From the NCBI GenBank assembly GCA_030748435.1, contig JASMLZ010000094.1:1-64000 (forward strand): a DNA stretch of 64,000 nucleotides, in the 5' to 3' direction. The notes below the pieces were generated by a model. It saw only the letters and a program-made list of their open reading frames with translations, was not told where the DNA came from and searched no databases. The translations under genes were made by a program, and so were the position numbers. Positions 1 to 64,000 of this stretch are shown here, piece by piece (position 1 is the first letter of the stretch; every line of letters starts with the position of its first letter). Source of the DNA: Gammaproteobacteria bacterium. GTDB taxonomy: Bacteria > Pseudomonadota > Gammaproteobacteria > Pseudomonadales > Balneatricaceae.

Positions 1-271
1 CTACGAGTGGTGTGTATTAGTTTAGGGGATAGTTACAGGATAGTAGACTGATAATGGCGAATGGCTCAGACCGGCCTTAAATAAATTGATTAACTATAAT
101 GAGGGAATGCTCATAGACAAGAAGCAGATAACCTAGAAAGATATTTGCCAAATATTCTCTTGCAGGGGAATACAACACATAGCTATTGTCCTAAAAAAAG
201 CATAACTATAGTCGCACTCAGTGCTGTCATATTCTACAATATCTCCCAGCAAACCAATTTGAGTAATAAGC

Positions 272-2266
272 GTGTTTATCATACCTCGTCGCATCCAGTA
301 TTTGCTTGCCTTAACCGGCTTATTATTTTTTACACAAATCGTATTTAGAGGACTATTCTGGAGCCTGTTATCTGACTTACCGGTTGCTTTAGACGCACAT
401 CTATGGAAAGCTTTTTGGATAGGTATTCGGTTCGACCTGCGGGTGGCTTTGCTGGCCGCCTTATGCACTATACCTTGGCTAATTTTGCCGCGCTTTAATG
501 CTGTCAACTATGCTTGGTTGATGCGCATTCTACAAATCTGGGTTGCTGCTATATTACTGATGATGCTCTGTATTTACGTTGTGGATGCTGGCCATTATTT
601 GTACCTGACAAAACGTTTGGATGCATCTATTGTACGCTTTAGCACCAACTTAAAAGAATCAACCCTGATGGTCTGGCAGTCTTACCCCGTGTTATGGGTT
701 TTGCTTGCTATTGCAGCTGTATGGTTGGTAACGGTTAAGCTTCATCAACAACTGATAATTACTACTCTCAAACGCCAACACAAGCCCCTTCATTGGTGGA
801 AAAAAAGCGTTGCGGTAATCGTGTTTGGTGCCTTGTTACTGTTAATTATTTTAGGCCGTTGGTCGCTAGTCCCATTGCGCTGGAATCATGCCTATTTTCA
901 TGGTGATGCAGAAGTGGCTGCATTAGGGCTAAACCCTTTGATTTGGGTCTATGACACGGCCAAATACACCAACCCACAAATTACTGCTACAGACCTAGCC
1001 AACCATTATCCAAGCCTGCAGCAGTTATTCGGCGTCCCTTTGCCTACGAATGGTCAAACAGCTATGGACCGTATTGAAGTACCTGTAGCACCTGTGGTAC
1101 CAGATGGAGCAACACCAAATATCGTCATCGTGTTTCTGGAAAGTCTGGGCAACAGTCATATAGGTGCTTACGGCAACCCTTTAAAACCCACACCCAATAT
1201 CGATGCCTTAATCAAGCAATCGCTCTGGTATCCAAATTTTAATGTACCCGCCCGTTCCACTGCCAAAAGTGTATTTACTTCCATCACTGGCATTCCCGAT
1301 GTATCGGCTATTCGCACTGCTACGCGCAATCCATATATCACTCACCAACGCTCCTTATTCAGTCATTTCACCGACTACGAAAAGTACTATATGCTTGGCG
1401 GCAGTGCCGGCTGGGCCAATATGAGCGCTACTTTGCACAATAGCATCCCCAATATTACCCTATTGGAAGAAAAGCACTGGCAATCACCGATTGAAGATGT
1501 ATGGGGCATTACCGACCGTGATTTATTTAAGGAATCGCTGGAAGCGCTAACATCAGCCCCACAGCCATTTATGGCTTACATTCAGTCGGCGGCTAATCAC
1601 TCACCTCACACCATCCCTGAAAATGTGCCTGCATTTACCCCTAAAACAGCTACTGCAGCAGAACTGGAAAGCAGTATGTTTATTAACCAGGATCAGTATA
1701 ATGCAGTGCGTTTACTCGACCACAATATTGCCTACTTGATTGAGCAATTTAAACAGGCCGGTTTGTATGAGGACAGCATTTTTGTCTTCTTTGCAGACCA
1801 TCAGGCAGCAGGGAAAAAGGTCAGCTTTTTGCCGGAATATATTTACCAATTTGGCCTTGGTGAATTGCCTGTGCCATTAATTATTCACAGTCCTAAATAT
1901 GTGTCACCAGCAGTTGATAACACCTTTGGCAGCCTACCGGACTTACTGCCAACTATCGCTGGCCTGTTTAATAGACCCTACCAGAATACAACTCTCGGGC
2001 GAGACCTGGCCTGGGCCAAGGGCAGAGGTCTGCCGGCTTACGGATATATACAAGACGAACGCAAGAGTGTGGTTTTTAATGGAGAAATGATAGCTAGTGT
2101 TAACCACCTGACGGGCGAAACCAGAGCTGCCATGATCAATAGTGACGGCAAAGCCGAGGATCTGGATCCACATCAGGCTGGAGCACAAGCCTTTATTGCT
2201 TATGCCAAAGCTTATTACACAGCGGCACAATACCTGCTAAAAGCGAATGTAAAGCCGCGCCAATAA
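272..2266 (+). CDS. LtaS-like sulfatase-family membrane protein (phosphoglycerol transferase/alkaline phosphatase superfamily)
   Basis: 664 aa ORF, N-terminal TM helices, then IVIVFLESLGNSHIGAYGN...PNIDAL and FFADHQAAGKK motifs; GTG start at 272 uncertain. Confidence 0.85.
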   Translation: MFIIPRRIQYLLALTGLLFFTQIVFRGLFWSLLSDLPVALDAHLWKAFWIGIRFDLRVALLAALCTIPWLILPRFNAVNYAWLMRILQIWVAAILLMMLCIYVVDAGHYLYLTKRLDASIVRFSTNLKESTLMVWQSYPVLWVLLAIAAVWLVTVKLHQQLIITTLKRQHKPLHWWKKSVAVIVFGALLLLIILGRWSLVPLRWNHAYFHGDAEVAALGLNPLIWVYDTAKYTNPQITATDLANHYPSLQQLFGVPLPTNGQTAMDRIEVPVAPVVPDGATPNIVIVFLESLGNSHIGAYGNPLKPTPNIDALIKQSLWYPNFNVPARSTAKSVFTSITGIPDVSAIRTATRNPYITHQRSLFSHFTDYEKYYMLGGSAGWANMSATLHNSIPNITLLEEKHWQSPIEDVWGITDRDLFKESLEALTSAPQPFMAYIQSAANHSPHTIPENVPAFTPKTATAAELESSMFINQDQYNAVRLLDHNIAYLIEQFKQAGLYEDSIFVFFADHQAAGKKVSFLPEYIYQFGLGELPVPLIIHSPKYVSPAVDNTFGSLPDLLPTIAGLFNRPYQNTTLGRDLAWAKGRGLPAYGYIQDERKSVVFNGEMIASVNHLTGETRAAMINSDGKAEDLDPHQAGAQAFIAYAKAYYTAAQYLLKANVKPRQ

Positions 2267-2404
2267 GCTACTATCAATAGCCCTAATGCTTGTGTTGATT
2301 GCTTATTAGACTAGGGAATCCATCCCTGACTAATAGACTTCATGGGTTAAAATTTGTGTGTCGCAGCACCTTTGACACTGACATCTTCTGCAGAGGTTCT
2401 CTGG

Positions 2405-4261
2405 TTACTGACCCAACCTCTGTGTCAGCATTAAGTACAACTGAGGCAATTTTTGGGGCAATTGTCGAGCCGAAGAAATCCAACTATAGCCTTGGCGACC
2501 AAACAGATAGGGCAAGTACTGATTGGCACGCGAATCAATAGTGATACAAAAGGGCACCAAACCCTGTTTTCTGGCTTCGACAATGGCCATACGCGTATCT
2601 TCAATGCCATAGCGCCCTTCATAGCGATCCAGATCATTGGGCTTGCCATCGGTAATAATCAGCAGTAGTTTTTTTTCTTCGGTCTGACGCCCAAGGAGCA
2701 CTGAAGCATGGCGTATAGCCGCGCCCATACGGGTATAGAAACCCGGCTTGATAGCTGCTATACGACCCCGGATGTTAGCATTATAGACTTCACTGAAGTT
2801 CTTAATGCAATGCATACGTACATGACTAGGTTTGCAGGAAGAAAAGCCGTGAATGGCAAACTCATCTCCTGCCGCTTTTAAGCTTTCTGCAAATACATAC
2901 AAGCTATCACGGATGACATCAATAACTTGTTGTTCATCATTAATCCATGCATCAGTAGATAAGGATAAGTCTGCCAATAACAGCGTAGCTAAATCTCGAG
3001 CAGCGGGATATTTCTGGCTAAATAGACGTGCCTCGGCCGGTTGTTGTCCTTGCTGCAGACTGGCCCAATAGTCAACATAAGCTTCTATATCAAGACGATC
3101 ACCTTCAAACTGACCTTTGTGCCAACGTGGAAAAGCGGCCAGTTGCTGGAACTGGCGTTTTAGGATAGTACAAGGTTTACGTAAGTGCTCAGGCAGGTCA
3201 CAAGCTACGGCATCACGACTTAACATAGGTAATAATTGACAATAGTCTGCCTGCAGTTGCTGCTTACTATAGTCCCATTCCGGATATCGAATACCTTCAC
3301 TTAACACTAAATCATCAGCCGCCGCCGAGGGTAGGTCAAGGTCAAACTTGATTCGGCTGGTGGTGCTGGTTTGGCTCTGAGAAAGCGACATTTGATCAAG
3401 CTCATCGGCAATTTTTTCCGCATCTGATAAGTCCTCATCTTCTTCTGCACTGCGATCCAACTTCACATACTCGGCAAAAGTAAACAAACTGGTCTCATGA
3501 CGCACACCAAAGGGTGCCCCCGGCTTGTCATCGGGCATTTCAACACGTTCACCACGACGCCGTCTTTCATCAGCTTGGGCTATTTTTTTGGCCTCATCCA
3601 AACCCACTGTGGAATCTTCATTGGTTGATAAATCAGCAGTCGCCAAGGGTGGCGAAGGGTGCAACCACAAATAAACAGGGGCCGGCGATATTGTGCTATC
3701 AAAGAAGGTTCCAGCAGTCACTGAGCCCGGATCACACAAGGCCTGACGAATGGTTTTTTCTTGGTATTTTTCTGCTTCTGACAGGGATTTTAGCGAGGGC
3801 CTCATGGGTAGCATAGCCGCCACTAACTGCTCATAGCGTCCAGTCAAACCTGGAAACGCCCCTAGGGTTTTTATAGTGGCTTGCTGGCTGGCCTGTAACC
3901 AATCATCTGCAGGCAAACTACCAGATGTGGCCAACGCGGCTAACCAATAGTACAAGTCTTGATTAAGTGCTTGACTTGGCAACACATCAAGACTGTGAGG
4001 CAAATACAAACAGCGCTCATCACGCCACGCCAACTCCACCTTCTGCCCCGTACCAGCCAGCCGATGCAGCCAACTGCGCCGAGCACCATGCGAGGTAGCA
4101 GAGCAGCTACTAATTGTTAACCCGGCATCACCACCCATAGCTCTAAAAAAAACGCCCAAAGGGGCTTTCACTTGCTGCAATTCCAGCTTTGCTTTAGGAA
4201 AGCTATTGTGTGCTGCCCGAGTAATAAAACGGTGCCAATATTGACCAACCCTTTCTTCCAT
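2405..4261 (-). CDS. norD: NorD-like nitric oxide reductase activation protein (VWA domain)
   Basis: C-terminal VWA domain (LLLIITDGKPNDLDRYEGRYGIEDTRMAI...) typical of NorD; directly downstream of norQ. Confidence 0.9.
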   Translation of the reverse strand: MEERVGQYWHRFITRAAHNSFPKAKLELQQVKAPLGVFFRAMGGDAGLTISSCSATSHGARRSWLHRLAGTGQKVELAWRDERCLYLPHSLDVLPSQALNQDLYYWLAALATSGSLPADDWLQASQQATIKTLGAFPGLTGRYEQLVAAMLPMRPSLKSLSEAEKYQEKTIRQALCDPGSVTAGTFFDSTISPAPVYLWLHPSPPLATADLSTNEDSTVGLDEAKKIAQADERRRRGERVEMPDDKPGAPFGVRHETSLFTFAEYVKLDRSAEEDEDLSDAEKIADELDQMSLSQSQTSTTSRIKFDLDLPSAAADDLVLSEGIRYPEWDYSKQQLQADYCQLLPMLSRDAVACDLPEHLRKPCTILKRQFQQLAAFPRWHKGQFEGDRLDIEAYVDYWASLQQGQQPAEARLFSQKYPAARDLATLLLADLSLSTDAWINDEQQVIDVIRDSLYVFAESLKAAGDEFAIHGFSSCKPSHVRMHCIKNFSEVYNANIRGRIAAIKPGFYTRMGAAIRHASVLLGRQTEEKKLLLIITDGKPNDLDRYEGRYGIEDTRMAIVEARKQGLVPFCITIDSRANQYLPYLFGRQGYSWISSARQLPQKLPQLYLMLTQRLGQ

Positions 4262-4304
4262 ATTATGCGCCCTTTATTAAGGCCTTTGCAGTATGCAAAG
4301 GTGG

Positions 4305-5129
4305 TCATGAATCAAATACGGCATGCACCAGTTGCATTAAACCTGTAAGGGTATCTGCATCATCGCTAAGTGGTTCAATCATGCCTGCCCGACAAGCTGC
4401 AACCGGATCAAATCCAGACTTAATTAAAGTCGCTGTGTACACCAACAAGCGGGTACTGGCACCCTCTTCAATATCTTGATCTTTAAGTTTTCTCAGCGCA
4501 TTGGCCAGGCTTACCAACTGCTCAGCCGTGGTGATATCAATATCACTTTCTTGCATAACCACTTGGGTTTCTGCCGCCGCCGGTAAATAGTCAAATGTCA
4601 GGCAAATAAAGCGCTGTCGTGTGCTGGGCTTTAGACCCTTGAGCAGATTTTGATAGCCGGGATTATAAGATACCACCAACATAAAGTTATCTGGAGCATG
4701 CAAAGTTTCGCCTGTACGGTCGATAGGCATGATGCGACGGTCATCGGTCAAAGGGTGAATAACTACCGTGGTATCTTTGCGCGCCTCCACAACTTCATCC
4801 AAATAACAAATACCGCCCTCGCGTACCGCACGTGTAAGTGGCCCATCCTGCCACTGAGTTTGCTGCTGAGCGATTAAATGCCGCCCCACAAGATCAGGTG
4901 CAGTTAGATCATCATGGCAAGCAACCGTGTGCAACGCCAACCCCAGACGCTGCGCCATAAAGCTGATAAAACGGCTTTTACCACAACCAGTAGGACCCTT
5001 GATCAGGACTGGAAGCTGATGTTGGAAGGCATGCTCAAATAGGGCAATTTCATTGCCCTGAGGTTGGTAATAAGGTGTCTTTATATCCTTGTCATTAGCC
5101 ACCAGATTGAGGCTACTATGATGATGCAT
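4305..5129 (-). CDS. norQ: NorQ/CbbQ-family MoxR AAA+ ATPase
   Basis: Walker A GPTGCGKS, ICYLDEVVEARKDT, VSYNPGYQNLLKGLKPSTRQRF. Confidence 0.92.
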   Translation of the reverse strand: MHHHSSLNLVANDKDIKTPYYQPQGNEIALFEHAFQHQLPVLIKGPTGCGKSRFISFMAQRLGLALHTVACHDDLTAPDLVGRHLIAQQQTQWQDGPLTRAVREGGICYLDEVVEARKDTTVVIHPLTDDRRIMPIDRTGETLHAPDNFMLVVSYNPGYQNLLKGLKPSTRQRFICLTFDYLPAAAETQVVMQESDIDITTAEQLVSLANALRKLKDQDIEEGASTRLLVYTATLIKSGFDPVAACRAGMIEPLSDDADTLTGLMQLVHAVFDS

Positions 5130-5139
5130 ATTTTACTCC

Positions 5140-5412
5140 TCAGTAATTAGCGCCCTGTGTAAAGAAAGAAATAAGCCCGATGATGCTTACTACCAAAGGC
5201 ACATAAGCCATCATCAGACCGCGCCAAAGCCACGGTGCTTCAGCCAAGCCCATAAAATACTCACTAATAACAGTGGCCTTAACAACTGTAATCAATAGCA
5301 CTATCAATAACCCAAACAAGTGCAAATCGGCTACCTCGGCAAAACTTGCAGAGGCCAGTGTCAACAACAACAATAGCAACCATAAACCAAGCCGTAATAA
5401 AACCATTCTCAT
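5140..5412 (-). CDS. norF: NorF-like small membrane protein (cytochrome c oxidase subunit IV-like)
   Basis: 90 aa, 3 TM, VVKATVISEYFMGL motif; between norE and norQ. Confidence 0.75.
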   Translation of the reverse strand: MRMVLLRLGLWLLLLLLTLASASFAEVADLHLFGLLIVLLITVVKATVISEYFMGLAEAPWLWRGLMMAYVPLVVSIIGLISFFTQGANY

Positions 5413-5428
5413 GGGCTTATCGAACTCC

Positions 5429-6902
<1,474 letters not shown>

Positions 6903-7175
6903 TCAAACAACAATACGCCATTCTCTTTATCTCGCCATACAGCAACAATTTGTGTCTTTTGTAGAAACAGGGAATACCGTACTAAGCACTATCTTACCTA
7001 GGCAATGTAAAAACAGACTTGACAAATGTTAATTCTCAAGCTATCCCAACAAGGGCATAATCGATCGGGAATATGTGGTTATTTATGCGGCTGTATATTG
7101 TTATCTCAGGCAGCCCAGTAAAATGCTGCTAACCATAAGTCATAAGGTGCCTTGATAGGCAAGCCCAAAGCAATA

Positions 7176-7205
7176 CTGAAGTCGTCAATATAATATGGCG
7201 GGTGT
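7176..7205. repeat. Partial copy of the element end seen at 44563-44592
   Basis: CTGAAGTCGTCAATATAATATGGCGGGTGT vs CTGAATCCGTCAATATAATGTGGCTGGTGT, 26/30 identical. Confidence 0.5.
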
Positions 7206-7247
7206 AAGGGGGCAGATTGTTCTGGGTACCCCTTGGCTAATCAAATT

Positions 7248-8165
7248 CTAGCGCAGATGTTGGATCACACGATCAGCGATCAGTTGGCTTACTCTGATAT
7301 TGGATTCTACGGTAACACCAGCGATGTGTGGCGTCAGCAGTAGGTTATCAAGACCGATGAACTTTGCAGCATCATCAGCTGTTAAAGGTTCGTTTTCAAA
7401 TACATCCAGGGCTGCACCACCGAGCATTCCTTCGCGCATAACATGAGCCAGAGCGACCTCATCAACTACCCCACCGCGAGCAGCATTCACTAATACCGCA
7501 CCCGCTTTCATTAGGGCCAGTTGGTCATTGCTGATAAGGTGATAAGTATCGTTGGTCAAGGGCACATGCAAACTCACCACATCAGCAACCTGCAATAGAG
7601 CATCCAAGGGCATGGCTTGAGTATTACCCCAAGCCGGATTGCTTGGCTCCAAAAATGGGTCATAAGCACACACCTTCATACCCATTGCTTTCGCCCTTTT
7701 AGCAGCCTCTCGGGCTATACTACCATAGCCAATCAACCCCAGCGTTTTACCCGACAACTCCCGGCCAGCACATGCTTGGCGTGGCCACTCACCAGCTAAC
7801 ATGGCAGAGTGTGCATTATAGGCACCTCGCAGCAGGACCATAGCACTGGTAATAACATACTCGGCCACACTCAAGTCATTGGCACCAATGGCAGGATAAA
7901 CGGCTATATTACGTGCCTGACAAGCTTGCACATCAATATTATCCAAACCCACCCCGAGCCGGCCGACACACTGTAAATCCGGGGCATGATCCAGCAGCTC
8001 AGCGGTCACTTGAGTGCGGTTACGCACAATAATAGCCTTGACTCCAGCCATCTCCTGCGCCAATAAGTGCTGGCTGTCAGCCAAAGCAGGGGCATAGTTA
8101 GTTGCAAATAGGTCAGTCAATTGTGCTACAGCTGTTTTATCCATAAACTCAGTGATCAGTATCAT
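7248..8165 (-). CDS. D-isomer-specific 2-hydroxyacid dehydrogenase, candidate SlcC-type sulfolactate dehydrogenase
   Basis: ILITEFMD start, GLIGYGSIAREAAKRAKAMGM NAD-binding, RGGVVDE and H-I-A-G-V motifs; genomic context. Confidence 0.8.
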   Translation of the reverse strand: MILITEFMDKTAVAQLTDLFATNYAPALADSQHLLAQEMAGVKAIIVRNRTQVTAELLDHAPDLQCVGRLGVGLDNIDVQACQARNIAVYPAIGANDLSVAEYVITSAMVLLRGAYNAHSAMLAGEWPRQACAGRELSGKTLGLIGYGSIAREAAKRAKAMGMKVCAYDPFLEPSNPAWGNTQAMPLDALLQVADVVSLHVPLTNDTYHLISNDQLALMKAGAVLVNAARGGVVDEVALAHVMREGMLGGAALDVFENEPLTADDAAKFIGLDNLLLTPHIAGVTVESNIRVSQLIADRVIQHLR

Positions 8166-8179
8166 AGTTAAAGCATCCC

Positions 8180-9625
8180 TTAGATTCCGGCAATCGCCGT
8201 ATATTTAGTTTCCAAATAATCACTCAAACCCTGACTACCACCTTCCTTGCCCAAACCACTTTCTTTCAAACCACCAAAAGGTACTTCTACGGTAGTGATC
8301 AGACCAGAGTTAATGCCAATCAAACCATACTCAAGTGCATCTGACAGGCGAAACACACGGCCTACATCACGAGTATAAGCATAGGCAGCCAAACCAAACT
8401 CCGTGGCATTGGCCGCAGCAATAACTTCTGCTTCATCTTCAAACTGAAACACCGCCGACAGTGGACCAAAAATTTCATCTGTGGCAAATTGCATATTGGC
8501 TTTGGCATTGGTAATAACCGTAGGTTGGAAAAATGTCCCCCCCAGAGCATGCCGCTCCCCCCCTTGTACCACCTGACCACCTTTGGCAGTGGCATCCGCA
8601 ATCATCTGCTCAACTTTTTGTACAGCACTAATATCAATCAAAGGCCCCTGTTCTACCCCGGCTTGCATACCATCACCCACGCATAAATCAGCCGTAGCCT
8701 GTGTTAAGCGACTGACAAACTCATTATGGATGCCAGACTGAACATAAAAACGATTGGTACACACACAGGTTTGCCCCATATTGCGGTACTTGGAAATCAT
8801 CGCGCCTTCTATAGCTGCGTCAATGTCGGCATCGTCAAAGACAATAAAGGGCGCATTGCCACCCAGCTCCATAGACACCTTCTTAACTGTCTCGGCCGAC
8901 TGACGAATCAGTGTTTTACCTACCTCGGTTGAACCGGTGAAAGTCACCTTACGCACGTGAGGGCTGGACATGATTGCGCCACCAATGTCACGTGATGACC
9001 CAGTTAGAATGTTCACGACACCCGGTGGAAAGCCCACCTGCTCACACAGCACTGCCCAAGCCAAAGCCGAGTAAGGTGTGGCGGTGGCCGGCTTGGCAAC
9101 TACAGTGCAACCAGCAGCCAATGCTGGGCCTAACTTGCGCGCCAACATGGAGGACGGAAAATTCCAGGGTGTAATCGCACCCACAACGCCAACCGGATGA
9201 TGTGTGACCAGCAATTTACGATCATTGGCAGGGGCCGGAACGATTTCACCTTTGGCCCGTCGAATTTCTTCAGCAAACCACAAAATATAGGCCGCACCAA
9301 TGGCAATTTCACCCCTAGACTCAGCTAGAGGCTTACCTTGTTCAAGGGTCAAGAGTTGTGCCAGCTCCTCCTGATTTTCGAGCAGGGCTGCATGCAGCTT
9401 GCGCAACAGGTCAACACGGTAGGAAGTGTCTGTTTGTGACCAGCTTTTAAAGGCTTCGGCGGCCGCTGCAATAGCCTTCTCGGTTTCATCTGCCCCGCAA
9501 TTTGGCACTGTGCCAATCTGTTCTCCATTGGCAGGGTTGTTTACGGCAATAGTTTGGCCGTTATCGGCGTTAACCCAAGCACCTGCAACAAAGCATTTTT
9601 GCTGCATCATATTGGCAATGGTCAT
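8180..9625 (-). CDS. GabD-like NAD(P)-dependent aldehyde dehydrogenase; candidate sulfolactaldehyde dehydrogenase
   Basis: ITPWNFPSSMLARKLGPALAAGCTVV, MELGGNAPFIVFDDAD, GQTCVCTNR; succinate-semialdehyde dehydrogenase-like. Confidence 0.88.
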   Translation of the reverse strand: MTIANMMQQKCFVAGAWVNADNGQTIAVNNPANGEQIGTVPNCGADETEKAIAAAAEAFKSWSQTDTSYRVDLLRKLHAALLENQEELAQLLTLEQGKPLAESRGEIAIGAAYILWFAEEIRRAKGEIVPAPANDRKLLVTHHPVGVVGAITPWNFPSSMLARKLGPALAAGCTVVAKPATATPYSALAWAVLCEQVGFPPGVVNILTGSSRDIGGAIMSSPHVRKVTFTGSTEVGKTLIRQSAETVKKVSMELGGNAPFIVFDDADIDAAIEGAMISKYRNMGQTCVCTNRFYVQSGIHNEFVSRLTQATADLCVGDGMQAGVEQGPLIDISAVQKVEQMIADATAKGGQVVQGGERHALGGTFFQPTVITNAKANMQFATDEIFGPLSAVFQFEDEAEVIAAANATEFGLAAYAYTRDVGRVFRLSDALEYGLIGINSGLITTVEVPFGGLKESGLGKEGGSQGLSDYLETKYTAIAGI

Positions 9626-9627
9626 AT

Positions 9628-10644
9628 CTATTTTTCCTTGTTAAATTTAAATTGTGTATGTTGTCTGTAGCGCTCTGAGGCTCGCAATAATGCTTGTGGA
9701 AAATGTGGATTATTTGGTGCATCCGGCCACGCTTGTGGCTCAATGGCAATGCCTGCATAGGCCCCCAAAGGTCGTTGGTCCAAACCGAGCACAGGTACAT
9801 CCAGCAAACTACCATCATATACCTGTAAGCCAGGCTCTGTAGTACTTACATGCATGGTGATACCGGATGTCGCATGGCTAAGCTGCGCCACCTGACGCAG
9901 TGCAGTTTTTTGTTCTGCCAAGCAAAAATTATGATCATGAGGCATGTCAACGACCCTGTGTCGCAGCATTTGTGGATATCGATAATCAAAATTGGTTCCT
10001 GCTACAGACTTTTTTTCTCCGGTAGGAATCAACTCTTCATCTACTGGCAGATAATACTCAGCATCAACTTGTAGCTTATGATCAAGCACATCATCTGTAT
10101 CTCCCAGATTAAAATAGCTGTGATGGGCCAAATTGCATAAGGTAGTCGCATCAGTAGTGGCTTGGTAGACGATGTCCAATACACCGTCATCAAGCAAGGT
10201 AAAGGTAGCATTTACCGCCAAATTACCCGGAAAGCCCATGTCGCCATCAGGGGTATCAATAGCCAATTGCACACTATGGTGGGTTTGGTCGACAATACGC
10301 CAAACCTTTTTCCCCATACCAGCCTGCCCACCGTGTAATAAGTGCTTGCCCATAAAGTTACGGTCAAGGTTATAAATAACACCGCCAAACACGGCTTGCC
10401 CATGACCAATACGATTGGCATAGCGACCTGCTGTGGCGCCAAAATAGCGTGAATGATTTAGGTAATCAGCAAGGCTGTTCAGGCCCAATACCAAGGCACC
10501 TGGGTGCCCTTCTAGTCTGAGATCCTGTAATACTGCCCCGTAGGTTAAAAAGGTAGCCGTAAGACCACCACCAGCTATGGTAATGCTGGCCACCTCCTGA
10601 CCATCTGGCATGACTCCAAATAAATTTATTGAGGGTTCATTCAT
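9628..10644 (-). CDS. Aldose 1-epimerase (GalM-like), candidate sugar mutarotase of the cluster
   Basis: TLCNLAHHSYFNLG, GRYANRIG, RYFGATAGRYANR. Confidence 0.9.
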   Translation of the reverse strand: MNEPSINLFGVMPDGQEVASITIAGGGLTATFLTYGAVLQDLRLEGHPGALVLGLNSLADYLNHSRYFGATAGRYANRIGHGQAVFGGVIYNLDRNFMGKHLLHGGQAGMGKKVWRIVDQTHHSVQLAIDTPDGDMGFPGNLAVNATFTLLDDGVLDIVYQATTDATTLCNLAHHSYFNLGDTDDVLDHKLQVDAEYYLPVDEELIPTGEKKSVAGTNFDYRYPQMLRHRVVDMPHDHNFCLAEQKTALRQVAQLSHATSGITMHVSTTEPGLQVYDGSLLDVPVLGLDQRPLGAYAGIAIEPQAWPDAPNNPHFPQALLRASERYRQHTQFKFNKEK

Positions 10645-10647
10645 TGT

Positions 10648-11736
10648 CTAATCCAATGCCACTGCCAGACCGGTTCTGGCCGATAACTCAGCTGCTTCAC
10701 CAACTCGGACAGACCAGAGTGCGTCTTCGATAGTGACCTCTGGTTCTCCAATACCAGTTTTCACCAACTGCAGAAACTTCTGATGTTGGTAATAGGTTGA
10801 GCCATGGTGATCTCCAGCTGCCAAAATAGTTTCATCGACCTCCACATCCTGCTTAATCTGTTGTTTACTGGAACGCTCAGATATAACCAGCTGCGATCTG
10901 CGCTCTTTACCATCTTTGGAAAACCGTGCCGGGCCTGGTATACGGGCATCAATACGGCCCTTCGCACCGGTTAGGGACACGACCTCCTGCCAGTAGGAAC
11001 CTTCGGCAAACATACATAAGTCAAGCATGCCCCTAGCTCCATTACGAAAGTCAACGATAACAAAAGCATTATCAATAATATCCGGCGTCTGACCATCATA
11101 CTGTTCGTCCAGATGGTTCACATCAACACCAGCCGAAGCATATACTCGCACCGGATCACTGCGCAAAACCAAGCGCATCAAATCCCAAAAGTGACAGCAC
11201 TTCTCTACCAATGTGCCTCCTGTGCGAATATTAAAACGATTCCAGTCACCAACCTTTGTCAAGAATGGGAAGCGATGTTCACGAATCGCCATCATGCGCG
11301 GCACCCCAACATAGCCTTTTTCCTGAGCTGCCATAAGCTGCTGGATTGGAGGCATATAGCGATATTCCATAGCTACCCATATGGGAGCGGCACGATCCTT
11401 GGCAGCGGCAATAACTGTGCGACATCCTTGCGCTGTAGTACACAAAGGCTTTTCACACAGTATGGGTTTATCAGTAGGTAACACATCCAGCAATAGCGAC
11501 TGATGTGTATCATTGGGTGCCACTATCACATAAGCGTCACATACATCCGCCGCAAGCATAGTGTGGTGATCAGTGAATGTTTGAGCCCTGCCACCAAGCA
11601 AGCCATTGGCCAGTTCAAGCATACCCTCATCGGGGTCGGTCAGAGCCACCACTTCAACCCCATCAATAAGCAATATATTGCGGATATGTTCCTGCCCCAT
11701 CATACCTGTGCCTATCAGGCCATAACGTATTGTCAT
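10648..11736 (-). CDS. Gfo/Idh/MocA-family protein; candidate NAD+-dependent (GH188-type) sulfoquinovosidase
   Basis: YGLIGTGMMGQEHIRN Rossmann, CEKPL motif, GGTLVEKCCHFWDLMR; ORF start trimmed to MTIRYGLIG. Confidence 0.8.
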   Translation of the reverse strand: MTIRYGLIGTGMMGQEHIRNILLIDGVEVVALTDPDEGMLELANGLLGGRAQTFTDHHTMLAADVCDAYVIVAPNDTHQSLLLDVLPTDKPILCEKPLCTTAQGCRTVIAAAKDRAAPIWVAMEYRYMPPIQQLMAAQEKGYVGVPRMMAIREHRFPFLTKVGDWNRFNIRTGGTLVEKCCHFWDLMRLVLRSDPVRVYASAGVDVNHLDEQYDGQTPDIIDNAFVIVDFRNGARGMLDLCMFAEGSYWQEVVSLTGAKGRIDARIPGPARFSKDGKERRSQLVISERSSKQQIKQDVEVDETILAAGDHHGSTYYQHQKFLQLVKTGIGEPEVTIEDALWSVRVGEAAELSARTGLAVALD

Positions 11737-11737
11737 A

Positions 11738-13123
11738 CTAGATTTCCTGTAAAGGTAGTTGCATTGATGCCGCCACTGCTCGCAGAATGTTGCGGTGGTC
11801 GCCATAAGCTAAGGCCATATGATGTTCCAGGCCAGAATCCAGAATGTTTTTTAGTACTTGCCCTGCATGTCGCTCATAACGAATTACGCCAGAGGTGCCG
11901 GTAAAGGACATAGGCCGATCCTGCATTTCGCCATATGTAATCACCATTTTGAGTGAATTATGGCTCTGGGAAATGCGCATCATTGTTACCGGACCAGGCT
12001 TTAACGCAAATTCATATAACAACGGCATTTTGCGATTAGTATGAATGGTGGCTGTGGCTGCAGTGCTTGAAGCCCGCATTGAGATGGGAGCCTGACCACA
12101 GTGCCATACCACACCAGTGTTATCCTCAACATCAAGGTCAACCAGGTCCGTAAGGAATACCGGCTGGCCAGTTGCCTCTTGCAACACCATTTGGGTCAGA
12201 GCACCATAAACATCAGCCTCACAGGCACATGGTATTTGCGCCTCTCCCATCATGGATACGGGCCCGCAAACAGCACCGCCATACTCGGTAAAAGTTTCCG
12301 GCCAGCAACGAATGGCAAAAGCATCATAACCACCGGTTTCACGTAATTGATCAAGCCCAACTTTCAAGCGCAGAGATTTGTCCAGCTCGATTTGGTCTAC
12401 TTCATGCAAACCATCTGCAACCTGTTCAGCCTGCTTGCGAACTAATTCCACATGCTCTTCGGAAGCAGCATCGGCCACATCAAACAGATCTGACAGTTGT
12501 AAAGCATCAACTTTTATCCCTGCCAATTGTTCAACTTCTTGCCCGGAATAGGCACAGGTATCAAAGCCAAGAGGGTGCTCCCCAATACGCCCCACACGCT
12601 TACCTTTTAGTGCTTCGACAATCTGTTTACCGGCGTTTGACTCAAAAGCTATCGAATCCTGTGTAGGCAAAGGTATATTTTGTCTGTTGCCAGCCAGCAT
12701 AGCTTCAATATCTTCCATTACCCTGCCTGTTGGATCAGCATACAGCCAGGAAAATTGTCTATTGTTCAAACTGAGCGCATGGCTGGCAAGATTAAGCCCA
12801 CAAAATGCATTTAACCTTAAGCGACCACCAACTCTCGGTTCTGGCACAGCCCATATGGATAATGGCAGGGTAAATGCCTGAGCCAACTTGGCTGTCATGG
12901 CGGCGTCGGTAAAGGTTACCTGAAGGATAAGCAACTGATCGATATCTGTATCTTTCAAGTCGGCGGCAGCCTTGTCTGCCTGCTCGGCATCCAACAAAAG
13001 CTCCCTTGGGCCAATGATGGTATGACGACTTTGGTCAAGAACAGTCAGCATCTTGTGCAATTTTTCATTGGCGTACTCAACATCAAAGGTCCCTCTACCA
13101 AGGGCTAACATCCCAATCTTCAT
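11738..13123 (-). CDS. L-fucose/L-arabinose isomerase-family protein; candidate sulfoquinovose isomerase
   Basis: MKIGMLALGRGTFDVEYANEKL...; IRCWPETFTEYGGAVCGPVSMMGE...CEADVYGALT; start at 13123 has SD (CAGGAGATTGTT). Confidence 0.82.
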   Translation of the reverse strand: MKIGMLALGRGTFDVEYANEKLHKMLTVLDQSRHTIIGPRELLLDAEQADKAAADLKDTDIDQLLILQVTFTDAAMTAKLAQAFTLPLSIWAVPEPRVGGRLRLNAFCGLNLASHALSLNNRQFSWLYADPTGRVMEDIEAMLAGNRQNIPLPTQDSIAFESNAGKQIVEALKGKRVGRIGEHPLGFDTCAYSGQEVEQLAGIKVDALQLSDLFDVADAASEEHVELVRKQAEQVADGLHEVDQIELDKSLRLKVGLDQLRETGGYDAFAIRCWPETFTEYGGAVCGPVSMMGEAQIPCACEADVYGALTQMVLQEATGQPVFLTDLVDLDVEDNTGVVWHCGQAPISMRASSTAATATIHTNRKMPLLYEFALKPGPVTMMRISQSHNSLKMVITYGEMQDRPMSFTGTSGVIRYERHAGQVLKNILDSGLEHHMALAYGDHRNILRAVAASMQLPLQEI

Positions 13124-13149
13124 AACAATCTCCTGACCAACATCAATAG

Positions 13150-14175
13150 TTAAATAGCCGCATACTGTTGACGAAATTGCGCGTCTGCATAGGCAAAATG
13201 CGCGCCGCTGGGGCTGTAGCAAGAATGCTGTTTCCATGGTTGTGCTGCAGCATCTGCCAACAATGAAATCTCACGCATATAATCAGTGGCACCACCTCGC
13301 AAATCCAACTCGATCTGCTGCCAATTGGGATAGGCGTTAAATGCTTCCAACCAAATAGCCCTACCGGCCAGAAAGCCAGAGGCTCCAGCCTTAAATGCAT
13401 GCGCCAGTACCTGTTTGAATTCTTCCTTACCCGCCCCGGCAGAAAGCATCACCCAAGGCCTGCCCGCAAGGCGGCCCATTTCATCAAACACTGCCTGTAC
13501 TTCGCTAGAGCCATCTGCATCAGCAGCATTTACAGGACTTTCCAACTTAAAGACATCAACACCATAGTCTGGTTTGGCAAATTCCATAACTGACTCTAAT
13601 ACATGCTCGGCTTTTTTGCCCTTCATCTCAACATACTCTTTAGTTTGGTGCACATCTTTTGCCAGAGGATAAACCAGCAGCTCAAACAAAAAAGGAATAT
13701 CAAAGCGCGCGCACTCTTCACCTAAACGTTTCACATAGTCCTGTTGCTGTTGCAGTACTCGTGGTCCAGCATCAGGACGATACCAAGCCAATACTTTTAC
13801 CGCATCACCACCCATACGCTTTATTTTAGATACCGACCAATCATCAATATCTGCACTCAATCGACCGTCTATTGTTTCAGCAAAAAGGGAATCCTCCAGG
13901 GTCACAATTAAACCTTTACTTGGGCATAGAGCATCAAGGCTATAGGGAATAGCATAATGTGGGTCAAGCAACATGGCCGTACTCTGTTCCTGCAGGGTCT
14001 CAACCAACAGGCCTTTAAATTTGGCAACCTGCTCCCATGGGGCTTCACTAGTTCCTAAGTGTGCGGCTATAGGGCCCTTAATTGGTGGGCGTTGATCCAC
14101 AGCGGTCATCTTGAAAATACCTCTTGCATCAGCCATGCGACGCAACCCCCACTGCTTACCTGGTGATAACTGCAT
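13150..14175 (-). CDS. Class I (LacD/YihT-like) aldolase
   Basis: GIFKMTAVDQRPP, DAVKVLAWYRPDA, VDVFKLESPV, VMLSAGAGKEEF, GFLAGRAIW. Confidence 0.85.
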   Translation of the reverse strand: MQLSPGKQWGLRRMADARGIFKMTAVDQRPPIKGPIAAHLGTSEAPWEQVAKFKGLLVETLQEQSTAMLLDPHYAIPYSLDALCPSKGLIVTLEDSLFAETIDGRLSADIDDWSVSKIKRMGGDAVKVLAWYRPDAGPRVLQQQQDYVKRLGEECARFDIPFLFELLVYPLAKDVHQTKEYVEMKGKKAEHVLESVMEFAKPDYGVDVFKLESPVNAADADGSSEVQAVFDEMGRLAGRPWVMLSAGAGKEEFKQVLAHAFKAGASGFLAGRAIWLEAFNAYPNWQQIELDLRGGATDYMREISLLADAAAQPWKQHSCYSPSGAHFAYADAQFRQQYAAI

Positions 14176-14177
14176 AC

Positions 14178-15059
14178 TTACTTCTCCTTAATAAAATGTT
14201 CTGTTGCAACACGATCGGGGCAACCTTGTCGTCCCCCTGAGCGTGTACATTTGATAGCGGCAGCAGCATTAGCAAATATAACAGCATCCTTTTCGCCAGC
14301 TCCTTCAGCTAACCTGAGGGTAAAGGCGCCATGCCAAATATCCCCAGCACCCAGAGTATCAACAACGTTTACTGGATAAGCGGGCACTGTTTCTATCTTA
14401 TTGTTAGCCACATAAAATGTGCCATTGGCACCATCTGTCACACTGCAAAACCCTGACACTGTAGCGGCAACTTCTAGCAAAGCGTCCTCCAAACTATTAG
14501 CTTTTGCCAAAGACATTAAGCCCTGTTTCGAGCACGCGATATGGCTGGCCAATGTTAAAAGGCGTTTGTCAACGGGAGCCTCAGCATCAAGCACACCGGG
14601 GATACCTCGCTCTTGGGCCCACTTCAGAGCTCTAGCAGACGCTTCAACCCAACGGCTATCTACCAGTACAGCATCAACCTGTGGTGCCAAATCAATCCAG
14701 TCTGTATTTGTGCACAAGCCAGAGCCCCGAAAATTAACAATCTGCCGTTCACCAGCACTATTTAAATAAACCGACGAATAAGATGACTGAGCTCCCGGGC
14801 AGCGCTGCACATAACTGATATCAACCTGTTCATGCTGTAAATCGGTAACAATTAGATCACCCATATAATCGTCACCCAAACGGCCACCCAAGTATGCTTT
14901 GCCTCCCAGTCTTACTATTGCCACAGCAGCATTGGCGGCAGGGCCACCACCAACAATAGTGGCTGACCTAGCAGCATACTTATCTGCTTTATCAGGCATT
15001 TGATCGACAGTAAAAACAAAGTCCATCACTGCCATGCCAACTACAAAAATACTCGCCAT
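14178..15059 (-). CDS. PfkB-family kinase, YihV-like candidate 6-deoxy-6-sulfofructose kinase
   Basis: GGGPAANAAVAIVRLGG, DTLGAGDIWHGAF, IKCTRSGGRQGCPD; ATG at 15059 overlaps the upstream TGA (TGATG); K27/N109/R136 match recalled YihV sulfonate-binding residues. Confidence 0.85.
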   Translation of the reverse strand: MASIFVVGMAVMDFVFTVDQMPDKADKYAARSATIVGGGPAANAAVAIVRLGGKAYLGGRLGDDYMGDLIVTDLQHEQVDISYVQRCPGAQSSYSSVYLNSAGERQIVNFRGSGLCTNTDWIDLAPQVDAVLVDSRWVEASARALKWAQERGIPGVLDAEAPVDKRLLTLASHIACSKQGLMSLAKANSLEDALLEVAATVSGFCSVTDGANGTFYVANNKIETVPAYPVNVVDTLGAGDIWHGAFTLRLAEGAGEKDAVIFANAAAAIKCTRSGGRQGCPDRVATEHFIKEK

Positions 15060-16366
15060 CAATCCACCTTCAAGCCACTGGGTACATGTTTTGGCTTTCC
15101 TAAAACACCGTTAATCGAGTCTGTTCCCGTCAGTGCGTTAAGAAAAGCGATAAGATCAGCCACCTGATCGTCTCTGAGCTGAAGTGGCTGAATATCTAAT
15201 TTAGAGCTTACTCGTTGCCGCTCACGCCAATCCTCCAAGGACAGAAAATCGGTCTTTTGCAACCATGGTGCCTCAGGTAGATTCACCATTTCAGGTCGCC
15301 AACTCGCAAATCCTGCCTGCGGATCCAAATGGTGACGCACAATACCCTCTAAGGTAGCATAAGCACCGTTATGACCATATGGCGCGGTCAGGGCAACATT
15401 TTTGAGCGATGGTGTGCGAAACCGATACGCATCTTCGAGCCTGTCTGATGCCGCCATACGGCCCACATCACGAATCACCATATCCCACTGACGCGTTCGC
15501 CCTGGGCCAAACTGAGGCAAACCTAAAGCATGAAATTTATGATCAGTTAACAGTGGACCAGTGTGACAACGGTCGCACCCGGCAGCACCATAAAACAATG
15601 CCATTCCACGCATCTGGCCCTGAGTCAGAGCATCATCCTGACCATTTAAGTAAGCATCAAAAGGGGAGTCTGTCGAACGCCATTCCAGTGCTTCAAAAGC
15701 AGCTATGGCATTAGCAATATGAGCAATAGTGACTTGCTCGGGTGTATCAACATCGGCGAAGGCATTAACAAACATTTCACCATATTCGGGGATAATACGA
15801 ACTCTCTTGGCAAGAATAGGCCACACCGCATCAATTCTGTCATAGACCGCACCACCAACCTGATTTTCACCAGGGTCACCCGCCATTTCAAATTGTGATG
15901 TAAGGGGGAACAAGGCTTGTACCGCCAACAAGCTATTTAGACCTTCAGGCAACCATTCCTGCGCCGGTGTGTTGAAGTGATTGTTATAGAATGGCGCATG
16001 ACTCACACGCCCATCAAGAAAGAAAGATAAATATTCTTTGGCTCCTACATTCCACAAACCTGGAGCATTACGAGGAATGCGCTTAAGCACTCTGGCAGAG
16101 CCTTCACCTGCTGAACGTTCAGGGCCCAGACCAATACCCCCCTCACCAATACCAAGCGCCAAACCATCAGCACTACCGAGATCATGATTATGGCAAGTAC
16201 CACAGGAAATATTACGGTTGCCTGAAAGGAGGGGATCATAAAAAAGTAACTGGCCCAACTGGGCCTGCTGTTCACTAAACACGTGGAAGTCGCTATCATG
16301 TGGAGCTTTAGGTAATTCCAAGGCAAAAGTATGGCTACTCAGAAAACCAATAAGCACTATAAACAT
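15059..16366 (-). CDS. Di-heme cytochrome c peroxidase/MauG-family periplasmic protein
   Basis: Two CxxCH motifs (CGTCH, CDRCH); signal peptide MFIVLIGFLSSHTFA; ORF track start trimmed from 16807. Confidence 0.82.
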   Translation of the reverse strand: MFIVLIGFLSSHTFALELPKAPHDSDFHVFSEQQAQLGQLLFYDPLLSGNRNISCGTCHNHDLGSADGLALGIGEGGIGLGPERSAGEGSARVLKRIPRNAPGLWNVGAKEYLSFFLDGRVSHAPFYNNHFNTPAQEWLPEGLNSLLAVQALFPLTSQFEMAGDPGENQVGGAVYDRIDAVWPILAKRVRIIPEYGEMFVNAFADVDTPEQVTIAHIANAIAAFEALEWRSTDSPFDAYLNGQDDALTQGQMRGMALFYGAAGCDRCHTGPLLTDHKFHALGLPQFGPGRTRQWDMVIRDVGRMAASDRLEDAYRFRTPSLKNVALTAPYGHNGAYATLEGIVRHHLDPQAGFASWRPEMVNLPEAPWLQKTDFLSLEDWRERQRVSSKLDIQPLQLRDDQVADLIAFLNALTGTDSINGVLGKPKHVPSGLKVD

Positions 16367-16852
16367 GTTAATAAGATCGGTGCGATAACCACGCTTGTGA
16401 TAAGCATTGCGTTGGCGCAGCCTGTGTTGGCAGAACTTGAAACCGCGCGCGATTTGATGGATGCAAAACAGTACGTACAAGCGCTGCAAGAACTGTCTCT
16501 GGCCGCACAATCCGGTAACGCGGAAGCAGAAGAATTGATCGGCGTAATGTATGCCTCGGGCCTTGGTGTCGAGCAAGACGACATGCGGGCGTTCGAATGG
16601 TATCTCAGAGCCTCCATGAAAGGTCATGCCGGAGCACAGTCGGGGGTTGGCTGGTATTACGAAGTTGGCCGCGGGTTGGCCGCGCCTGACTTGGTCAGAG
16701 CCTATATGTGGTATGCCCTTTCCGCCATAGGAGGCGATCCTGATGCAGCAATTTCGCAAGAGGAAGTAATCAAAAAAATGTCTAAAGGCGAAATTGAACA
16801 GGCGCATTTACTTATCGACGATTACAAAAGTTGGATATATCCGTTCCGATAA
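16331..16852 (+). CDS. Sel1-repeat secreted protein
   Basis: Signal peptide-like N-terminus; AEAEELIGVMYASGLGVEQDDMRAFEWYLRASMKGHAGAQSGVGWYYEVGRG Sel1 repeats. Confidence 0.82.
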   Translation: MATQKTNKHYKHVNKIGAITTLVISIALAQPVLAELETARDLMDAKQYVQALQELSLAAQSGNAEAEELIGVMYASGLGVEQDDMRAFEWYLRASMKGHAGAQSGVGWYYEVGRGLAAPDLVRAYMWYALSAIGGDPDAAISQEEVIKKMSKGEIEQAHLLIDDYKSWIYPFR

Positions 16853-16868
16853 ACGGCATAGGCGCTGC

Positions 16869-16900
16869 TAACTGCCATTGCCTATATAGAAAGGCAGTTA
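16869..16900. terminator. Inverted repeat downstream of the Sel1 gene
   Basis: TAACTGCC...GGCAGTTA, 8-bp perfect stem right after the CDS. Confidence 0.5.
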
Positions 16901-16924
16901 ACAACACAACAAGAACGGTAATGG

Positions 16925-16954
16925 CTGTGGCGCAACGACATAGTCGCGCCACAG
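16925..16954 (-). terminator. Stem-loop just downstream of dctP
   Basis: CTGTGGCGC...GCGCCACAG, 9-bp perfect stem within 10 nt of the dctP stop. Confidence 0.5.
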
Positions 16955-16962
16955 TACTACTG

Positions 16963-18021
16963 CTAGTTCACATCAGCAGCACGTGCTGCATTGATGTCTT
17001 GCTCAGCTTCAGCAACCGCTGCAGTAAGTGCATTGAAAGATGCTTCGCCACCACGAACATTTTTCATATACCAATCATACACAGGAGCAGAGGCTTTCTT
17101 AAAGTCTGCCTTTTCTGCTGGGGTTGGCACATACAAATCACCACCACCGGCAACGAAGTCTTGGTAGGCACTGATCGACTTACGCTTTGGAGAAGCAAAG
17201 GTAGCCTGTTGCAAGGCATGGAAACCATCAACCACCACCTGTCGCAGGCTTTCTGGCATAGCTTTGAACTTGGCATTATTCATCCACCACAAAGCACCCA
17301 TGTAAGCGTGTCCATCCAAAGTCACATACTGCAGGCCAGCATCAGGGAATTTCATACCCATAATGTCAGTAATGCCATTCTTGGAACCTTCTACTACACC
17401 AGTTTGGAAAGAAGTGAACAGTTCAGGCCAAGGGATTGGGGTTGGCGAAGCACCCAAGGCACGTACCAATTCCTGAGGCAAATCAGCCACTACTGTGCGG
17501 ATTTTCAAACCTTCCATATCAGCTGGGCCCTGCACCCGACGTTTGGTATTGGCAAAATTACGCCAGCCACCAGTGTTACCAATGGTCATCAAGCGAATAG
17601 CGTCACCCGAATCTTCCAGCGCCATATCACGAATAGTGCGAGTGAAATCGCCGGTTAGAACATGCTCAGCTACACGATCGTCGGCCATCAAGTATGGTAA
17701 ATCCAGCACTTGAACGTAAGGGAAAATACCTGCGGCACCGCCAGATGTACTGATGTAAATATCAACAGAACCATCAGCCACACTTTGTAAACATTCAGCA
17801 CCACCTTTACATAGTTGTGTGCCAATAAACAGTTCTACCGAAACAGCACCGTTTGATGCTGCTTCTACATAGTTTTTGAAAACGACCAAACCATCATAGT
17901 CTTCATCATTTTCATTAGAGTTAGCGGTAGCACGCAGATTAAAATCTGCTGCTACAGTTGGCAGTGCAATACCTGCCATCATAGTCGCAAGTGCTACTGT
18001 TTTTAGGGTTTTTTTGAACAT
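16963..18021 (-). CDS. TRAP transporter substrate-binding protein DctP
   Basis: Signal peptide MFKKTLKTVALATMMAGIALPTVA; GLKIRTV...PWPELFTSFQTGVVEGSKNG; SD GGAG before 18021. Confidence 0.92.
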   Translation of the reverse strand: MFKKTLKTVALATMMAGIALPTVAADFNLRATANSNENDEDYDGLVVFKNYVEAASNGAVSVELFIGTQLCKGGAECLQSVADGSVDIYISTSGGAAGIFPYVQVLDLPYLMADDRVAEHVLTGDFTRTIRDMALEDSGDAIRLMTIGNTGGWRNFANTKRRVQGPADMEGLKIRTVVADLPQELVRALGASPTPIPWPELFTSFQTGVVEGSKNGITDIMGMKFPDAGLQYVTLDGHAYMGALWWMNNAKFKAMPESLRQVVVDGFHALQQATFASPKRKSISAYQDFVAGGGDLYVPTPAEKADFKKASAPVYDWYMKNVRGGEASFNALTAAVAEAEQDINAARAADVN

Positions 18022-18071
18022 CTTATGGACTCCTAGTTGTATTACATTAATTTGGTTTGTTGCACAAACCA

Positions 18072-19571
18072 TCACTGAACAAACCCGGTTAACCGTGGAA
18101 TGGTCATTGACAAAAACGGGAAGTAAGTAATAAGGAATATTACGGCCACTTCCACGGCCAAAAATGGCAATATGGTACGCGAAATAGTTTCCACTCTTTC
18201 TCCAGACACCGAAGAGGCAACAAACAACACCAGCCCCATGGGTGGCGTTGCCAAACCCACGGTCAAATTGACCGCCATAATGACAGCAAAATGCACAGGG
18301 TGAACACCCAGATCAACAAAGATGGGGCCTAAAATGGGGCCTAATATGATGATCGCCGGACCAGCATCAAGAAACATCCCAACGACAAACAACAGGATGT
18401 TGATCAAGAACAGCAAAATGAGTGGATTATCACTCAAACCCAGAATCATATCGGCCAACTGTTCCGGCGCATGGCTCAAGCTAATCACAGTCTTAAAGGC
18501 CACCGAAGCGCCCACCAAAAGTAATACAGTTGACGATGCCAAAGCAGATTTAGACAGAACCTTGGACAGGTCCTGAACTTTCATGGATTTAAGAATAAAT
18601 AGAGAAATGATTAAAGCATAAGCCACGGCAATGGCCGATGCCTCAGTGGGAGTAAATACGCCAATCAAAATACCACCCAATATAATAATGGGTGTCTGCA
18701 AAGGGGCCACAGCTTTTTTGCAGATTATGCGAAAATCACTGGATACCATACGCCTCAAACGTAGCAAAAATAGGTGCGCAGGGAGTAGCAGAACCAAGTA
18801 CATAAGCCAGCCAGAAAGTTGCACCTGCATGCCGGCAAAACTATTGAGTAAGGCTATCACCCCCAAACATAAAACAAACATCAAACCGGCAACATTTAAA
18901 CGCAATAGCAATAGAGAAACCCAATGTTCAACCGGCGATATAACCTGATTCTTGTTAACAATACGCTGTGCCTTGGGTAATTTATGGCGATCGGCCATTA
19001 GTCTGACCATAATCATCAAACCCACACCAACCATAAAGCCCGGCACAATGCCGGCCAAGAACAGAGCGGCCACACTTTCACCCATTACATAGGCATAAAT
19101 AATCATAATGCCCGAAGGAGGAATAATCGGCCCTATGACCGAACTGGCGGCAGTGACAGCGGCAGCGAACTTGCGCGAATAGCCATTCTTTTCCATGGCT
19201 GGAATAAGTGTCGAACCCAAAGCAGAAGTATCAGCCACCGCCGAACCGGACAAGCCAGCAAAGAGCATGGATGACAAAATATTAACCTGTGCTAAGCCAC
19301 CGCGCAGATGACCCATTAAGGCTTGCGAAAACTCCACCAGACGAATCGTGATACCCCCACGATTCATAAGTTCGCCGGCTAACATAAAAAATGGCAGTGC
19401 CATAAGGGGAAAGCTATCTATACCGTTATAAACATTTCGATATAGCAAGGCAATATCACGTTCCTGGCCGTTCAACCACAGCATGACACCTGGCGCAAAC
19501 AAGAGCGCAAAGGCAACGGGAAGGCCAATTAGAATTAAAGCCAAAAACAGGGGTAACACCCAAATAAGCAT
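18072..19571 (-). CDS. TRAP transporter large permease DctM
   Basis: GLPVAFALLFAPG, SGSAVADTSALGSTLIPAMEKNGYSRKFAAAVTAASSVIGPIIPPSGIMIIYA. Confidence 0.93.
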   Translation of the reverse strand: MLIWVLPLFLALILIGLPVAFALLFAPGVMLWLNGQERDIALLYRNVYNGIDSFPLMALPFFMLAGELMNRGGITIRLVEFSQALMGHLRGGLAQVNILSSMLFAGLSGSAVADTSALGSTLIPAMEKNGYSRKFAAAVTAASSVIGPIIPPSGIMIIYAYVMGESVAALFLAGIVPGFMVGVGLMIMVRLMADRHKLPKAQRIVNKNQVISPVEHWVSLLLLRLNVAGLMFVLCLGVIALLNSFAGMQVQLSGWLMYLVLLLPAHLFLLRLRRMVSSDFRIICKKAVAPLQTPIIILGGILIGVFTPTEASAIAVAYALIISLFILKSMKVQDLSKVLSKSALASSTVLLLVGASVAFKTVISLSHAPEQLADMILGLSDNPLILLFLINILLFVVGMFLDAGPAIIILGPILGPIFVDLGVHPVHFAVIMAVNLTVGLATPPMGLVLFVASSVSGERVETISRTILPFLAVEVAVIFLITYFPFLSMTIPRLTGFVQ

Positions 19572-20173
19572 TATTCGGCCTCCACACTATAGGTAGTTGG
19601 TTGATCTGTGGTGGGTAATACCGCATCTGCATTCCATAGCTGCATAATAAGACGCAATATCAATTCAACATTAACCAGCAACATCAAGCCGGTGCCCAGT
19701 AATAAAGATGCATACATATAGCGTAGCTTAACCCTGACCATCTCAAATCCAATCCAATCAAGAGGTAAGCGCAAAGAGGAGCTGGTAAAGTTACCCCCAA
19801 ATCCCAGCGTATGGTTATAACCATGCTTTATGCCAACCCACAGCACGGTGGCAGACATAAGTAGCAAAACTAAAGCGGCCACACGGCCTAACAACTGCGG
19901 CAGGTGGCGGAGGAACATATCAATAGCAACAAAGCCACCCCATCTAAATGCCGAGGGAGCCATCAGACATGTCATCCAAAGCATAAGGAAACGGGCAAAT
20001 TCATCTGGCCAGGCCATTGCATCATTTAAGACATAGCGGAAAAATACTTGCAGTAGAATAACCACGACCATAACTGCCAGGCCAATACTGGCAACCAGTC
20101 TACCGATAGGCAGGATACGGTTATTAACCGTAGCAAGAACTCTGAGTACAACCATTAACATGTATGCACCCAA
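19571..20173 (-). CDS. TRAP transporter small permease DctQ
   Basis: VFFRYVLNDAMAWPDEFARFLMLWMT, 4-TM; adjacent to dctM. Confidence 0.9.
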   Translation of the reverse strand: MGAYMLMVVLRVLATVNNRILPIGRLVASIGLAVMVVVILLQVFFRYVLNDAMAWPDEFARFLMLWMTCLMAPSAFRWGGFVAIDMFLRHLPQLLGRVAALVLLLMSATVLWVGIKHGYNHTLGFGGNFTSSSLRLPLDWIGFEMVRVKLRYMYASLLLGTGLMLLVNVELILRLIMQLWNADAVLPTTDQPTTYSVEAE

Positions 20174-20268
20174 AGATAGAACTCAATGAAAGAAGACATA
20201 AGTCACCCTGCCTTGCCTATTGGTGTCAGGGTACCTTTAACTGTGGAGACCTTAGATCAAACAATAGG

Positions 20269-20291
20269 CTCGTTTTATTTTCGTTCTTTTC
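20269..20291. promoter_or_regulatory. Candidate DeoR-family operator (direct TCGTTYTWTT repeats)
   Basis: CTCGTTTTATTTTCGTTCTTTTC upstream of dctQ, two 11-bp-spaced repeats. Confidence 0.4.
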
Positions 20292-20367
20292 TAAATAATA
20301 ATCAAAACAAAAATAAAGTCAAGGGGTGAAAGCTTGACACAAAGCAACTGAACAGCGTGTTACCTTG

Positions 20368-21147
20368 TCAGGTATCAAGCAACTGCACATCATGCTCAAG
20401 GGCCAACTGACGCAAATGACGAGAACAACGCTTATCAGTTACCAACGTATTGATGTCTGACAAATGACCAATCTGTACGGGGGCAGAACGGCCAAATTTT
20501 GAACTGTCCGCAACCAGAATAATATGGCGTGAATTTGAAATCATCGCCGTTACCACCGCCGCTTCATGCAGATCAAAGTCCAGTAAGGCACCACTGGCTT
20601 CTATGGCAGCCGCGCCAATAATTGCAATATCAAAGCGAAAGTTATTTATAAAATCAACAGCTGTTTGACCAGAAATTGTACCATCAGAACGCCGTACTTC
20701 TCCCCCTGGCACCAGTACCTCAATATCCATAAATGATTTAATATCATTGGCTATGAGCACACTGTCTGTAACCACCCTCAGGCCAGAATGGTATTTTATA
20801 TTGCGTGCCACAGCAGCTGTCGAAGTACCTGCATTCAGGGCAACCACCGCATTGTTTGGTATTAGTTTGGAACAGGCCACACCTATACGATACTTTTCAT
20901 CACTGGCTATTTCCTTGCGCGCTTCATATTTAGTGTATTCGTTACCTGCCAACAGCATGGCACCGCCATGCACCCGCATAACCCCCCCTTCTTCTTCCAT
21001 GATACTAAGATCCTTGCGTATTGTTTGGGGGGTCGCACCAAACATAGCTGCCAACTCATCAACCGAAACTCGGCCTTTTTTTTGTATATGACTTAACATC
21101 AAAGCTCGCCTGTCGCGGGCCTTTCTACCCTTGATACTTGCCACCAT
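20368..21147 (-). CDS. DeoR/GlpR-family transcriptional regulator
   Basis: RRALMLSHIQKKGRVSVDELAAMFGATPQTIRKDLSIMEEEGGVMRVHGGAM. Confidence 0.93.
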   Translation of the reverse strand: MVASIKGRKARDRRALMLSHIQKKGRVSVDELAAMFGATPQTIRKDLSIMEEEGGVMRVHGGAMLLAGNEYTKYEARKEIASDEKYRIGVACSKLIPNNAVVALNAGTSTAAVARNIKYHSGLRVVTDSVLIANDIKSFMDIEVLVPGGEVRRSDGTISGQTAVDFINNFRFDIAIIGAAAIEASGALLDFDLHEAAVVTAMISNSRHIILVADSSKFGRSAPVQIGHLSDINTLVTDKRCSRHLRQLALEHDVQLLDT

Positions 21148-21155
21148 ATAAAGCC

Positions 21156-21179
21156 TTTCGTTTTACTCTCAAAACGAAA
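21156..21179. promoter_or_regulatory. Palindromic candidate DeoR operator
   Basis: TTTCGTTTT-ACTCTC-AAAACGAAA perfect 9-bp arms just upstream of the deoR-family gene. Confidence 0.5.
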
Positions 21180-21357
21180 ATTTTACGCTAATTTTAATAA
21201 ATAATGAAGTGGTGATAATTGCCAAGGCTCTCTGCAAGCTATTTAGCACCGTTAAACGTTAAACCAAAGACTGCCCATCATAACGGTATTGAGACATTTA
21301 TTGCTGCTTATTAATATAAGCCGGAGAAACTGCCTGTACTAAAATCTCGGGGGCGCC

Positions 21358-22011
21358 CTATGTCTGAGCATCAGGCTGAGTTTCAGGTTGTGAGCTGGCA
21401 AATGATGTTAACGACATACACGCGTTATATATTTGCCTGATATTTGGATAGGGTGTCAGGTCGACCTCAAATCTGAGGGCATTGTAAACTTGAGGCACCA
21501 GAAAAATGTCAGCCATACCTGGCGCGTCGGCAAAACAAAATAATGAGGCTTTATGGCGCCCGACCAACTGGCTTTCAGCGGCTCTAAAGCCTGTGTTAAT
21601 CCAGTGTTGGTACCAGTTTTTTTGCTGCTCATCAGTTACATCAAGGGAATCTTTTAAATATTTTAATACTCTTAAATTATTGATTGGGTGTATATCCATG
21701 GCTATGGAGTGTACAAAAGCACGCGCACGAGCGCGCTCTATAGGTGGTACGGGATAAAAAGCCGGCTCAGGATATGTTTCATCCAGATATTCTAAAATTG
21801 CCAGAGATTGGGTCAATATCTGGTTCTCACTCAGGGCCAGAGCTGGAATAAGCATTTGTGGGTTAATGGTTGCATATTGCTCAGCACGATGCTCACCGCC
21901 ATTTCTTAAAAGGTGGGTGGGAATACTTTTGTATTCTTGCCTTTTCAGGGCGAGCCCAATCCTTACTCTATATGCCGCTGAAGATCGCCAATATGTATAT
22001 AACTCAAACAT
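21358..22011 (-). CDS. maiA: Maleylacetoacetate isomerase (zeta-class GST)
   Basis: ELYTYWRSSAAYRVRIGLALKRQEY...NPQMLIPAL; SLAILEYLDETYPEPAFYP. Confidence 0.9.
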   Translation of the reverse strand: MFELYTYWRSSAAYRVRIGLALKRQEYKSIPTHLLRNGGEHRAEQYATINPQMLIPALALSENQILTQSLAILEYLDETYPEPAFYPVPPIERARARAFVHSIAMDIHPINNLRVLKYLKDSLDVTDEQQKNWYQHWINTGFRAAESQLVGRHKASLFCFADAPGMADIFLVPQVYNALRFEVDLTPYPNIRQIYNACMSLTSFASSQPETQPDAQT

Positions 22012-22012
22012 T

Positions 22013-22507
22013 TTATCTGCCTTGTGTCGGTATATCTCTGACTTGTTGGTCCATAGACCCTTTGGCGTCTTGCCTGACTCTGCGCATTATATCCAGCAAC
22101 ATCTGGTATTCCTCGCTACTTATCCCGCTAAGCATATTTTGCTCCAATTGCTTAACCATAGGAATCAGGTGAGCCATAACACGCCTGCCCTCACGCGTAA
22201 GCCTTATCAGATTACAACGTTGATCAGCAGGATCAGTATGACTTTCTATAAAACCACGCTTTAATAGGCTAGCTACAGCCCTCGATACTTTTACCTTGTC
22301 CATACTGGACTGCAAAACAATGCTCTTGGCAGATAAGGGTGCAAACTCATTTAGCACCGCCAGCGTTCTCCACTCAGAGGCACTAAGACCATATTCTGTG
22401 GCATATATTTGTTTCACAGAATTGGCAACATCCTGACTAAAAACCCTAACTAAATATGGGAAAAAAGATGAAAGTTCGAAACTCCCATATTCATTATTGT
22501 CTATCAT
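22013..22507 (-). CDS. MarR-family transcriptional regulator
   Basis: YGLSASEWRTLAVLNEFAPLSAKSIVLQSSMDKVKVSRAVASLLKRGFIESHTDPADQR; start trimmed to MIDNNEYG. Confidence 0.9.
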   Translation of the reverse strand: MIDNNEYGSFELSSFFPYLVRVFSQDVANSVKQIYATEYGLSASEWRTLAVLNEFAPLSAKSIVLQSSMDKVKVSRAVASLLKRGFIESHTDPADQRCNLIRLTREGRRVMAHLIPMVKQLEQNMLSGISSEEYQMLLDIMRRVRQDAKGSMDQQVRDIPTQGR

Positions 22508-22627
22508 AACCTGTACCTTACCCTCACGTATCAAAGCCAGTATTTCCCAAGGGTTATGGTTTTGCCACCTTGCATAAACCCACCTTAACAATGATAAAAA
22601 CAATCATTTTTGTCATTATTGGTTGCA

Positions 22628-22643
22628 TATGATACCTATCATA
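22628..22643. promoter_or_regulatory. Palindrome, candidate MarR operator 1
   Basis: TATGATA-CC-TATCATA perfect inverted repeat in the divergent intergenic region. Confidence 0.45.
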
Positions 22644-22654
22644 CTTTGAACATT

Positions 22655-22672
22655 TAATACTTTCAAGTATTA
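22655..22672. promoter_or_regulatory. Palindrome, candidate MarR operator 2
   Basis: TAATACTT-TC-AAGTATTA perfect inverted repeat, 28 bp centre-to-centre from operator 1. Confidence 0.45.
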
Positions 22673-22785
22673 CATCTAATTGTAAAATTATTTATATAAT
22701 GTTGATATTATTACTTATTTTTTAACATAAAAATAATTCATATATATGAAACTATATTTTTAATTAATTTTTTACTCAAAAAAAC

Positions 22786-22814
22786 TTGACTTCGTTTCTT
22801 ATGAAACCAATAAT
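22786..22814 (+). promoter_or_regulatory. Candidate sigma70 promoter for the VOC gene
   Basis: TTGACT-17 nt-AATAAT upstream of CDS 22928. Confidence 0.4.
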
Positions 22815-22927
22815 CGATACTATAAATACGATTGTGTTTAAGCCGTGCTATGAGCAGCATTATCAGATTCGAGCGGCTTAACTGAATAGGTTTAGTATCC
22901 TCAATCGTAAAGACGGAGAACATAACA

Positions 22928-23464
22928 GTGACTATCAAAAAAATTCATCACGTGGCGTACCGCTGCCATGACACCAAAGCAACCGTTGAGTGGTATCTAA
23001 AATATCTGCATATGGATTTCGTTCTGGCTATTGCTGAAGATTCAGTACCATCTACTAAAGAGCCTGATCCCTATATGCATGTCTTTTTGGATGCCGGGAA
23101 TGGCAATATTCTGGCATTTTTTGAACTGCCAAACTCACCACCTATGGGCCGCGACACTAACACCCCGGCGTGGGTTCAGCATTTAGCATTTGAGGTTGAT
23201 TCAGAGGAGGAAATGATGAATGTTAAACAACGTCTGGAAGCAGATGGTATAGAAGTCATTGGGCCTACCAATCACACAATTTTTAAATCCATTTATTTCA
23301 GAGACCCAAACGGCCACAGATTGGAGCTAGCCGTAAATACAGGTACAGCCCAAATGTATCAACAATTGGATGATGTCAAATGGGCAATGCTGGAAGAATG
23401 GACCAGAACCAGAAAAGCGCCAATGCATGCAAAATGGATGCACACACAAGAATTTAACCAATAG
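22928..23464 (+). CDS. VOC-superfamily (glyoxalase/extradiol dioxygenase-like) protein
   Basis: IHHVAYRCHDTKATVEWYLKYL...VQHLAFEVDSEEEM...IYFRDPNGHRLELAV. Confidence 0.85.
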   Translation: MTIKKIHHVAYRCHDTKATVEWYLKYLHMDFVLAIAEDSVPSTKEPDPYMHVFLDAGNGNILAFFELPNSPPMGRDTNTPAWVQHLAFEVDSEEEMMNVKQRLEADGIEVIGPTNHTIFKSIYFRDPNGHRLELAVNTGTAQMYQQLDDVKWAMLEEWTRTRKAPMHAKWMHTQEFNQ

Positions 23465-23478
23465 CGGAACTCGCAATA

Positions 23479-24516
23479 ATGAAATTGGCCTCTCTAAAAA
23501 ACCACACTCACGATGGCAAGCTAGTGGTTGTAGCAAAAGATCTCAAGTCATATAAAGCCGTTCCTGACATCTCACCCACCTTGCAATGCGCTTTGGATGA
23601 CTGGGCCAATATAGCCCCCAAACTGGAAGCAGTGTATACCCAACTAAATGCCGGTGACGCACAAGGAGCCGAGCCCTTTGATCAGGCAAAATGCAACTCG
23701 CCATTGCCGCGGGCATTTCATTGGGCCGATGGTTCAGCCTATGTCAACCATGTAGAACTTGTGCGCCGGGCCAGAGGTGCTGAATTGCCAGCAACATTTT
23801 GGCAAGATCCTTTAATTTATCAAGGCGGCTCGGATTCTTTTCTTGGCCCGCATGACAATATAGAGCTTGCTTCTGAAGACTTTGGCATAGACTTTGAAGC
23901 AGAAATCGCGGTGATTCTTTCCCATACCCAAATGGGAGCACCAAAGGATCAAGTAGATAGTAATATCAAACTACTAATGCTGGTAAACGATGTATCACTG
24001 AGGAATTTAATACCTGCTGAACTCGCCAAAGGTTTTGGATTTTATCAATCAAAGCCATCCAGTGCCTTTTCTCCGGTAGCGGTAACACCAGATGAATTAG
24101 GTACTGACTGGTGTGATGGGAAAATTAATCTGCCCCTGCTTTCCACACTCAACGGACAAGCCTTCGGTACACCTGATGCTGGCGTAGATATGACCTTTAA
24201 TTTTTATGAATTGATTAGCCATGCAGCGAAAACACGTCCTTTAACAGCAGGCTCTATTATTGGTTCTGGAACCGTTTCTAATAAATCTCCAGATGGTGGC
24301 CCAGGAAAAGCCGTGACAGATGGTGGCAAAGGGTATTCCTGCATTGCCGAGTTAAGAATGATTGAGACCATCAACTATGGCAAACCCAAAACCAGTTATA
24401 TGCAATACGGTGACCAAATACAAATTGAGATGCTAGACAAAAATGGGGCATCCATCTTTGGTGCTATCAAGCAAGAATTAGTGCCCTATGTGAGGGCTGA
24501 CAACAAAGGTAATTGA
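23479..24516 (+). CDS. Fumarylacetoacetate hydrolase-family protein
   Basis: GPHDNIELASEDFGIDFEAEIAVIL; LVNDVSLRNL; SIIGSGTVSNKSPDG; GDQIQIEMLDKNGASIFGAI. Confidence 0.9.
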   Translation: MKLASLKNHTHDGKLVVVAKDLKSYKAVPDISPTLQCALDDWANIAPKLEAVYTQLNAGDAQGAEPFDQAKCNSPLPRAFHWADGSAYVNHVELVRRARGAELPATFWQDPLIYQGGSDSFLGPHDNIELASEDFGIDFEAEIAVILSHTQMGAPKDQVDSNIKLLMLVNDVSLRNLIPAELAKGFGFYQSKPSSAFSPVAVTPDELGTDWCDGKINLPLLSTLNGQAFGTPDAGVDMTFNFYELISHAAKTRPLTAGSIIGSGTVSNKSPDGGPGKAVTDGGKGYSCIAELRMIETINYGKPKTSYMQYGDQIQIEMLDKNGASIFGAIKQELVPYVRADNKGN

Positions 24517-24678
24517 GAATTATAAGCTCATGGTAACACCCACAGCCTCCAGTTGGGGTGAATTATCAAGTTATATAACTTTGATATTGAAATATGAAAG
24601 GGAATGCGAATTTTATTTTTTATGATAGTAAAAGTCATTTTTTTATAAAATAATTAAACTAATAAATAGGGTGATAAA

Positions 24679-25692
24679 ATGAATAAAATCAAATTTTCAA
24701 TAATGGCTTTGGCTCTTGGCCTAGCCACTTATGCACAGGCTGACAACCTAAAGGTGAGTCACTTTATGCCTGCCAAGCATCCTTTCCAATCCGTTTTTAT
24801 GGAAAGCTGGGCCGCTGAATTAAAAACCTGTACGCAAGATGAAATCAATGTGGATTTTTTCCCCGCAGGTTCTGCTTTTGGTCACCTAGCCAAGCAATTA
24901 GACCAAGTAAAAGCTGGCGTAGTTGATGTTGCCCATGGGCTGACCGGTGTACCCAGAGGGCGGCTACCACGCACTTCAATTGTAGATTTACCGTTAATTT
25001 TTGACAGCGCCCATGCCGTTTCCAATACCCTGTGGGACATGCATGAGCAAGGCTTACTGGAAGATGAATTTAGCGGTGTTAAGGTACTGGCACTGCATGG
25101 CCACAATCCGGGCCTAATTCATACCAAGGGCAAGCCTACACGCGTGCCAGCAGATCTTAATGGTTTACGCATCAGGTTCCCGAGTCTGGCCGTATCTATA
25201 ATGCTTGAACAATTGGGAGCAAACCCTGTTGGACTACCCCCAACCCAAGTTTATGAAAACCTGCAAAAAGGTGTTATTGATGGCACAGTGTTCCCTTGGG
25301 ACGCCATTGGAGGTATGAAGCTTTACGAAGTACTGGACAGTCATGTCGAAGCAAACCTGTATACCACTTCATTCTACTTTGTGATGAATGAGAATAAGTA
25401 TAATAGCTTGTCTGAGCAAGCCAGATCTTGTGTCGATTCGATTTCTGGACGAGTCTTGGTTAATCGCCTGGGCGAATGGTGGAATAGCTGGGATGCTAAA
25501 GGTCTTAGTGCCACACAAGCAGCCGGCAATGAAATTATTTCTTTAACAGCAGCAGAAAGAGCCTTGTGGGAAGCGAAAGCCGAACAGTCAGTGGCCCCTT
25601 ATTTGGCAGCATTGGCCAAGCAGGGTGTCGACGATCCAGAGGCTTTGTACAGTAAAGTTAAAGCGCTGGCCGCAAACCACAATAATAAATAA
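24679..25692 (+). CDS. TRAP transporter substrate-binding protein DctP
   Basis: Signal peptide; FMPAKHPFQSVFMESWAAEL...GLRIRFPSLAVSIMLEQLGANPVGLPPTQVYENLQKGVIDG. Confidence 0.93.
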   Translation: MNKIKFSIMALALGLATYAQADNLKVSHFMPAKHPFQSVFMESWAAELKTCTQDEINVDFFPAGSAFGHLAKQLDQVKAGVVDVAHGLTGVPRGRLPRTSIVDLPLIFDSAHAVSNTLWDMHEQGLLEDEFSGVKVLALHGHNPGLIHTKGKPTRVPADLNGLRIRFPSLAVSIMLEQLGANPVGLPPTQVYENLQKGVIDGTVFPWDAIGGMKLYEVLDSHVEANLYTTSFYFVMNENKYNSLSEQARSCVDSISGRVLVNRLGEWWNSWDAKGLSATQAAGNEIISLTAAERALWEAKAEQSVAPYLAALAKQGVDDPEALYSKVKALAANHNNK

Positions 25693-25701
25693 TATTGTGC
25701 C

Positions 25702-25746
25702 AACAATGCCAGCTATCTTCGGAAGCTGGCATTGTTAAGATAATCA
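25702..25746 (+). terminator. Strong stem-loop between dctP and dctQ
   Basis: AACAATGCCAGCT-9 nt-AGCTGGCATTGTT, 13-bp perfect stem. Confidence 0.65.
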
Positions 25747-25960
25747 CAGAATTATGCACCATCAGCTTTGCATCACAAAAATTATCAAATCGAGCCTTTT
25801 GCACGAACTGGGATTTGATTCTGTAACAAGGCAAAAACGCACACACAAAGTAAGTTTATGCACGGTAAATGACCGATTGAGTGTGTTTTTAACGCCACTA
25901 CAGGACCAAAGAACTATCGTGCAAAAGCCTCAAATTAACTCAATTGCATGTTGATCAACC

Positions 25961-26464
25961 ATGTTAGACAAATTTCTTAACCTTTTAGAAAAAGTAATTC
26001 AGCAACTGGCATGGGCAGGCATGGCAGGGCTAGTCATTGCTGTACTAGTTACGGTTATAGATATTGTAAGCAGAAAAACCATTGGTTGGTCCATCAAGGG
26101 TATTGTAGAAATTATGCAGTTGGCGGTGATGTATGCGGCATTCAGCGCGATACCCTTTGCTTTTGTTTCCGGCAGCCATGTCTCTGTAGATATATTTGCA
26201 CAACATATGTCAACTGGTGCTAAAACAGCTATAACATTGACCAGCTTGGTTTTAGGCTGCTTACTTATGTTCAGCCTGGCCTACTTTGGAGCACAACAGG
26301 GGCTGCTAGAATGGTCATACAATGATGTGACCATGACCCTGGGAATTAGCAAAATATATTTTTGGATACCATTGGTGGTCGGTTCAGCTTTAAGTGCAAC
26401 TTTGTTACTTGGATATATTATTAGACTAATTTTTTCTGTGAAAAATTTTACTGAAGAACATTAG
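25961..26464 (+). CDS. TRAP transporter small permease DctQ
   Basis: 4-TM protein with DIVSRKTIGWSIKGIVEIMQLAVMYAAFSAIPFAF. Confidence 0.9.
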   Translation: MLDKFLNLLEKVIQQLAWAGMAGLVIAVLVTVIDIVSRKTIGWSIKGIVEIMQLAVMYAAFSAIPFAFVSGSHVSVDIFAQHMSTGAKTAITLTSLVLGCLLMFSLAYFGAQQGLLEWSYNDVTMTLGISKIYFWIPLVVGSALSATLLLGYIIRLIFSVKNFTEEH

Positions 26465-26634
26465 GAAATTTTGCAAATGACAGCCGGTGCGAGGAAAAAC
26501 GAGGGAGCAATCTCTAATCTATTGATTTAAATAACTATTAGATTGCTACACTCACAAAAGCTACCATACCCATGGTTTATAACCTCCTTAGGCATTTATA
26601 AAATTGTTTTAGTCTACTGTTAAGAGTGCTGTTA

Positions 26635-27936
26635 ATGTCAGATCCGGTTTTTGGTTTTATTTCTTTTTTGTTGTTGCTCTTACTTATCGCTTGCCGCATT
26701 CCAGTAGCAATAGCAATGGGGACGGTCGGGGTTATTGGGGGAATGATCGTTAATGGGTTTTCCAGCGTTAGCTTTATCGTTGGATCCTTGCCATTTGAGA
26801 CCGTTTTCCCATACGGTTTGTCAGTGGTTCCGTTATTTATTCTGATGGGAGTCATCGCTGCTCAAGCCGGGTTATCAAAAGACCTGTACCAAGCCACACA
26901 AGCTTTCGTCGGACACTTTAAAGGTGGCTTAGCTATGTCCACTGTTGGGGCATGCGCTGCTTTTGGCTCCATATGTGGCTCCAGCTTGGCCACTGTGGCC
27001 ACTATGGCAAGAGTCGCACTGCCAGAAATGAAGAAAGCAAACTATGACGAAAATTTTGCCGCTGCTACTGTTGCTGCTGGCGGCACATTGGGGGTATTGA
27101 TCCCACCAAGCATCATTATGGTTATTTACGCCATACTGACCGAAGAATCCGTAGGCCAAATGTTTGCAGCGGCTATATTACCGGGGTTATTAGCCACTAT
27201 TTTATATATGCTGGCAATACATTACAAAGTCAGGTTTGACCCCAAATCGGGCCCTGCAAACCCAGCCTTATCTTACGCACAACGGATCCGTGCAGTGATC
27301 AGTGTATGGCACGTTGCACTGCTGTTTAGCGTGGTGATTGGTGGTATCTATATTGGCTGGTTCTCACCAACCGAGGCGGCAGCAGTAGGTGTTCTCGGAG
27401 CCTTGGTACTGGCTGTGATAAAACAGAAAATGACAATTGCTCTAGTGCAGAATGCTATGTTGGAAACAGCATCCATCAGCGGTATGATTTTCTTAATATT
27501 GGTGGGCACCTCACTATTTAACTTTTTTATTGAAAGTACAATGCTGCCTCAGGTATTAGTAGAGTGGGTCACAGGATTAGACATTAATCGCTATATAGTG
27601 TTATTGATTCTACTTTTGTTTTTCATAGTATTAGGCATGTTTATGGATGCCTTAAGTATGATTCTATTGACCTTGCCGTTTGTTTTTCCTCTGATCACTT
27701 CACTTGACTTCAATCCAATCTGGTTTGGAATCCTCATGGTTTCTGTAGTTGAAATTGGCTTGATCACGCCACCTGTTGGGATGAATTTATTTATCTTAAT
27801 AGGTATAGATAAGAAATTGCATATCGCTGCTGTAAGCAAGGCTATTATACTTTTTGTCATAGCCGACATCATCCGCATAGGCGTGCTGATTGTACTGCCA
27901 GAATTGAGTTTATGGCTACCATCACGGATGTTGTAG
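26635..27936 (+). CDS. TRAP transporter large permease DctM
   Basis: CRIPVAIAMGTVG; CGSSLATVATMARVALPEMKKANYDENFAAATVAAGGTLGVLIPPSIIMVIYAILT. Confidence 0.93.
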   Translation: MSDPVFGFISFLLLLLLIACRIPVAIAMGTVGVIGGMIVNGFSSVSFIVGSLPFETVFPYGLSVVPLFILMGVIAAQAGLSKDLYQATQAFVGHFKGGLAMSTVGACAAFGSICGSSLATVATMARVALPEMKKANYDENFAAATVAAGGTLGVLIPPSIIMVIYAILTEESVGQMFAAAILPGLLATILYMLAIHYKVRFDPKSGPANPALSYAQRIRAVISVWHVALLFSVVIGGIYIGWFSPTEAAAVGVLGALVLAVIKQKMTIALVQNAMLETASISGMIFLILVGTSLFNFFIESTMLPQVLVEWVTGLDINRYIVLLILLLFFIVLGMFMDALSMILLTLPFVFPLITSLDFNPIWFGILMVSVVEIGLITPPVGMNLFILIGIDKKLHIAAVSKAIILFVIADIIRIGVLIVLPELSLWLPSRML

Positions 27937-27978
27937 CCGCCTTAGCCCAACATAAACGCCAAGCCTGGCATAGTGCGC

Positions 27979-28836
27979 CTACTTGCGCTTAAGCGGGGTA
28001 CGCAGGCCTCTTAGGGAGCGCTTGATAGTCTTTAGGTGGGCCATGGTCTCGGCGCCAAGTTTCATGGTTACACCCACTACCAACACATCAATAACCACCA
28101 TCTGGGTAATACGAGATGACATTAGGGTTCCCAGCTCCTTATCACCATCCAAATCGATAAACAGTGGAATCGGAGCCAACTCCGCCAAGGGCGTATGACT
28201 TGGGCATAGAGCAATAACAGTGGCTCCTGCATCCAAGGCTAACTGTGTAGTGTGCAGCAAGTCACGTGTTCGACCCGTTTGTGAAATGGCAATCACCACG
28301 TCACCCTCTTGTAGGGTTACCGCTGCCATGGTTTGCAGATGCGGATCCGAATAGGCAGTGGCAGACAAATTCAAACGGAAAAACTTGTGCTGGGCGTCAC
28401 TGCAAATAGGAGCAGAAGCACCAAAGCCATAACAGTCGACCCGTCGGGTTTGTGCCAAGGCTTGAATAGCACGTTCCAGATTGTCTGCATCCAAATCGTG
28501 TTTAACACGAACCAGATTACCCACCGTTGAATCAAAGATTTTCTCTTTGAACTCTTCCACGGAATCACGGCTATCTAAACGGAACTGCTGATAGGAATTG
28601 TTGGTAGCCACACTTTGCGCCAAAGTCAGCTTGAAGTCCTGAAAACCATCAAAACCCAGGGCTCGGCAAAAGCGCACTACGGTGGGCTCACTGACTTCAG
28701 CTGCCGCCGCCAGATCAACTATACGCATTTGCACGACTGCTGAGCGCTTTTGCATCACATAGTCGGCGACTTTCTTTTCCGACTTGCGTAGATGTTCGTA
28801 GCTTTCTTGCAGAATTTTAAATAGATCGTTGGTCAC
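27979..28836 (-). CDS. RpiR/HexR-family regulator (HTH + SIS)
   Basis: EPTVVRFCRALGFDGFQDFKLTLAQ; SIS domain DVVIAISQTGRTRDLL. Confidence 0.92.
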   Translation of the reverse strand: MTNDLFKILQESYEHLRKSEKKVADYVMQKRSAVVQMRIVDLAAAAEVSEPTVVRFCRALGFDGFQDFKLTLAQSVATNNSYQQFRLDSRDSVEEFKEKIFDSTVGNLVRVKHDLDADNLERAIQALAQTRRVDCYGFGASAPICSDAQHKFFRLNLSATAYSDPHLQTMAAVTLQEGDVVIAISQTGRTRDLLHTTQLALDAGATVIALCPSHTPLAELAPIPLFIDLDGDKELGTLMSSRITQMVVIDVLVVGVTMKLGAETMAHLKTIKRSLRGLRTPLKRK

Positions 28837-28918
28837 AGGGCTGTGTTACCTTGTCTGTCTGGCATATTGGTTTTATTCTAACCCATTCTATGCCTTAGCA
28901 CTAACCCCAATAATTGAT

Positions 28919-30307
28919 TCATTCAAGATCAAAGATCTTGCCAGGATTAAGTATATTTTTTGGATCCATAGCACGCTTGATCAGCACCATGGTAGCTACA
29001 GTTTCTGCCCCTAACTCGGTTGGCAAATATGGTTTCTTGCGCAGCCCCACCCCATGCTCACCGGTACAGGTTCCCCCCATACTAATAGCCAGCTTCACCA
29101 AATCACCCGCATAGGCTGCAGCTCGTTCCAACATGGCTTGCTGGTCAGGGGGGTAAAGTATTAACACATGGAAATTACCATCGCCAACATGACCCACTAT
29201 GGCCGTCATTAAGTCCGCCTGTTCAGCTCGTCGTTTGGCTTCCAGTATGCAGTCAGCCAAGCGGGAGATAGGTACACATACATCAGTAGTCATCACCTGC
29301 CATCCAGGCCGAATATTCAGACCGGCAAAATAGGCTTTGTGACGTGCAGTCCACAACTCATTACGCTCTTCCTGAGTGGCAGCCCAACGAAACTGACTAC
29401 CACCATTGGCTGTTGCCACCTCCTCCACCAGACTAACCTGCTCATCAACGCCAGTGACGCTGCCATGAAACTCAAAAAACAGGGTTGGTGCTGCTGTAAA
29501 CCCTGCCAATCTGGAGTAGTTGATGCAAGCCTGCATTTGCACTTCATCAAGCAGTTCGACCCGGGCCAACGGAATCCCCATTTGCATACACTCCACCACA
29601 GTCGTAGCGGCTGTCTCAATACTGGGGAAAGCACACACAGCAGAGGAAATCTGCTCGGGAATGGCAAATAAACGCAAACGTATTTCGGTAATAATACCCA
29701 AAGTGCCTTCGGAACCAACAAACAAACGGGTCAGATCATAGCCAGCGGCACTTTTTTTGGCACGACCACCTGTGTGCAGTATTTGGCCTTGGGCATTTAC
29801 CACCGTTAAACCAATAACCACATCCTTCATAGTGCCATAACGCACGGCATTAGTGCCCGATGCACGGGTGGCAGACATACCACCAATACTGGCATTGGCA
29901 CCCGGGTCTATAGGAAAAAACAAGCCTTGATGGCGCAGTTCATGATTTAGCTGCTCGCGGCTCACACCGGCTTGTACCAAACAATCAAAATCTTCACTAT
30001 TGATTTCCAATACCTGCGCCATTTCTGTCATATCAATACTGATCCCGCCCTTAACAGGCACCAGGTGGCCCTCCAGAGAAGAGCCTACGCCATGCGCAAT
30101 CACCGGGATATGGTATTCACTACAGATAGTGACAGCCTCAGCTACCATGGCTGTAGATTGAGCAAACAGCACCCCGTCAACAATGGGGCCATGGGGGTAA
30201 CTTTCCCCGTGGGAGTGTTCATCACAAACACTCTTATTACGAGTAAATTTATCAGCAAAAACATCGGCCAGCTTCTGCAAGCCAGCCGCCTGTTGGTTAT
30301 TTATCAA
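28919..30307 (-). CDS. FAD-binding oxidoreductase (GlcD / D-lactate dehydrogenase family)
   Basis: PVIAHGVGSSLEGHLVPVKGGISIDM; FVGSEGTLGIITEI; CTGEHGVGLRKKPYL; NPGKIFD. Confidence 0.92.
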   Translation of the reverse strand: MINNQQAAGLQKLADVFADKFTRNKSVCDEHSHGESYPHGPIVDGVLFAQSTAMVAEAVTICSEYHIPVIAHGVGSSLEGHLVPVKGGISIDMTEMAQVLEINSEDFDCLVQAGVSREQLNHELRHQGLFFPIDPGANASIGGMSATRASGTNAVRYGTMKDVVIGLTVVNAQGQILHTGGRAKKSAAGYDLTRLFVGSEGTLGIITEIRLRLFAIPEQISSAVCAFPSIETAATTVVECMQMGIPLARVELLDEVQMQACINYSRLAGFTAAPTLFFEFHGSVTGVDEQVSLVEEVATANGGSQFRWAATQEERNELWTARHKAYFAGLNIRPGWQVMTTDVCVPISRLADCILEAKRRAEQADLMTAIVGHVGDGNFHVLILYPPDQQAMLERAAAYAGDLVKLAISMGGTCTGEHGVGLRKKPYLPTELGAETVATMVLIKRAMDPKNILNPGKIFDLE

Positions 30308-30321
30308 TGCCGCTTACCCTG

Positions 30322-32982
30322 CTAAAAATTCAACGATATATCCTTGTGGTTAGACATGCAAGCCGACACCGACTTGGCCAGCTCCAGAGGCATACGTTCT
30401 TGCAAACGTAAACCGATTGAACCAGCAATAGCCTGATCGTAAGTCACCAGCGCCGGCATTAGCTCAACCGCAGCACGCTGACGCCAAACCACCTGATTCT
30501 GCAACATAGCGATGGCTTCATCCAGATATTGACGGGCTTTTTGAGGGTTGTATTTACTACCCTTGAGGGCTCGACGTGCCTTGGATAGCTTGGACTTAGC
30601 CTTGCTAACTCCAGACAAGGCGCCTAACTGCCTTTCCTGTTGTTTGATGGCCGCCATGGCTGGCTTGGCTGGCTGCTCTGCAATAACCGCTGCCAGGGCC
30701 TGAACATCAGGCAATGCGGCAGCTACTGCATCCGCTTCACCAATCACCATCTGCAGATCCACAATGGTTTGATAGGACTCATCAACCGCACGGCGATAAT
30801 CTCTTCGCGCCTTGATTTCAGCCTTGTTAAGACTCACATACTCAACTCTTGCCGATTCCCAACCAGCAGGAATAGTGGCCTGTAAATCAGTTATCAAAGC
30901 CTGCAGCTCTGTCTCCTGATCAGACATGGATTGCTTACGTAGCAAATCTTCCGGGGTATCATCCAAGCGACGAATCTGTACTTTCAACTCTTTCAACTCA
31001 GATTCTGCTGCACGTATCTCGGCTTCTATGCCACGCGCCTCACGATGCAGTGGCGCATAGTCGGGCACATACTCCATTCTATTGGCAGTGGCTGTGTAGA
31101 TTCCATCTACCATGGTAAACACCGAACCGGCCTGCTCCAGACTGGTATGCAATTGCGTCTGTACAGCATCAGGCAAATAGGTTACGTCCGCTTCAGACAT
31201 AGCTGTAATAGCTGACTGCAACATCTGCTGGTTAGCCCTGTAATACTGCAGTACCTCAGCCTCTAAACAAGGTTGGATACGCGGATTCATAGGCGGAGGC
31301 GCCGACTCGGAGGTCAAGTAGGTGCGGTTAGGCAAATAGTTCACCAAAGCGGGGAAGATGCCGGTAATAATCAACGCCAACACCTGCAAGCCGATAAAGG
31401 GCACCACACCCTTGTAGATGGACAGGGTTTTGACCACCTTATCTGCCACACCTCGCAAGTAGAACAGGGCAAAACCAAATGGCGGGGTAAGGAAAGAGGT
31501 TTGAATATTCAAGCCAACCATTACCCCTAGCCAAACAGCTGTCACGTTAGCAGCGGGATCAGACAGTAAAATAGGCGCGACAATAGGCACCACCACCACG
31601 GCAATCTCAATAAAGTCGAGGAAGAAACCTAGAATAAAGATAACCAGCATAACCACAAAGAACTGCATCCAGAAGCCACCTGGTAAACTGGAAAGCATAT
31701 CTTTTACCAGTTCTTCACCACCAAAGGCACGAAACGCAGAGGTTAGCATGGCGGCACCGATCAGAATAATAAACACCATAGAGGTCGTCTTGGCGGTTTC
31801 CAGCATGACCTCATGCAAGGTGTTTTCAGTTTTATAGACCCGCCAGCCACTCCAGGCCACACCAATTAGCAAAGCCACTACAGCAAGTATAGCCAAAGTA
31901 ACACCAATCACATCATCTGTGCTATTGATACTCTTCACATTGATATCATAATTAGCCAGAATAATCGTAATCGTTACAATAGCGCCAATGGCAATGGCTG
32001 CCGGGGTATAACGTCGCTGGTCGCTGGTGTGCAGCCGATAGCCAGCCATAATCATAGCGCCCACAGCACCCACTGCACCAGCCTGGTTTACCGTAGCGAT
32101 ACCAAGAATAATCGACCCCAAAACCACAAAAATTAGGGCCAAAGGTGGCAACAAAGACCAGGCTACTTTAATAGCAAATTGAATATCATATTTGCCTGTA
32201 TAGGGTACTGGAGGGGCCTTTTCCGGCTTAATCAATGCCGTGATCAGAATATACAGAACGTATAAGCCTACCAACAACAAACCCGGAATAAAGGCACCCA
32301 TAAACATATCACCGGCACTGGCTGAGGTAATATCCAGAGTTGAAGGCATAGAAAACTCACCGGTGATTTCCCGGTAATCAGCCTTACGCATAGCACTAGC
32401 CTGGTCAGCGGCATTACTTAACTGGTCGGCCAAAATGATCAGCACAATAGAAGGCGGGATAATCTGCCCTAAAGTACCCGAGGCACAGATAGTGCCTGTA
32501 GACAGGGAGTGGGAATAGTTATTACGCAACATAGCTGGCAGGGAGATCATGCCCATGGCAATCACTGTGGCCCCCACAATACCGGTAGTCGCTGCCAATA
32601 GCGCGCCCACCAACACGACCGAAATGCCCAGACCACCAGGTACTGGACCAAACAACTGGGCCATGCTTACCAGCAGATCTTCAGCCACTTTGGAGCGCTG
32701 TAGCATAATGCCCATAAAGATAAACAAGGGTATGGCAATCAGCGTATCCCGTTCCACATCCCAATATAGGCTGCGAAAGTTGGTGACCCCGGCACTGAGC
32801 CACTGAATAGGCCCGCCATCATGAAAATAGGCATCGGGGTTATCAGCAAACAGCCAGCCACACAAGGCCGCCAGTCCAATCGCTATAATAGATGCACCGG
32901 GCAAAGAAAACGCCACTGGAAAACCGGACGTCAAGGCAATAATCATCAACAGGACCAAAAGGCCCAAAAATAACATTTCCAT
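30322..32982 (-). CDS. TRAP transporter large permease DctM with long C-terminal coiled-coil extension
   Basis: 886 aa; DctM core with IVGATVIAMGMISLPAMLRNNYS...IIPPSIVLIILADQ; ~300 aa charged helical tail after YLPNRTYL. Confidence 0.9.
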   Translation of the reverse strand: MEMLFLGLLVLLMIIALTSGFPVAFSLPGASIIAIGLAALCGWLFADNPDAYFHDGGPIQWLSAGVTNFRSLYWDVERDTLIAIPLFIFMGIMLQRSKVAEDLLVSMAQLFGPVPGGLGISVVLVGALLAATTGIVGATVIAMGMISLPAMLRNNYSHSLSTGTICASGTLGQIIPPSIVLIILADQLSNAADQASAMRKADYREITGEFSMPSTLDITSASAGDMFMGAFIPGLLLVGLYVLYILITALIKPEKAPPVPYTGKYDIQFAIKVAWSLLPPLALIFVVLGSIILGIATVNQAGAVGAVGAMIMAGYRLHTSDQRRYTPAAIAIGAIVTITIILANYDINVKSINSTDDVIGVTLAILAVVALLIGVAWSGWRVYKTENTLHEVMLETAKTTSMVFIILIGAAMLTSAFRAFGGEELVKDMLSSLPGGFWMQFFVVMLVIFILGFFLDFIEIAVVVVPIVAPILLSDPAANVTAVWLGVMVGLNIQTSFLTPPFGFALFYLRGVADKVVKTLSIYKGVVPFIGLQVLALIITGIFPALVNYLPNRTYLTSESAPPPMNPRIQPCLEAEVLQYYRANQQMLQSAITAMSEADVTYLPDAVQTQLHTSLEQAGSVFTMVDGIYTATANRMEYVPDYAPLHREARGIEAEIRAAESELKELKVQIRRLDDTPEDLLRKQSMSDQETELQALITDLQATIPAGWESARVEYVSLNKAEIKARRDYRRAVDESYQTIVDLQMVIGEADAVAAALPDVQALAAVIAEQPAKPAMAAIKQQERQLGALSGVSKAKSKLSKARRALKGSKYNPQKARQYLDEAIAMLQNQVVWRQRAAVELMPALVTYDQAIAGSIGLRLQERMPLELAKSVSACMSNHKDISLNF

Positions 32983-32997
32983 GGTTAAGCCTGCTCC

Positions 32998-34092
32998 TTA
33001 TGATTCCAAACCGGGTTCAAGGGTGGTAATTTTGTGCTCCGAGGCAGCCGACCTTGTTGCAACCTCTCCACGCAACACACCAATATGCTTAAACAAATAG
33101 CTGGCAAACTGGATCACCATGGAAAACGCAAAGATAGCTAAAAAGCCAACCATCAAATACTTTACATACATACCGTAACCACTTTGTGATACTTCCACAC
33201 TTAATAAAGGACTGTTAATACTGCTGGTTTTATCCCACATGCCCAATAGCAAAATAGTCCAGCACAGGGGTAAACCCAAGGCTATTACACCAATACTATT
33301 AACCCAGGCTTTGGTACGGTCAGTAAAATGGGTATAGGCTACATCCACACGAATATGGCCTTCCACCAATAAGGTATGTGCAGAGGCAAACAGAAATAGA
33401 GCGGCATACCAGAAACGCACCAAATCACCCATAAAGGCCTGCTCATAAGAAAAGATAAAGCGGGTGATCACAATCATAAATTCTGCAATCACCACCAACA
33501 GGGTCAACCAGGTAAAACCCAAACCTCTGCTGCGCCAAGCCAGCAAAGCCGCCAACACAATCAGCGGCAGATGCACAAAGCCACCTCGATAGTGGGGCTT
33601 ACCCATATCCGAAGCCATTTGCTCGGTCATAATGGCTGGCAAAAATGCTTCTACTCGTAAAAACGAAATAGTGGCATCGACGACACCAATTAATAGCACC
33701 AACCAGAAAGCCACCCGAATGCTATAAGCGGCCCAACCAGCTACCCGATCAGCCCACTGGGCATAGGAATCTGCATAACGGCGCTGCACATGCCACCAGC
33801 ACAGCGCAGGCAAGCCGGCATAGCCGAGCACCTGTAGCCAACCCAAAGTGCCTTCAGCATTACCCAACAAAGTTGCCAGAGCACCGGGCCAAGCCCACCA
33901 GAAAATCAGGAAATTGTTAACCACAAAAAATATGGTGATATAAACCACCAGCAGCGCCAAGGTGCGCAGACTTGAATCGATAAATGATAATTGCATAGTC
34001 GAGGGCCGTACTAATCTGATTACCAAACACAGAATCAGACAACAAAAAATCACAAAACCCGTGCCGACCCACACCAAGTGCGGGCCTAACAC
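32998..34092 (-). CDS. TRAP transporter small permease DctQ (large variant, 364 aa)
   Basis: Multi-TM; FWYAALFLFASAHTLLVEGHIRVDVAYTHFTDRTKAWVNSIG. Confidence 0.85.
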   Translation of the reverse strand: MLGPHLVWVGTGFVIFCCLILCLVIRLVRPSTMQLSFIDSSLRTLALLVVYITIFFVVNNFLIFWWAWPGALATLLGNAEGTLGWLQVLGYAGLPALCWWHVQRRYADSYAQWADRVAGWAAYSIRVAFWLVLLIGVVDATISFLRVEAFLPAIMTEQMASDMGKPHYRGGFVHLPLIVLAALLAWRSRGLGFTWLTLLVVIAEFMIVITRFIFSYEQAFMGDLVRFWYAALFLFASAHTLLVEGHIRVDVAYTHFTDRTKAWVNSIGVIALGLPLCWTILLLGMWDKTSSINSPLLSVEVSQSGYGMYVKYLMVGFLAIFAFSMVIQFASYLFKHIGVLRGEVATRSAASEHKITTLEPGLES

Positions 34093-34119
34093 GGGCTTTA
34101 ACTGGCTATGTAACAGCCA

Positions 34120-35214
34120 TTAACCGCCCAAAGCGCGGTTACGTTGCTGCATATAAGCCTGATCAGAGATCTCAGCCCAAGCACCGATATCGGCACGCGC
34201 GCTGGCAAAGCTCTGGTGAATACGAGCTGCCAAATCACTGTGTTCCTGAACTTCATCGAACACCTCTTCAGCTGCTTCAGCAAAGCTGTCATAGATGTCG
34301 TCATTGAACTGGCGCAACTTCACACCCTGATCGTTGATCAAACGCTTCAATGCAGCGCCGTTCTTGGCGTTATATTCCGCCATCATGACATCATTTTCCA
34401 TGGAAGCTGCAGCCTCGATCATCACCTGATCGGCCTTGCTTAAACCATCCCACCAGGTCTTGTTGATACCACAAGCCAGCATGGCACCTGGCTCATGCAT
34501 ACCCGGATAGTAGTAATATTTGGCAGCTTCATAAAACTTCATGATTTCATCGTTCCATGGACCTACCCACTCGGTAGCGTCAATAGAGCCAGAAATCAGG
34601 TTCTCATAAATCTGCCCACCCGGCAGAGATACGGGTGAACCACCCAACTTGGCCAATACATCACCACCTAAACCTGGCATACGCATTTTCAGGCCTTTCA
34701 AATCGTCAGCAGAATTGATTTCCTTACGGAACCAGCCGCCCATCTGCACACCGGTATTACCACACATCAGGCCTTTCAAACCAAAATCAGCGCCTAACTC
34801 ATCCCACAGTTCCTGACCGCCGCCAAAACGAATCCAGGCGTTCATTTCTGTGTAAGTCAGACCAAAGGGTACAGCGGTAAAGTAGGCAAAACCAGGATGC
34901 TTGCCTTTCCAGTAGTATTCAGCTGAATGGTACATCTGCGCATTACCAGAAGCCACTTCATCAAAAGAGTCAAAGGCTTTTACGCGTTCGTTAGCTGCAT
35001 AGTAGGTCACTTGAATACGACCATCGCTCATATCATTTAAACGCTGGGCAAAACGCTGGGCACCAGTACCCAAGCCAGGGAAGTCGCGCCCCCAAGTGGA
35101 TACCATGGCAATTTCAACACGTTCTTTGGCAATGGCTGGCGCGGCTATCGTGGATGCGGCAGCCGCACCACCCAAACCAACAATGCCTTTTTTCAATATC
35201 TCACGTCTTTTCAT
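34120..35214 (-). CDS. TRAP transporter substrate-binding protein (TakP/2-oxoacid or lactate-binding type) with Tat-like leader
   Basis: MKRREILKKGIVGLGGAAAASTIAAPAIA; GTGAQRFAQRLNDMSDGRIQV...GYYYYPGMHEPGAM-like region. Confidence 0.9.
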   Translation of the reverse strand: MKRREILKKGIVGLGGAAAASTIAAPAIAKERVEIAMVSTWGRDFPGLGTGAQRFAQRLNDMSDGRIQVTYYAANERVKAFDSFDEVASGNAQMYHSAEYYWKGKHPGFAYFTAVPFGLTYTEMNAWIRFGGGQELWDELGADFGLKGLMCGNTGVQMGGWFRKEINSADDLKGLKMRMPGLGGDVLAKLGGSPVSLPGGQIYENLISGSIDATEWVGPWNDEIMKFYEAAKYYYYPGMHEPGAMLACGINKTWWDGLSKADQVMIEAAASMENDVMMAEYNAKNGAALKRLINDQGVKLRQFNDDIYDSFAEAAEEVFDEVQEHSDLAARIHQSFASARADIGAWAEISDQAYMQQRNRALGG

Positions 35215-35483
35215 ATACAATATTCTCCGCATGTTGTTGTTATTTGTGAAACCGACTGAGGTGAGTCAGGCAGCTTGGGTCAGGAATAACTAGTGAAATT
35301 CCAGTTGAATAAGTACAATAGCGCACTGATATAACAAGAAATTTTCTACTGCCCAGAACCCATAGCTGACACCAACATACCTTGTTAGCTGCATACTGGC
35401 AAGTTAAACATTTGTCTAATGGTCAGACAAGTTTACAAAAACCAGTTCTTAGCGCAGTTAGTGAATAACAATTGGATATACAA

Positions 35484-37709
35484 ATGGACGTTTCACTTTT
35501 ACTAGACGGGCTTAACGGCGCACAGCGCGAAGCCGTTGCCGCCCCCGAACAGAATTTATTGGTACTGGCTGGGGCCGGCTCCGGCAAAACCCGCGTGCTA
35601 GTGCATCGCATCGCCTGGTTGATCGATACTGTAGGCCTCTCACCCTGGTCCATTATGGCCGTTACCTTTACCAATAAGGCGGCCAGAGAAATGCGCGGGC
35701 GCATCGAAGATCTGCTGTCACTGAACACTGAGCATCTGTGGGTAGGCACCTTTCACAGTCTGGCCCACCGCCTGTTACGCCGCCACTGGCAAGAAGCCGG
35801 CTTGCAACAGCAGTTTCAGATTATTGACAGTGACGACCAGCTCAGCCTGCTTAAGCGCTTGTGCAAGGAAATGCAATTGGATGAGGCGCGCTGGCCAGTG
35901 CGCCAATTCCAGAGCTTTATCAATGGCTGTAAAGACGAAGGCCAACGACCACAACATATAGATACCAACGGTGATTTCCATCTCCAAACCCAAGTAAATG
36001 TTTACGCTGCCTATCATCAAGCCTGTGAGCGTGCCGGGTTGGTAGACTTTGGCGAGCTGTTATTGCGTTGTCATGAACTGTGGCTCCAAAATCCGTCATT
36101 GTTAGCCCACTATCAGGGCCGTTTTAAACATATTTTGGTGGATGAATTTCAGGATACCAATACCATCCAATATGCCTGGCTGCGGGTACTGGCCGGACAA
36201 AGTGTTTACGTTATGGCCGTGGGCGATGACGACCAGTCTATCTATGGTTGGCGCGGAGCCAAAATCGAGAACATCCAACAATTTGAAAGCGATTTTGACC
36301 AGGTTGTTAGCGTGCGTCTGGAACAAAACTATCGTTCTACAGGTACCATACTAAAAGCAGCCAATGGCTTGATCAGCAATAATCATGGGCGTCTGGGCAA
36401 AAATTTATGGACTGACGGCAAGGACGGCGAACTAATCTCCCTGTATGCGGCTTTCAATGAAATGGATGAAGCGCGTTTTATAGTTGACCAAATTAGCCAA
36501 TGGCAAGCAGGTGGCGGCCTGCGTGCAGAATGTGCCATTCTATATCGCTCCAACGCCCAATCAAGGGTGTTGGAAGAAGCCCTGATTCGGGCCAATATGC
36601 CCTACCGAATTTATGGTGGCCAACGCTTTTATGACCGCCTTGAAATTCGTAATGCTCTGGCCTATTTGCGCTTAATCCATAGCCGTAATGACGATGCCGC
36701 CATGGAACGGGTATTTAATGTACCCACACGGGGCATAGGAGCCGCCACAGTCACCAAAATTCGCCAGCATGCTCGCAGCGAAGGCTGCTCTATGTGGGAC
36801 GCCAGCCGGCAAATACTGGCCAGCAATAGTCTATCCACACGCGCCCACAATGCCGTTGACAACTTTATCAAGCTGCTTGAGCAGCTAGCCGAAGACACCG
36901 CCGAGGCCCACCTACACGAGTTGGTGGATCATGTTATTCAGCAATCCGGACTGATCCAACACCACCTAAAGGAAAAAGGCGAAAAGGCTCAGACCCGCAT
37001 CGACAACTTGAATGAACTGGTCAGTGCAGCAAAAAGTTTTGCCAGTGGCTGGAGTCCGGTACAAGAATCAGCTGATCCAGATGGCGATCTCGACCCCCAA
37101 GCCAATACACCTTTGGGTGCCATGCTGGATCAGGCCGCCCTGGATGCGGGGGAGCAGCAAGCTGACGAGTCTGAAGACAGTGTACAGTTAATGACCCTGC
37201 ACTCGGCCAAAGGACTGGAGTTCCCATTGGTATTTTTGGGCGGCGTAGAAGAAGGCCTGTTTCCCCATAAAATGTCTCTCGAAGAAGGTGGTCGTCTGGA
37301 GGAAGAGCGGCGCCTGTGCTACGTCGGCATTACCCGTGCCATGCAAAAGCTGTATATTACCTATGCTGAGAGTCGGCGCTTGCACGGTCAGGATACCTTT
37401 AACCGCCCATCACGCTTTATTGGTGAGTTACCCGATGAATTGCTGCAAGAAGTGCGCTTAAAATCCAGTATTAGCCGCCCATTGACCTCAGGCCATACAA
37501 CAGAACCAAAATTTGATCGCTGGGGCCGTCAGCAACAACTAGAACCACCTGCCATTGCACTGGGCCAAATGGTGCGCCATCCCATATTTGGTATCGGCAC
37601 CGTAGTCAATGCCGAAGGTGCCGGCCCGCAGGCCAGAGTACAGGTGAATTTTGAAGACGAAGGCAGCAAATGGCTGGTGCTGGCCTATGCCAAGTTAGAG
37701 AATCTCTAA
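35484..37709 (+). CDS. uvrD: UvrD/Rep-family DNA helicase II
   Basis: LNGAQREAVAAPEQNLLVLAGAGSGKTRVLVHRIAWL; VGDDDQSIYGWRGA; VQLMTLHSAKGLEFPLVFLGGVEEGLFPH; C-terminal VRHPIFGIGTVV. Confidence 0.97.
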   Translation: MDVSLLLDGLNGAQREAVAAPEQNLLVLAGAGSGKTRVLVHRIAWLIDTVGLSPWSIMAVTFTNKAAREMRGRIEDLLSLNTEHLWVGTFHSLAHRLLRRHWQEAGLQQQFQIIDSDDQLSLLKRLCKEMQLDEARWPVRQFQSFINGCKDEGQRPQHIDTNGDFHLQTQVNVYAAYHQACERAGLVDFGELLLRCHELWLQNPSLLAHYQGRFKHILVDEFQDTNTIQYAWLRVLAGQSVYVMAVGDDDQSIYGWRGAKIENIQQFESDFDQVVSVRLEQNYRSTGTILKAANGLISNNHGRLGKNLWTDGKDGELISLYAAFNEMDEARFIVDQISQWQAGGGLRAECAILYRSNAQSRVLEEALIRANMPYRIYGGQRFYDRLEIRNALAYLRLIHSRNDDAAMERVFNVPTRGIGAATVTKIRQHARSEGCSMWDASRQILASNSLSTRAHNAVDNFIKLLEQLAEDTAEAHLHELVDHVIQQSGLIQHHLKEKGEKAQTRIDNLNELVSAAKSFASGWSPVQESADPDGDLDPQANTPLGAMLDQAALDAGEQQADESEDSVQLMTLHSAKGLEFPLVFLGGVEEGLFPHKMSLEEGGRLEEERRLCYVGITRAMQKLYITYAESRRLHGQDTFNRPSRFIGELPDELLQEVRLKSSISRPLTSGHTTEPKFDRWGRQQQLEPPAIALGQMVRHPIFGIGTVVNAEGAGPQARVQVNFEDEGSKWLVLAYAKLENL
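37473..37707 (+). repeat. uvrD 3'-end direct repeat, copy 1 (inside intact uvrD)
   Basis: 235 bp, identical length to copy 2 with 4 mismatches by eye. Confidence 0.95.
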
Positions 37710-37769
37710 GCCGGGTATTTGCCAAGGTTGATTGGTACGACAAATTACACGTATCAAGTACAAGCCCCT

Positions 37770-37955
37770 TCAATGGCCAGATGGCTTGGCGTGCTGTTTC
37801 ACTAACTGGTCGATCTGTTTAGAACTCAGATTGGTCACGCGCTGGATGAATTTGACATCCAAACCCTCTTTTAGCATATTGGCCGCCACGGTATGCACAC
37901 CTTTCTGCATGCCTTCTTGTCGGCCTTCCTGCCGTAAAGCTTCACCAATGGTCAT
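37770..37955 (-). CDS. Candidate internal small ORF (RpnS-like, 61 aa) within the rpn gene
   Basis: In-frame ATG at 37955 preceded by CAGGAGATAATT (near-consensus SD, 6-nt spacing): MTIGEALRQEGRQEGMQKGVHTVAANMLKEGLDVKFIQRVTNLSSKQIDQLVKQHAKPSGH. Confidence 0.55.
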   Translation of the reverse strand: MTIGEALRQEGRQEGMQKGVHTVAANMLKEGLDVKFIQRVTNLSSKQIDQLVKQHAKPSGH

Positions 37956-38711
37956 AATTATCTCCTGTTGTTCCTTCGACTCCAGCTTGTCGGCCACCAC
38001 CTTAAACGCTGCGGATGGTTTGTCGGTATTCGCCTGTATCTGGTAGTACTGTATCAATACTTTTAGAGTATAAAACCCGGCTGAATCTTGTGCAATAGTA
38101 CGGATCACCGAATCAGGCAGTGACTTAAGCGCTGGATACACATCCTGATCACGCACATGTTTGAAAAAATAACTGAATAATCCGGCCGTGTCGGCACTTA
38201 GCAGGGCTTGATCAGACTGCTGTTGCACATCAATTAGCTGGGGTGGCCCCTGTAGTGTGTATGTGGCCTGCTCAGGGGTACGAAAGCATTGACACAAATC
38301 CAGGGTATAGGGATAGGGTGTTTGTCGGCCGTGATAAAACACTAGGGTATGTATAGGAGGCAAATAATCATCCTGTACATGGTTTAGCAGCAATGCCGCC
38401 TTGTATTGCCAAAGGCGTACGGCCATGGCTGGATCCGGGGTACTCTGGTGCTCGACAAGGGTGTATAGATACCCTGACTGTGTTGCGGATGGATCCGTTG
38501 CATCACAAAAATCAACCCGATACAGGATATCGGTATGCAGTTGCTGAAAGGCCTGGGTAACGGCACTGCCTGACTGTAATGCCAATGTGTCTAGATCAAT
38601 GCTGTCTTGCAAGTTTGGGCTCAGATAGCGTTTGAAGAAAGAGCGCGCATTCTCCGGTTGGGTCATCAGTTGCCGAAAACAGCTATCATGGGGGTTGGTA
38701 ATATCAGTCAT
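37770..38711 (-). CDS. Rpn-family recombination-promoting nuclease/putative transposase (PD-(D/E)XK)
   Basis: HDSCFRQLMTQPENARSFFKRYLS; YLYTLVEHQSTPDPAMAVRLWQYKAALL; LRQEGRQEGMQKG tail. Confidence 0.92.
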   Translation of the reverse strand: MTDITNPHDSCFRQLMTQPENARSFFKRYLSPNLQDSIDLDTLALQSGSAVTQAFQQLHTDILYRVDFCDATDPSATQSGYLYTLVEHQSTPDPAMAVRLWQYKAALLLNHVQDDYLPPIHTLVFYHGRQTPYPYTLDLCQCFRTPEQATYTLQGPPQLIDVQQQSDQALLSADTAGLFSYFFKHVRDQDVYPALKSLPDSVIRTIAQDSAGFYTLKVLIQYYQIQANTDKPSAAFKVVADKLESKEQQEIIMTIGEALRQEGRQEGMQKGVHTVAANMLKEGLDVKFIQRVTNLSSKQIDQLVKQHAKPSGH

Positions 38712-38902
38712 TGGGCATCCAGTTCCCTATCTGTCTTGTATATTGCTGGTTTTTCAAATCATATTGACCCGCTCAAAGCATAGTCCACGTTGGCAAAGAC
38801 GCAAGATAAAGGCGAGCATACTGATAGAGCGAAAGCAGCGTATTGGGGACGGAAACGGCAACAGCCGTTGTCGGCTCCAACAGGCTGTAACCAAAGACAG
38901 TC

Positions 38903-39137
38903 AGCCGCCCATTGACCTCAGACCATACAACAGAACCAAAATTTGATCGCTGGGGCCGTCAGCAACAACTAGAACCACCTGCCATTGCACTGGGCCAAAT
39001 GGTGCGCCATCCCATATTTGGTATCGGCACCATAGTCAATGCCGAAGGTGCTGGCCCGCAGGCCAGAGTACAGGTGAATTTTGAAGACGAAGGCAGCAAA
39101 TGGCTGGTGCTGGCCTATGCCAAGTAAGAGAATCTCT
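38903..39137 (+). pseudogene. Duplicated 3' end of uvrD (direct repeat copy 2)
   Basis: HTTEPKFDRWGRQQQLEPPAIALGQMVRHPIFGIGTIVNAEGAGPQARVQVNFEDEGSKWLVLAYAK*; ~98% identical to 37473-37707. Confidence 0.95.
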
Positions 39138-39251
39138 GAAACATGTGTCATTGCTAGGAGGTGTTTCCAGGAAAAGATTGCTGCGCTTGCAATGGCGGAT
39201 TTATAAATTTTTCGGCAATGCCTTAGTTACCAAATAATAAACTACAATAAT

Positions 39252-41381
39252 ATGCCAATGATTGGCTTAACACTTGTTCAAGTTCGACAATCAAAAGCTA
39301 TGGGTGTACCCTTTTTTATAAATAGACTTTGGAGATTATCCACTTTGTCACTGGCCAACCCTAAAGAAATCGCAACACAGCACAGCCAACCCATAGCCAC
39401 AACAACTGTTAAACATCTGCACATTTTGGTGCTGTTTTTACTGGCCTGCCTTTTTCTTTTCGTTGCGCCTTTACAGCTCGGTTCAAGTGGTTGGGAAACC
39501 ATTGATACCTCGCACTGGATTGGTTGGGTGGTGGTTGCCTTGATAACCGGGATGGGGCTGATGATGCCTTTCTATCAGCAACGATGGAACATTGCCAAAA
39601 GTCTGTTGCTGGCGACGGTAGCCTATATATTGCTGACTGGTATTGCTGCTGTTTTGGCTAACGACTTTAATCCTGCTGTACGCTGGGAATGGTGTGGCTT
39701 GCTAGCAGGGTTGTTGTTCTTTTTGGCACTACACCAGATGCCTGGGGGTGACAAGAGAGAGCAGCAGATCTTGTGGATTATTCTGCTCTCCGGGTTTACT
39801 CAGGCAATCTTGGGCTATCTGCAATATCATAGCATCTCCATCGCCGGTTATACCTTTCGCCCCACCGCTGCTGTTGGTGGCTTCTATCAGGTCAATAACT
39901 TTTCCAGTTATCTGGCTACGGCGGCCTTGATACCTTTACTTCTACATCTACCACGAAGACACAGAATATCTGTGCAAGCCTTTTTGCTGCTGATACTGAT
40001 GCTATCAGCCTACTCCCTTTATCTGGCTTCATCAAGAACCGGGCTACTTGGTATTGTTATCGGCGCCGTGCTGATTTTATTTGGCAGGTGGAGAGGCCGG
40101 CACAAACCGCAAGCAAAAACTCCTGTTATATTGTCAGGCTGGCTATGGATGATAGCTATTATGGCCGGTTACCTGCTAGCCCATTTGCTGGAGGACGGCA
40201 GTCTGGTAGGCAAGGTGGCTGCTCTGGGTGATCCTGGTGGGCTTAACCGCCGTGGTATGTATGAAGGCACCTGGAATCTGTTTCTGGAACAACCACTGTT
40301 TGGTCACGGTCTTGGTACCTTTACCACCAACTTCCAACCAGCCTATGTAGCGACCATGGAGCAGCTTGGCAATAGCAAGATCATCAGTTCGACCACTACT
40401 TACCCCCATAATGAACTGCTCTATCGGCTGGCGGAATCGGGCTTGATGGGAGGGCTTGGTTTGATGCTGATTGCCGGCGCTACCATCAGCATATGGTGGC
40501 GTTTACCTGAACATCGCGGCTGGCTTTATGCCGGGCTGCTTTTCCCTCTGTTGTTGCATACCCAGACCGAGTACCCTTTTTACCATAGTTTACTGTCATG
40601 GACACTATTTCTAACCATTCTGTACCTGACCTCACGCCATCTTGTGGCACACGAAAAACTAGTATGGTCTGGTACTAAGGCAAGTCTGGCTGCTATGTTG
40701 CTGATATTTGCCACCACCCTTGCTAGCACAGTGTTTTTGGTGGATAAAATGGTACGCTCCATGGCTATGGAGCAGGCACTTATCACAACACAAGATACAC
40801 AGAATAAGCCCCCTATAGAGTATTTACAGGGGCTATTGCATGCTAACCTGCAGGACAGTTACTTTGCCCCGCCCAGCAGACGTTTGCTAATGTTGCAGCA
40901 GGTAGACTGGATACAGAATAGGGCAACAATAGAGGAGGCGAAAGCCTGGCTGGAGCTACTGCACACTGCCTATCGCCACTTCCCTACCGCACCTTACTAT
41001 CATATGCAGGTATTGGCACTAACTACTATAAATAAGTTTGATCAGGCCTGGGCACTACTCGAGCAGGCTGGCCGACTCTATCCAAGATACAAGTCGCAGA
41101 CCGAGCGGGTTGTGCTGCAAAAATGGCTGGTTTATATTGCAAATCAGCAACCCTCTACAGAGGCAGGTGAGAAGTACACCCCCAACAAGACAGTGTTTAG
41201 TCGCTATAGCAACTGGTTGGCACAGGCCACTCTTCAGGGTACGCCATTAAGTGCTCAGGATTATCATTTTGGAATTTACAGTCTCAAGCATATGGGAGAG
41301 GATGACCGAGCCAGACAACTGCTTGAGCTGGCGCGCGCACAGCATCCTGAGGCCTCAGTACTGCAAAAGTGGAAGCTATAA
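39252..41381 (+). CDS. PglL/Wzy-like O-oligosaccharyltransferase / O-antigen ligase family membrane protein
   Basis: 709 aa polytopic; YQVNNFSSYLATAALIPLLLHL, GHGLGTFTTNFQPAYV...TYPHNELLYRLAESGLMG, C-terminal helical repeat region. Confidence 0.85.
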   Translation: MPMIGLTLVQVRQSKAMGVPFFINRLWRLSTLSLANPKEIATQHSQPIATTTVKHLHILVLFLLACLFLFVAPLQLGSSGWETIDTSHWIGWVVVALITGMGLMMPFYQQRWNIAKSLLLATVAYILLTGIAAVLANDFNPAVRWEWCGLLAGLLFFLALHQMPGGDKREQQILWIILLSGFTQAILGYLQYHSISIAGYTFRPTAAVGGFYQVNNFSSYLATAALIPLLLHLPRRHRISVQAFLLLILMLSAYSLYLASSRTGLLGIVIGAVLILFGRWRGRHKPQAKTPVILSGWLWMIAIMAGYLLAHLLEDGSLVGKVAALGDPGGLNRRGMYEGTWNLFLEQPLFGHGLGTFTTNFQPAYVATMEQLGNSKIISSTTTYPHNELLYRLAESGLMGGLGLMLIAGATISIWWRLPEHRGWLYAGLLFPLLLHTQTEYPFYHSLLSWTLFLTILYLTSRHLVAHEKLVWSGTKASLAAMLLIFATTLASTVFLVDKMVRSMAMEQALITTQDTQNKPPIEYLQGLLHANLQDSYFAPPSRRLLMLQQVDWIQNRATIEEAKAWLELLHTAYRHFPTAPYYHMQVLALTTINKFDQAWALLEQAGRLYPRYKSQTERVVLQKWLVYIANQQPSTEAGEKYTPNKTVFSRYSNWLAQATLQGTPLSAQDYHFGIYSLKHMGEDDRARQLLELARAQHPEASVLQKWKL

Positions 41382-41540
41382 TTGACCCAAATACCGGGCC
41401 TTAGCTGCAATAAGTTGTTGGTAAGGCAATCACCATTAGCAGCACAGACAGTCCGGTCAGGAACGCTGACCAAGCCAACTTAACTAATCAATATAATGTG
41501 CTCTCGGTAGCAACATCAGACTGTATCTAAGGCCAGAATT

Positions 41541-41975
41541 TTAGACCTCCAACATAAAAGTCACCGGGCCATCATTACACAGACTAACCTGCATATCCGC
41601 ACCAAATTTACCCGTTTGCACAGGCAGTATTTGTGCGGCCTGGGTATGGAAGTAATGATACACTTCCTCGGCTAAAGCAGGCGCCGCTGCGCTGGTAAAA
41701 CTGGGGCGCATACCCTTATGGGTAGATGCTGACAGGGTAAACTGACTGACCACCAATAAACTGCCCCCTGCCTGTTGTATATTGCAGTTCATGCGCCCTT
41801 CCTGATCGGCAAAAACACGGTAGTGCAATACCTTATGTAACAGCTTCTGGGCAGTGGCTATATTGTCATCCCTGTCTACCCCTAACAGCACCAAAAGGCC
41901 GGGGCCAATGTTGCCAACAGTGGTACCGGCAACATCGACTTGGGCATGGGATACACGTTGAATCAAAGCTTTCAT
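41541..41975 (-). CDS. dtd: D-aminoacyl-tRNA deacylase
   Basis: [60 protein letters not shown]. Confidence 0.95.
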
Positions 41976-41997
41976 AATCTTCCAAAAACAAAATAAA

Positions 41998-42969
41998 CTA
42001 ACCCATTTTAGGTGCAAAGGCACGCGTCGCAGTCACCAGATTATCAATAATCCCCGGCTCCATCTGACTATGCCCGGCATCACGCACAATATGCAACTCA
42101 CTAGCCGGCCAGTGATCGTACAATAGTTGTGCCTGATCCATAGGACACACCATATCGTAGCGGCCATGTACAATAATACCGGGAATGTCCTTAATAGCAG
42201 ACATATTTTGCAAAATCTGATTAGGCACCAAAAAGCAATCATGCCGGGCATAATGGCACTCTATAGAGGCTATGGCCAGAGCGTCATGCAGATCACTGCC
42301 TGTTGCACACACAATGTGCTGTGGTTCTAAAGTTGAAATACGTGCTTCCCAGATTGCCCATGTCTTGGCGGCAGCCAGGCGGCGCAATTCATCTTCTCCA
42401 GTTAACAGATCATAGTAATATTCGACCATACTGTCCTGCCGATGTAATGGCACCATAGCCGTATAGTCACGCCAATAATCAGCAAAGATGCGACTGGCAC
42501 CCCCCGCCTCAAATAACCATCTCATGTCTTCTGGCCGCCCCAGAAAAATACCCCGCAGTATCATCCCTCGCACGCGCTGGGGGTGTGTCTGGGCATATAC
42601 CAAGGACAGGGTCGAGCCCCAGGAACCACCAAATAGCAACCAACTTTCTATAGCCAGTGCCTCACGCAGGGATTCAAAATCAGCCACCAGCTTGTCTGTG
42701 GTATTGGCTACCAAACTGGCGTGGGGCTGGGATCTACCAGCGCCCCGTTGATCCACCATAGTGATATTATAAACAGTCGGGTCAAAAAAACGTCTGGTCA
42801 AGGGACTACAACCACCACCTGGCCCACCATGCACTACCAGCACAGGAATACCCCACGGACTGCCACTCTGCTCTACATACAGGCTATGGCCATCACTGAC
42901 ATCAAGAAAAAATTCTCGATAGGGATGAAAGTCAGGATAAAGACTGTGCATAGGTGGCTCATATATCAA
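41998..42969 (-). CDS. pip: Prolyl aminopeptidase
   Basis: [56 protein letters not shown]. Confidence 0.94.
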
Positions 42970-43037
42970 TATTGGCGCTTTGAGTCACCCATGCTAACAT
43001 CATGCTCTATTTGACCCAATACCAACAGATCAGAGTT

Positions 43038-44141
43038 ATGCTAGAAATCCTTAAACAACGTCAGGCACATCTGGTGCAATTGCTGGAAGCAAGTGAATTT
43101 ACGGCACTAGCCATTGTTCCGGGGCCCAATTTTCTATACCTAACCGGCCTAAGCTTCCACCTTATGGAACGACCAACCCTGTTTATTATTAGCCAAACAG
43201 GTGCCTCCATAGCCATTATGCCAGCACTGGAAAAGCTTATGTGGGAGTCAGCCATGCCTGATGTGACAACCTTTTATTGGCAGGATAAGGATGGCTTTGA
43301 CGAAGCTTTCGCCATGGCTGCTGCTCAGTTACCGGCTGGCAAACTGGGTGTCGAAGGATTACGTATGCGGGTCTTTGAAGCAGATGCACTTCGCTGTCAC
43401 TACGGACAGGAGGCTATCGCCAATGCTGCTCCTGTCTTTAACCGGCTGCGCTACTGCAAAGATCCACAGGAAATCAACCTTATAGAAGAAGCCATTGCCA
43501 TCAGTGAATTATCATTACAGGAAACACTAGCCGAAACCAAAGTTGGCATGAGCGAAAAACAGATACACAATCTACTTAAAATGCGTATGCTGGCTAATGG
43601 CACAGAAGGCTTTGCCTTTGAACCCATTGTCTTGGCTGGTGGCAATGCAGCCAACCCCCATGGCCATGCCAGTGATTACTGTTTACAGGCAGGTGATCCT
43701 CTATTGATTGACTTCGGCGCTTATTTTCAAGGCTATAGTGCCGATATCACCCGCACCTACTTCTGCCAATATGCACGTGACGAACATAGAGCCATCTACG
43801 AAACAGTGCAACAAGCGAACCATCTTGGGCGTGAACTGGCGGCCCCCATATATACCGCCCATGATATCGACAAAGCTGTTACCCAAGTGCTACAAGACTC
43901 CGATTTTGCCGACTATATCGTGCATAAGACTGGTCATGGTCTGGGTCTGGATGTACATGAAGCGCCGCAAATAATGATTGGCAATCCTATGCCATTGCAG
44001 GCAGGCGTGGTCATGACTATTGAACCGGGGTTATACAAGGCTAACGAAATAGGCGTGCGCATTGAAGACGATATCCTGATTACTGCCACTGGTTGCCGAT
44101 CGTTAACCAGCTTAAGTCGGGAACTGCAAATTATTGGCTAA
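43038..44141 (+). CDS. M24-family Xaa-Pro aminopeptidase/dipeptidase
   Basis: LLIDFGAYFQGYSADITRTYFC; HKTGHGLGLDVHEAPQI; AGVVMTIEPGLY; GVRIEDDILIT; start trimmed to MLEILKQRQ. Confidence 0.92.
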   Translation: MLEILKQRQAHLVQLLEASEFTALAIVPGPNFLYLTGLSFHLMERPTLFIISQTGASIAIMPALEKLMWESAMPDVTTFYWQDKDGFDEAFAMAAAQLPAGKLGVEGLRMRVFEADALRCHYGQEAIANAAPVFNRLRYCKDPQEINLIEEAIAISELSLQETLAETKVGMSEKQIHNLLKMRMLANGTEGFAFEPIVLAGGNAANPHGHASDYCLQAGDPLLIDFGAYFQGYSADITRTYFCQYARDEHRAIYETVQQANHLGRELAAPIYTAHDIDKAVTQVLQDSDFADYIVHKTGHGLGLDVHEAPQIMIGNPMPLQAGVVMTIEPGLYKANEIGVRIEDDILITATGCRSLTSLSRELQIIG

Positions 44142-44198
44142 TGCACCAATAAATAATCCTGTTTACCGGGTTTGGCGCCTCAACATGGCGTATTTAAC

Positions 44199-44217
44199 AA
44201 AGGCCGGGACGGCTTTT
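44199..44217 (+). terminator. Rho-independent-like terminator
   Basis: AAAGGCCG-GGA-CGGCTTTT stem followed by T-rich sequence. Confidence 0.6.
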
Positions 44218-44257
44218 GCTATTATTATTTCCCCATTAGGCCTACAATGGCCCTCGT

Positions 44258-44700
44258 GAGATGTTCCACCCTGCGGTAGGGTGGTTAATGGGAAGCAAAA
44301 GCAACATTGCGGTGTACCGGTGTTGCTTAGCACACCAGCCACATTATATTGTTGAGTTCAGTGAGAGGCTTCAGCGTGCCTGGCAAGGCGCGTCTTGCCG
44401 CTAATGGTCATTCCCTTAGTAAAAGGCGCAACTTAGTCCAGGGGCGCTGAACCACTCACCCATAGGGCGTTGTTCTGGTGCCCCGCAGCCGCGTTACCGT
44501 GTTTGGCAAGGGAATGACCATTACCTGCACACGTCGCCTTGCTGCGCAACACCAGAACAACGCTGAATCCGTCAATATAATGTGGCTGGTGTGCGAGCAC
44601 TGCCCCCGCAACGGTTACCAAGTCCGATACCAGCACTCACAACTAACACCATATTCGCACGGCGGGTGCGAGAGGGTCTTACTTTGCTACATATTTCTTA
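44258..44700 (+). promoter_or_regulatory. Cobalamin riboswitch, apparently interrupted by an inserted element; 3' boundary approximate
   Basis: GATGTTCCACCCTGCGGTAGGGTGGTTAATGGGAAGC (5' conserved part) and GCACTGCCCCCGCAACGGTTACCAAGTCCGATACC (B12 box region); upstream of a cobalamin operon. Confidence 0.75.
44330..44594. mobile_element. MITE-like folded element with 22-bp perfect terminal inverted repeats
   Basis: GCACACCAGCCACATTATATTG (44330-44351) / CAATATAATGTGGCTGGTGTGC (44573-44594); internal perfect IRs 44402-44417/44508-44523 and 44467-44480/44550-44563. Confidence 0.65.
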
Positions 44701-44775
44701 CTGTAAAGCAATCGCTTTGCAGATTCAGGCCTCTGCGTCCCTGTGTATTTATAGCACCAGCGGGGGGCATGTCCT

Positions 44776-46446
44776 GTGAAACCAAATTTTCCATTTACGG
44801 CTGTGGTCGGCCAAGCACAAGTAAAACTGGCTTTGGTGCTATTGGCCATCGATCCGATAATAGGTGGTGTACTGGTCAGCGGCCCTCGTGGGAGCGCCAA
44901 ATCCACCCTCGCCCGTAGTCTGGCAGACCTGCCTATCAACGGTCTGCGACAGCTTATCACCTTGCCCTTGGGTAGCAGTGAAGAAATGGTTACCGGCACC
45001 CTTGATCTACAACAGGCCCTGGGCGAACAACAGGTGGCGTTTGCGCCTGGCCTATTGAGTAAAGCCCATCAAGGCTTACTCTATGTTGATGAAGTAAATC
45101 TGCTTCCCGACAGTCTGGTGGACCTGCTATTGGATGTGGCCGCCAGTGGTGTCAACCGCATTGAACGCGACGGTATTAGCCATGAGCACGCCGCCGAATT
45201 TGTGCTTATGGGAACCATGAATCCGGATGAGGGTGAACTCCGGCCACAACTCTTGGACCGTTTTGGCTTTGGGGTCGCACTGGCTAACCGCTACAGCGCT
45301 CAAGAACGGGTTGAAATTGTGCGCCGCAGGCAAGCCTTTGATAATGATCCACAGGCTTTTCTGGCTACCTATGCCGATGCACAGACTCACCTTGTAGAAC
45401 AGATACATCAGGCACAGGAACGACTGCACCAAGTAACCATCAGTGATCAGCTACGTTTGGCCATAGCCGAACATTGTGTTGCTGCACAAGTAGATGGTGT
45501 ACGCGGCGATCTGGTGTGGCTGCGCGCGGCCTGTGCTCATGCCGCCTGGCAACAGCGCCAAGAGGTGACTATGGATGATATTGATGCTGTAGCAGAGCTG
45601 GTGCTGATGCACCGCCGTCAACAGCCACCTAAAGCCTCTAGCCCCCCTGACAATAGTATGCCACCACCCCTGCAGCAACCACAGAATCAAGCCAAGCATA
45701 CAACGGCAGCTGATAGTGATTGGGGGCAGATGCAACCCCAAACTCAGCATACTGGTCAACTCAGCGCCCTTGATATGGGGTCTAACCCACATCAGCCCCA
45801 AACAGGCCCAGCTGGAGCCTGTTCCAGCCAAGGCAATTTATGGCACGGTAAAGGGCAGGCTACCCGCAACTGGAGCCAACGCATTAACTGGTTTGCCAGC
45901 CTGATAGCCGGGCGTGGTAGCAAACCTGAACTGCGTTACCGCCGTCAACAAGGCGCCGACCCGACCATGCATTTAGTATTGCTGGACACCTCCGCATCTA
46001 CCCTCTCCGGCCAAGGCCAAGCACAGGCTAAAGGTTTGGTAGCCGGTTTGGCCCAACAAGCCTATTTGGCGCGCCAGCACATGTTACTGCTGGGTTTTGG
46101 TAACGACAAGGTAGAGCCATTATTGGCTTTGGGCCGTGCCCCCAAAACCATGACATCATTATTGAACAGCATTGGCGCTGGTGGCGGCACGCCCCTTAGG
46201 CAGGCTCTGCAACAGGCCCAAGCCTGCGGCCAACAACTTCTGCGCCGCAACCCCACCACGCGCATTATTAATTACATTATTACCGATGGCCGCGTACAAC
46301 AGGATATAACGGGTCTGCACCTGCCTGGTATCAGCGTACTAGTCGATACAGAACAAAGCCAGATCAAGCGCGGTCGGGGGCAACATATTGCCCGTCATTT
46401 AAGCGCCGAATATTTTACTCTGGCCCAAGTACAACAATTTACCTAA
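44776..46446 (+). CDS. Fused ChlI/BchI-type AAA+ and ChlD/VWA chelatase subunit (cobaltochelatase partner)
   Basis: VSGPRGSAKSTLARSLADLP; LYVDEVNLLPDSLVDLLLDVAASG; Pro/Gln linker; VLLDTSASTLSGQGQAQAKG VWA. Confidence 0.9.
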   Translation: MKPNFPFTAVVGQAQVKLALVLLAIDPIIGGVLVSGPRGSAKSTLARSLADLPINGLRQLITLPLGSSEEMVTGTLDLQQALGEQQVAFAPGLLSKAHQGLLYVDEVNLLPDSLVDLLLDVAASGVNRIERDGISHEHAAEFVLMGTMNPDEGELRPQLLDRFGFGVALANRYSAQERVEIVRRRQAFDNDPQAFLATYADAQTHLVEQIHQAQERLHQVTISDQLRLAIAEHCVAAQVDGVRGDLVWLRAACAHAAWQQRQEVTMDDIDAVAELVLMHRRQQPPKASSPPDNSMPPPLQQPQNQAKHTTAADSDWGQMQPQTQHTGQLSALDMGSNPHQPQTGPAGACSSQGNLWHGKGQATRNWSQRINWFASLIAGRGSKPELRYRRQQGADPTMHLVLLDTSASTLSGQGQAQAKGLVAGLAQQAYLARQHMLLLGFGNDKVEPLLALGRAPKTMTSLLNSIGAGGGTPLRQALQQAQACGQQLLRRNPTTRIINYIITDGRVQQDITGLHLPGISVLVDTEQSQIKRGRGQHIARHLSAEYFTLAQVQQFT

Positions 46447-46449
46447 CGA

Positions 46450-47049
46450 TTGCTTATGACCACTAAAACACACGCACAACGTATGGCCGCTAAAAAGGCC
46501 GTTATTGACGCCCGCATAGCTAAAGCGACAGAAGAACGCGGTGTCGTTATTTTGCTACGCGGCAATGGTAAGGGTAAAAGTAGCTCTGCCTTTGGTACCC
46601 TTATGCGCAGCTTGGGTCATGGCAAAGCAGGTGCTGTAGTACAGTTTGTCAAAGGCCGTATTGCCACTGGTGAACACAAATTTTTCCAAACCCATACCAA
46701 CATTCCCTGGCATATTATGGGTCATGGCTTTACCTGGGAAACACAAGACAAAGGGCGTGATATTGCTGCCGCTGAACAAGCCTGGGAAATAACTCAAAAG
46801 CTGCTACAAGATGATAGTATCGATATGTTGGTGCTGGATGAAATGGCCTATATATTTAAGTACAACTACCTGCCCGTGGAACCGGTTATTGAAGCACTCA
46901 AACGGCGCCCAGCCAAGCAGACCGTGATTATAACTGGCCGGGTTATGCCTGATGCTCTGGTGGACTACGCCGACACAGTAAGCACGGTTAAAGATGATGG
47001 TCACGCTTTTCGCCGCGGCGTTAAAGCCCAAGCAGGGATAGAATACTAA
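46450..47049 (+). CDS. cobO: Cob(I)yrinic acid a,c-diamide adenosyltransferase
   Basis: VVILLRGNGKGKSSSAFGTLMRSLGHG; DMLVLDEMAYIFKY; GRVMPDALVDYADTVS. Confidence 0.95.
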   Translation: MLMTTKTHAQRMAAKKAVIDARIAKATEERGVVILLRGNGKGKSSSAFGTLMRSLGHGKAGAVVQFVKGRIATGEHKFFQTHTNIPWHIMGHGFTWETQDKGRDIAAAEQAWEITQKLLQDDSIDMLVLDEMAYIFKYNYLPVEPVIEALKRRPAKQTVIITGRVMPDALVDYADTVSTVKDDGHAFRRGVKAQAGIEY

Positions 47050-48356
47050 TGTCGCAACCAACAACAGCCTTATGCCCAGCCTTATTTTTGGCTGCACCTG
47101 CCTCTGGACAGGGTAAAACCACTGTTACCGCCGCACTGGCCCGCTACCATCGCGATCAGGGCCGCAAGGTCAGGGTATTTAAAATGGGGCCGGATTATCT
47201 GGACCCCCAGATTCTGCAGCAAGCATCGGGCCAACCCGTCACCCAACTGGATCTATGGATGGCTGGGGCAGAATACTGCCGCCAGCAGTTTTATCTAGCC
47301 GCACAAACAGCTGACCTTATTCTGGTTGAAGGTGCCATGGGCATGTTTGATGGCGAACCATCCAGTGCTGATCTGGCAGCCACCTTTGGTATTCCCATTG
47401 CTTTGGTTATGGACGTTAAAGGTATGGCACAAACGGCCGCCGCCGTAGCCTTGGGACTAGCCAATTACCGCGATGATGTAGCCGTTGTTGGCTTGATTGC
47501 CAACCACTGTGGCACCGAACGCCATGCTCAACTGGTGCGTGATGCCTTGGGCGATCGTATGCCCCTGCTCGCCCATTTGGCGCGCGCTGAAGAAGTGGCT
47601 TTACCCGAGCGACATCTGGGTCTGGTGCAAGCCGAGGAAGTCAGTGAACAGCTGGAAGAAAAGTTTAATCTGGGCAAGGCCTGGTTAGGTGAACAAGCCA
47701 TATGTAACCTGCCAGCGCCAGTCGCCTTTGCCGATCAACATATTGCTGATCCGCAGCCACTGCTGGCAGGCAAACGCATTGGTATCGCCAAAGATCAGGC
47801 CTTTAGCTTTATCTATAGTGCCAATACTGGTCTACTGCAAGCTATGGGCGCTAAATTGCACTACTTCTCTCCCATGCATGATACCCAACTGCCTGAGGTA
47901 GATGCTTTATGGCTCCCTGGTGGCTACCCGGAATTACATGCGCAAAAGCTGGCGGCCAACCAAACTATGCGTCAGGCTGTGCAGACTTTCCATGCCTCCG
48001 GTAAAGCTATTTTGGCTGAGTGTGGCGGTTTTCTTTATTGTCTGGAGAGCCTGACTGATTTGCAACAAGATACCTGGCCAATGGCGTCTATCATGGCTGG
48101 CCAAGGCGCCATGCGCGGCAAACGTGGTTGTCAGGGTATGCAGCTGGCCCCCTTACCAGAAGGTGACATAAGAGGTCACGCACATCATCGTTCGCGTAGC
48201 CAGAATACCCCCGCACCCATAGCTCATGGTCGCCGCCAACGCCACTCGGCAGCGGGCGAAGCCATCTATCGTGAACAGGGGTTAACAGCCAGCTATTTGC
48301 ATTTATTTTTCCCCTCCAACCCGGTTGCCACAGCAGCCCTGTTTGGCGTCAAATAA
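47049..48356 (+). CDS. cobB: Cobyrinic acid a,c-diamide synthase
   Basis: LFLAAPASGQGKTTVTAALARYH; KMGPDYLDPQI; DALWLPGGYPELHAQKL; LAECGGFLYC. Confidence 0.95.
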   Translation: MSQPTTALCPALFLAAPASGQGKTTVTAALARYHRDQGRKVRVFKMGPDYLDPQILQQASGQPVTQLDLWMAGAEYCRQQFYLAAQTADLILVEGAMGMFDGEPSSADLAATFGIPIALVMDVKGMAQTAAAVALGLANYRDDVAVVGLIANHCGTERHAQLVRDALGDRMPLLAHLARAEEVALPERHLGLVQAEEVSEQLEEKFNLGKAWLGEQAICNLPAPVAFADQHIADPQPLLAGKRIGIAKDQAFSFIYSANTGLLQAMGAKLHYFSPMHDTQLPEVDALWLPGGYPELHAQKLAANQTMRQAVQTFHASGKAILAECGGFLYCLESLTDLQQDTWPMASIMAGQGAMRGKRGCQGMQLAPLPEGDIRGHAHHRSRSQNTPAPIAHGRRQRHSAAGEAIYREQGLTASYLHLFFPSNPVATAALFGVK

Positions 48357-48373
48357 CCAGCACAGACCAGATT

Positions 48374-49483
48374 ATGTGGCCCGAATCAAGTGAACAACAC
48401 CAGCCCCTACGCACCGGTTTAACCACCGGCACTTGCGCTACGGCCTGCTGCGTGGCCGCCGCTCACCTGTTACTGGCCCGGCAGATTTGTGAGCAGGCCA
48501 GTGTTACCTTGCCCAAGGGTCAAATTGTCGAGCTGGATATAGTCGATTTACAATGTTCCGACCAGATCGCCCATGCTGCTACTATCAAGGATGCTGGTGA
48601 TGATCCTGATGTTACCCATGGTGCTAAAGTATGGGTTAATTTGCGTCTGCTACCAACGACTGGGGTTACCTTTAACGCCGACCGAGGTGTCGGTACTGTT
48701 ACCCGTGCTGGTCTGGCCTTGGCCGTTGGTGAACCAGCCATCAATCCAGTACCCAGACAAATGATGCGCAGCAACCTGCAAGTTGTTGCCCAAAAATATA
48801 ACTACAAGGGTGGTTTTGCCGTCAGTATCGGCATTGATCAAGGTGCAGAACTGGCACTAAAAACCATGAATAGTCGTTTGGGTATTGTCGACGGGCTGTC
48901 CATATTAGGCACCAGCGGTATTGTCAGGCCCTTTTCCTGCAGTGCCTGGATCGCCTCTATTCATCGTGGTATGGATGTGGCACACGCCAATGGCTACGCT
49001 CATATTGCTGCCTCTACGGGCAATACCAGTGAAGCCTACGTGCAACAACACTACCAAATGGCCCCCATGCAACTGATCGAAATGGGTGACTTCGCCGGTG
49101 CCGTGCTGAAATACCTAAAGCAAGTACCTATTACCAAACTCACTCTTTGCGGTGGGTTTGGCAAACTAAGTAAACTGGCTAATGGCCATCTTGATTTGCA
49201 CTCCAGCCGCTCCAGCATTGATTTTGGGCAACTCCAAGAGCTGGCTCAACAGCAAGGCGCTCAGCCAGCACTACTAGACTACATAGGCCAGGCCAATACT
49301 AGTCTGCAAGCATTGCAGGCCTGCCAGACTGACGCTATTGATCTGGCTACCAGTGTTTGCTATGCCGCTTATCAGCAAGCTAGAAAACACCTTCCTGCCA
49401 GAGTAGAAGTAGAAATTATTGCTATCAATCAGCAAGGTGAACTGCTCAGCCAGTATCCACTGCTACCAGAGGGGGCGGCATGA
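48374..49483 (+). CDS. cbiD: Cobalt-precorrin-5B (C1)-methyltransferase
   Basis: LRTGLTTGTCATACCVAAAH; DPDVTHGAKVWV; GTSGIVRPFS. Confidence 0.95.
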   Translation: MWPESSEQHQPLRTGLTTGTCATACCVAAAHLLLARQICEQASVTLPKGQIVELDIVDLQCSDQIAHAATIKDAGDDPDVTHGAKVWVNLRLLPTTGVTFNADRGVGTVTRAGLALAVGEPAINPVPRQMMRSNLQVVAQKYNYKGGFAVSIGIDQGAELALKTMNSRLGIVDGLSILGTSGIVRPFSCSAWIASIHRGMDVAHANGYAHIAASTGNTSEAYVQQHYQMAPMQLIEMGDFAGAVLKYLKQVPITKLTLCGGFGKLSKLANGHLDLHSSRSSIDFGQLQELAQQQGAQPALLDYIGQANTSLQALQACQTDAIDLATSVCYAAYQQARKHLPARVEVEIIAINQQGELLSQYPLLPEGAA

Positions 49484-50238
49484 ACCTGTTGCTATTGGGT
49501 GGCACCGCCGATGCCCGCAAAATATGTGCATTGCTGCATAGCCAATACCCTTATGCTCAACTGATCTATAGCGTGGCCGGTCTGGTGCGTCTACCCCAGG
49601 TGCCGGCGCAAGTAATCAGCGGGGGCTTTCGTCAATTTGGCGGCTTAAACCAATATTGCCAAACCCATAATATTCACGCCATCATTGATGCTACCCACCC
49701 CTTTACGACAACTATGGGCGCCAGTGCACGCACCAGCGCACAAGCTCTGGCCATACCCTACTGGCGTTTTTTACGCCCGGCCTGGCAACCACAAACAGAT
49801 GACCGTTGGCACAGCTTTAACAACCGTCAAGATCTGTTACAGGCCATACAGGGCTACCAGCGCATACTGCTTACCCTGGGGCAAGTCAGTGTTCAGGAGT
49901 TAGGCCAATTGGACCGGGTACCACAGGTTTGGCTGCGCACCGCAGCCCAGCCTCAGATCAATCTGCCGCAACATGTAAAGTGGCTTAAGGCCATCGGCCC
50001 CTTTGCCTTGGCCAATGAGCAAGCTTTGCTGCAGCAACACCGAATTCAGGCTCTGGCTTGTAAAAATAGTGGTGGTGATGCCACCAGTGCCAAATTAACC
50101 GCAGCCCGAGAGCAGGGATTACCTGTATATATGCTGCAACGCCCCCGCCAAGAAGGGGTAGCATACTCGGCGTTTGCCCAATTATTAAACCAGATTGACA
50201 TCTGGCAACAGAGATGGATGGCCCAACCGGCCTCTTGA
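49480..50238 (+). CDS. cobK: Precorrin-6A/cobalt-precorrin-6A reductase
   Basis: LLLGGTADARKICALL; IIDATHPFTTTMGASARTSAQALAIPYWRFLRP. Confidence 0.92.
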   Translation: MNLLLLGGTADARKICALLHSQYPYAQLIYSVAGLVRLPQVPAQVISGGFRQFGGLNQYCQTHNIHAIIDATHPFTTTMGASARTSAQALAIPYWRFLRPAWQPQTDDRWHSFNNRQDLLQAIQGYQRILLTLGQVSVQELGQLDRVPQVWLRTAAQPQINLPQHVKWLKAIGPFALANEQALLQQHRIQALACKNSGGDATSAKLTAAREQGLPVYMLQRPRQEGVAYSAFAQLLNQIDIWQQRWMAQPAS

Positions 50239-50247
50239 GGAAAAACT

Positions 50248-51222
50248 ATGAGCAATGAAAAACCCGCCATTTTATTCGTTGGCCACGGTTCTCGCGATGT
50301 AGAAGCAGTAAACGAATTTTACCAACTGGCTGAGAATTTTAAACAGCGCTTTCCTGAGCGTATGGTAGAAACCGGCTTTCTAGAATTTGTGCGCCCCATT
50401 ATCGCCGACGCCGTGCAAAAACTGATTGACCAGGGTGCTACCAAAATCCATGCCGTACCTGGTATGTTGATGATTGGTGCCCACGCCAAAAATGATATCC
50501 CCAGCGAATTAAACAATCTGCAGTTACAGCATGGCATCAAAATCGAATATGGTGCCGAGCTAGGCATTGATGCCAAGATGCTGCAGGCGGCCCGTGACCG
50601 CATTGAAGAAGCCGAAGCAACTATTGCCAATTACGATGCAAGCAAAGATCGTCGCGATACTCTGCTAGTGATTGTCGGACGTGGTGCCACTGACCCAGAC
50701 GCCAATTCCAATATCAGCAAAATTACCCGCTTTCTGGAAGAGGGCATGGGCTTTGGCTGGTCAGCTACAGCCTATAGCGGTGTTGCTGACCCGCTGGTAC
50801 CAGCGGCTCTGGAACGCACCAAAGGTTTGGGCTTTAAACGCGTGATTGTGGCACCTTACTTCCTGTTTACCGGGCGTTTGGTAAAACGTATTTATCAGGC
50901 TGCTGATGAATTTGCCACCGCCAATCCTGATATTGAAGTAGTCAAGGCACCCTATCTGAACGCCCATGAAAAAGTGATTGACACCTTTGTTGAGCGCCTC
51001 GATCAAATTAGTAGTGGTGATGCCAAGATGAACTGTCAGCTATGCCAATATCGAGTGCAGATTATTGGTGTGGAACACAAGGTTGGTCAGCCTCAGGAAG
51101 GCCACCATCACCATGTGCAAGGTATTGGTACCGATGCGGACCACCATCACGACCACCATCACCATCACCATCATCACCATGATCACCAGCACGGTCATCA
51201 CCACCATGACGATGACCAATAG
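50248..51222 (+). CDS. cbiX: CbiX-type sirohydrochlorin (cobalto)chelatase with His-rich tail
   Basis: ILFVGHGSRDVEAVNEFYQLA; VETGFLEFVRP; NCQLCQYR then a poly-His C-terminus. Confidence 0.9.
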   Translation: MSNEKPAILFVGHGSRDVEAVNEFYQLAENFKQRFPERMVETGFLEFVRPIIADAVQKLIDQGATKIHAVPGMLMIGAHAKNDIPSELNNLQLQHGIKIEYGAELGIDAKMLQAARDRIEEAEATIANYDASKDRRDTLLVIVGRGATDPDANSNISKITRFLEEGMGFGWSATAYSGVADPLVPAALERTKGLGFKRVIVAPYFLFTGRLVKRIYQAADEFATANPDIEVVKAPYLNAHEKVIDTFVERLDQISSGDAKMNCQLCQYRVQIIGVEHKVGQPQEGHHHHVQGIGTDADHHHDHHHHHHHHHDHQHGHHHHDDDQ

Positions 51223-51224
51223 CC

Positions 51225-51866
51225 ATGCATTACGATTATAACCCTGATCCACAGGGCATAGAGCAGGAGAGCTTCCGCCAGATCCGTGAGCTCACTAAAC
51301 TTGATGCTTATGACCGCGACAGCCAACAAGTAGTCATGCGTGTGGTACATAGTCTGGGTGAACCGGGTGTGGCACAATCCATGCGGCTTAGCAGTGGCGC
51401 CTGCGCGGCAGGCCGCAGCGCTTTGGCCAATGGCAGCGCCATCCTGTGTGACGTGGAAATGGTCAAACAAGGCATTACCAAACGTATGCTGACAAGGGAA
51501 CCTTTGTGCTACCTGAATCATGCCCACACAGCTGAACTGGCGCAACAAGCAGGTGAGACGCGTTCTATGGCCGCTTTACAGCTATGGGGCAATGATTTGG
51601 CTGGCAGCGTGGTAGTCATTGGCAATGCCCCTACAGCCTTATTCCGTCTGCTGGAAATGATCCGGCAGGGGGCCTGCAAACCGGCTTTGATCGTCGGCAT
51701 ACCCGTAGGTTTTGTAGGTGCGGCTGAGTCAAAGCAAGCATTATGGGATGCCTATCAGCAGCTCGGCCTGCAGTGTATTACCCTGCTGGGTCGCCAGGGC
51801 GGCAGTGCCGCCGCCGCTGCAGTTGTCAATGCCTTACTACGCTGCAATCTGGGTGAGTATTACTAA
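51225..51866 (+). CDS. cobH: Precorrin-8X methylmutase
   Basis: RVVHSLGEPGVAQSMRLS; VGIPVGFVGAAESKQAL. Confidence 0.94.
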   Translation: MHYDYNPDPQGIEQESFRQIRELTKLDAYDRDSQQVVMRVVHSLGEPGVAQSMRLSSGACAAGRSALANGSAILCDVEMVKQGITKRMLTREPLCYLNHAHTAELAQQAGETRSMAALQLWGNDLAGSVVVIGNAPTALFRLLEMIRQGACKPALIVGIPVGFVGAAESKQALWDAYQQLGLQCITLLGRQGGSAAAAAVVNALLRCNLGEYY

Positions 51867-53119
51867 TGTTAAACATCAGCGTTATCGGCCTAGGCATCCA
51901 CCAGCCACCCGTATTAACAACCACCGCCCAACAAGCGCTGGGGCAAGCTCAAGCAGTATTTGGCTCAGCCCGCCAACTGGCCAGTGTGGCGCACTTATTA
52001 GCCACTGACTGTGAGCCCTGCGAACTACCCAAGCTAACCCAATTGGCCCAGCAATTACAGCCTTACCAACAGGTAGTAATACTGGCCTCCGGTGATCCCT
52101 TGCTGTTCGGTATTGGCAAGTTTTTGCAACAGGAATTCCCCCAGCAGGTCACTTGTTACAGTGGCATATCCAGCCTGCAGGGTGCTTGCCAGTTGACTGG
52201 CCTATCCTTGCAGGATGCTCAGTTGGTGAGCCTGCACGGACGGCCATTAAACAGCCTGCGGCGCCACCTGCAGCCTAATCGCCAACTATTGGTTCTTACC
52301 GACCAGCACAGTCAACCCCAACATCTGGCGCAACAGCTGGCTGATGTCAATCTGGGCGCTTCGCGCCTGCATGTGTGCGAACGTCTGGGCTATGCTGACC
52401 AACGCTATCGGCAGTTTAGTGTGCAACAGTTGCTGGCCCATGATCTGACATTCGATGCTTTGCATGTGAGTGTGATCGAAACCCGTGGCCCAGGCGGCAT
52501 TATCCCCAACTTCCCGGGTATCCCGGACCACGAGTTTATTACCGACGGTGTTTCTGTTACGGGCAGAGGCGCTGGCCACGGACTGTTAACCAAGCGTGAA
52601 GTACGTTTGGCCATCCTGTCTTTATTGCAAGCCGGCCCGGATCAGATAGGCTGGGATATTGGTGCCGGCTGTGGTGGCGTCGCTGTCGAATGGGCCTTAT
52701 GGAACCCTAAGGGTCAAGTCTATGCTATTGAGCACCACCAACAACGCTTTGACTGCCTGCAGGCCAATAGGGACAAATTCGGTGTAGGACAAAATCTCTA
52801 TGCTGTTCAGCAAACCGCACCACAGGGGCTAAGTGACTTGCCCAGCCCCGATAAAGTATTTGTTGGTGGCAGCAGTGGCGCCCTGAACGCAATTATGCTC
52901 GCTGCCTGGCAGGCCTTACGCCCCGGTGGTCGCCTGCTAGCCAGTGCGGTAACAGAACAAAGCAAAGCCACCTTATTGCAGTTTGGTAATCAAGTAGGCT
53001 GCGATATAGCTGAACTGTTACAAGTCAGTGTTAGCCGCGCCGATAAATTAGCCGGCCACGACCTGTTGCGGCCAAATTTGCCTATTACTCTTATTTGTTG
53101 GGACAAGCCCCATGAGTAA
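51866..53119 (+). CDS. cobL: Precorrin-6Y C5,15-methyltransferase (CobL/CbiET fusion)
   Basis: VVILASGDPLLFGIGKFL; GVSVTGRGAGHGLLTKREVRLAILSLLQ; WDIGAGCGGVAVEWAL. Confidence 0.94.
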   Translation: MLNISVIGLGIHQPPVLTTTAQQALGQAQAVFGSARQLASVAHLLATDCEPCELPKLTQLAQQLQPYQQVVILASGDPLLFGIGKFLQQEFPQQVTCYSGISSLQGACQLTGLSLQDAQLVSLHGRPLNSLRRHLQPNRQLLVLTDQHSQPQHLAQQLADVNLGASRLHVCERLGYADQRYRQFSVQQLLAHDLTFDALHVSVIETRGPGGIIPNFPGIPDHEFITDGVSVTGRGAGHGLLTKREVRLAILSLLQAGPDQIGWDIGAGCGGVAVEWALWNPKGQVYAIEHHQQRFDCLQANRDKFGVGQNLYAVQQTAPQGLSDLPSPDKVFVGGSSGALNAIMLAAWQALRPGGRLLASAVTEQSKATLLQFGNQVGCDIAELLQVSVSRADKLAGHDLLRPNLPITLICWDKPHE

Positions 53120-53855
53120 CTCAAATCACAGCTATAAAGCCAAAAAGGCCACTTTTTATGGTGCCGGTGTTGGCCCGGGTGATCCCCTGCTACTGACCAT
53201 AAAAACCCACCAGCTAATACAGACAGCCGATGTGATCAGCTACCTGGCCAGCACGGATGGTCATTCTCAGGCCCGGGATATTGCGCGCCACAGCCTGGCA
53301 TCCCGCACTAGTGACGCTGAAGAAGTGGTCGTCACCATGCCTATGAGCACCGACCGCAGTCAGGCCAATTGTGCTTATGATGCTGCTGCACAACAACTGC
53401 AGAAACATTTGCAGGCTGGCAAATCAGTCGTATTCCTGTGTGAAGGCGATCCCTTGTTTTTTGGTTCCTTCAGCTATCTGCTGCAACGCCTAAGTGATGA
53501 TTTTAGCTGTCAGGTGGTGCCCGGGATTGCCTCAGTCAATGCCGCATCCGCTGCTCTGCAGCAACCACTAACCTTGTTACAGGAGTCCTTTGCTGTGGTC
53601 AGTGGCCGTCATACGGATCAACAAATCGAAAATACCTTGCAGCAACATGACAGTGTGGTGATTATGAAAGCCGGTCTGGCCCGCCCGCGCATACTGGCTT
53701 TGCTACGCAAAACCGGCCGCTGGGCTGATGGTCATTATCTGGAATATATCGGTCGCGACAACCAGCGACTGGTGGCCAATCTGGATGAACTGGAAGACCA
53801 GACTGGGCCTTATTTTTCTTTATTTGTTATTCTACGGGGGGAGCGTCCGGCATGA
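53112..53855 (+). CDS. cobI: Precorrin-2 C20-methyltransferase
   Basis: FYGAGVGPGDPLLLTIKTHQLIQTADVISYLA; VVFLCEGDPLFFGSFSYLLQRL. Confidence 0.94.
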   Translation: MSNSNHSYKAKKATFYGAGVGPGDPLLLTIKTHQLIQTADVISYLASTDGHSQARDIARHSLASRTSDAEEVVVTMPMSTDRSQANCAYDAAAQQLQKHLQAGKSVVFLCEGDPLFFGSFSYLLQRLSDDFSCQVVPGIASVNAASAALQQPLTLLQESFAVVSGRHTDQQIENTLQQHDSVVIMKAGLARPRILALLRKTGRWADGHYLEYIGRDNQRLVANLDELEDQTGPYFSLFVILRGERPA

Positions 53856-54649
53856 TTCGTATCTTTGCTCTTACTGACGCAGGTGCCACCTTGGGTAGGC
53901 GCCTGCAGCAGCATCTACAAACGGCTGCACAAGACGTGATATTGGCAGTGCGCCCGCCAGAATTTGCCGCAGCGGTACAAACGGCCTTTGAGCATGGCGA
54001 ACGTTTAATACTGATCTGTGCCACAGGCATTGCCGTACGCACTCTGGCCCCGGTTTTAGTGGATAAATACCGCGACCCAGCCGTATTAGTGCTGGATGAA
54101 CAAGGTGAGTTTGTTATTCCCCTGCTTTCTGGCCATGAAGGCGGTGCCAATGAGTGGGGTCGTCAGGTCAGCGAACTATTATCAGCACAACTGGTAATGA
54201 CCACTGCCAAACCCTATCTACAACCTGTTTACACAGTTGGCATGGGCTGTGAACGCCACTGTGACACTGCCCACCTACAAGCCCTGCTGCAACAATGCCT
54301 GACCCAACAGGGCCTGAGCATGGCTGATATTGTCAGTATTAACAGTATCGACATTAAAGCTGACGAGGTGGGTTTGATCGAGCTGGCGCAAAGTCAGCAG
54401 AAACTGTTCCAGACCTTTAGTGCCGAGCAGTTGGCTGGGGTAAATGACCAGTTACAAACACCATCGCAATACGTTTATAACACTGTTGGTGTCTATGGGG
54501 TAGCAGAGTCCGCTGCCCTATGGGCCGCCCAGCAGGCCACCCAAGCCAAAGCCGAACTGGTGCTGGCTAAACAAAAGACAACCAAGGCAACCTGTGCCAT
54601 TGCCCGAGCCTACCCGCCCGGCTCCGGCAGTACAGGTATGCTGGATTAA
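53852..54649 (+). CDS. cbiG: Cobalt-precorrin-5A hydrolase
   Basis: LILICATGIAVRTLAPVLVDKYRDPAVLVLDEQGEFVIPLLSGHEGGANEW; VGMGCERHCDT. Confidence 0.93.
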   Translation: MIRIFALTDAGATLGRRLQQHLQTAAQDVILAVRPPEFAAAVQTAFEHGERLILICATGIAVRTLAPVLVDKYRDPAVLVLDEQGEFVIPLLSGHEGGANEWGRQVSELLSAQLVMTTAKPYLQPVYTVGMGCERHCDTAHLQALLQQCLTQQGLSMADIVSINSIDIKADEVGLIELAQSQQKLFQTFSAEQLAGVNDQLQTPSQYVYNTVGVYGVAESAALWAAQQATQAKAELVLAKQKTTKATCAIARAYPPGSGSTGMLD

Positions 54650-54667
54650 TTAATACGAGAGCAAAAC

Positions 54668-55444
54668 ATGAGTAAATTATTTGTTGTAAGTACTGGCCCC
54701 GGCGACAGTCAGTTGGTAGCACCCCGTGCTCAGACTGCCATTGCCGCCAGCACAGATCTGGTAGCCTACGGCTTGTACCTGCAAATACTGGGAGATATTT
54801 GTCATGGTAAAAATCACCATGACCTGCCTCTGGGGGAAGAAATCGGCCGTGCCCGTTTGGCTCTGGATTTGGCTGCCAGTGGCAAAACCACGGCCCTAAT
54901 TTCCAGTGGAGATATTGGCATCTATGCCATGGCCACACTGGTATTTGAACTATTGGACAGGCAATTACAGGGCAAAGAAAACCAGCCTCAGTGGCTGGAT
55001 GTAGAAATTGAGGTAATACCCGGCATCTCCGCCATGCAAGCTGGTGCCAGCCGAGTCGGCGCCATGTTGGGCCACGATTTCTGCACTATCTCATTGTCAG
55101 ACCTGCTGACACCTTGGCAGACCATCCTCAAGCGTATCGAAAAAGCCGGTGAAGGTGATTTTGTGGTGTCTTTCTATAACCCGGTTTCCAGAAAGCGTGA
55201 CTGGCAACTAAACACCGCCCGCGATCTGCTTCTTAAGCACCGGCCTGCATCCACACCCGTATTGCTGGGGCGTCAGCTGACCCGCCCGGACGAGAACATA
55301 AACATTATTCGTCTGGATCAACTGGATGCTAAAGATGTGGATATGTTTACTCTGGTATCCGTGGGTAACAGTGAATCACGCCATATAATTAATGGTAACA
55401 AAGAGTGGGTTTACACCCCCCGCGGTTACCGGAAAAAGCTCTAA
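54668..55444 (+). CDS. cobJ: Precorrin-3B C17-methyltransferase
   Basis: STGPGDSQLVAPRAQTAIAASTDLVAYGLYL; VVSFYNPVSRKRDWQLNTARDLLLKHR. Confidence 0.94.
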   Translation: MSKLFVVSTGPGDSQLVAPRAQTAIAASTDLVAYGLYLQILGDICHGKNHHDLPLGEEIGRARLALDLAASGKTTALISSGDIGIYAMATLVFELLDRQLQGKENQPQWLDVEIEVIPGISAMQAGASRVGAMLGHDFCTISLSDLLTPWQTILKRIEKAGEGDFVVSFYNPVSRKRDWQLNTARDLLLKHRPASTPVLLGRQLTRPDENINIIRLDQLDAKDVDMFTLVSVGNSESRHIINGNKEWVYTPRGYRKKL

Positions 55445-55455
55445 AAGGAACACTT

Positions 55456-56232
55456 ATGACCGTTTATTTTATTGGTGCCGGCCCGGGCGACCCAGAATTA
55501 ATGACCATTAAAGGCCAGCGTTTATTGGACACCGCACCTGTGGTGTTGTTTGCCGGCTCTTTGATCCCGCAAGAGAATATGGCCAAGGCCCGTTCGCGCG
55601 GCGCTTTAGTGGTGGATACTGCCCCTTTGGCACTGGATGCCATTGTTGACTATATACACAAGGCCCATAAGCAGGGCCAGGATGTGGCTCGCCTGCACTC
55701 TGGCGACCCCATGCTGTATGGCGCCATTGGCGAACAAATTCGTCGTCTGGACGAACTGGATATTGATTATGAAGTGATTCCCGGTGTTATGGCTACCTCG
55801 GCATCGGCAGCCTGGTTAGGCAAGGAACTCACCCTCTCCGGCATTTCACAAACCGTTATTCTAACCCGTTATGAAGGCAAAACGCCCTTTCCAGAGCGGG
55901 AGCGTCTACCGGCTCTGGCAGCTACTGGCGCCACCTTGGCTATCCATTTGGGTATCACGCGTATTCACAAGATTATCGCCGACCTGTTACCTTTCTATGG
56001 GGCAGACTGCCCGGTGGCAGTCTGCTATCGCACTAGCTGGCCCGATCAGGACAAGGTGGTTGGCACCCTCGGTGATATTGTGGCAAAAGTCAGAGCCAAA
56101 AAGTTTACCCGCACAGCGCTGGTTATTGTTGGCCACGTACTGGATGCAGACAACTTTGATGACTCTTACCTGTATGACGCCGATCAGACACATATTTATC
56201 GTGACAAAGACCACTCCAAAAAGGCGAACTAA
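55456..56232 (+). CDS. cobM: Precorrin-4 C11-methyltransferase
   Basis: VYFIGAGPGDPELMTIKGQRLLDTAPVVLFAGSLIP; RLHSGDPMLYGAIGEQIRRLDE. Confidence 0.95.
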   Translation: MTVYFIGAGPGDPELMTIKGQRLLDTAPVVLFAGSLIPQENMAKARSRGALVVDTAPLALDAIVDYIHKAHKQGQDVARLHSGDPMLYGAIGEQIRRLDELDIDYEVIPGVMATSASAAWLGKELTLSGISQTVILTRYEGKTPFPERERLPALAATGATLAIHLGITRIHKIIADLLPFYGADCPVAVCYRTSWPDQDKVVGTLGDIVAKVRAKKFTRTALVIVGHVLDADNFDDSYLYDADQTHIYRDKDHSKKAN

Positions 56233-56234
56233 GC

Positions 56235-57323
56235 ATGCAACTTAATAAGATCCCCGCTACCGTCGTCACCGGCTTTTTAGGCAGTGGCAAAACCACCTTG
56301 CTGGCCAATATTATGCGTCAGGCACAAGGCAAACGTATTGCCGTTATTGTCAACGAATTTGGTGAACTGGATATCGACGCCGACCTACTGCGCAACTGCC
56401 CCCTCGACTGTGACGACGACACTCAGACTAAAGGCACGCAACAGGGTATCTACGAGCTGGCTAACGGCTGTATTTGCTGCACCGTGGAAGAAGAGTTTCT
56501 GCCGGTTATGCAGGAACTGGTAAAACGTCGTAATGATATTGATCATATCCTTATTGAAACCAGCGGTCTGGCCCTGCCCAAACCACTGGTGCAAGCCTTT
56601 AACTGGCCTGATATTAAGCAACACTGCACTGTCGATGCGGTGATCACCGTTATTGATGGCCCCGCCGTTGCCGCTGGCCGCTTTGCCCATGATGCTGAAC
56701 AGGTGCAACAACAACGTTTGGCCGATGACAGCCTCAATCATGATCCTGATTTAGCTGAATTACTCGACGACCAGCTAAGTGCAGCAGATTTAGTATTGGT
56801 TGCCAAAAGTGACCTGCTGGATACTGAACAACGCAGCACAGTGGAACAAGTGGTTAGTAACAAGGTACCAGCAGCAGTAAAAACAGCCTATATAGGGCAA
56901 ACCGCCAATGGCCAAAGCGATGCTAATCTGGAGCTGGTTATGGGTTTACAGGCCGCCGCCGAAGAACGCATTAACCATGTACACACCCACCACGATCATC
57001 ACCATGACCATGACCATGAGCACGAACATGCTCACGATCATTTTGACTCCTGTGTAATTAACCTTGGGGAGGTTGATGGTAAGCAGTTGCAAAGCATCCT
57101 GCAGGACCTGTTAGCCCAATACCCCATCTACCGTTGTAAAGGTTTTGCTGCCCTGCCTGGCAAACCCATGCGGCAGGTCTTACAAGCGGTTGGCCAACGT
57201 TTAGAAAGCCATTTTGACCGTCTTTGGCAGACCCATGAACAACGCGGCACCAGTCTGGTATTTATTGGCAAACAGATCAATGCCAAAACCCTGACTGCCG
57301 CCCTGAGCAACGCAGAAGTATAA
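56235..57323 (+). CDS. cobW: CobW-family GTPase / metallochaperone
   Basis: ATVVTGFLGSGKTTLLANIM; GELDIDADLL; ANGCICCTVEEEFLP; His-rich linker. Confidence 0.95.
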   Translation: MQLNKIPATVVTGFLGSGKTTLLANIMRQAQGKRIAVIVNEFGELDIDADLLRNCPLDCDDDTQTKGTQQGIYELANGCICCTVEEEFLPVMQELVKRRNDIDHILIETSGLALPKPLVQAFNWPDIKQHCTVDAVITVIDGPAVAAGRFAHDAEQVQQQRLADDSLNHDPDLAELLDDQLSAADLVLVAKSDLLDTEQRSTVEQVVSNKVPAAVKTAYIGQTANGQSDANLELVMGLQAAAEERINHVHTHHDHHHDHDHEHEHAHDHFDSCVINLGEVDGKQLQSILQDLLAQYPIYRCKGFAALPGKPMRQVLQAVGQRLESHFDRLWQTHEQRGTSLVFIGKQINAKTLTAALSNAEV

Positions 57324-57335
57324 AGAAGTTTAATT

Positions 57336-60300
57336 ATGCACCTACTGGCAGCACAACCCGGCGGTTTCGTCGAGGAAGAAGGCATCATCGATCTGGGTCA
57401 GGACCCGGCGCGCATGGTGATGCTGGCAGCTGCCGAGACCAGTCTGGCCATGCTGGCTGACGCCGCGGAACACTTGGCTGACGAACTACCCAGTCTGCGG
57501 TTGGCCAACTGGAGCCACCTGCTAAAACCAGCCGCCTATGACCTGTATGAAGATAAGGTTCTGGCCCAGACACAACTGGTGCTGGTCTCCATGCTAGGTG
57601 GTGCCAGCTATTGGCAATATGGCTTTGAGCGCTTGCAGGCCTGGCAACAGGCCAAACCGGGCCGCCACCTGATTCTGGTGCCCGGTGACGATACCCCCGA
57701 CCCACAATTGGCCGCCGCCAGCAATGTCAGTGCTGACAGTTATAGCAGACTTTGGGCCTATCTGCGCCATGGTGGAGTGAGTAATGGTATTAGCTTGCTG
57801 CGTTATTGCCAGCAACAACTCTTGCAACCCAGCTTGCCAGATACCTGGCACGAGCCCTGTACCTTGCCCCAAGCCTTACTCTACCTGCCAGGCCAAAGCC
57901 AAGCCAGCCTCAGCGACTGGCGCCAGCAGGCACAAGCCAAGGGTATCTCTGGTAAAGCCCCCAGTGTTATTTTGCTGTTTTATCGCAGCCACCTGCAAAG
58001 TGGTAATACGGGCATGTTTGACGGCCTTCTGCAGTGCCTTGAGCAGGCTGGGTTAAACCCTCTGGCTTTGGCTATTACATCGCTTAAAGATCCAACTGCC
58101 AAAGCCTTGCTTAACCATACCATCGAACAGGTCGGTGCCAGTTTGGTAATCAGCAGTCTGGGGTTCGCTAATAATCGCGTTGACGCACCGGATTTAAGCT
58201 CAGCGCCAAGCCATTACCAACTGCCTATCGACAAGGCCATACCGGTACTGCAGCTAGTACTTAGTTCTACTACTCGAGAGGCTTGGCAAGAATTTAAGCA
58301 AGGCTTGCGCTCCAGAGACATTGCCATGCAGGTGGTGTTACCGGAAATGGATGGCAATATACTCACCCGAGCTATTAGCTTTCGCTGCATGGATGAACGT
58401 CTGGAACGTACGCAAATCAGCCTAACCCGATATGTACTGGAGCCCGAGCGGGCAGCTTTTGTGGCGCAACTGGCATGGCGCTACTGCCACCTGCAGAGCC
58501 AGCCCAATCAGCATAAACGCATTGCCCTGGTACTAGCCAACTATCCCACTAAAGACGGCCGCATTGGCAATGGTGTGGGTCTGGATACACCCGCCTCGGC
58601 AGTCAATATATTGCGCGCTCTGGCCCAGTCTGGCTACCCCATTGCCGATATTCCCAAAGACGGTACCAGCTTAATTAAAGCACTACTGCAAGCGGTAACC
58701 AATAACCCCAATACCCTGCATCATTTACCCTGCTGGCAAAGCCTGAGCGTGGATGACTATATGTACCACTTCCAGCACTTGCCAGAAACCAATCAGCAGC
58801 AGATCTGGCAACGCTGGGGAGCACCGCAACAGGACCCCAAATATCGTCAGGGCCGCTTAATGATTGCCGGTATTCGGCTAGGCGAAACCTTTGTCGGTAT
58901 TCAGCCAGCACGGGGTTATAATTTGGACCTAAGTGCCAATTACCATGACCCAGATCTGGTGCCTCCCCACAGCTATCTGGCCTTTTATTTTTGGCTGCGC
59001 CACACCTATCAGGTAGAAGCCTTTATTCATGTCGGTAAACACGGTAATCTGGAATGGCTGCCCGGCAAAGGCGTGGCCCTATCAGATACCTGTTACCCAG
59101 ATATGATACTCGGCCCCATGCCACACTTTTATCCATTTATTGTTAATGATCCGGGTGAAGGTGCACAAGCCAAACGGCGCACACAAGCAGTGATTATCGA
59201 CCATCTAATGCCGCCCATGGCCCGTGCTGAAGCCTATGGAGATATGGCTGCACTGGAGTTGCTGGTGGACGAGCTATATCAAGCCACAGGGCTGGATCAA
59301 GGCCGCGAACAATGGCTACGCCAACAGATTGTTAGCAAACTCGCCAGTAGCCACCTGCAGCAAGAGTTGGGACTTACGACTGATAGTGACGAAGATACCT
59401 TGTTAGCGCAACTGGATGCCTACCTATGCGATATTAAAGAGTCCCAGATTCGCAATGGCCTGCATATTCTGGGACAACTACCAGAGGCGGCAGAATTGGC
59501 CGAAACACTAGTGGCACTGCTACGCTTGCCAAGAGGCGAACAACCCCATGAACAGGGCATCTTGCACAACCTGAGTAATGACTTTGGCCTGCACGGTTAT
59601 GATCCCCTGGAGAGCAAAGTCGCGCCCTGGCAGGGGCCACGACCGGCACCTCTGCTAGCCATAACAGATGCCCCATGGCGCACCAATATGGATACTCGCG
59701 AGCGTCTCGAATTAATGGCCTTACAGATAGTAAGTGAACACCTACTGGGGGATGCTGACATAGCCAGCATAGCTGCCAGCTTACCAGCCACCAGTCAACA
59801 ACTGCAGTACGCCAAACAAGTATTAATGAGCGCCTTAAACACCAGTGCCGAGCAGGAAATTCAAGCTCTGATACAGGGCCTTGGAGGCCGGTCAGTCGCC
59901 CCCGGGCCCAGTGGTGCACCGACTCGTGGTCGACTGGACACCCTACCCACAGGGCGTAACTTTTTCTCTTTAGACAACCGCTCTGTGCCCTCACCTGCAG
60001 CTTGGGCTTTGGGCCAGCTGTCAGCACAAGCACTGATTGAACGACACTTGCAAGAACACGGTGATTTTCCCCAACAGCTGGGCCTCTCTGTATGGGGTAC
60101 GGCCACCATGCGCACCGGTGGTGATGATATTGCCCAGGCCTTTGCCCTGATGGGCATTAAGCCAATCTGGGCGCCCGGATCCCAGCGGGTGATCGATTTT
60201 GAGATTATCCCGGCTATGCAATTGGCGCGTCCGCGAGTCGATGTCACCCTGCGTGTATCCGGTTTTTTCCGTGACGCCTTCCCTAATGTAATGAAGCTTT

Positions 60301-61208
60301 ATGATGCTGCAGTCACGGCCTTGGCTAACTATGATGAACCCGGCACCAGCAATACTATTCGCGCACATATTGAAAGCCGGCAGCAAGCGTTGGAAAACAC
60401 TGGCCTAAGTGCAGAACAGGCTCGGCGCCAAGCCTCCTATCGCGTTTATGGCAGTAAGCCTGGGGCTTATGGGGCTGGTCTGCAGGGCTTGATTGATGAA
60501 CGCTGTTGGCAAGAACGTAAGGATTTGGCAGAAGCCTATATTAACTGGGGTGGCTATGCCTATGGTAACTGGGGGGGTAATTGGGGGAGCGGTAACGGCA
60601 GTGATAACGATAACCAGCACCAAGCTGATGGTATCGCTGCCCACAGTGATTTCCAGCACCGCTTGAGCCAACTGCAAGCGGTGGTACAAAATCAGGATAA
60701 CCGCGAACACGACCTGCTGGACTCAGACGACTACTATCAATTTCAGGGCGGCATGGCCAATGCCGTAAGCCAATTCAGTGGCACTGCACCAGCCATTTAT
60801 CATAGTGACCACAGCAACCCCACGGCGCCCAAAACCCGGACCCTAAAAGAAGAGCTTAACCGAGTATTGCGCGCCCGAGTGCTAAACCCAAAATGGATCG
60901 GGGCCATGCAACGCCATGGCTATAAGGGTGCCTTTGAAATGGCAGCCAGTGTGGATTATTTATTTGCTTATGACGCCACCACTGATCTGATTGATGACTA
61001 TCAATATAAACAGGTTAGTGAAGCTTTAATCTTTAACCCACAAAATCAGCAATTCCTGCTTCAACATAATCCCGCAGCACTGGAAGAAATGGCCGAGCGA
61101 ATGCTGGAGGCCTGCCAGCGCAATATGTGGCAGCAGCCAGGCGAACAAGCTGATAAACTTCAAGATCTACTACTGCATATGGACCAGCAACAGGAACAGG
61201 GCCAATGA
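57336..61208 (+). CDS. cobN: Cobaltochelatase large subunit CobN
   Basis: 1290 aa; [72 protein letters not shown]. Confidence 0.97.
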
Positions 61209-62713
61209 CTTACCGCAACCCCCATACCCTGATGGTGCAAGGCACCACCTCTGATGCTGGCAAAAGCGTGTTGGTAACAGCCCTGTGCCGCATATTAGCC
61301 CGCCAAGGGCTAAAAGTAGCACCCTTTAAAAGCCAAAATATGGCTCTCAACAGTGCCGTCACCCCCACTGGCGGAGAAATTGGTCGCGCTCAGGCAGTGC
61401 AGGCCGAAGCCTGTTATCTGGCGCCCGATGTACGCATGAATCCTATCCTGTTAAAGCCCAATAGTGATCTGGGTTCACAGGTGATTGTGCGGGGCAAAGC
61501 CATTGGCAATATGAAGGCCGCGGAATATCACAACTACAAGCCTGAATTGCTAAAAGATGTAGTCAGTGCCCACGACGAGTTGCGTCAGGAATTTGATTTT
61601 ATCATCGTAGAAGGTGCTGGCAGCCCAGCAGAAATCAATCTGCGCGAACATGATTTAGCCAATATGGGCTTTGCCGAAGCCGTGGACTGCCCAGTGATTA
61701 TTGTCGCTGATATTGATCGCGGCGGGGTCTTTGCCCATCTGTATGGCACTTACGCCTTATTAAGTGACAGCGAACAACAACGGGTTGAAGGCTTTGTTAT
61801 CAACCGCTTTCGCGGCGACCCGGCCCTATTGCAAGGCGGGCTGGACTGGCTGGAGGCCAAAACCGGCAAACCGGTGTTGGCGGTTTTACCCTACCTGCAT
61901 AACCTGCATATCGAAGCCGAAGATGCGGTTGCCCAACAACAGCTGGATAGCCAAAATCAACAATTAAAAGTGGTGGTACCGGTTTATCCCCGGGCTAGTA
62001 ATCACACCGACTTTGATGCCCTGCGCATGCACCCGCAAGTTGACTGCCAACTACTCAGAGATATTAATCAGTTTCAGGGTGCTGACCTGATAATACTGCC
62101 GGGCAGCAAAAACACCCGTGGTGACTTGGCGTGGTTCAAACAGCAGGGCTGGGATCAGGTGCTGCAGCGCCATTTGCGTTTGGGGGGCAAGGTGATGGGT
62201 ATCTGTGGTGGCTACCAAATGCTGGGGCAATGGGTACATGATCCACATGGTAGCGAGTCGAGCCCCGGCAGCTGTCAAGGCTTGGGGCTATTGGCTATTG
62301 AAACGACCCTGCAGGGAGAAAAACAACTGCGTAATGTGCAGGGCCACTGGGCTGGACTACACGCCGATGATCAGCAAGCGCCTCTGCAAGGCTATGAAAT
62401 TCATGTCGGCAGTACTACTGGCCCGGATACCAAACAACCGCTGGTTTATCTACATACAGCAGGGCAAACGCCCGAACGCCAGCGTGCCGATGGCGCTCGC
62501 AATGCCGATAACACAGTGATGGGATCTTACGTACACGGCATTCTGGATCAATCCGGCCTGCTCGACTCTATTCTTATCTGGGCCGGCGTCGAGACCATTC
62601 AACCCTTCGACTATCAGGCCCACCGAGCCAGTGAAATTGACCGTCTGGCAGATGCTACCGAAGCCGCCCTGCCTGTCAGCAAGCTGCATGAACTGTTAAA
62701 CTGGCCACCATGA
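61205..62713 (+). CDS. cobQ: Cobyric acid synthase
   Basis: [53 protein letters not shown]. Confidence 0.97.
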
Positions 62714-63633
62714 TGAGCGCACTATTAAGCACCCTGTTGGCACTACTTCTGGACCATCGTTTGGGAGAGCCGCAACGACTGCACCCCTTAATTGGCTTTG
62801 GCAGCCTGGCGGATGGTCTGGAAAGCTGGCTTAACAACCACCAACGAGCAAAGGCAGCACGCTGGTGGGGTCTGATTGCCTGGGCTCTAGCCGTGTTGCC
62901 ACTCACCTATATGGCCTTTGCCCTTAGCCAGTCTTTGGCTGGCAACTGGTTACTGCACACGCTGGTCAGTGGTGTGGTGCTGTATTTGGCCATTGGCTGG
63001 CACAGTCTGGTGCAACATGCTCAAGAAATATACGAGCCCTTACAAGCGGGGGATTTACCACAGGCGCGTCAGGCCGTCAGTTATATTGTTAGCCGTGATT
63101 GTCAGCACCTAGATGCTCAGGAAGTGGCTACAGCCGCCACCGAATCGGTGCTGGAAAATGGTGCAGATGCCATCTTTGCTGCCCTGTTTTGGTTCCTGTT
63201 AGCCGGTATTCCCGGTGTGGTGCTGTATCGTTTAAGCAATACGCTGGATGCCATGTGGGGTTACAAAAATCAGCGCTTTTTACATTTTGGCTGGGCAGCA
63301 GCGCGCCTTGACGACCTGTTAAACTTTATTCCAGCCAGACTAACAGCGCTTACCTATACCCTGTGTGGTCATCGTGCCACTGCCTGGCGCAGTTGGCGCC
63401 GTCAGGCCGGCACCTGGAAAAGCCCCAATGCCGGCCCGGTGATGGCAGCCGGCGCTGGTGCCTTGCAAGTGCAATTGGGCGGCCCTGCCCCCTACCACGG
63501 AACAATGCAGGAACGCCCACTGTTAGGCGAGGGGGAACCCGCCCAAGCGCAGACTATTGATCAAGCCTGTAAGCTTATTGCTCGTGGTCTGGTGCTATGG
63601 GTATTTATTATTACTGCAGGCAGCTTATGGTAG
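62710..63633 (+). CDS. cobD: Adenosylcobinamide-phosphate synthase
   Basis: [80 protein letters not shown]. Confidence 0.95.
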
Positions 63634-64000
63634 GCCCATTATTACATGGCGGTGACCTGTATACGGCCAGCCAGATATATGGACACCCCCAGACAGACTG
63701 GCTGGACCTGTCCACGGGCATCAATGTACACAGCTATCCGCTGCCCACCATACCCGCCAGCGCCTGGCAACAACTGCCTTATATCAATCCGCAACTGATC
63801 AAGGCCGCCACAGGCTACTACGGTCGCCAGCAGCTATTGCTTAGTGCCGGCAGTCAGCCGGTGATTGAACTGCTACCCCAAACCTTAACCGCTCTGGGCA
63901 ATCAGGGCCCGGCTTTGTTACCTGCGATTGGCTATCAGGAGCATGCTGCCGCCTGGCGTGAGCAGGGTGATATAACCACTTATCCAGGCCTTGGCAATGA
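63627..64000 (+). CDS. cobC: Threonine-phosphate decarboxylase-like (CobC), truncated by window end
   Basis: Own translation from ATG 63627: [40 protein letters not shown]...; overlaps the cobD stop by 7 nt. Confidence 0.85.
   Translation, partial: MVGPLLHGGDLYTASQIYGHPQTDWLDLSTGINVHSYPLPTIPASAWQQLPYINPQLIKAATGYYGRQQLLLSAGSQPVIELLPQTLTALGNQGPALLPAIGYQEHAAAWREQGDITTYPGLGN

Follow-up and report, generated by a model that had tools for sequence, protein, structure and literature searches.

A probable GH188 NAD+-dependent sulfoquinovosidase encoded in a predicted sulfo-EMP operon of a gammaproteobacterium

Genes of the operon and its surroundings

The window, by which we mean the whole 64,000-nucleotide stretch of DNA that was analysed, carries a minus-strand operon between 7248 and 21147. 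By homology, genes for a sulfoquinovose (SQ) isomerase, a sulfofructose kinase, a sulfofructose-1-phosphate aldolase and a sulfolactaldehyde (SLA) oxidoreductase, the sulfo-EMP gene set, lie together in it. The gene at the centre of this study (10648-11736) begins with an ATG at 11736 that is preceded by AGGAAATCTAGT, with an AGGA site ahead of the start, and runs without internal stops to a stop codon at 10648, encoding 362 amino acids. The operon is packed, with the isomerase gene 1 base upstream and the mutarotase gene 3 bases downstream; a preliminary description had placed a Gfo/Idh/MocA gene between these two, and coordinates and domains confirm this order.

The upstream neighbour (11738-13123; 461 amino acids) encodes an SftI/SqvD-like SQ isomerase that scored 288.8 bits against the SftI model NF048012, below the cut-off of 700. 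Its longest open reading frame begins at 13237, and the likely true start is the ATG at 13123, which has an AGGAGA site. Beyond it lie a class I LacD-type aldolase (13150-14175; PF01791), likely a sulfofructose-1-phosphate aldolase, with PDB matches to 8tnf (1e-90), LacD (1e-40) and YihT (1e-17), and a PfkB kinase (14178-15062), likely a YihV-like sulfofructose kinase, whose best match and nearest solved structure is the sulfofructose kinase 7ag6 (E 4.2e-57). These are followed by a MauG-like gene discussed below, by the TRAP solute-binding protein DctP (16963-18021, with 18021 the likely start; PF03480, 1.7e-51), the large permease DctM (18072-19571; PF06808, 5.9e-114) and the small permease DctQ (19571-20173; PF04290, 1.6e-21), and by a DeoR-family regulator (20368-21147; PF00455, 8.5e-47), of the family to which E. 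coli CsqR/YihW also belongs.

Downstream of the mutarotase, which belongs to the aldose-1-epimerase family (9628-10644; PF01263, 5.6e-71), is an aldehyde dehydrogenase of the GabD/SSADH type (8180-9625). It passed the SSADH model TIGR01780 marginally, at 647.4 bits against a cut-off of 646.35, and could act on succinate semialdehyde as an alternative substrate; judged partly by its position in the operon, it is likely an SLA dehydrogenase. The last gene (7248-8165; PF02826/PF00389) encodes a D-2-hydroxyacid dehydrogenase resembling PGDH and SlcC. SlcC, an (S)-sulfolactate dehydrogenase, belongs to the PGDH-like 2-hydroxyacid dehydrogenase family, and (S)-sulfolactate is the likely substrate here too. 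Many relatives have a gene of this type downstream of their SLA dehydrogenase gene.

By homology of the encoded enzymes to those of known pathways, the operon would specify a sulfo-EMP pathway of the hybrid 1/2 type, and hybrid sulfo-EMP1/2 gene sets of Proteobacteria have already been described (PMC12890257). Because neither the isomerase nor the aldolase is close to characterised sulfo-EMP enzymes, which sulfosugar the pathway handles is itself predicted. A sulfo-ED reading was dropped, as the operon has an isomerase, a kinase and an aldolase in place of a dehydratase and a lactonase.

Next to the operon, on the minus strand (2405-6842), we found NorD-like, NorQ-like and COX3/NorE-like genes together with a 279-amino-acid open reading frame whose match to COX1/NorB covers just the C-terminal half (profile 223-434). 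Upstream of this frame there was no N-terminal half and no NorC, and the region reads as a truncated or unusual nor cluster. Two further features lie on the plus strand: a 664-amino-acid sulfatase-family (alkaline phosphatase superfamily) protein (272-2266), weakly like LtaS and choline sulfatase and with no clear family match, and a cobalamin biosynthesis cluster (44776-62713) encoding a CobN of 1290 amino acids, CbiX, CobQ/CobB and a precorrin methylase, in which the GC content (0.52-0.55) is higher than in the remaining window.

Assignment of the 362-residue protein

Pfam searches with the 362-residue protein returned PF01408 (E 3.6e-21) and PF02894 (E 3.5e-25), in agreement with the Gfo/Idh/MocA fold noted previously; no GH188 model was returned from Pfam or NCBIfam. 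When we compared the protein with all PDB chains using phmmer, the top three matches were 8zn9, 8qc2 and 8qc3, each over the full length (E 1e-118 to 1e-113), and the fourth was an inositol-type dehydrogenase (E 1e-22). Full-length identity was 53% to 8zn9 and 51% to 8qc2 and 8qc3 (E 4e-113). The latter two are FlSqgA and ArSqgA, respectively, the founding crystal structures of GH188 (PMC10755693).

A dehydrogenase for inositol or scyllo-inosose that shares this fold might also have come to lie in an SQ operon by chance, and the best NCBIfam model for the protein was indeed that of IolG, TIGR04380 (E 2.6e-31). However, the score of 108.7 bits stands against a cut-off of 355, identity to inositol dehydrogenases (IolG) is 22-26%, and the substrate residues differ. 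The genome encodes a genuine IolG elsewhere, on contig C12 as part of iolCDBEG, and this IolG exceeds the same cut-off at 423 bits. IolG-type proteins were set apart at 100/99 in a tree of 71 rows, and a branch at 100/100 divided IolG from GH188 in a tree of 17 rows. A constraint that joined the window protein to two of the four IolGs in the latter was rejected by the AU test (p-AU 1e-62); the preliminary description had named placement among inositol or scyllo-inosose dehydrogenases as the outcome that would count against it, and this is not where the protein falls. An earlier tree of 83 rows contained just two IolGs, and we discarded its AU test joining the window protein to both, which did not reject the grouping (p 0.90): with no other IolG in the tree, the constraint does no more than shift the point at which the long outgroup branch attaches to GH188. 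We consider an inositol-type dehydrogenase extremely improbable.

The GH188 reading agrees with the active site. In the alignment, ArSqgA K107, Y136, E189, H193 and H321 correspond to identical residues of the window protein (K96, Y125, E178, H182 and H310), and the sulfonate triad R166/L170/K172 is kept as R155, L159 and K161. Glu163 of the GH188 paper falls at ArSqgA position 164 in the alignment and is kept as E153. Every mapped catalytic or sulfonate-binding position was invariant in all 62 homologues (62/62), and conservation of the sulfonate-binding residues, proposed earlier as a check, thus held. Leu170 of SqgA contacts the sulfonate through its backbone (PMC10755693), and Tyr variants have been described at this position (PMC11465081); the window protein has Leu here, and those variants do not apply to it. 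IolG proteins lack counterparts of window Y125, E153, L159, K161, E178 and H310, and throughout have only the lysine and the His193 equivalent in common with it; the arginine is present in some.

As many sugar dehydrogenases have this fold, the protein might instead be a plain SQ dehydrogenase that oxidises C3 or C1 and yields NADH. Yet the equivalents of SqgA Tyr136, which hydrogen-bonds to the C2 hydroxyl, and of His321, at the C1 hydroxyl, are both kept, and with an isomerase encoded next door the pathway needs no oxidation of SQ; we give this alternative hardly any weight. With 51% identity to the SqgA structures, retained active-site residues and a place in the tree apart from inositol dehydrogenases, the GH188 assignment suggested in the preliminary description stands. 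We are highly confident in reading the protein as an NAD+-dependent sulfoquinovosidase of GH188, orthologous to SqgA and the predicted gateway of the sulfo-EMP operon, with its catalysis predicted from homology. GH188 is an already established, recently discovered family, whose enzymes use NAD+ in releasing the plant sulfur sugar SQ from the group it is attached to, and the window gene is an ordinary, well-supported new member, so that the finding is mainly one of correct annotation.

Predicted route from SQ glycosides to sulfite

The cluster had been described as lacking a GH31 glycosidase, and this absence extends to the entire 2.61-Mb assembly (98.5% complete), in which PF01055 had zero matches; the control search found the family in 6 of 14 known genomes. 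The host is probably able to use SQ glycosides, the common natural form of SQ, without a GH31 enzyme.

Our preferred scheme builds on direct observations of sequence family membership, residue conservation, operon context and GH31 absence. SQ glycosides, for example sulfoquinovosyl glycerol, would be imported by the TRAP transporter, which is assigned by homology and whose cargo and direction are predicted. In the cytoplasm, bound NAD+ would oxidise C3 of SQ, the C2 proton would be lost and the aglycone eliminated; water would then hydrate the enone and the C3 ketone would be reduced back, which would regenerate NAD+ and set SQ free. From there the mutarotase, isomerase, kinase and aldolase, acting on their predicted substrates, would convert SQ to SLA and DHAP. 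SLA would be oxidised to sulfolactate and then probably yield sulfopyruvate and sulfoacetaldehyde, with sulfite as the end point through ComDE-like and Xsc enzymes from genes outside the operon.

A GH188 enzyme whose main natural substrate is either the glycoside of a different 6-sulfo sugar, such as a sulfofucoside, or an SQ glycan with beta links would fit several features of the locus: GH188 cuts both alpha and beta links (PMC10755693), the aldolase is closer to the tagatose-1,6-bisphosphate type than to YihT, and the isomerase is a distant relative of SftI. Against this, the C4-hydroxyl contact (E189) and the full sulfonate triad match the SQ-bound structures, sulfofructose kinase is the closest solved relative of the kinase, and the sole worked-out sulfofucose pathway is of the ED type, in a strain whose lysates had no isomerase activity (PMC12421959). 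We therefore regard a different main substrate as very unlikely and SQ glycosides as the preferred one.

The genome has no SuyB (PF04295), which ruled out the SuyAB sulfolyase as a route for sulfolactate, so that the fate of the C3 sulfonate depends on another locus. On contig C13 (10000-29000; L087) are genes for an SDR, a zinc dehydrogenase, a fused sulfopyruvate decarboxylase-like alpha-beta protein, an FMN lactate-dehydrogenase-like protein, a TRAP transporter and Xsc, the last scoring over its cut-off. The Xsc and sulfopyruvate decarboxylase genes suggest that the C3 sulfonate is mineralised to sulfite, and a course from SLA through sulfolactate, sulfopyruvate and sulfoacetaldehyde to acetyl phosphate and sulfite is plausible.

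Distribution, probable lateral transfer and comparison with known systems

We surveyed the best 80 GH188 loci among named genomes; record titles put almost all of them in the Alphaproteobacteria. Two or all three of the isomerase, aldolase and kinase genes were present in 63 of these 80. Many alphaproteobacteria share the conserved operon, among them Jannaschia, a genus that the GH188 paper also mentions (PMC10755693). Other loci differ: L069, L018, L020, L067 and their kin (Rhodobacteraceae/Natronohydrobacter) have GH188 without the isomerase-kinase-aldolase set and with a 2-hydroxyacid dehydrogenase gene directly after it, and the L069 locus is a sulfo-ED cluster with an EDD dehydratase, an HpcH aldolase, a lactonase and an SDR.

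The 16S sequence of the host, 85.9% identical to that of E. coli over 1543 bases, indicates a gammaproteobacterium. GH188 is sparse among its relatives (7 of 369 sampled genomes in the class, 11 of 245 in the order), and the copies in its class and order are about 47-54% identical to the window protein, with 65% in one member of the genus. The window protein nests in the tree among alphaproteobacterial GH188 proteins (up to 72% identity), and a clade uniting it with the GH188 of its classmates was rejected (p-AU 7e-36). As a gammaproteobacterial host thus carries a GH188 nested among alphaproteobacterial genes, lateral acquisition of the gene from alphaproteobacteria is the simplest reading, and the whole SQ operon appears to have been received from there. 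Within the genus, the window and L115 have the alphaproteobacterial type and L118 has a different GH188 type; an AU test of one against two acquisitions of the window and L115 genes gave p-AU 0.33, compatible with either. The GC content of the operon (0.46-0.49) is similar to that of the rest of the window and so gives no compositional sign of recent transfer. The locus adds a case of a sulfo-EMP/GH188 operon outside the alphaproteobacteria, apparently through lateral transfer, in a host that also carries genes leading from C3 sulfonates to sulfite.

One question raised by the locus is the recurrent di-haem protein beside the SQ-linked TRAP transporter. Located between the DctP and kinase genes (15062-16366, minus strand), this gene encodes a periplasmic di-haem MauG/cytochrome-c-peroxidase-like protein (PF03150) with two CxxCH motifs and a leader-like N terminus at codon 148 of a 582-codon frame; the nearest model, TIGR03981 (His-Xaa-Ser MauG-like), scored below its cut-off. 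Both motifs are kept in 42 of 42 SQ-linked MauG-like sequences. In sulfo-EMP operons of alphaproteobacteria such a gene recurs next to GH188 and the TRAP genes, and it was found in at least 37 of the 63 loci with two or more of isomerase, aldolase and kinase, a lower bound because some loci end at contig ends. It is also present in the differently arranged classmate clusters L116-L119, of which L117 has a TauD dioxygenase and an aldo/keto reductase. Its company with GH188 and TRAP genes thereby spans several pathway types, including a sulfo-dioxygenase-type cluster of unrelated gene order. A literature search for MauG and sulfoquinovose returned unrelated papers and no report of such a link. 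We raise only tentatively the idea that the protein belongs functionally to the gateway for SQ glycosides and carries out, for instance, periplasmic oxidative processing of a substrate or of a partner protein.

Among known systems, the closest likeness is to SqgA (FlSqgA, 8QC2/8QC8; ArSqgA, 8QC3/8QC5/8QC6; Kaur et al. 2023, PMC10755693), with 51% full-length identity, all catalytic and sulfonate-binding residues present, an operon that also encodes an isomerase, a kinase, an aldolase and an SLA dehydrogenase, and a genome without GH31. The window protein differs in belonging to another subclade, of the alphaproteobacterial type, where its identity to homologues from Rhodobacterales reaches 71-72%, and its operon in having a TRAP transporter and a MauG-like gene. 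PDB entry 8zn9, named 'Oxidoreductase, putative', is 53% identical and keeps all of the residues, but groups with the GH188 proteins of the host's classmates, apart from the window protein. IolG (4hkt and the copy on C12) shares the Gfo/Idh/MocA fold, the EKP lysine and one catalytic histidine, whereas its identity is 22-26%, it has no sulfonate triad, and other residues stand at Y136, E164, E189 and H321. The GH109 alpha-N-acetylgalactosaminidase (2ixa) has the fold and an NAD+ oxidoreductive glycosidase mechanism in common with the GH188 enzymes (PMC10755693), although its similarity to the window protein is weak (E 7e-5).
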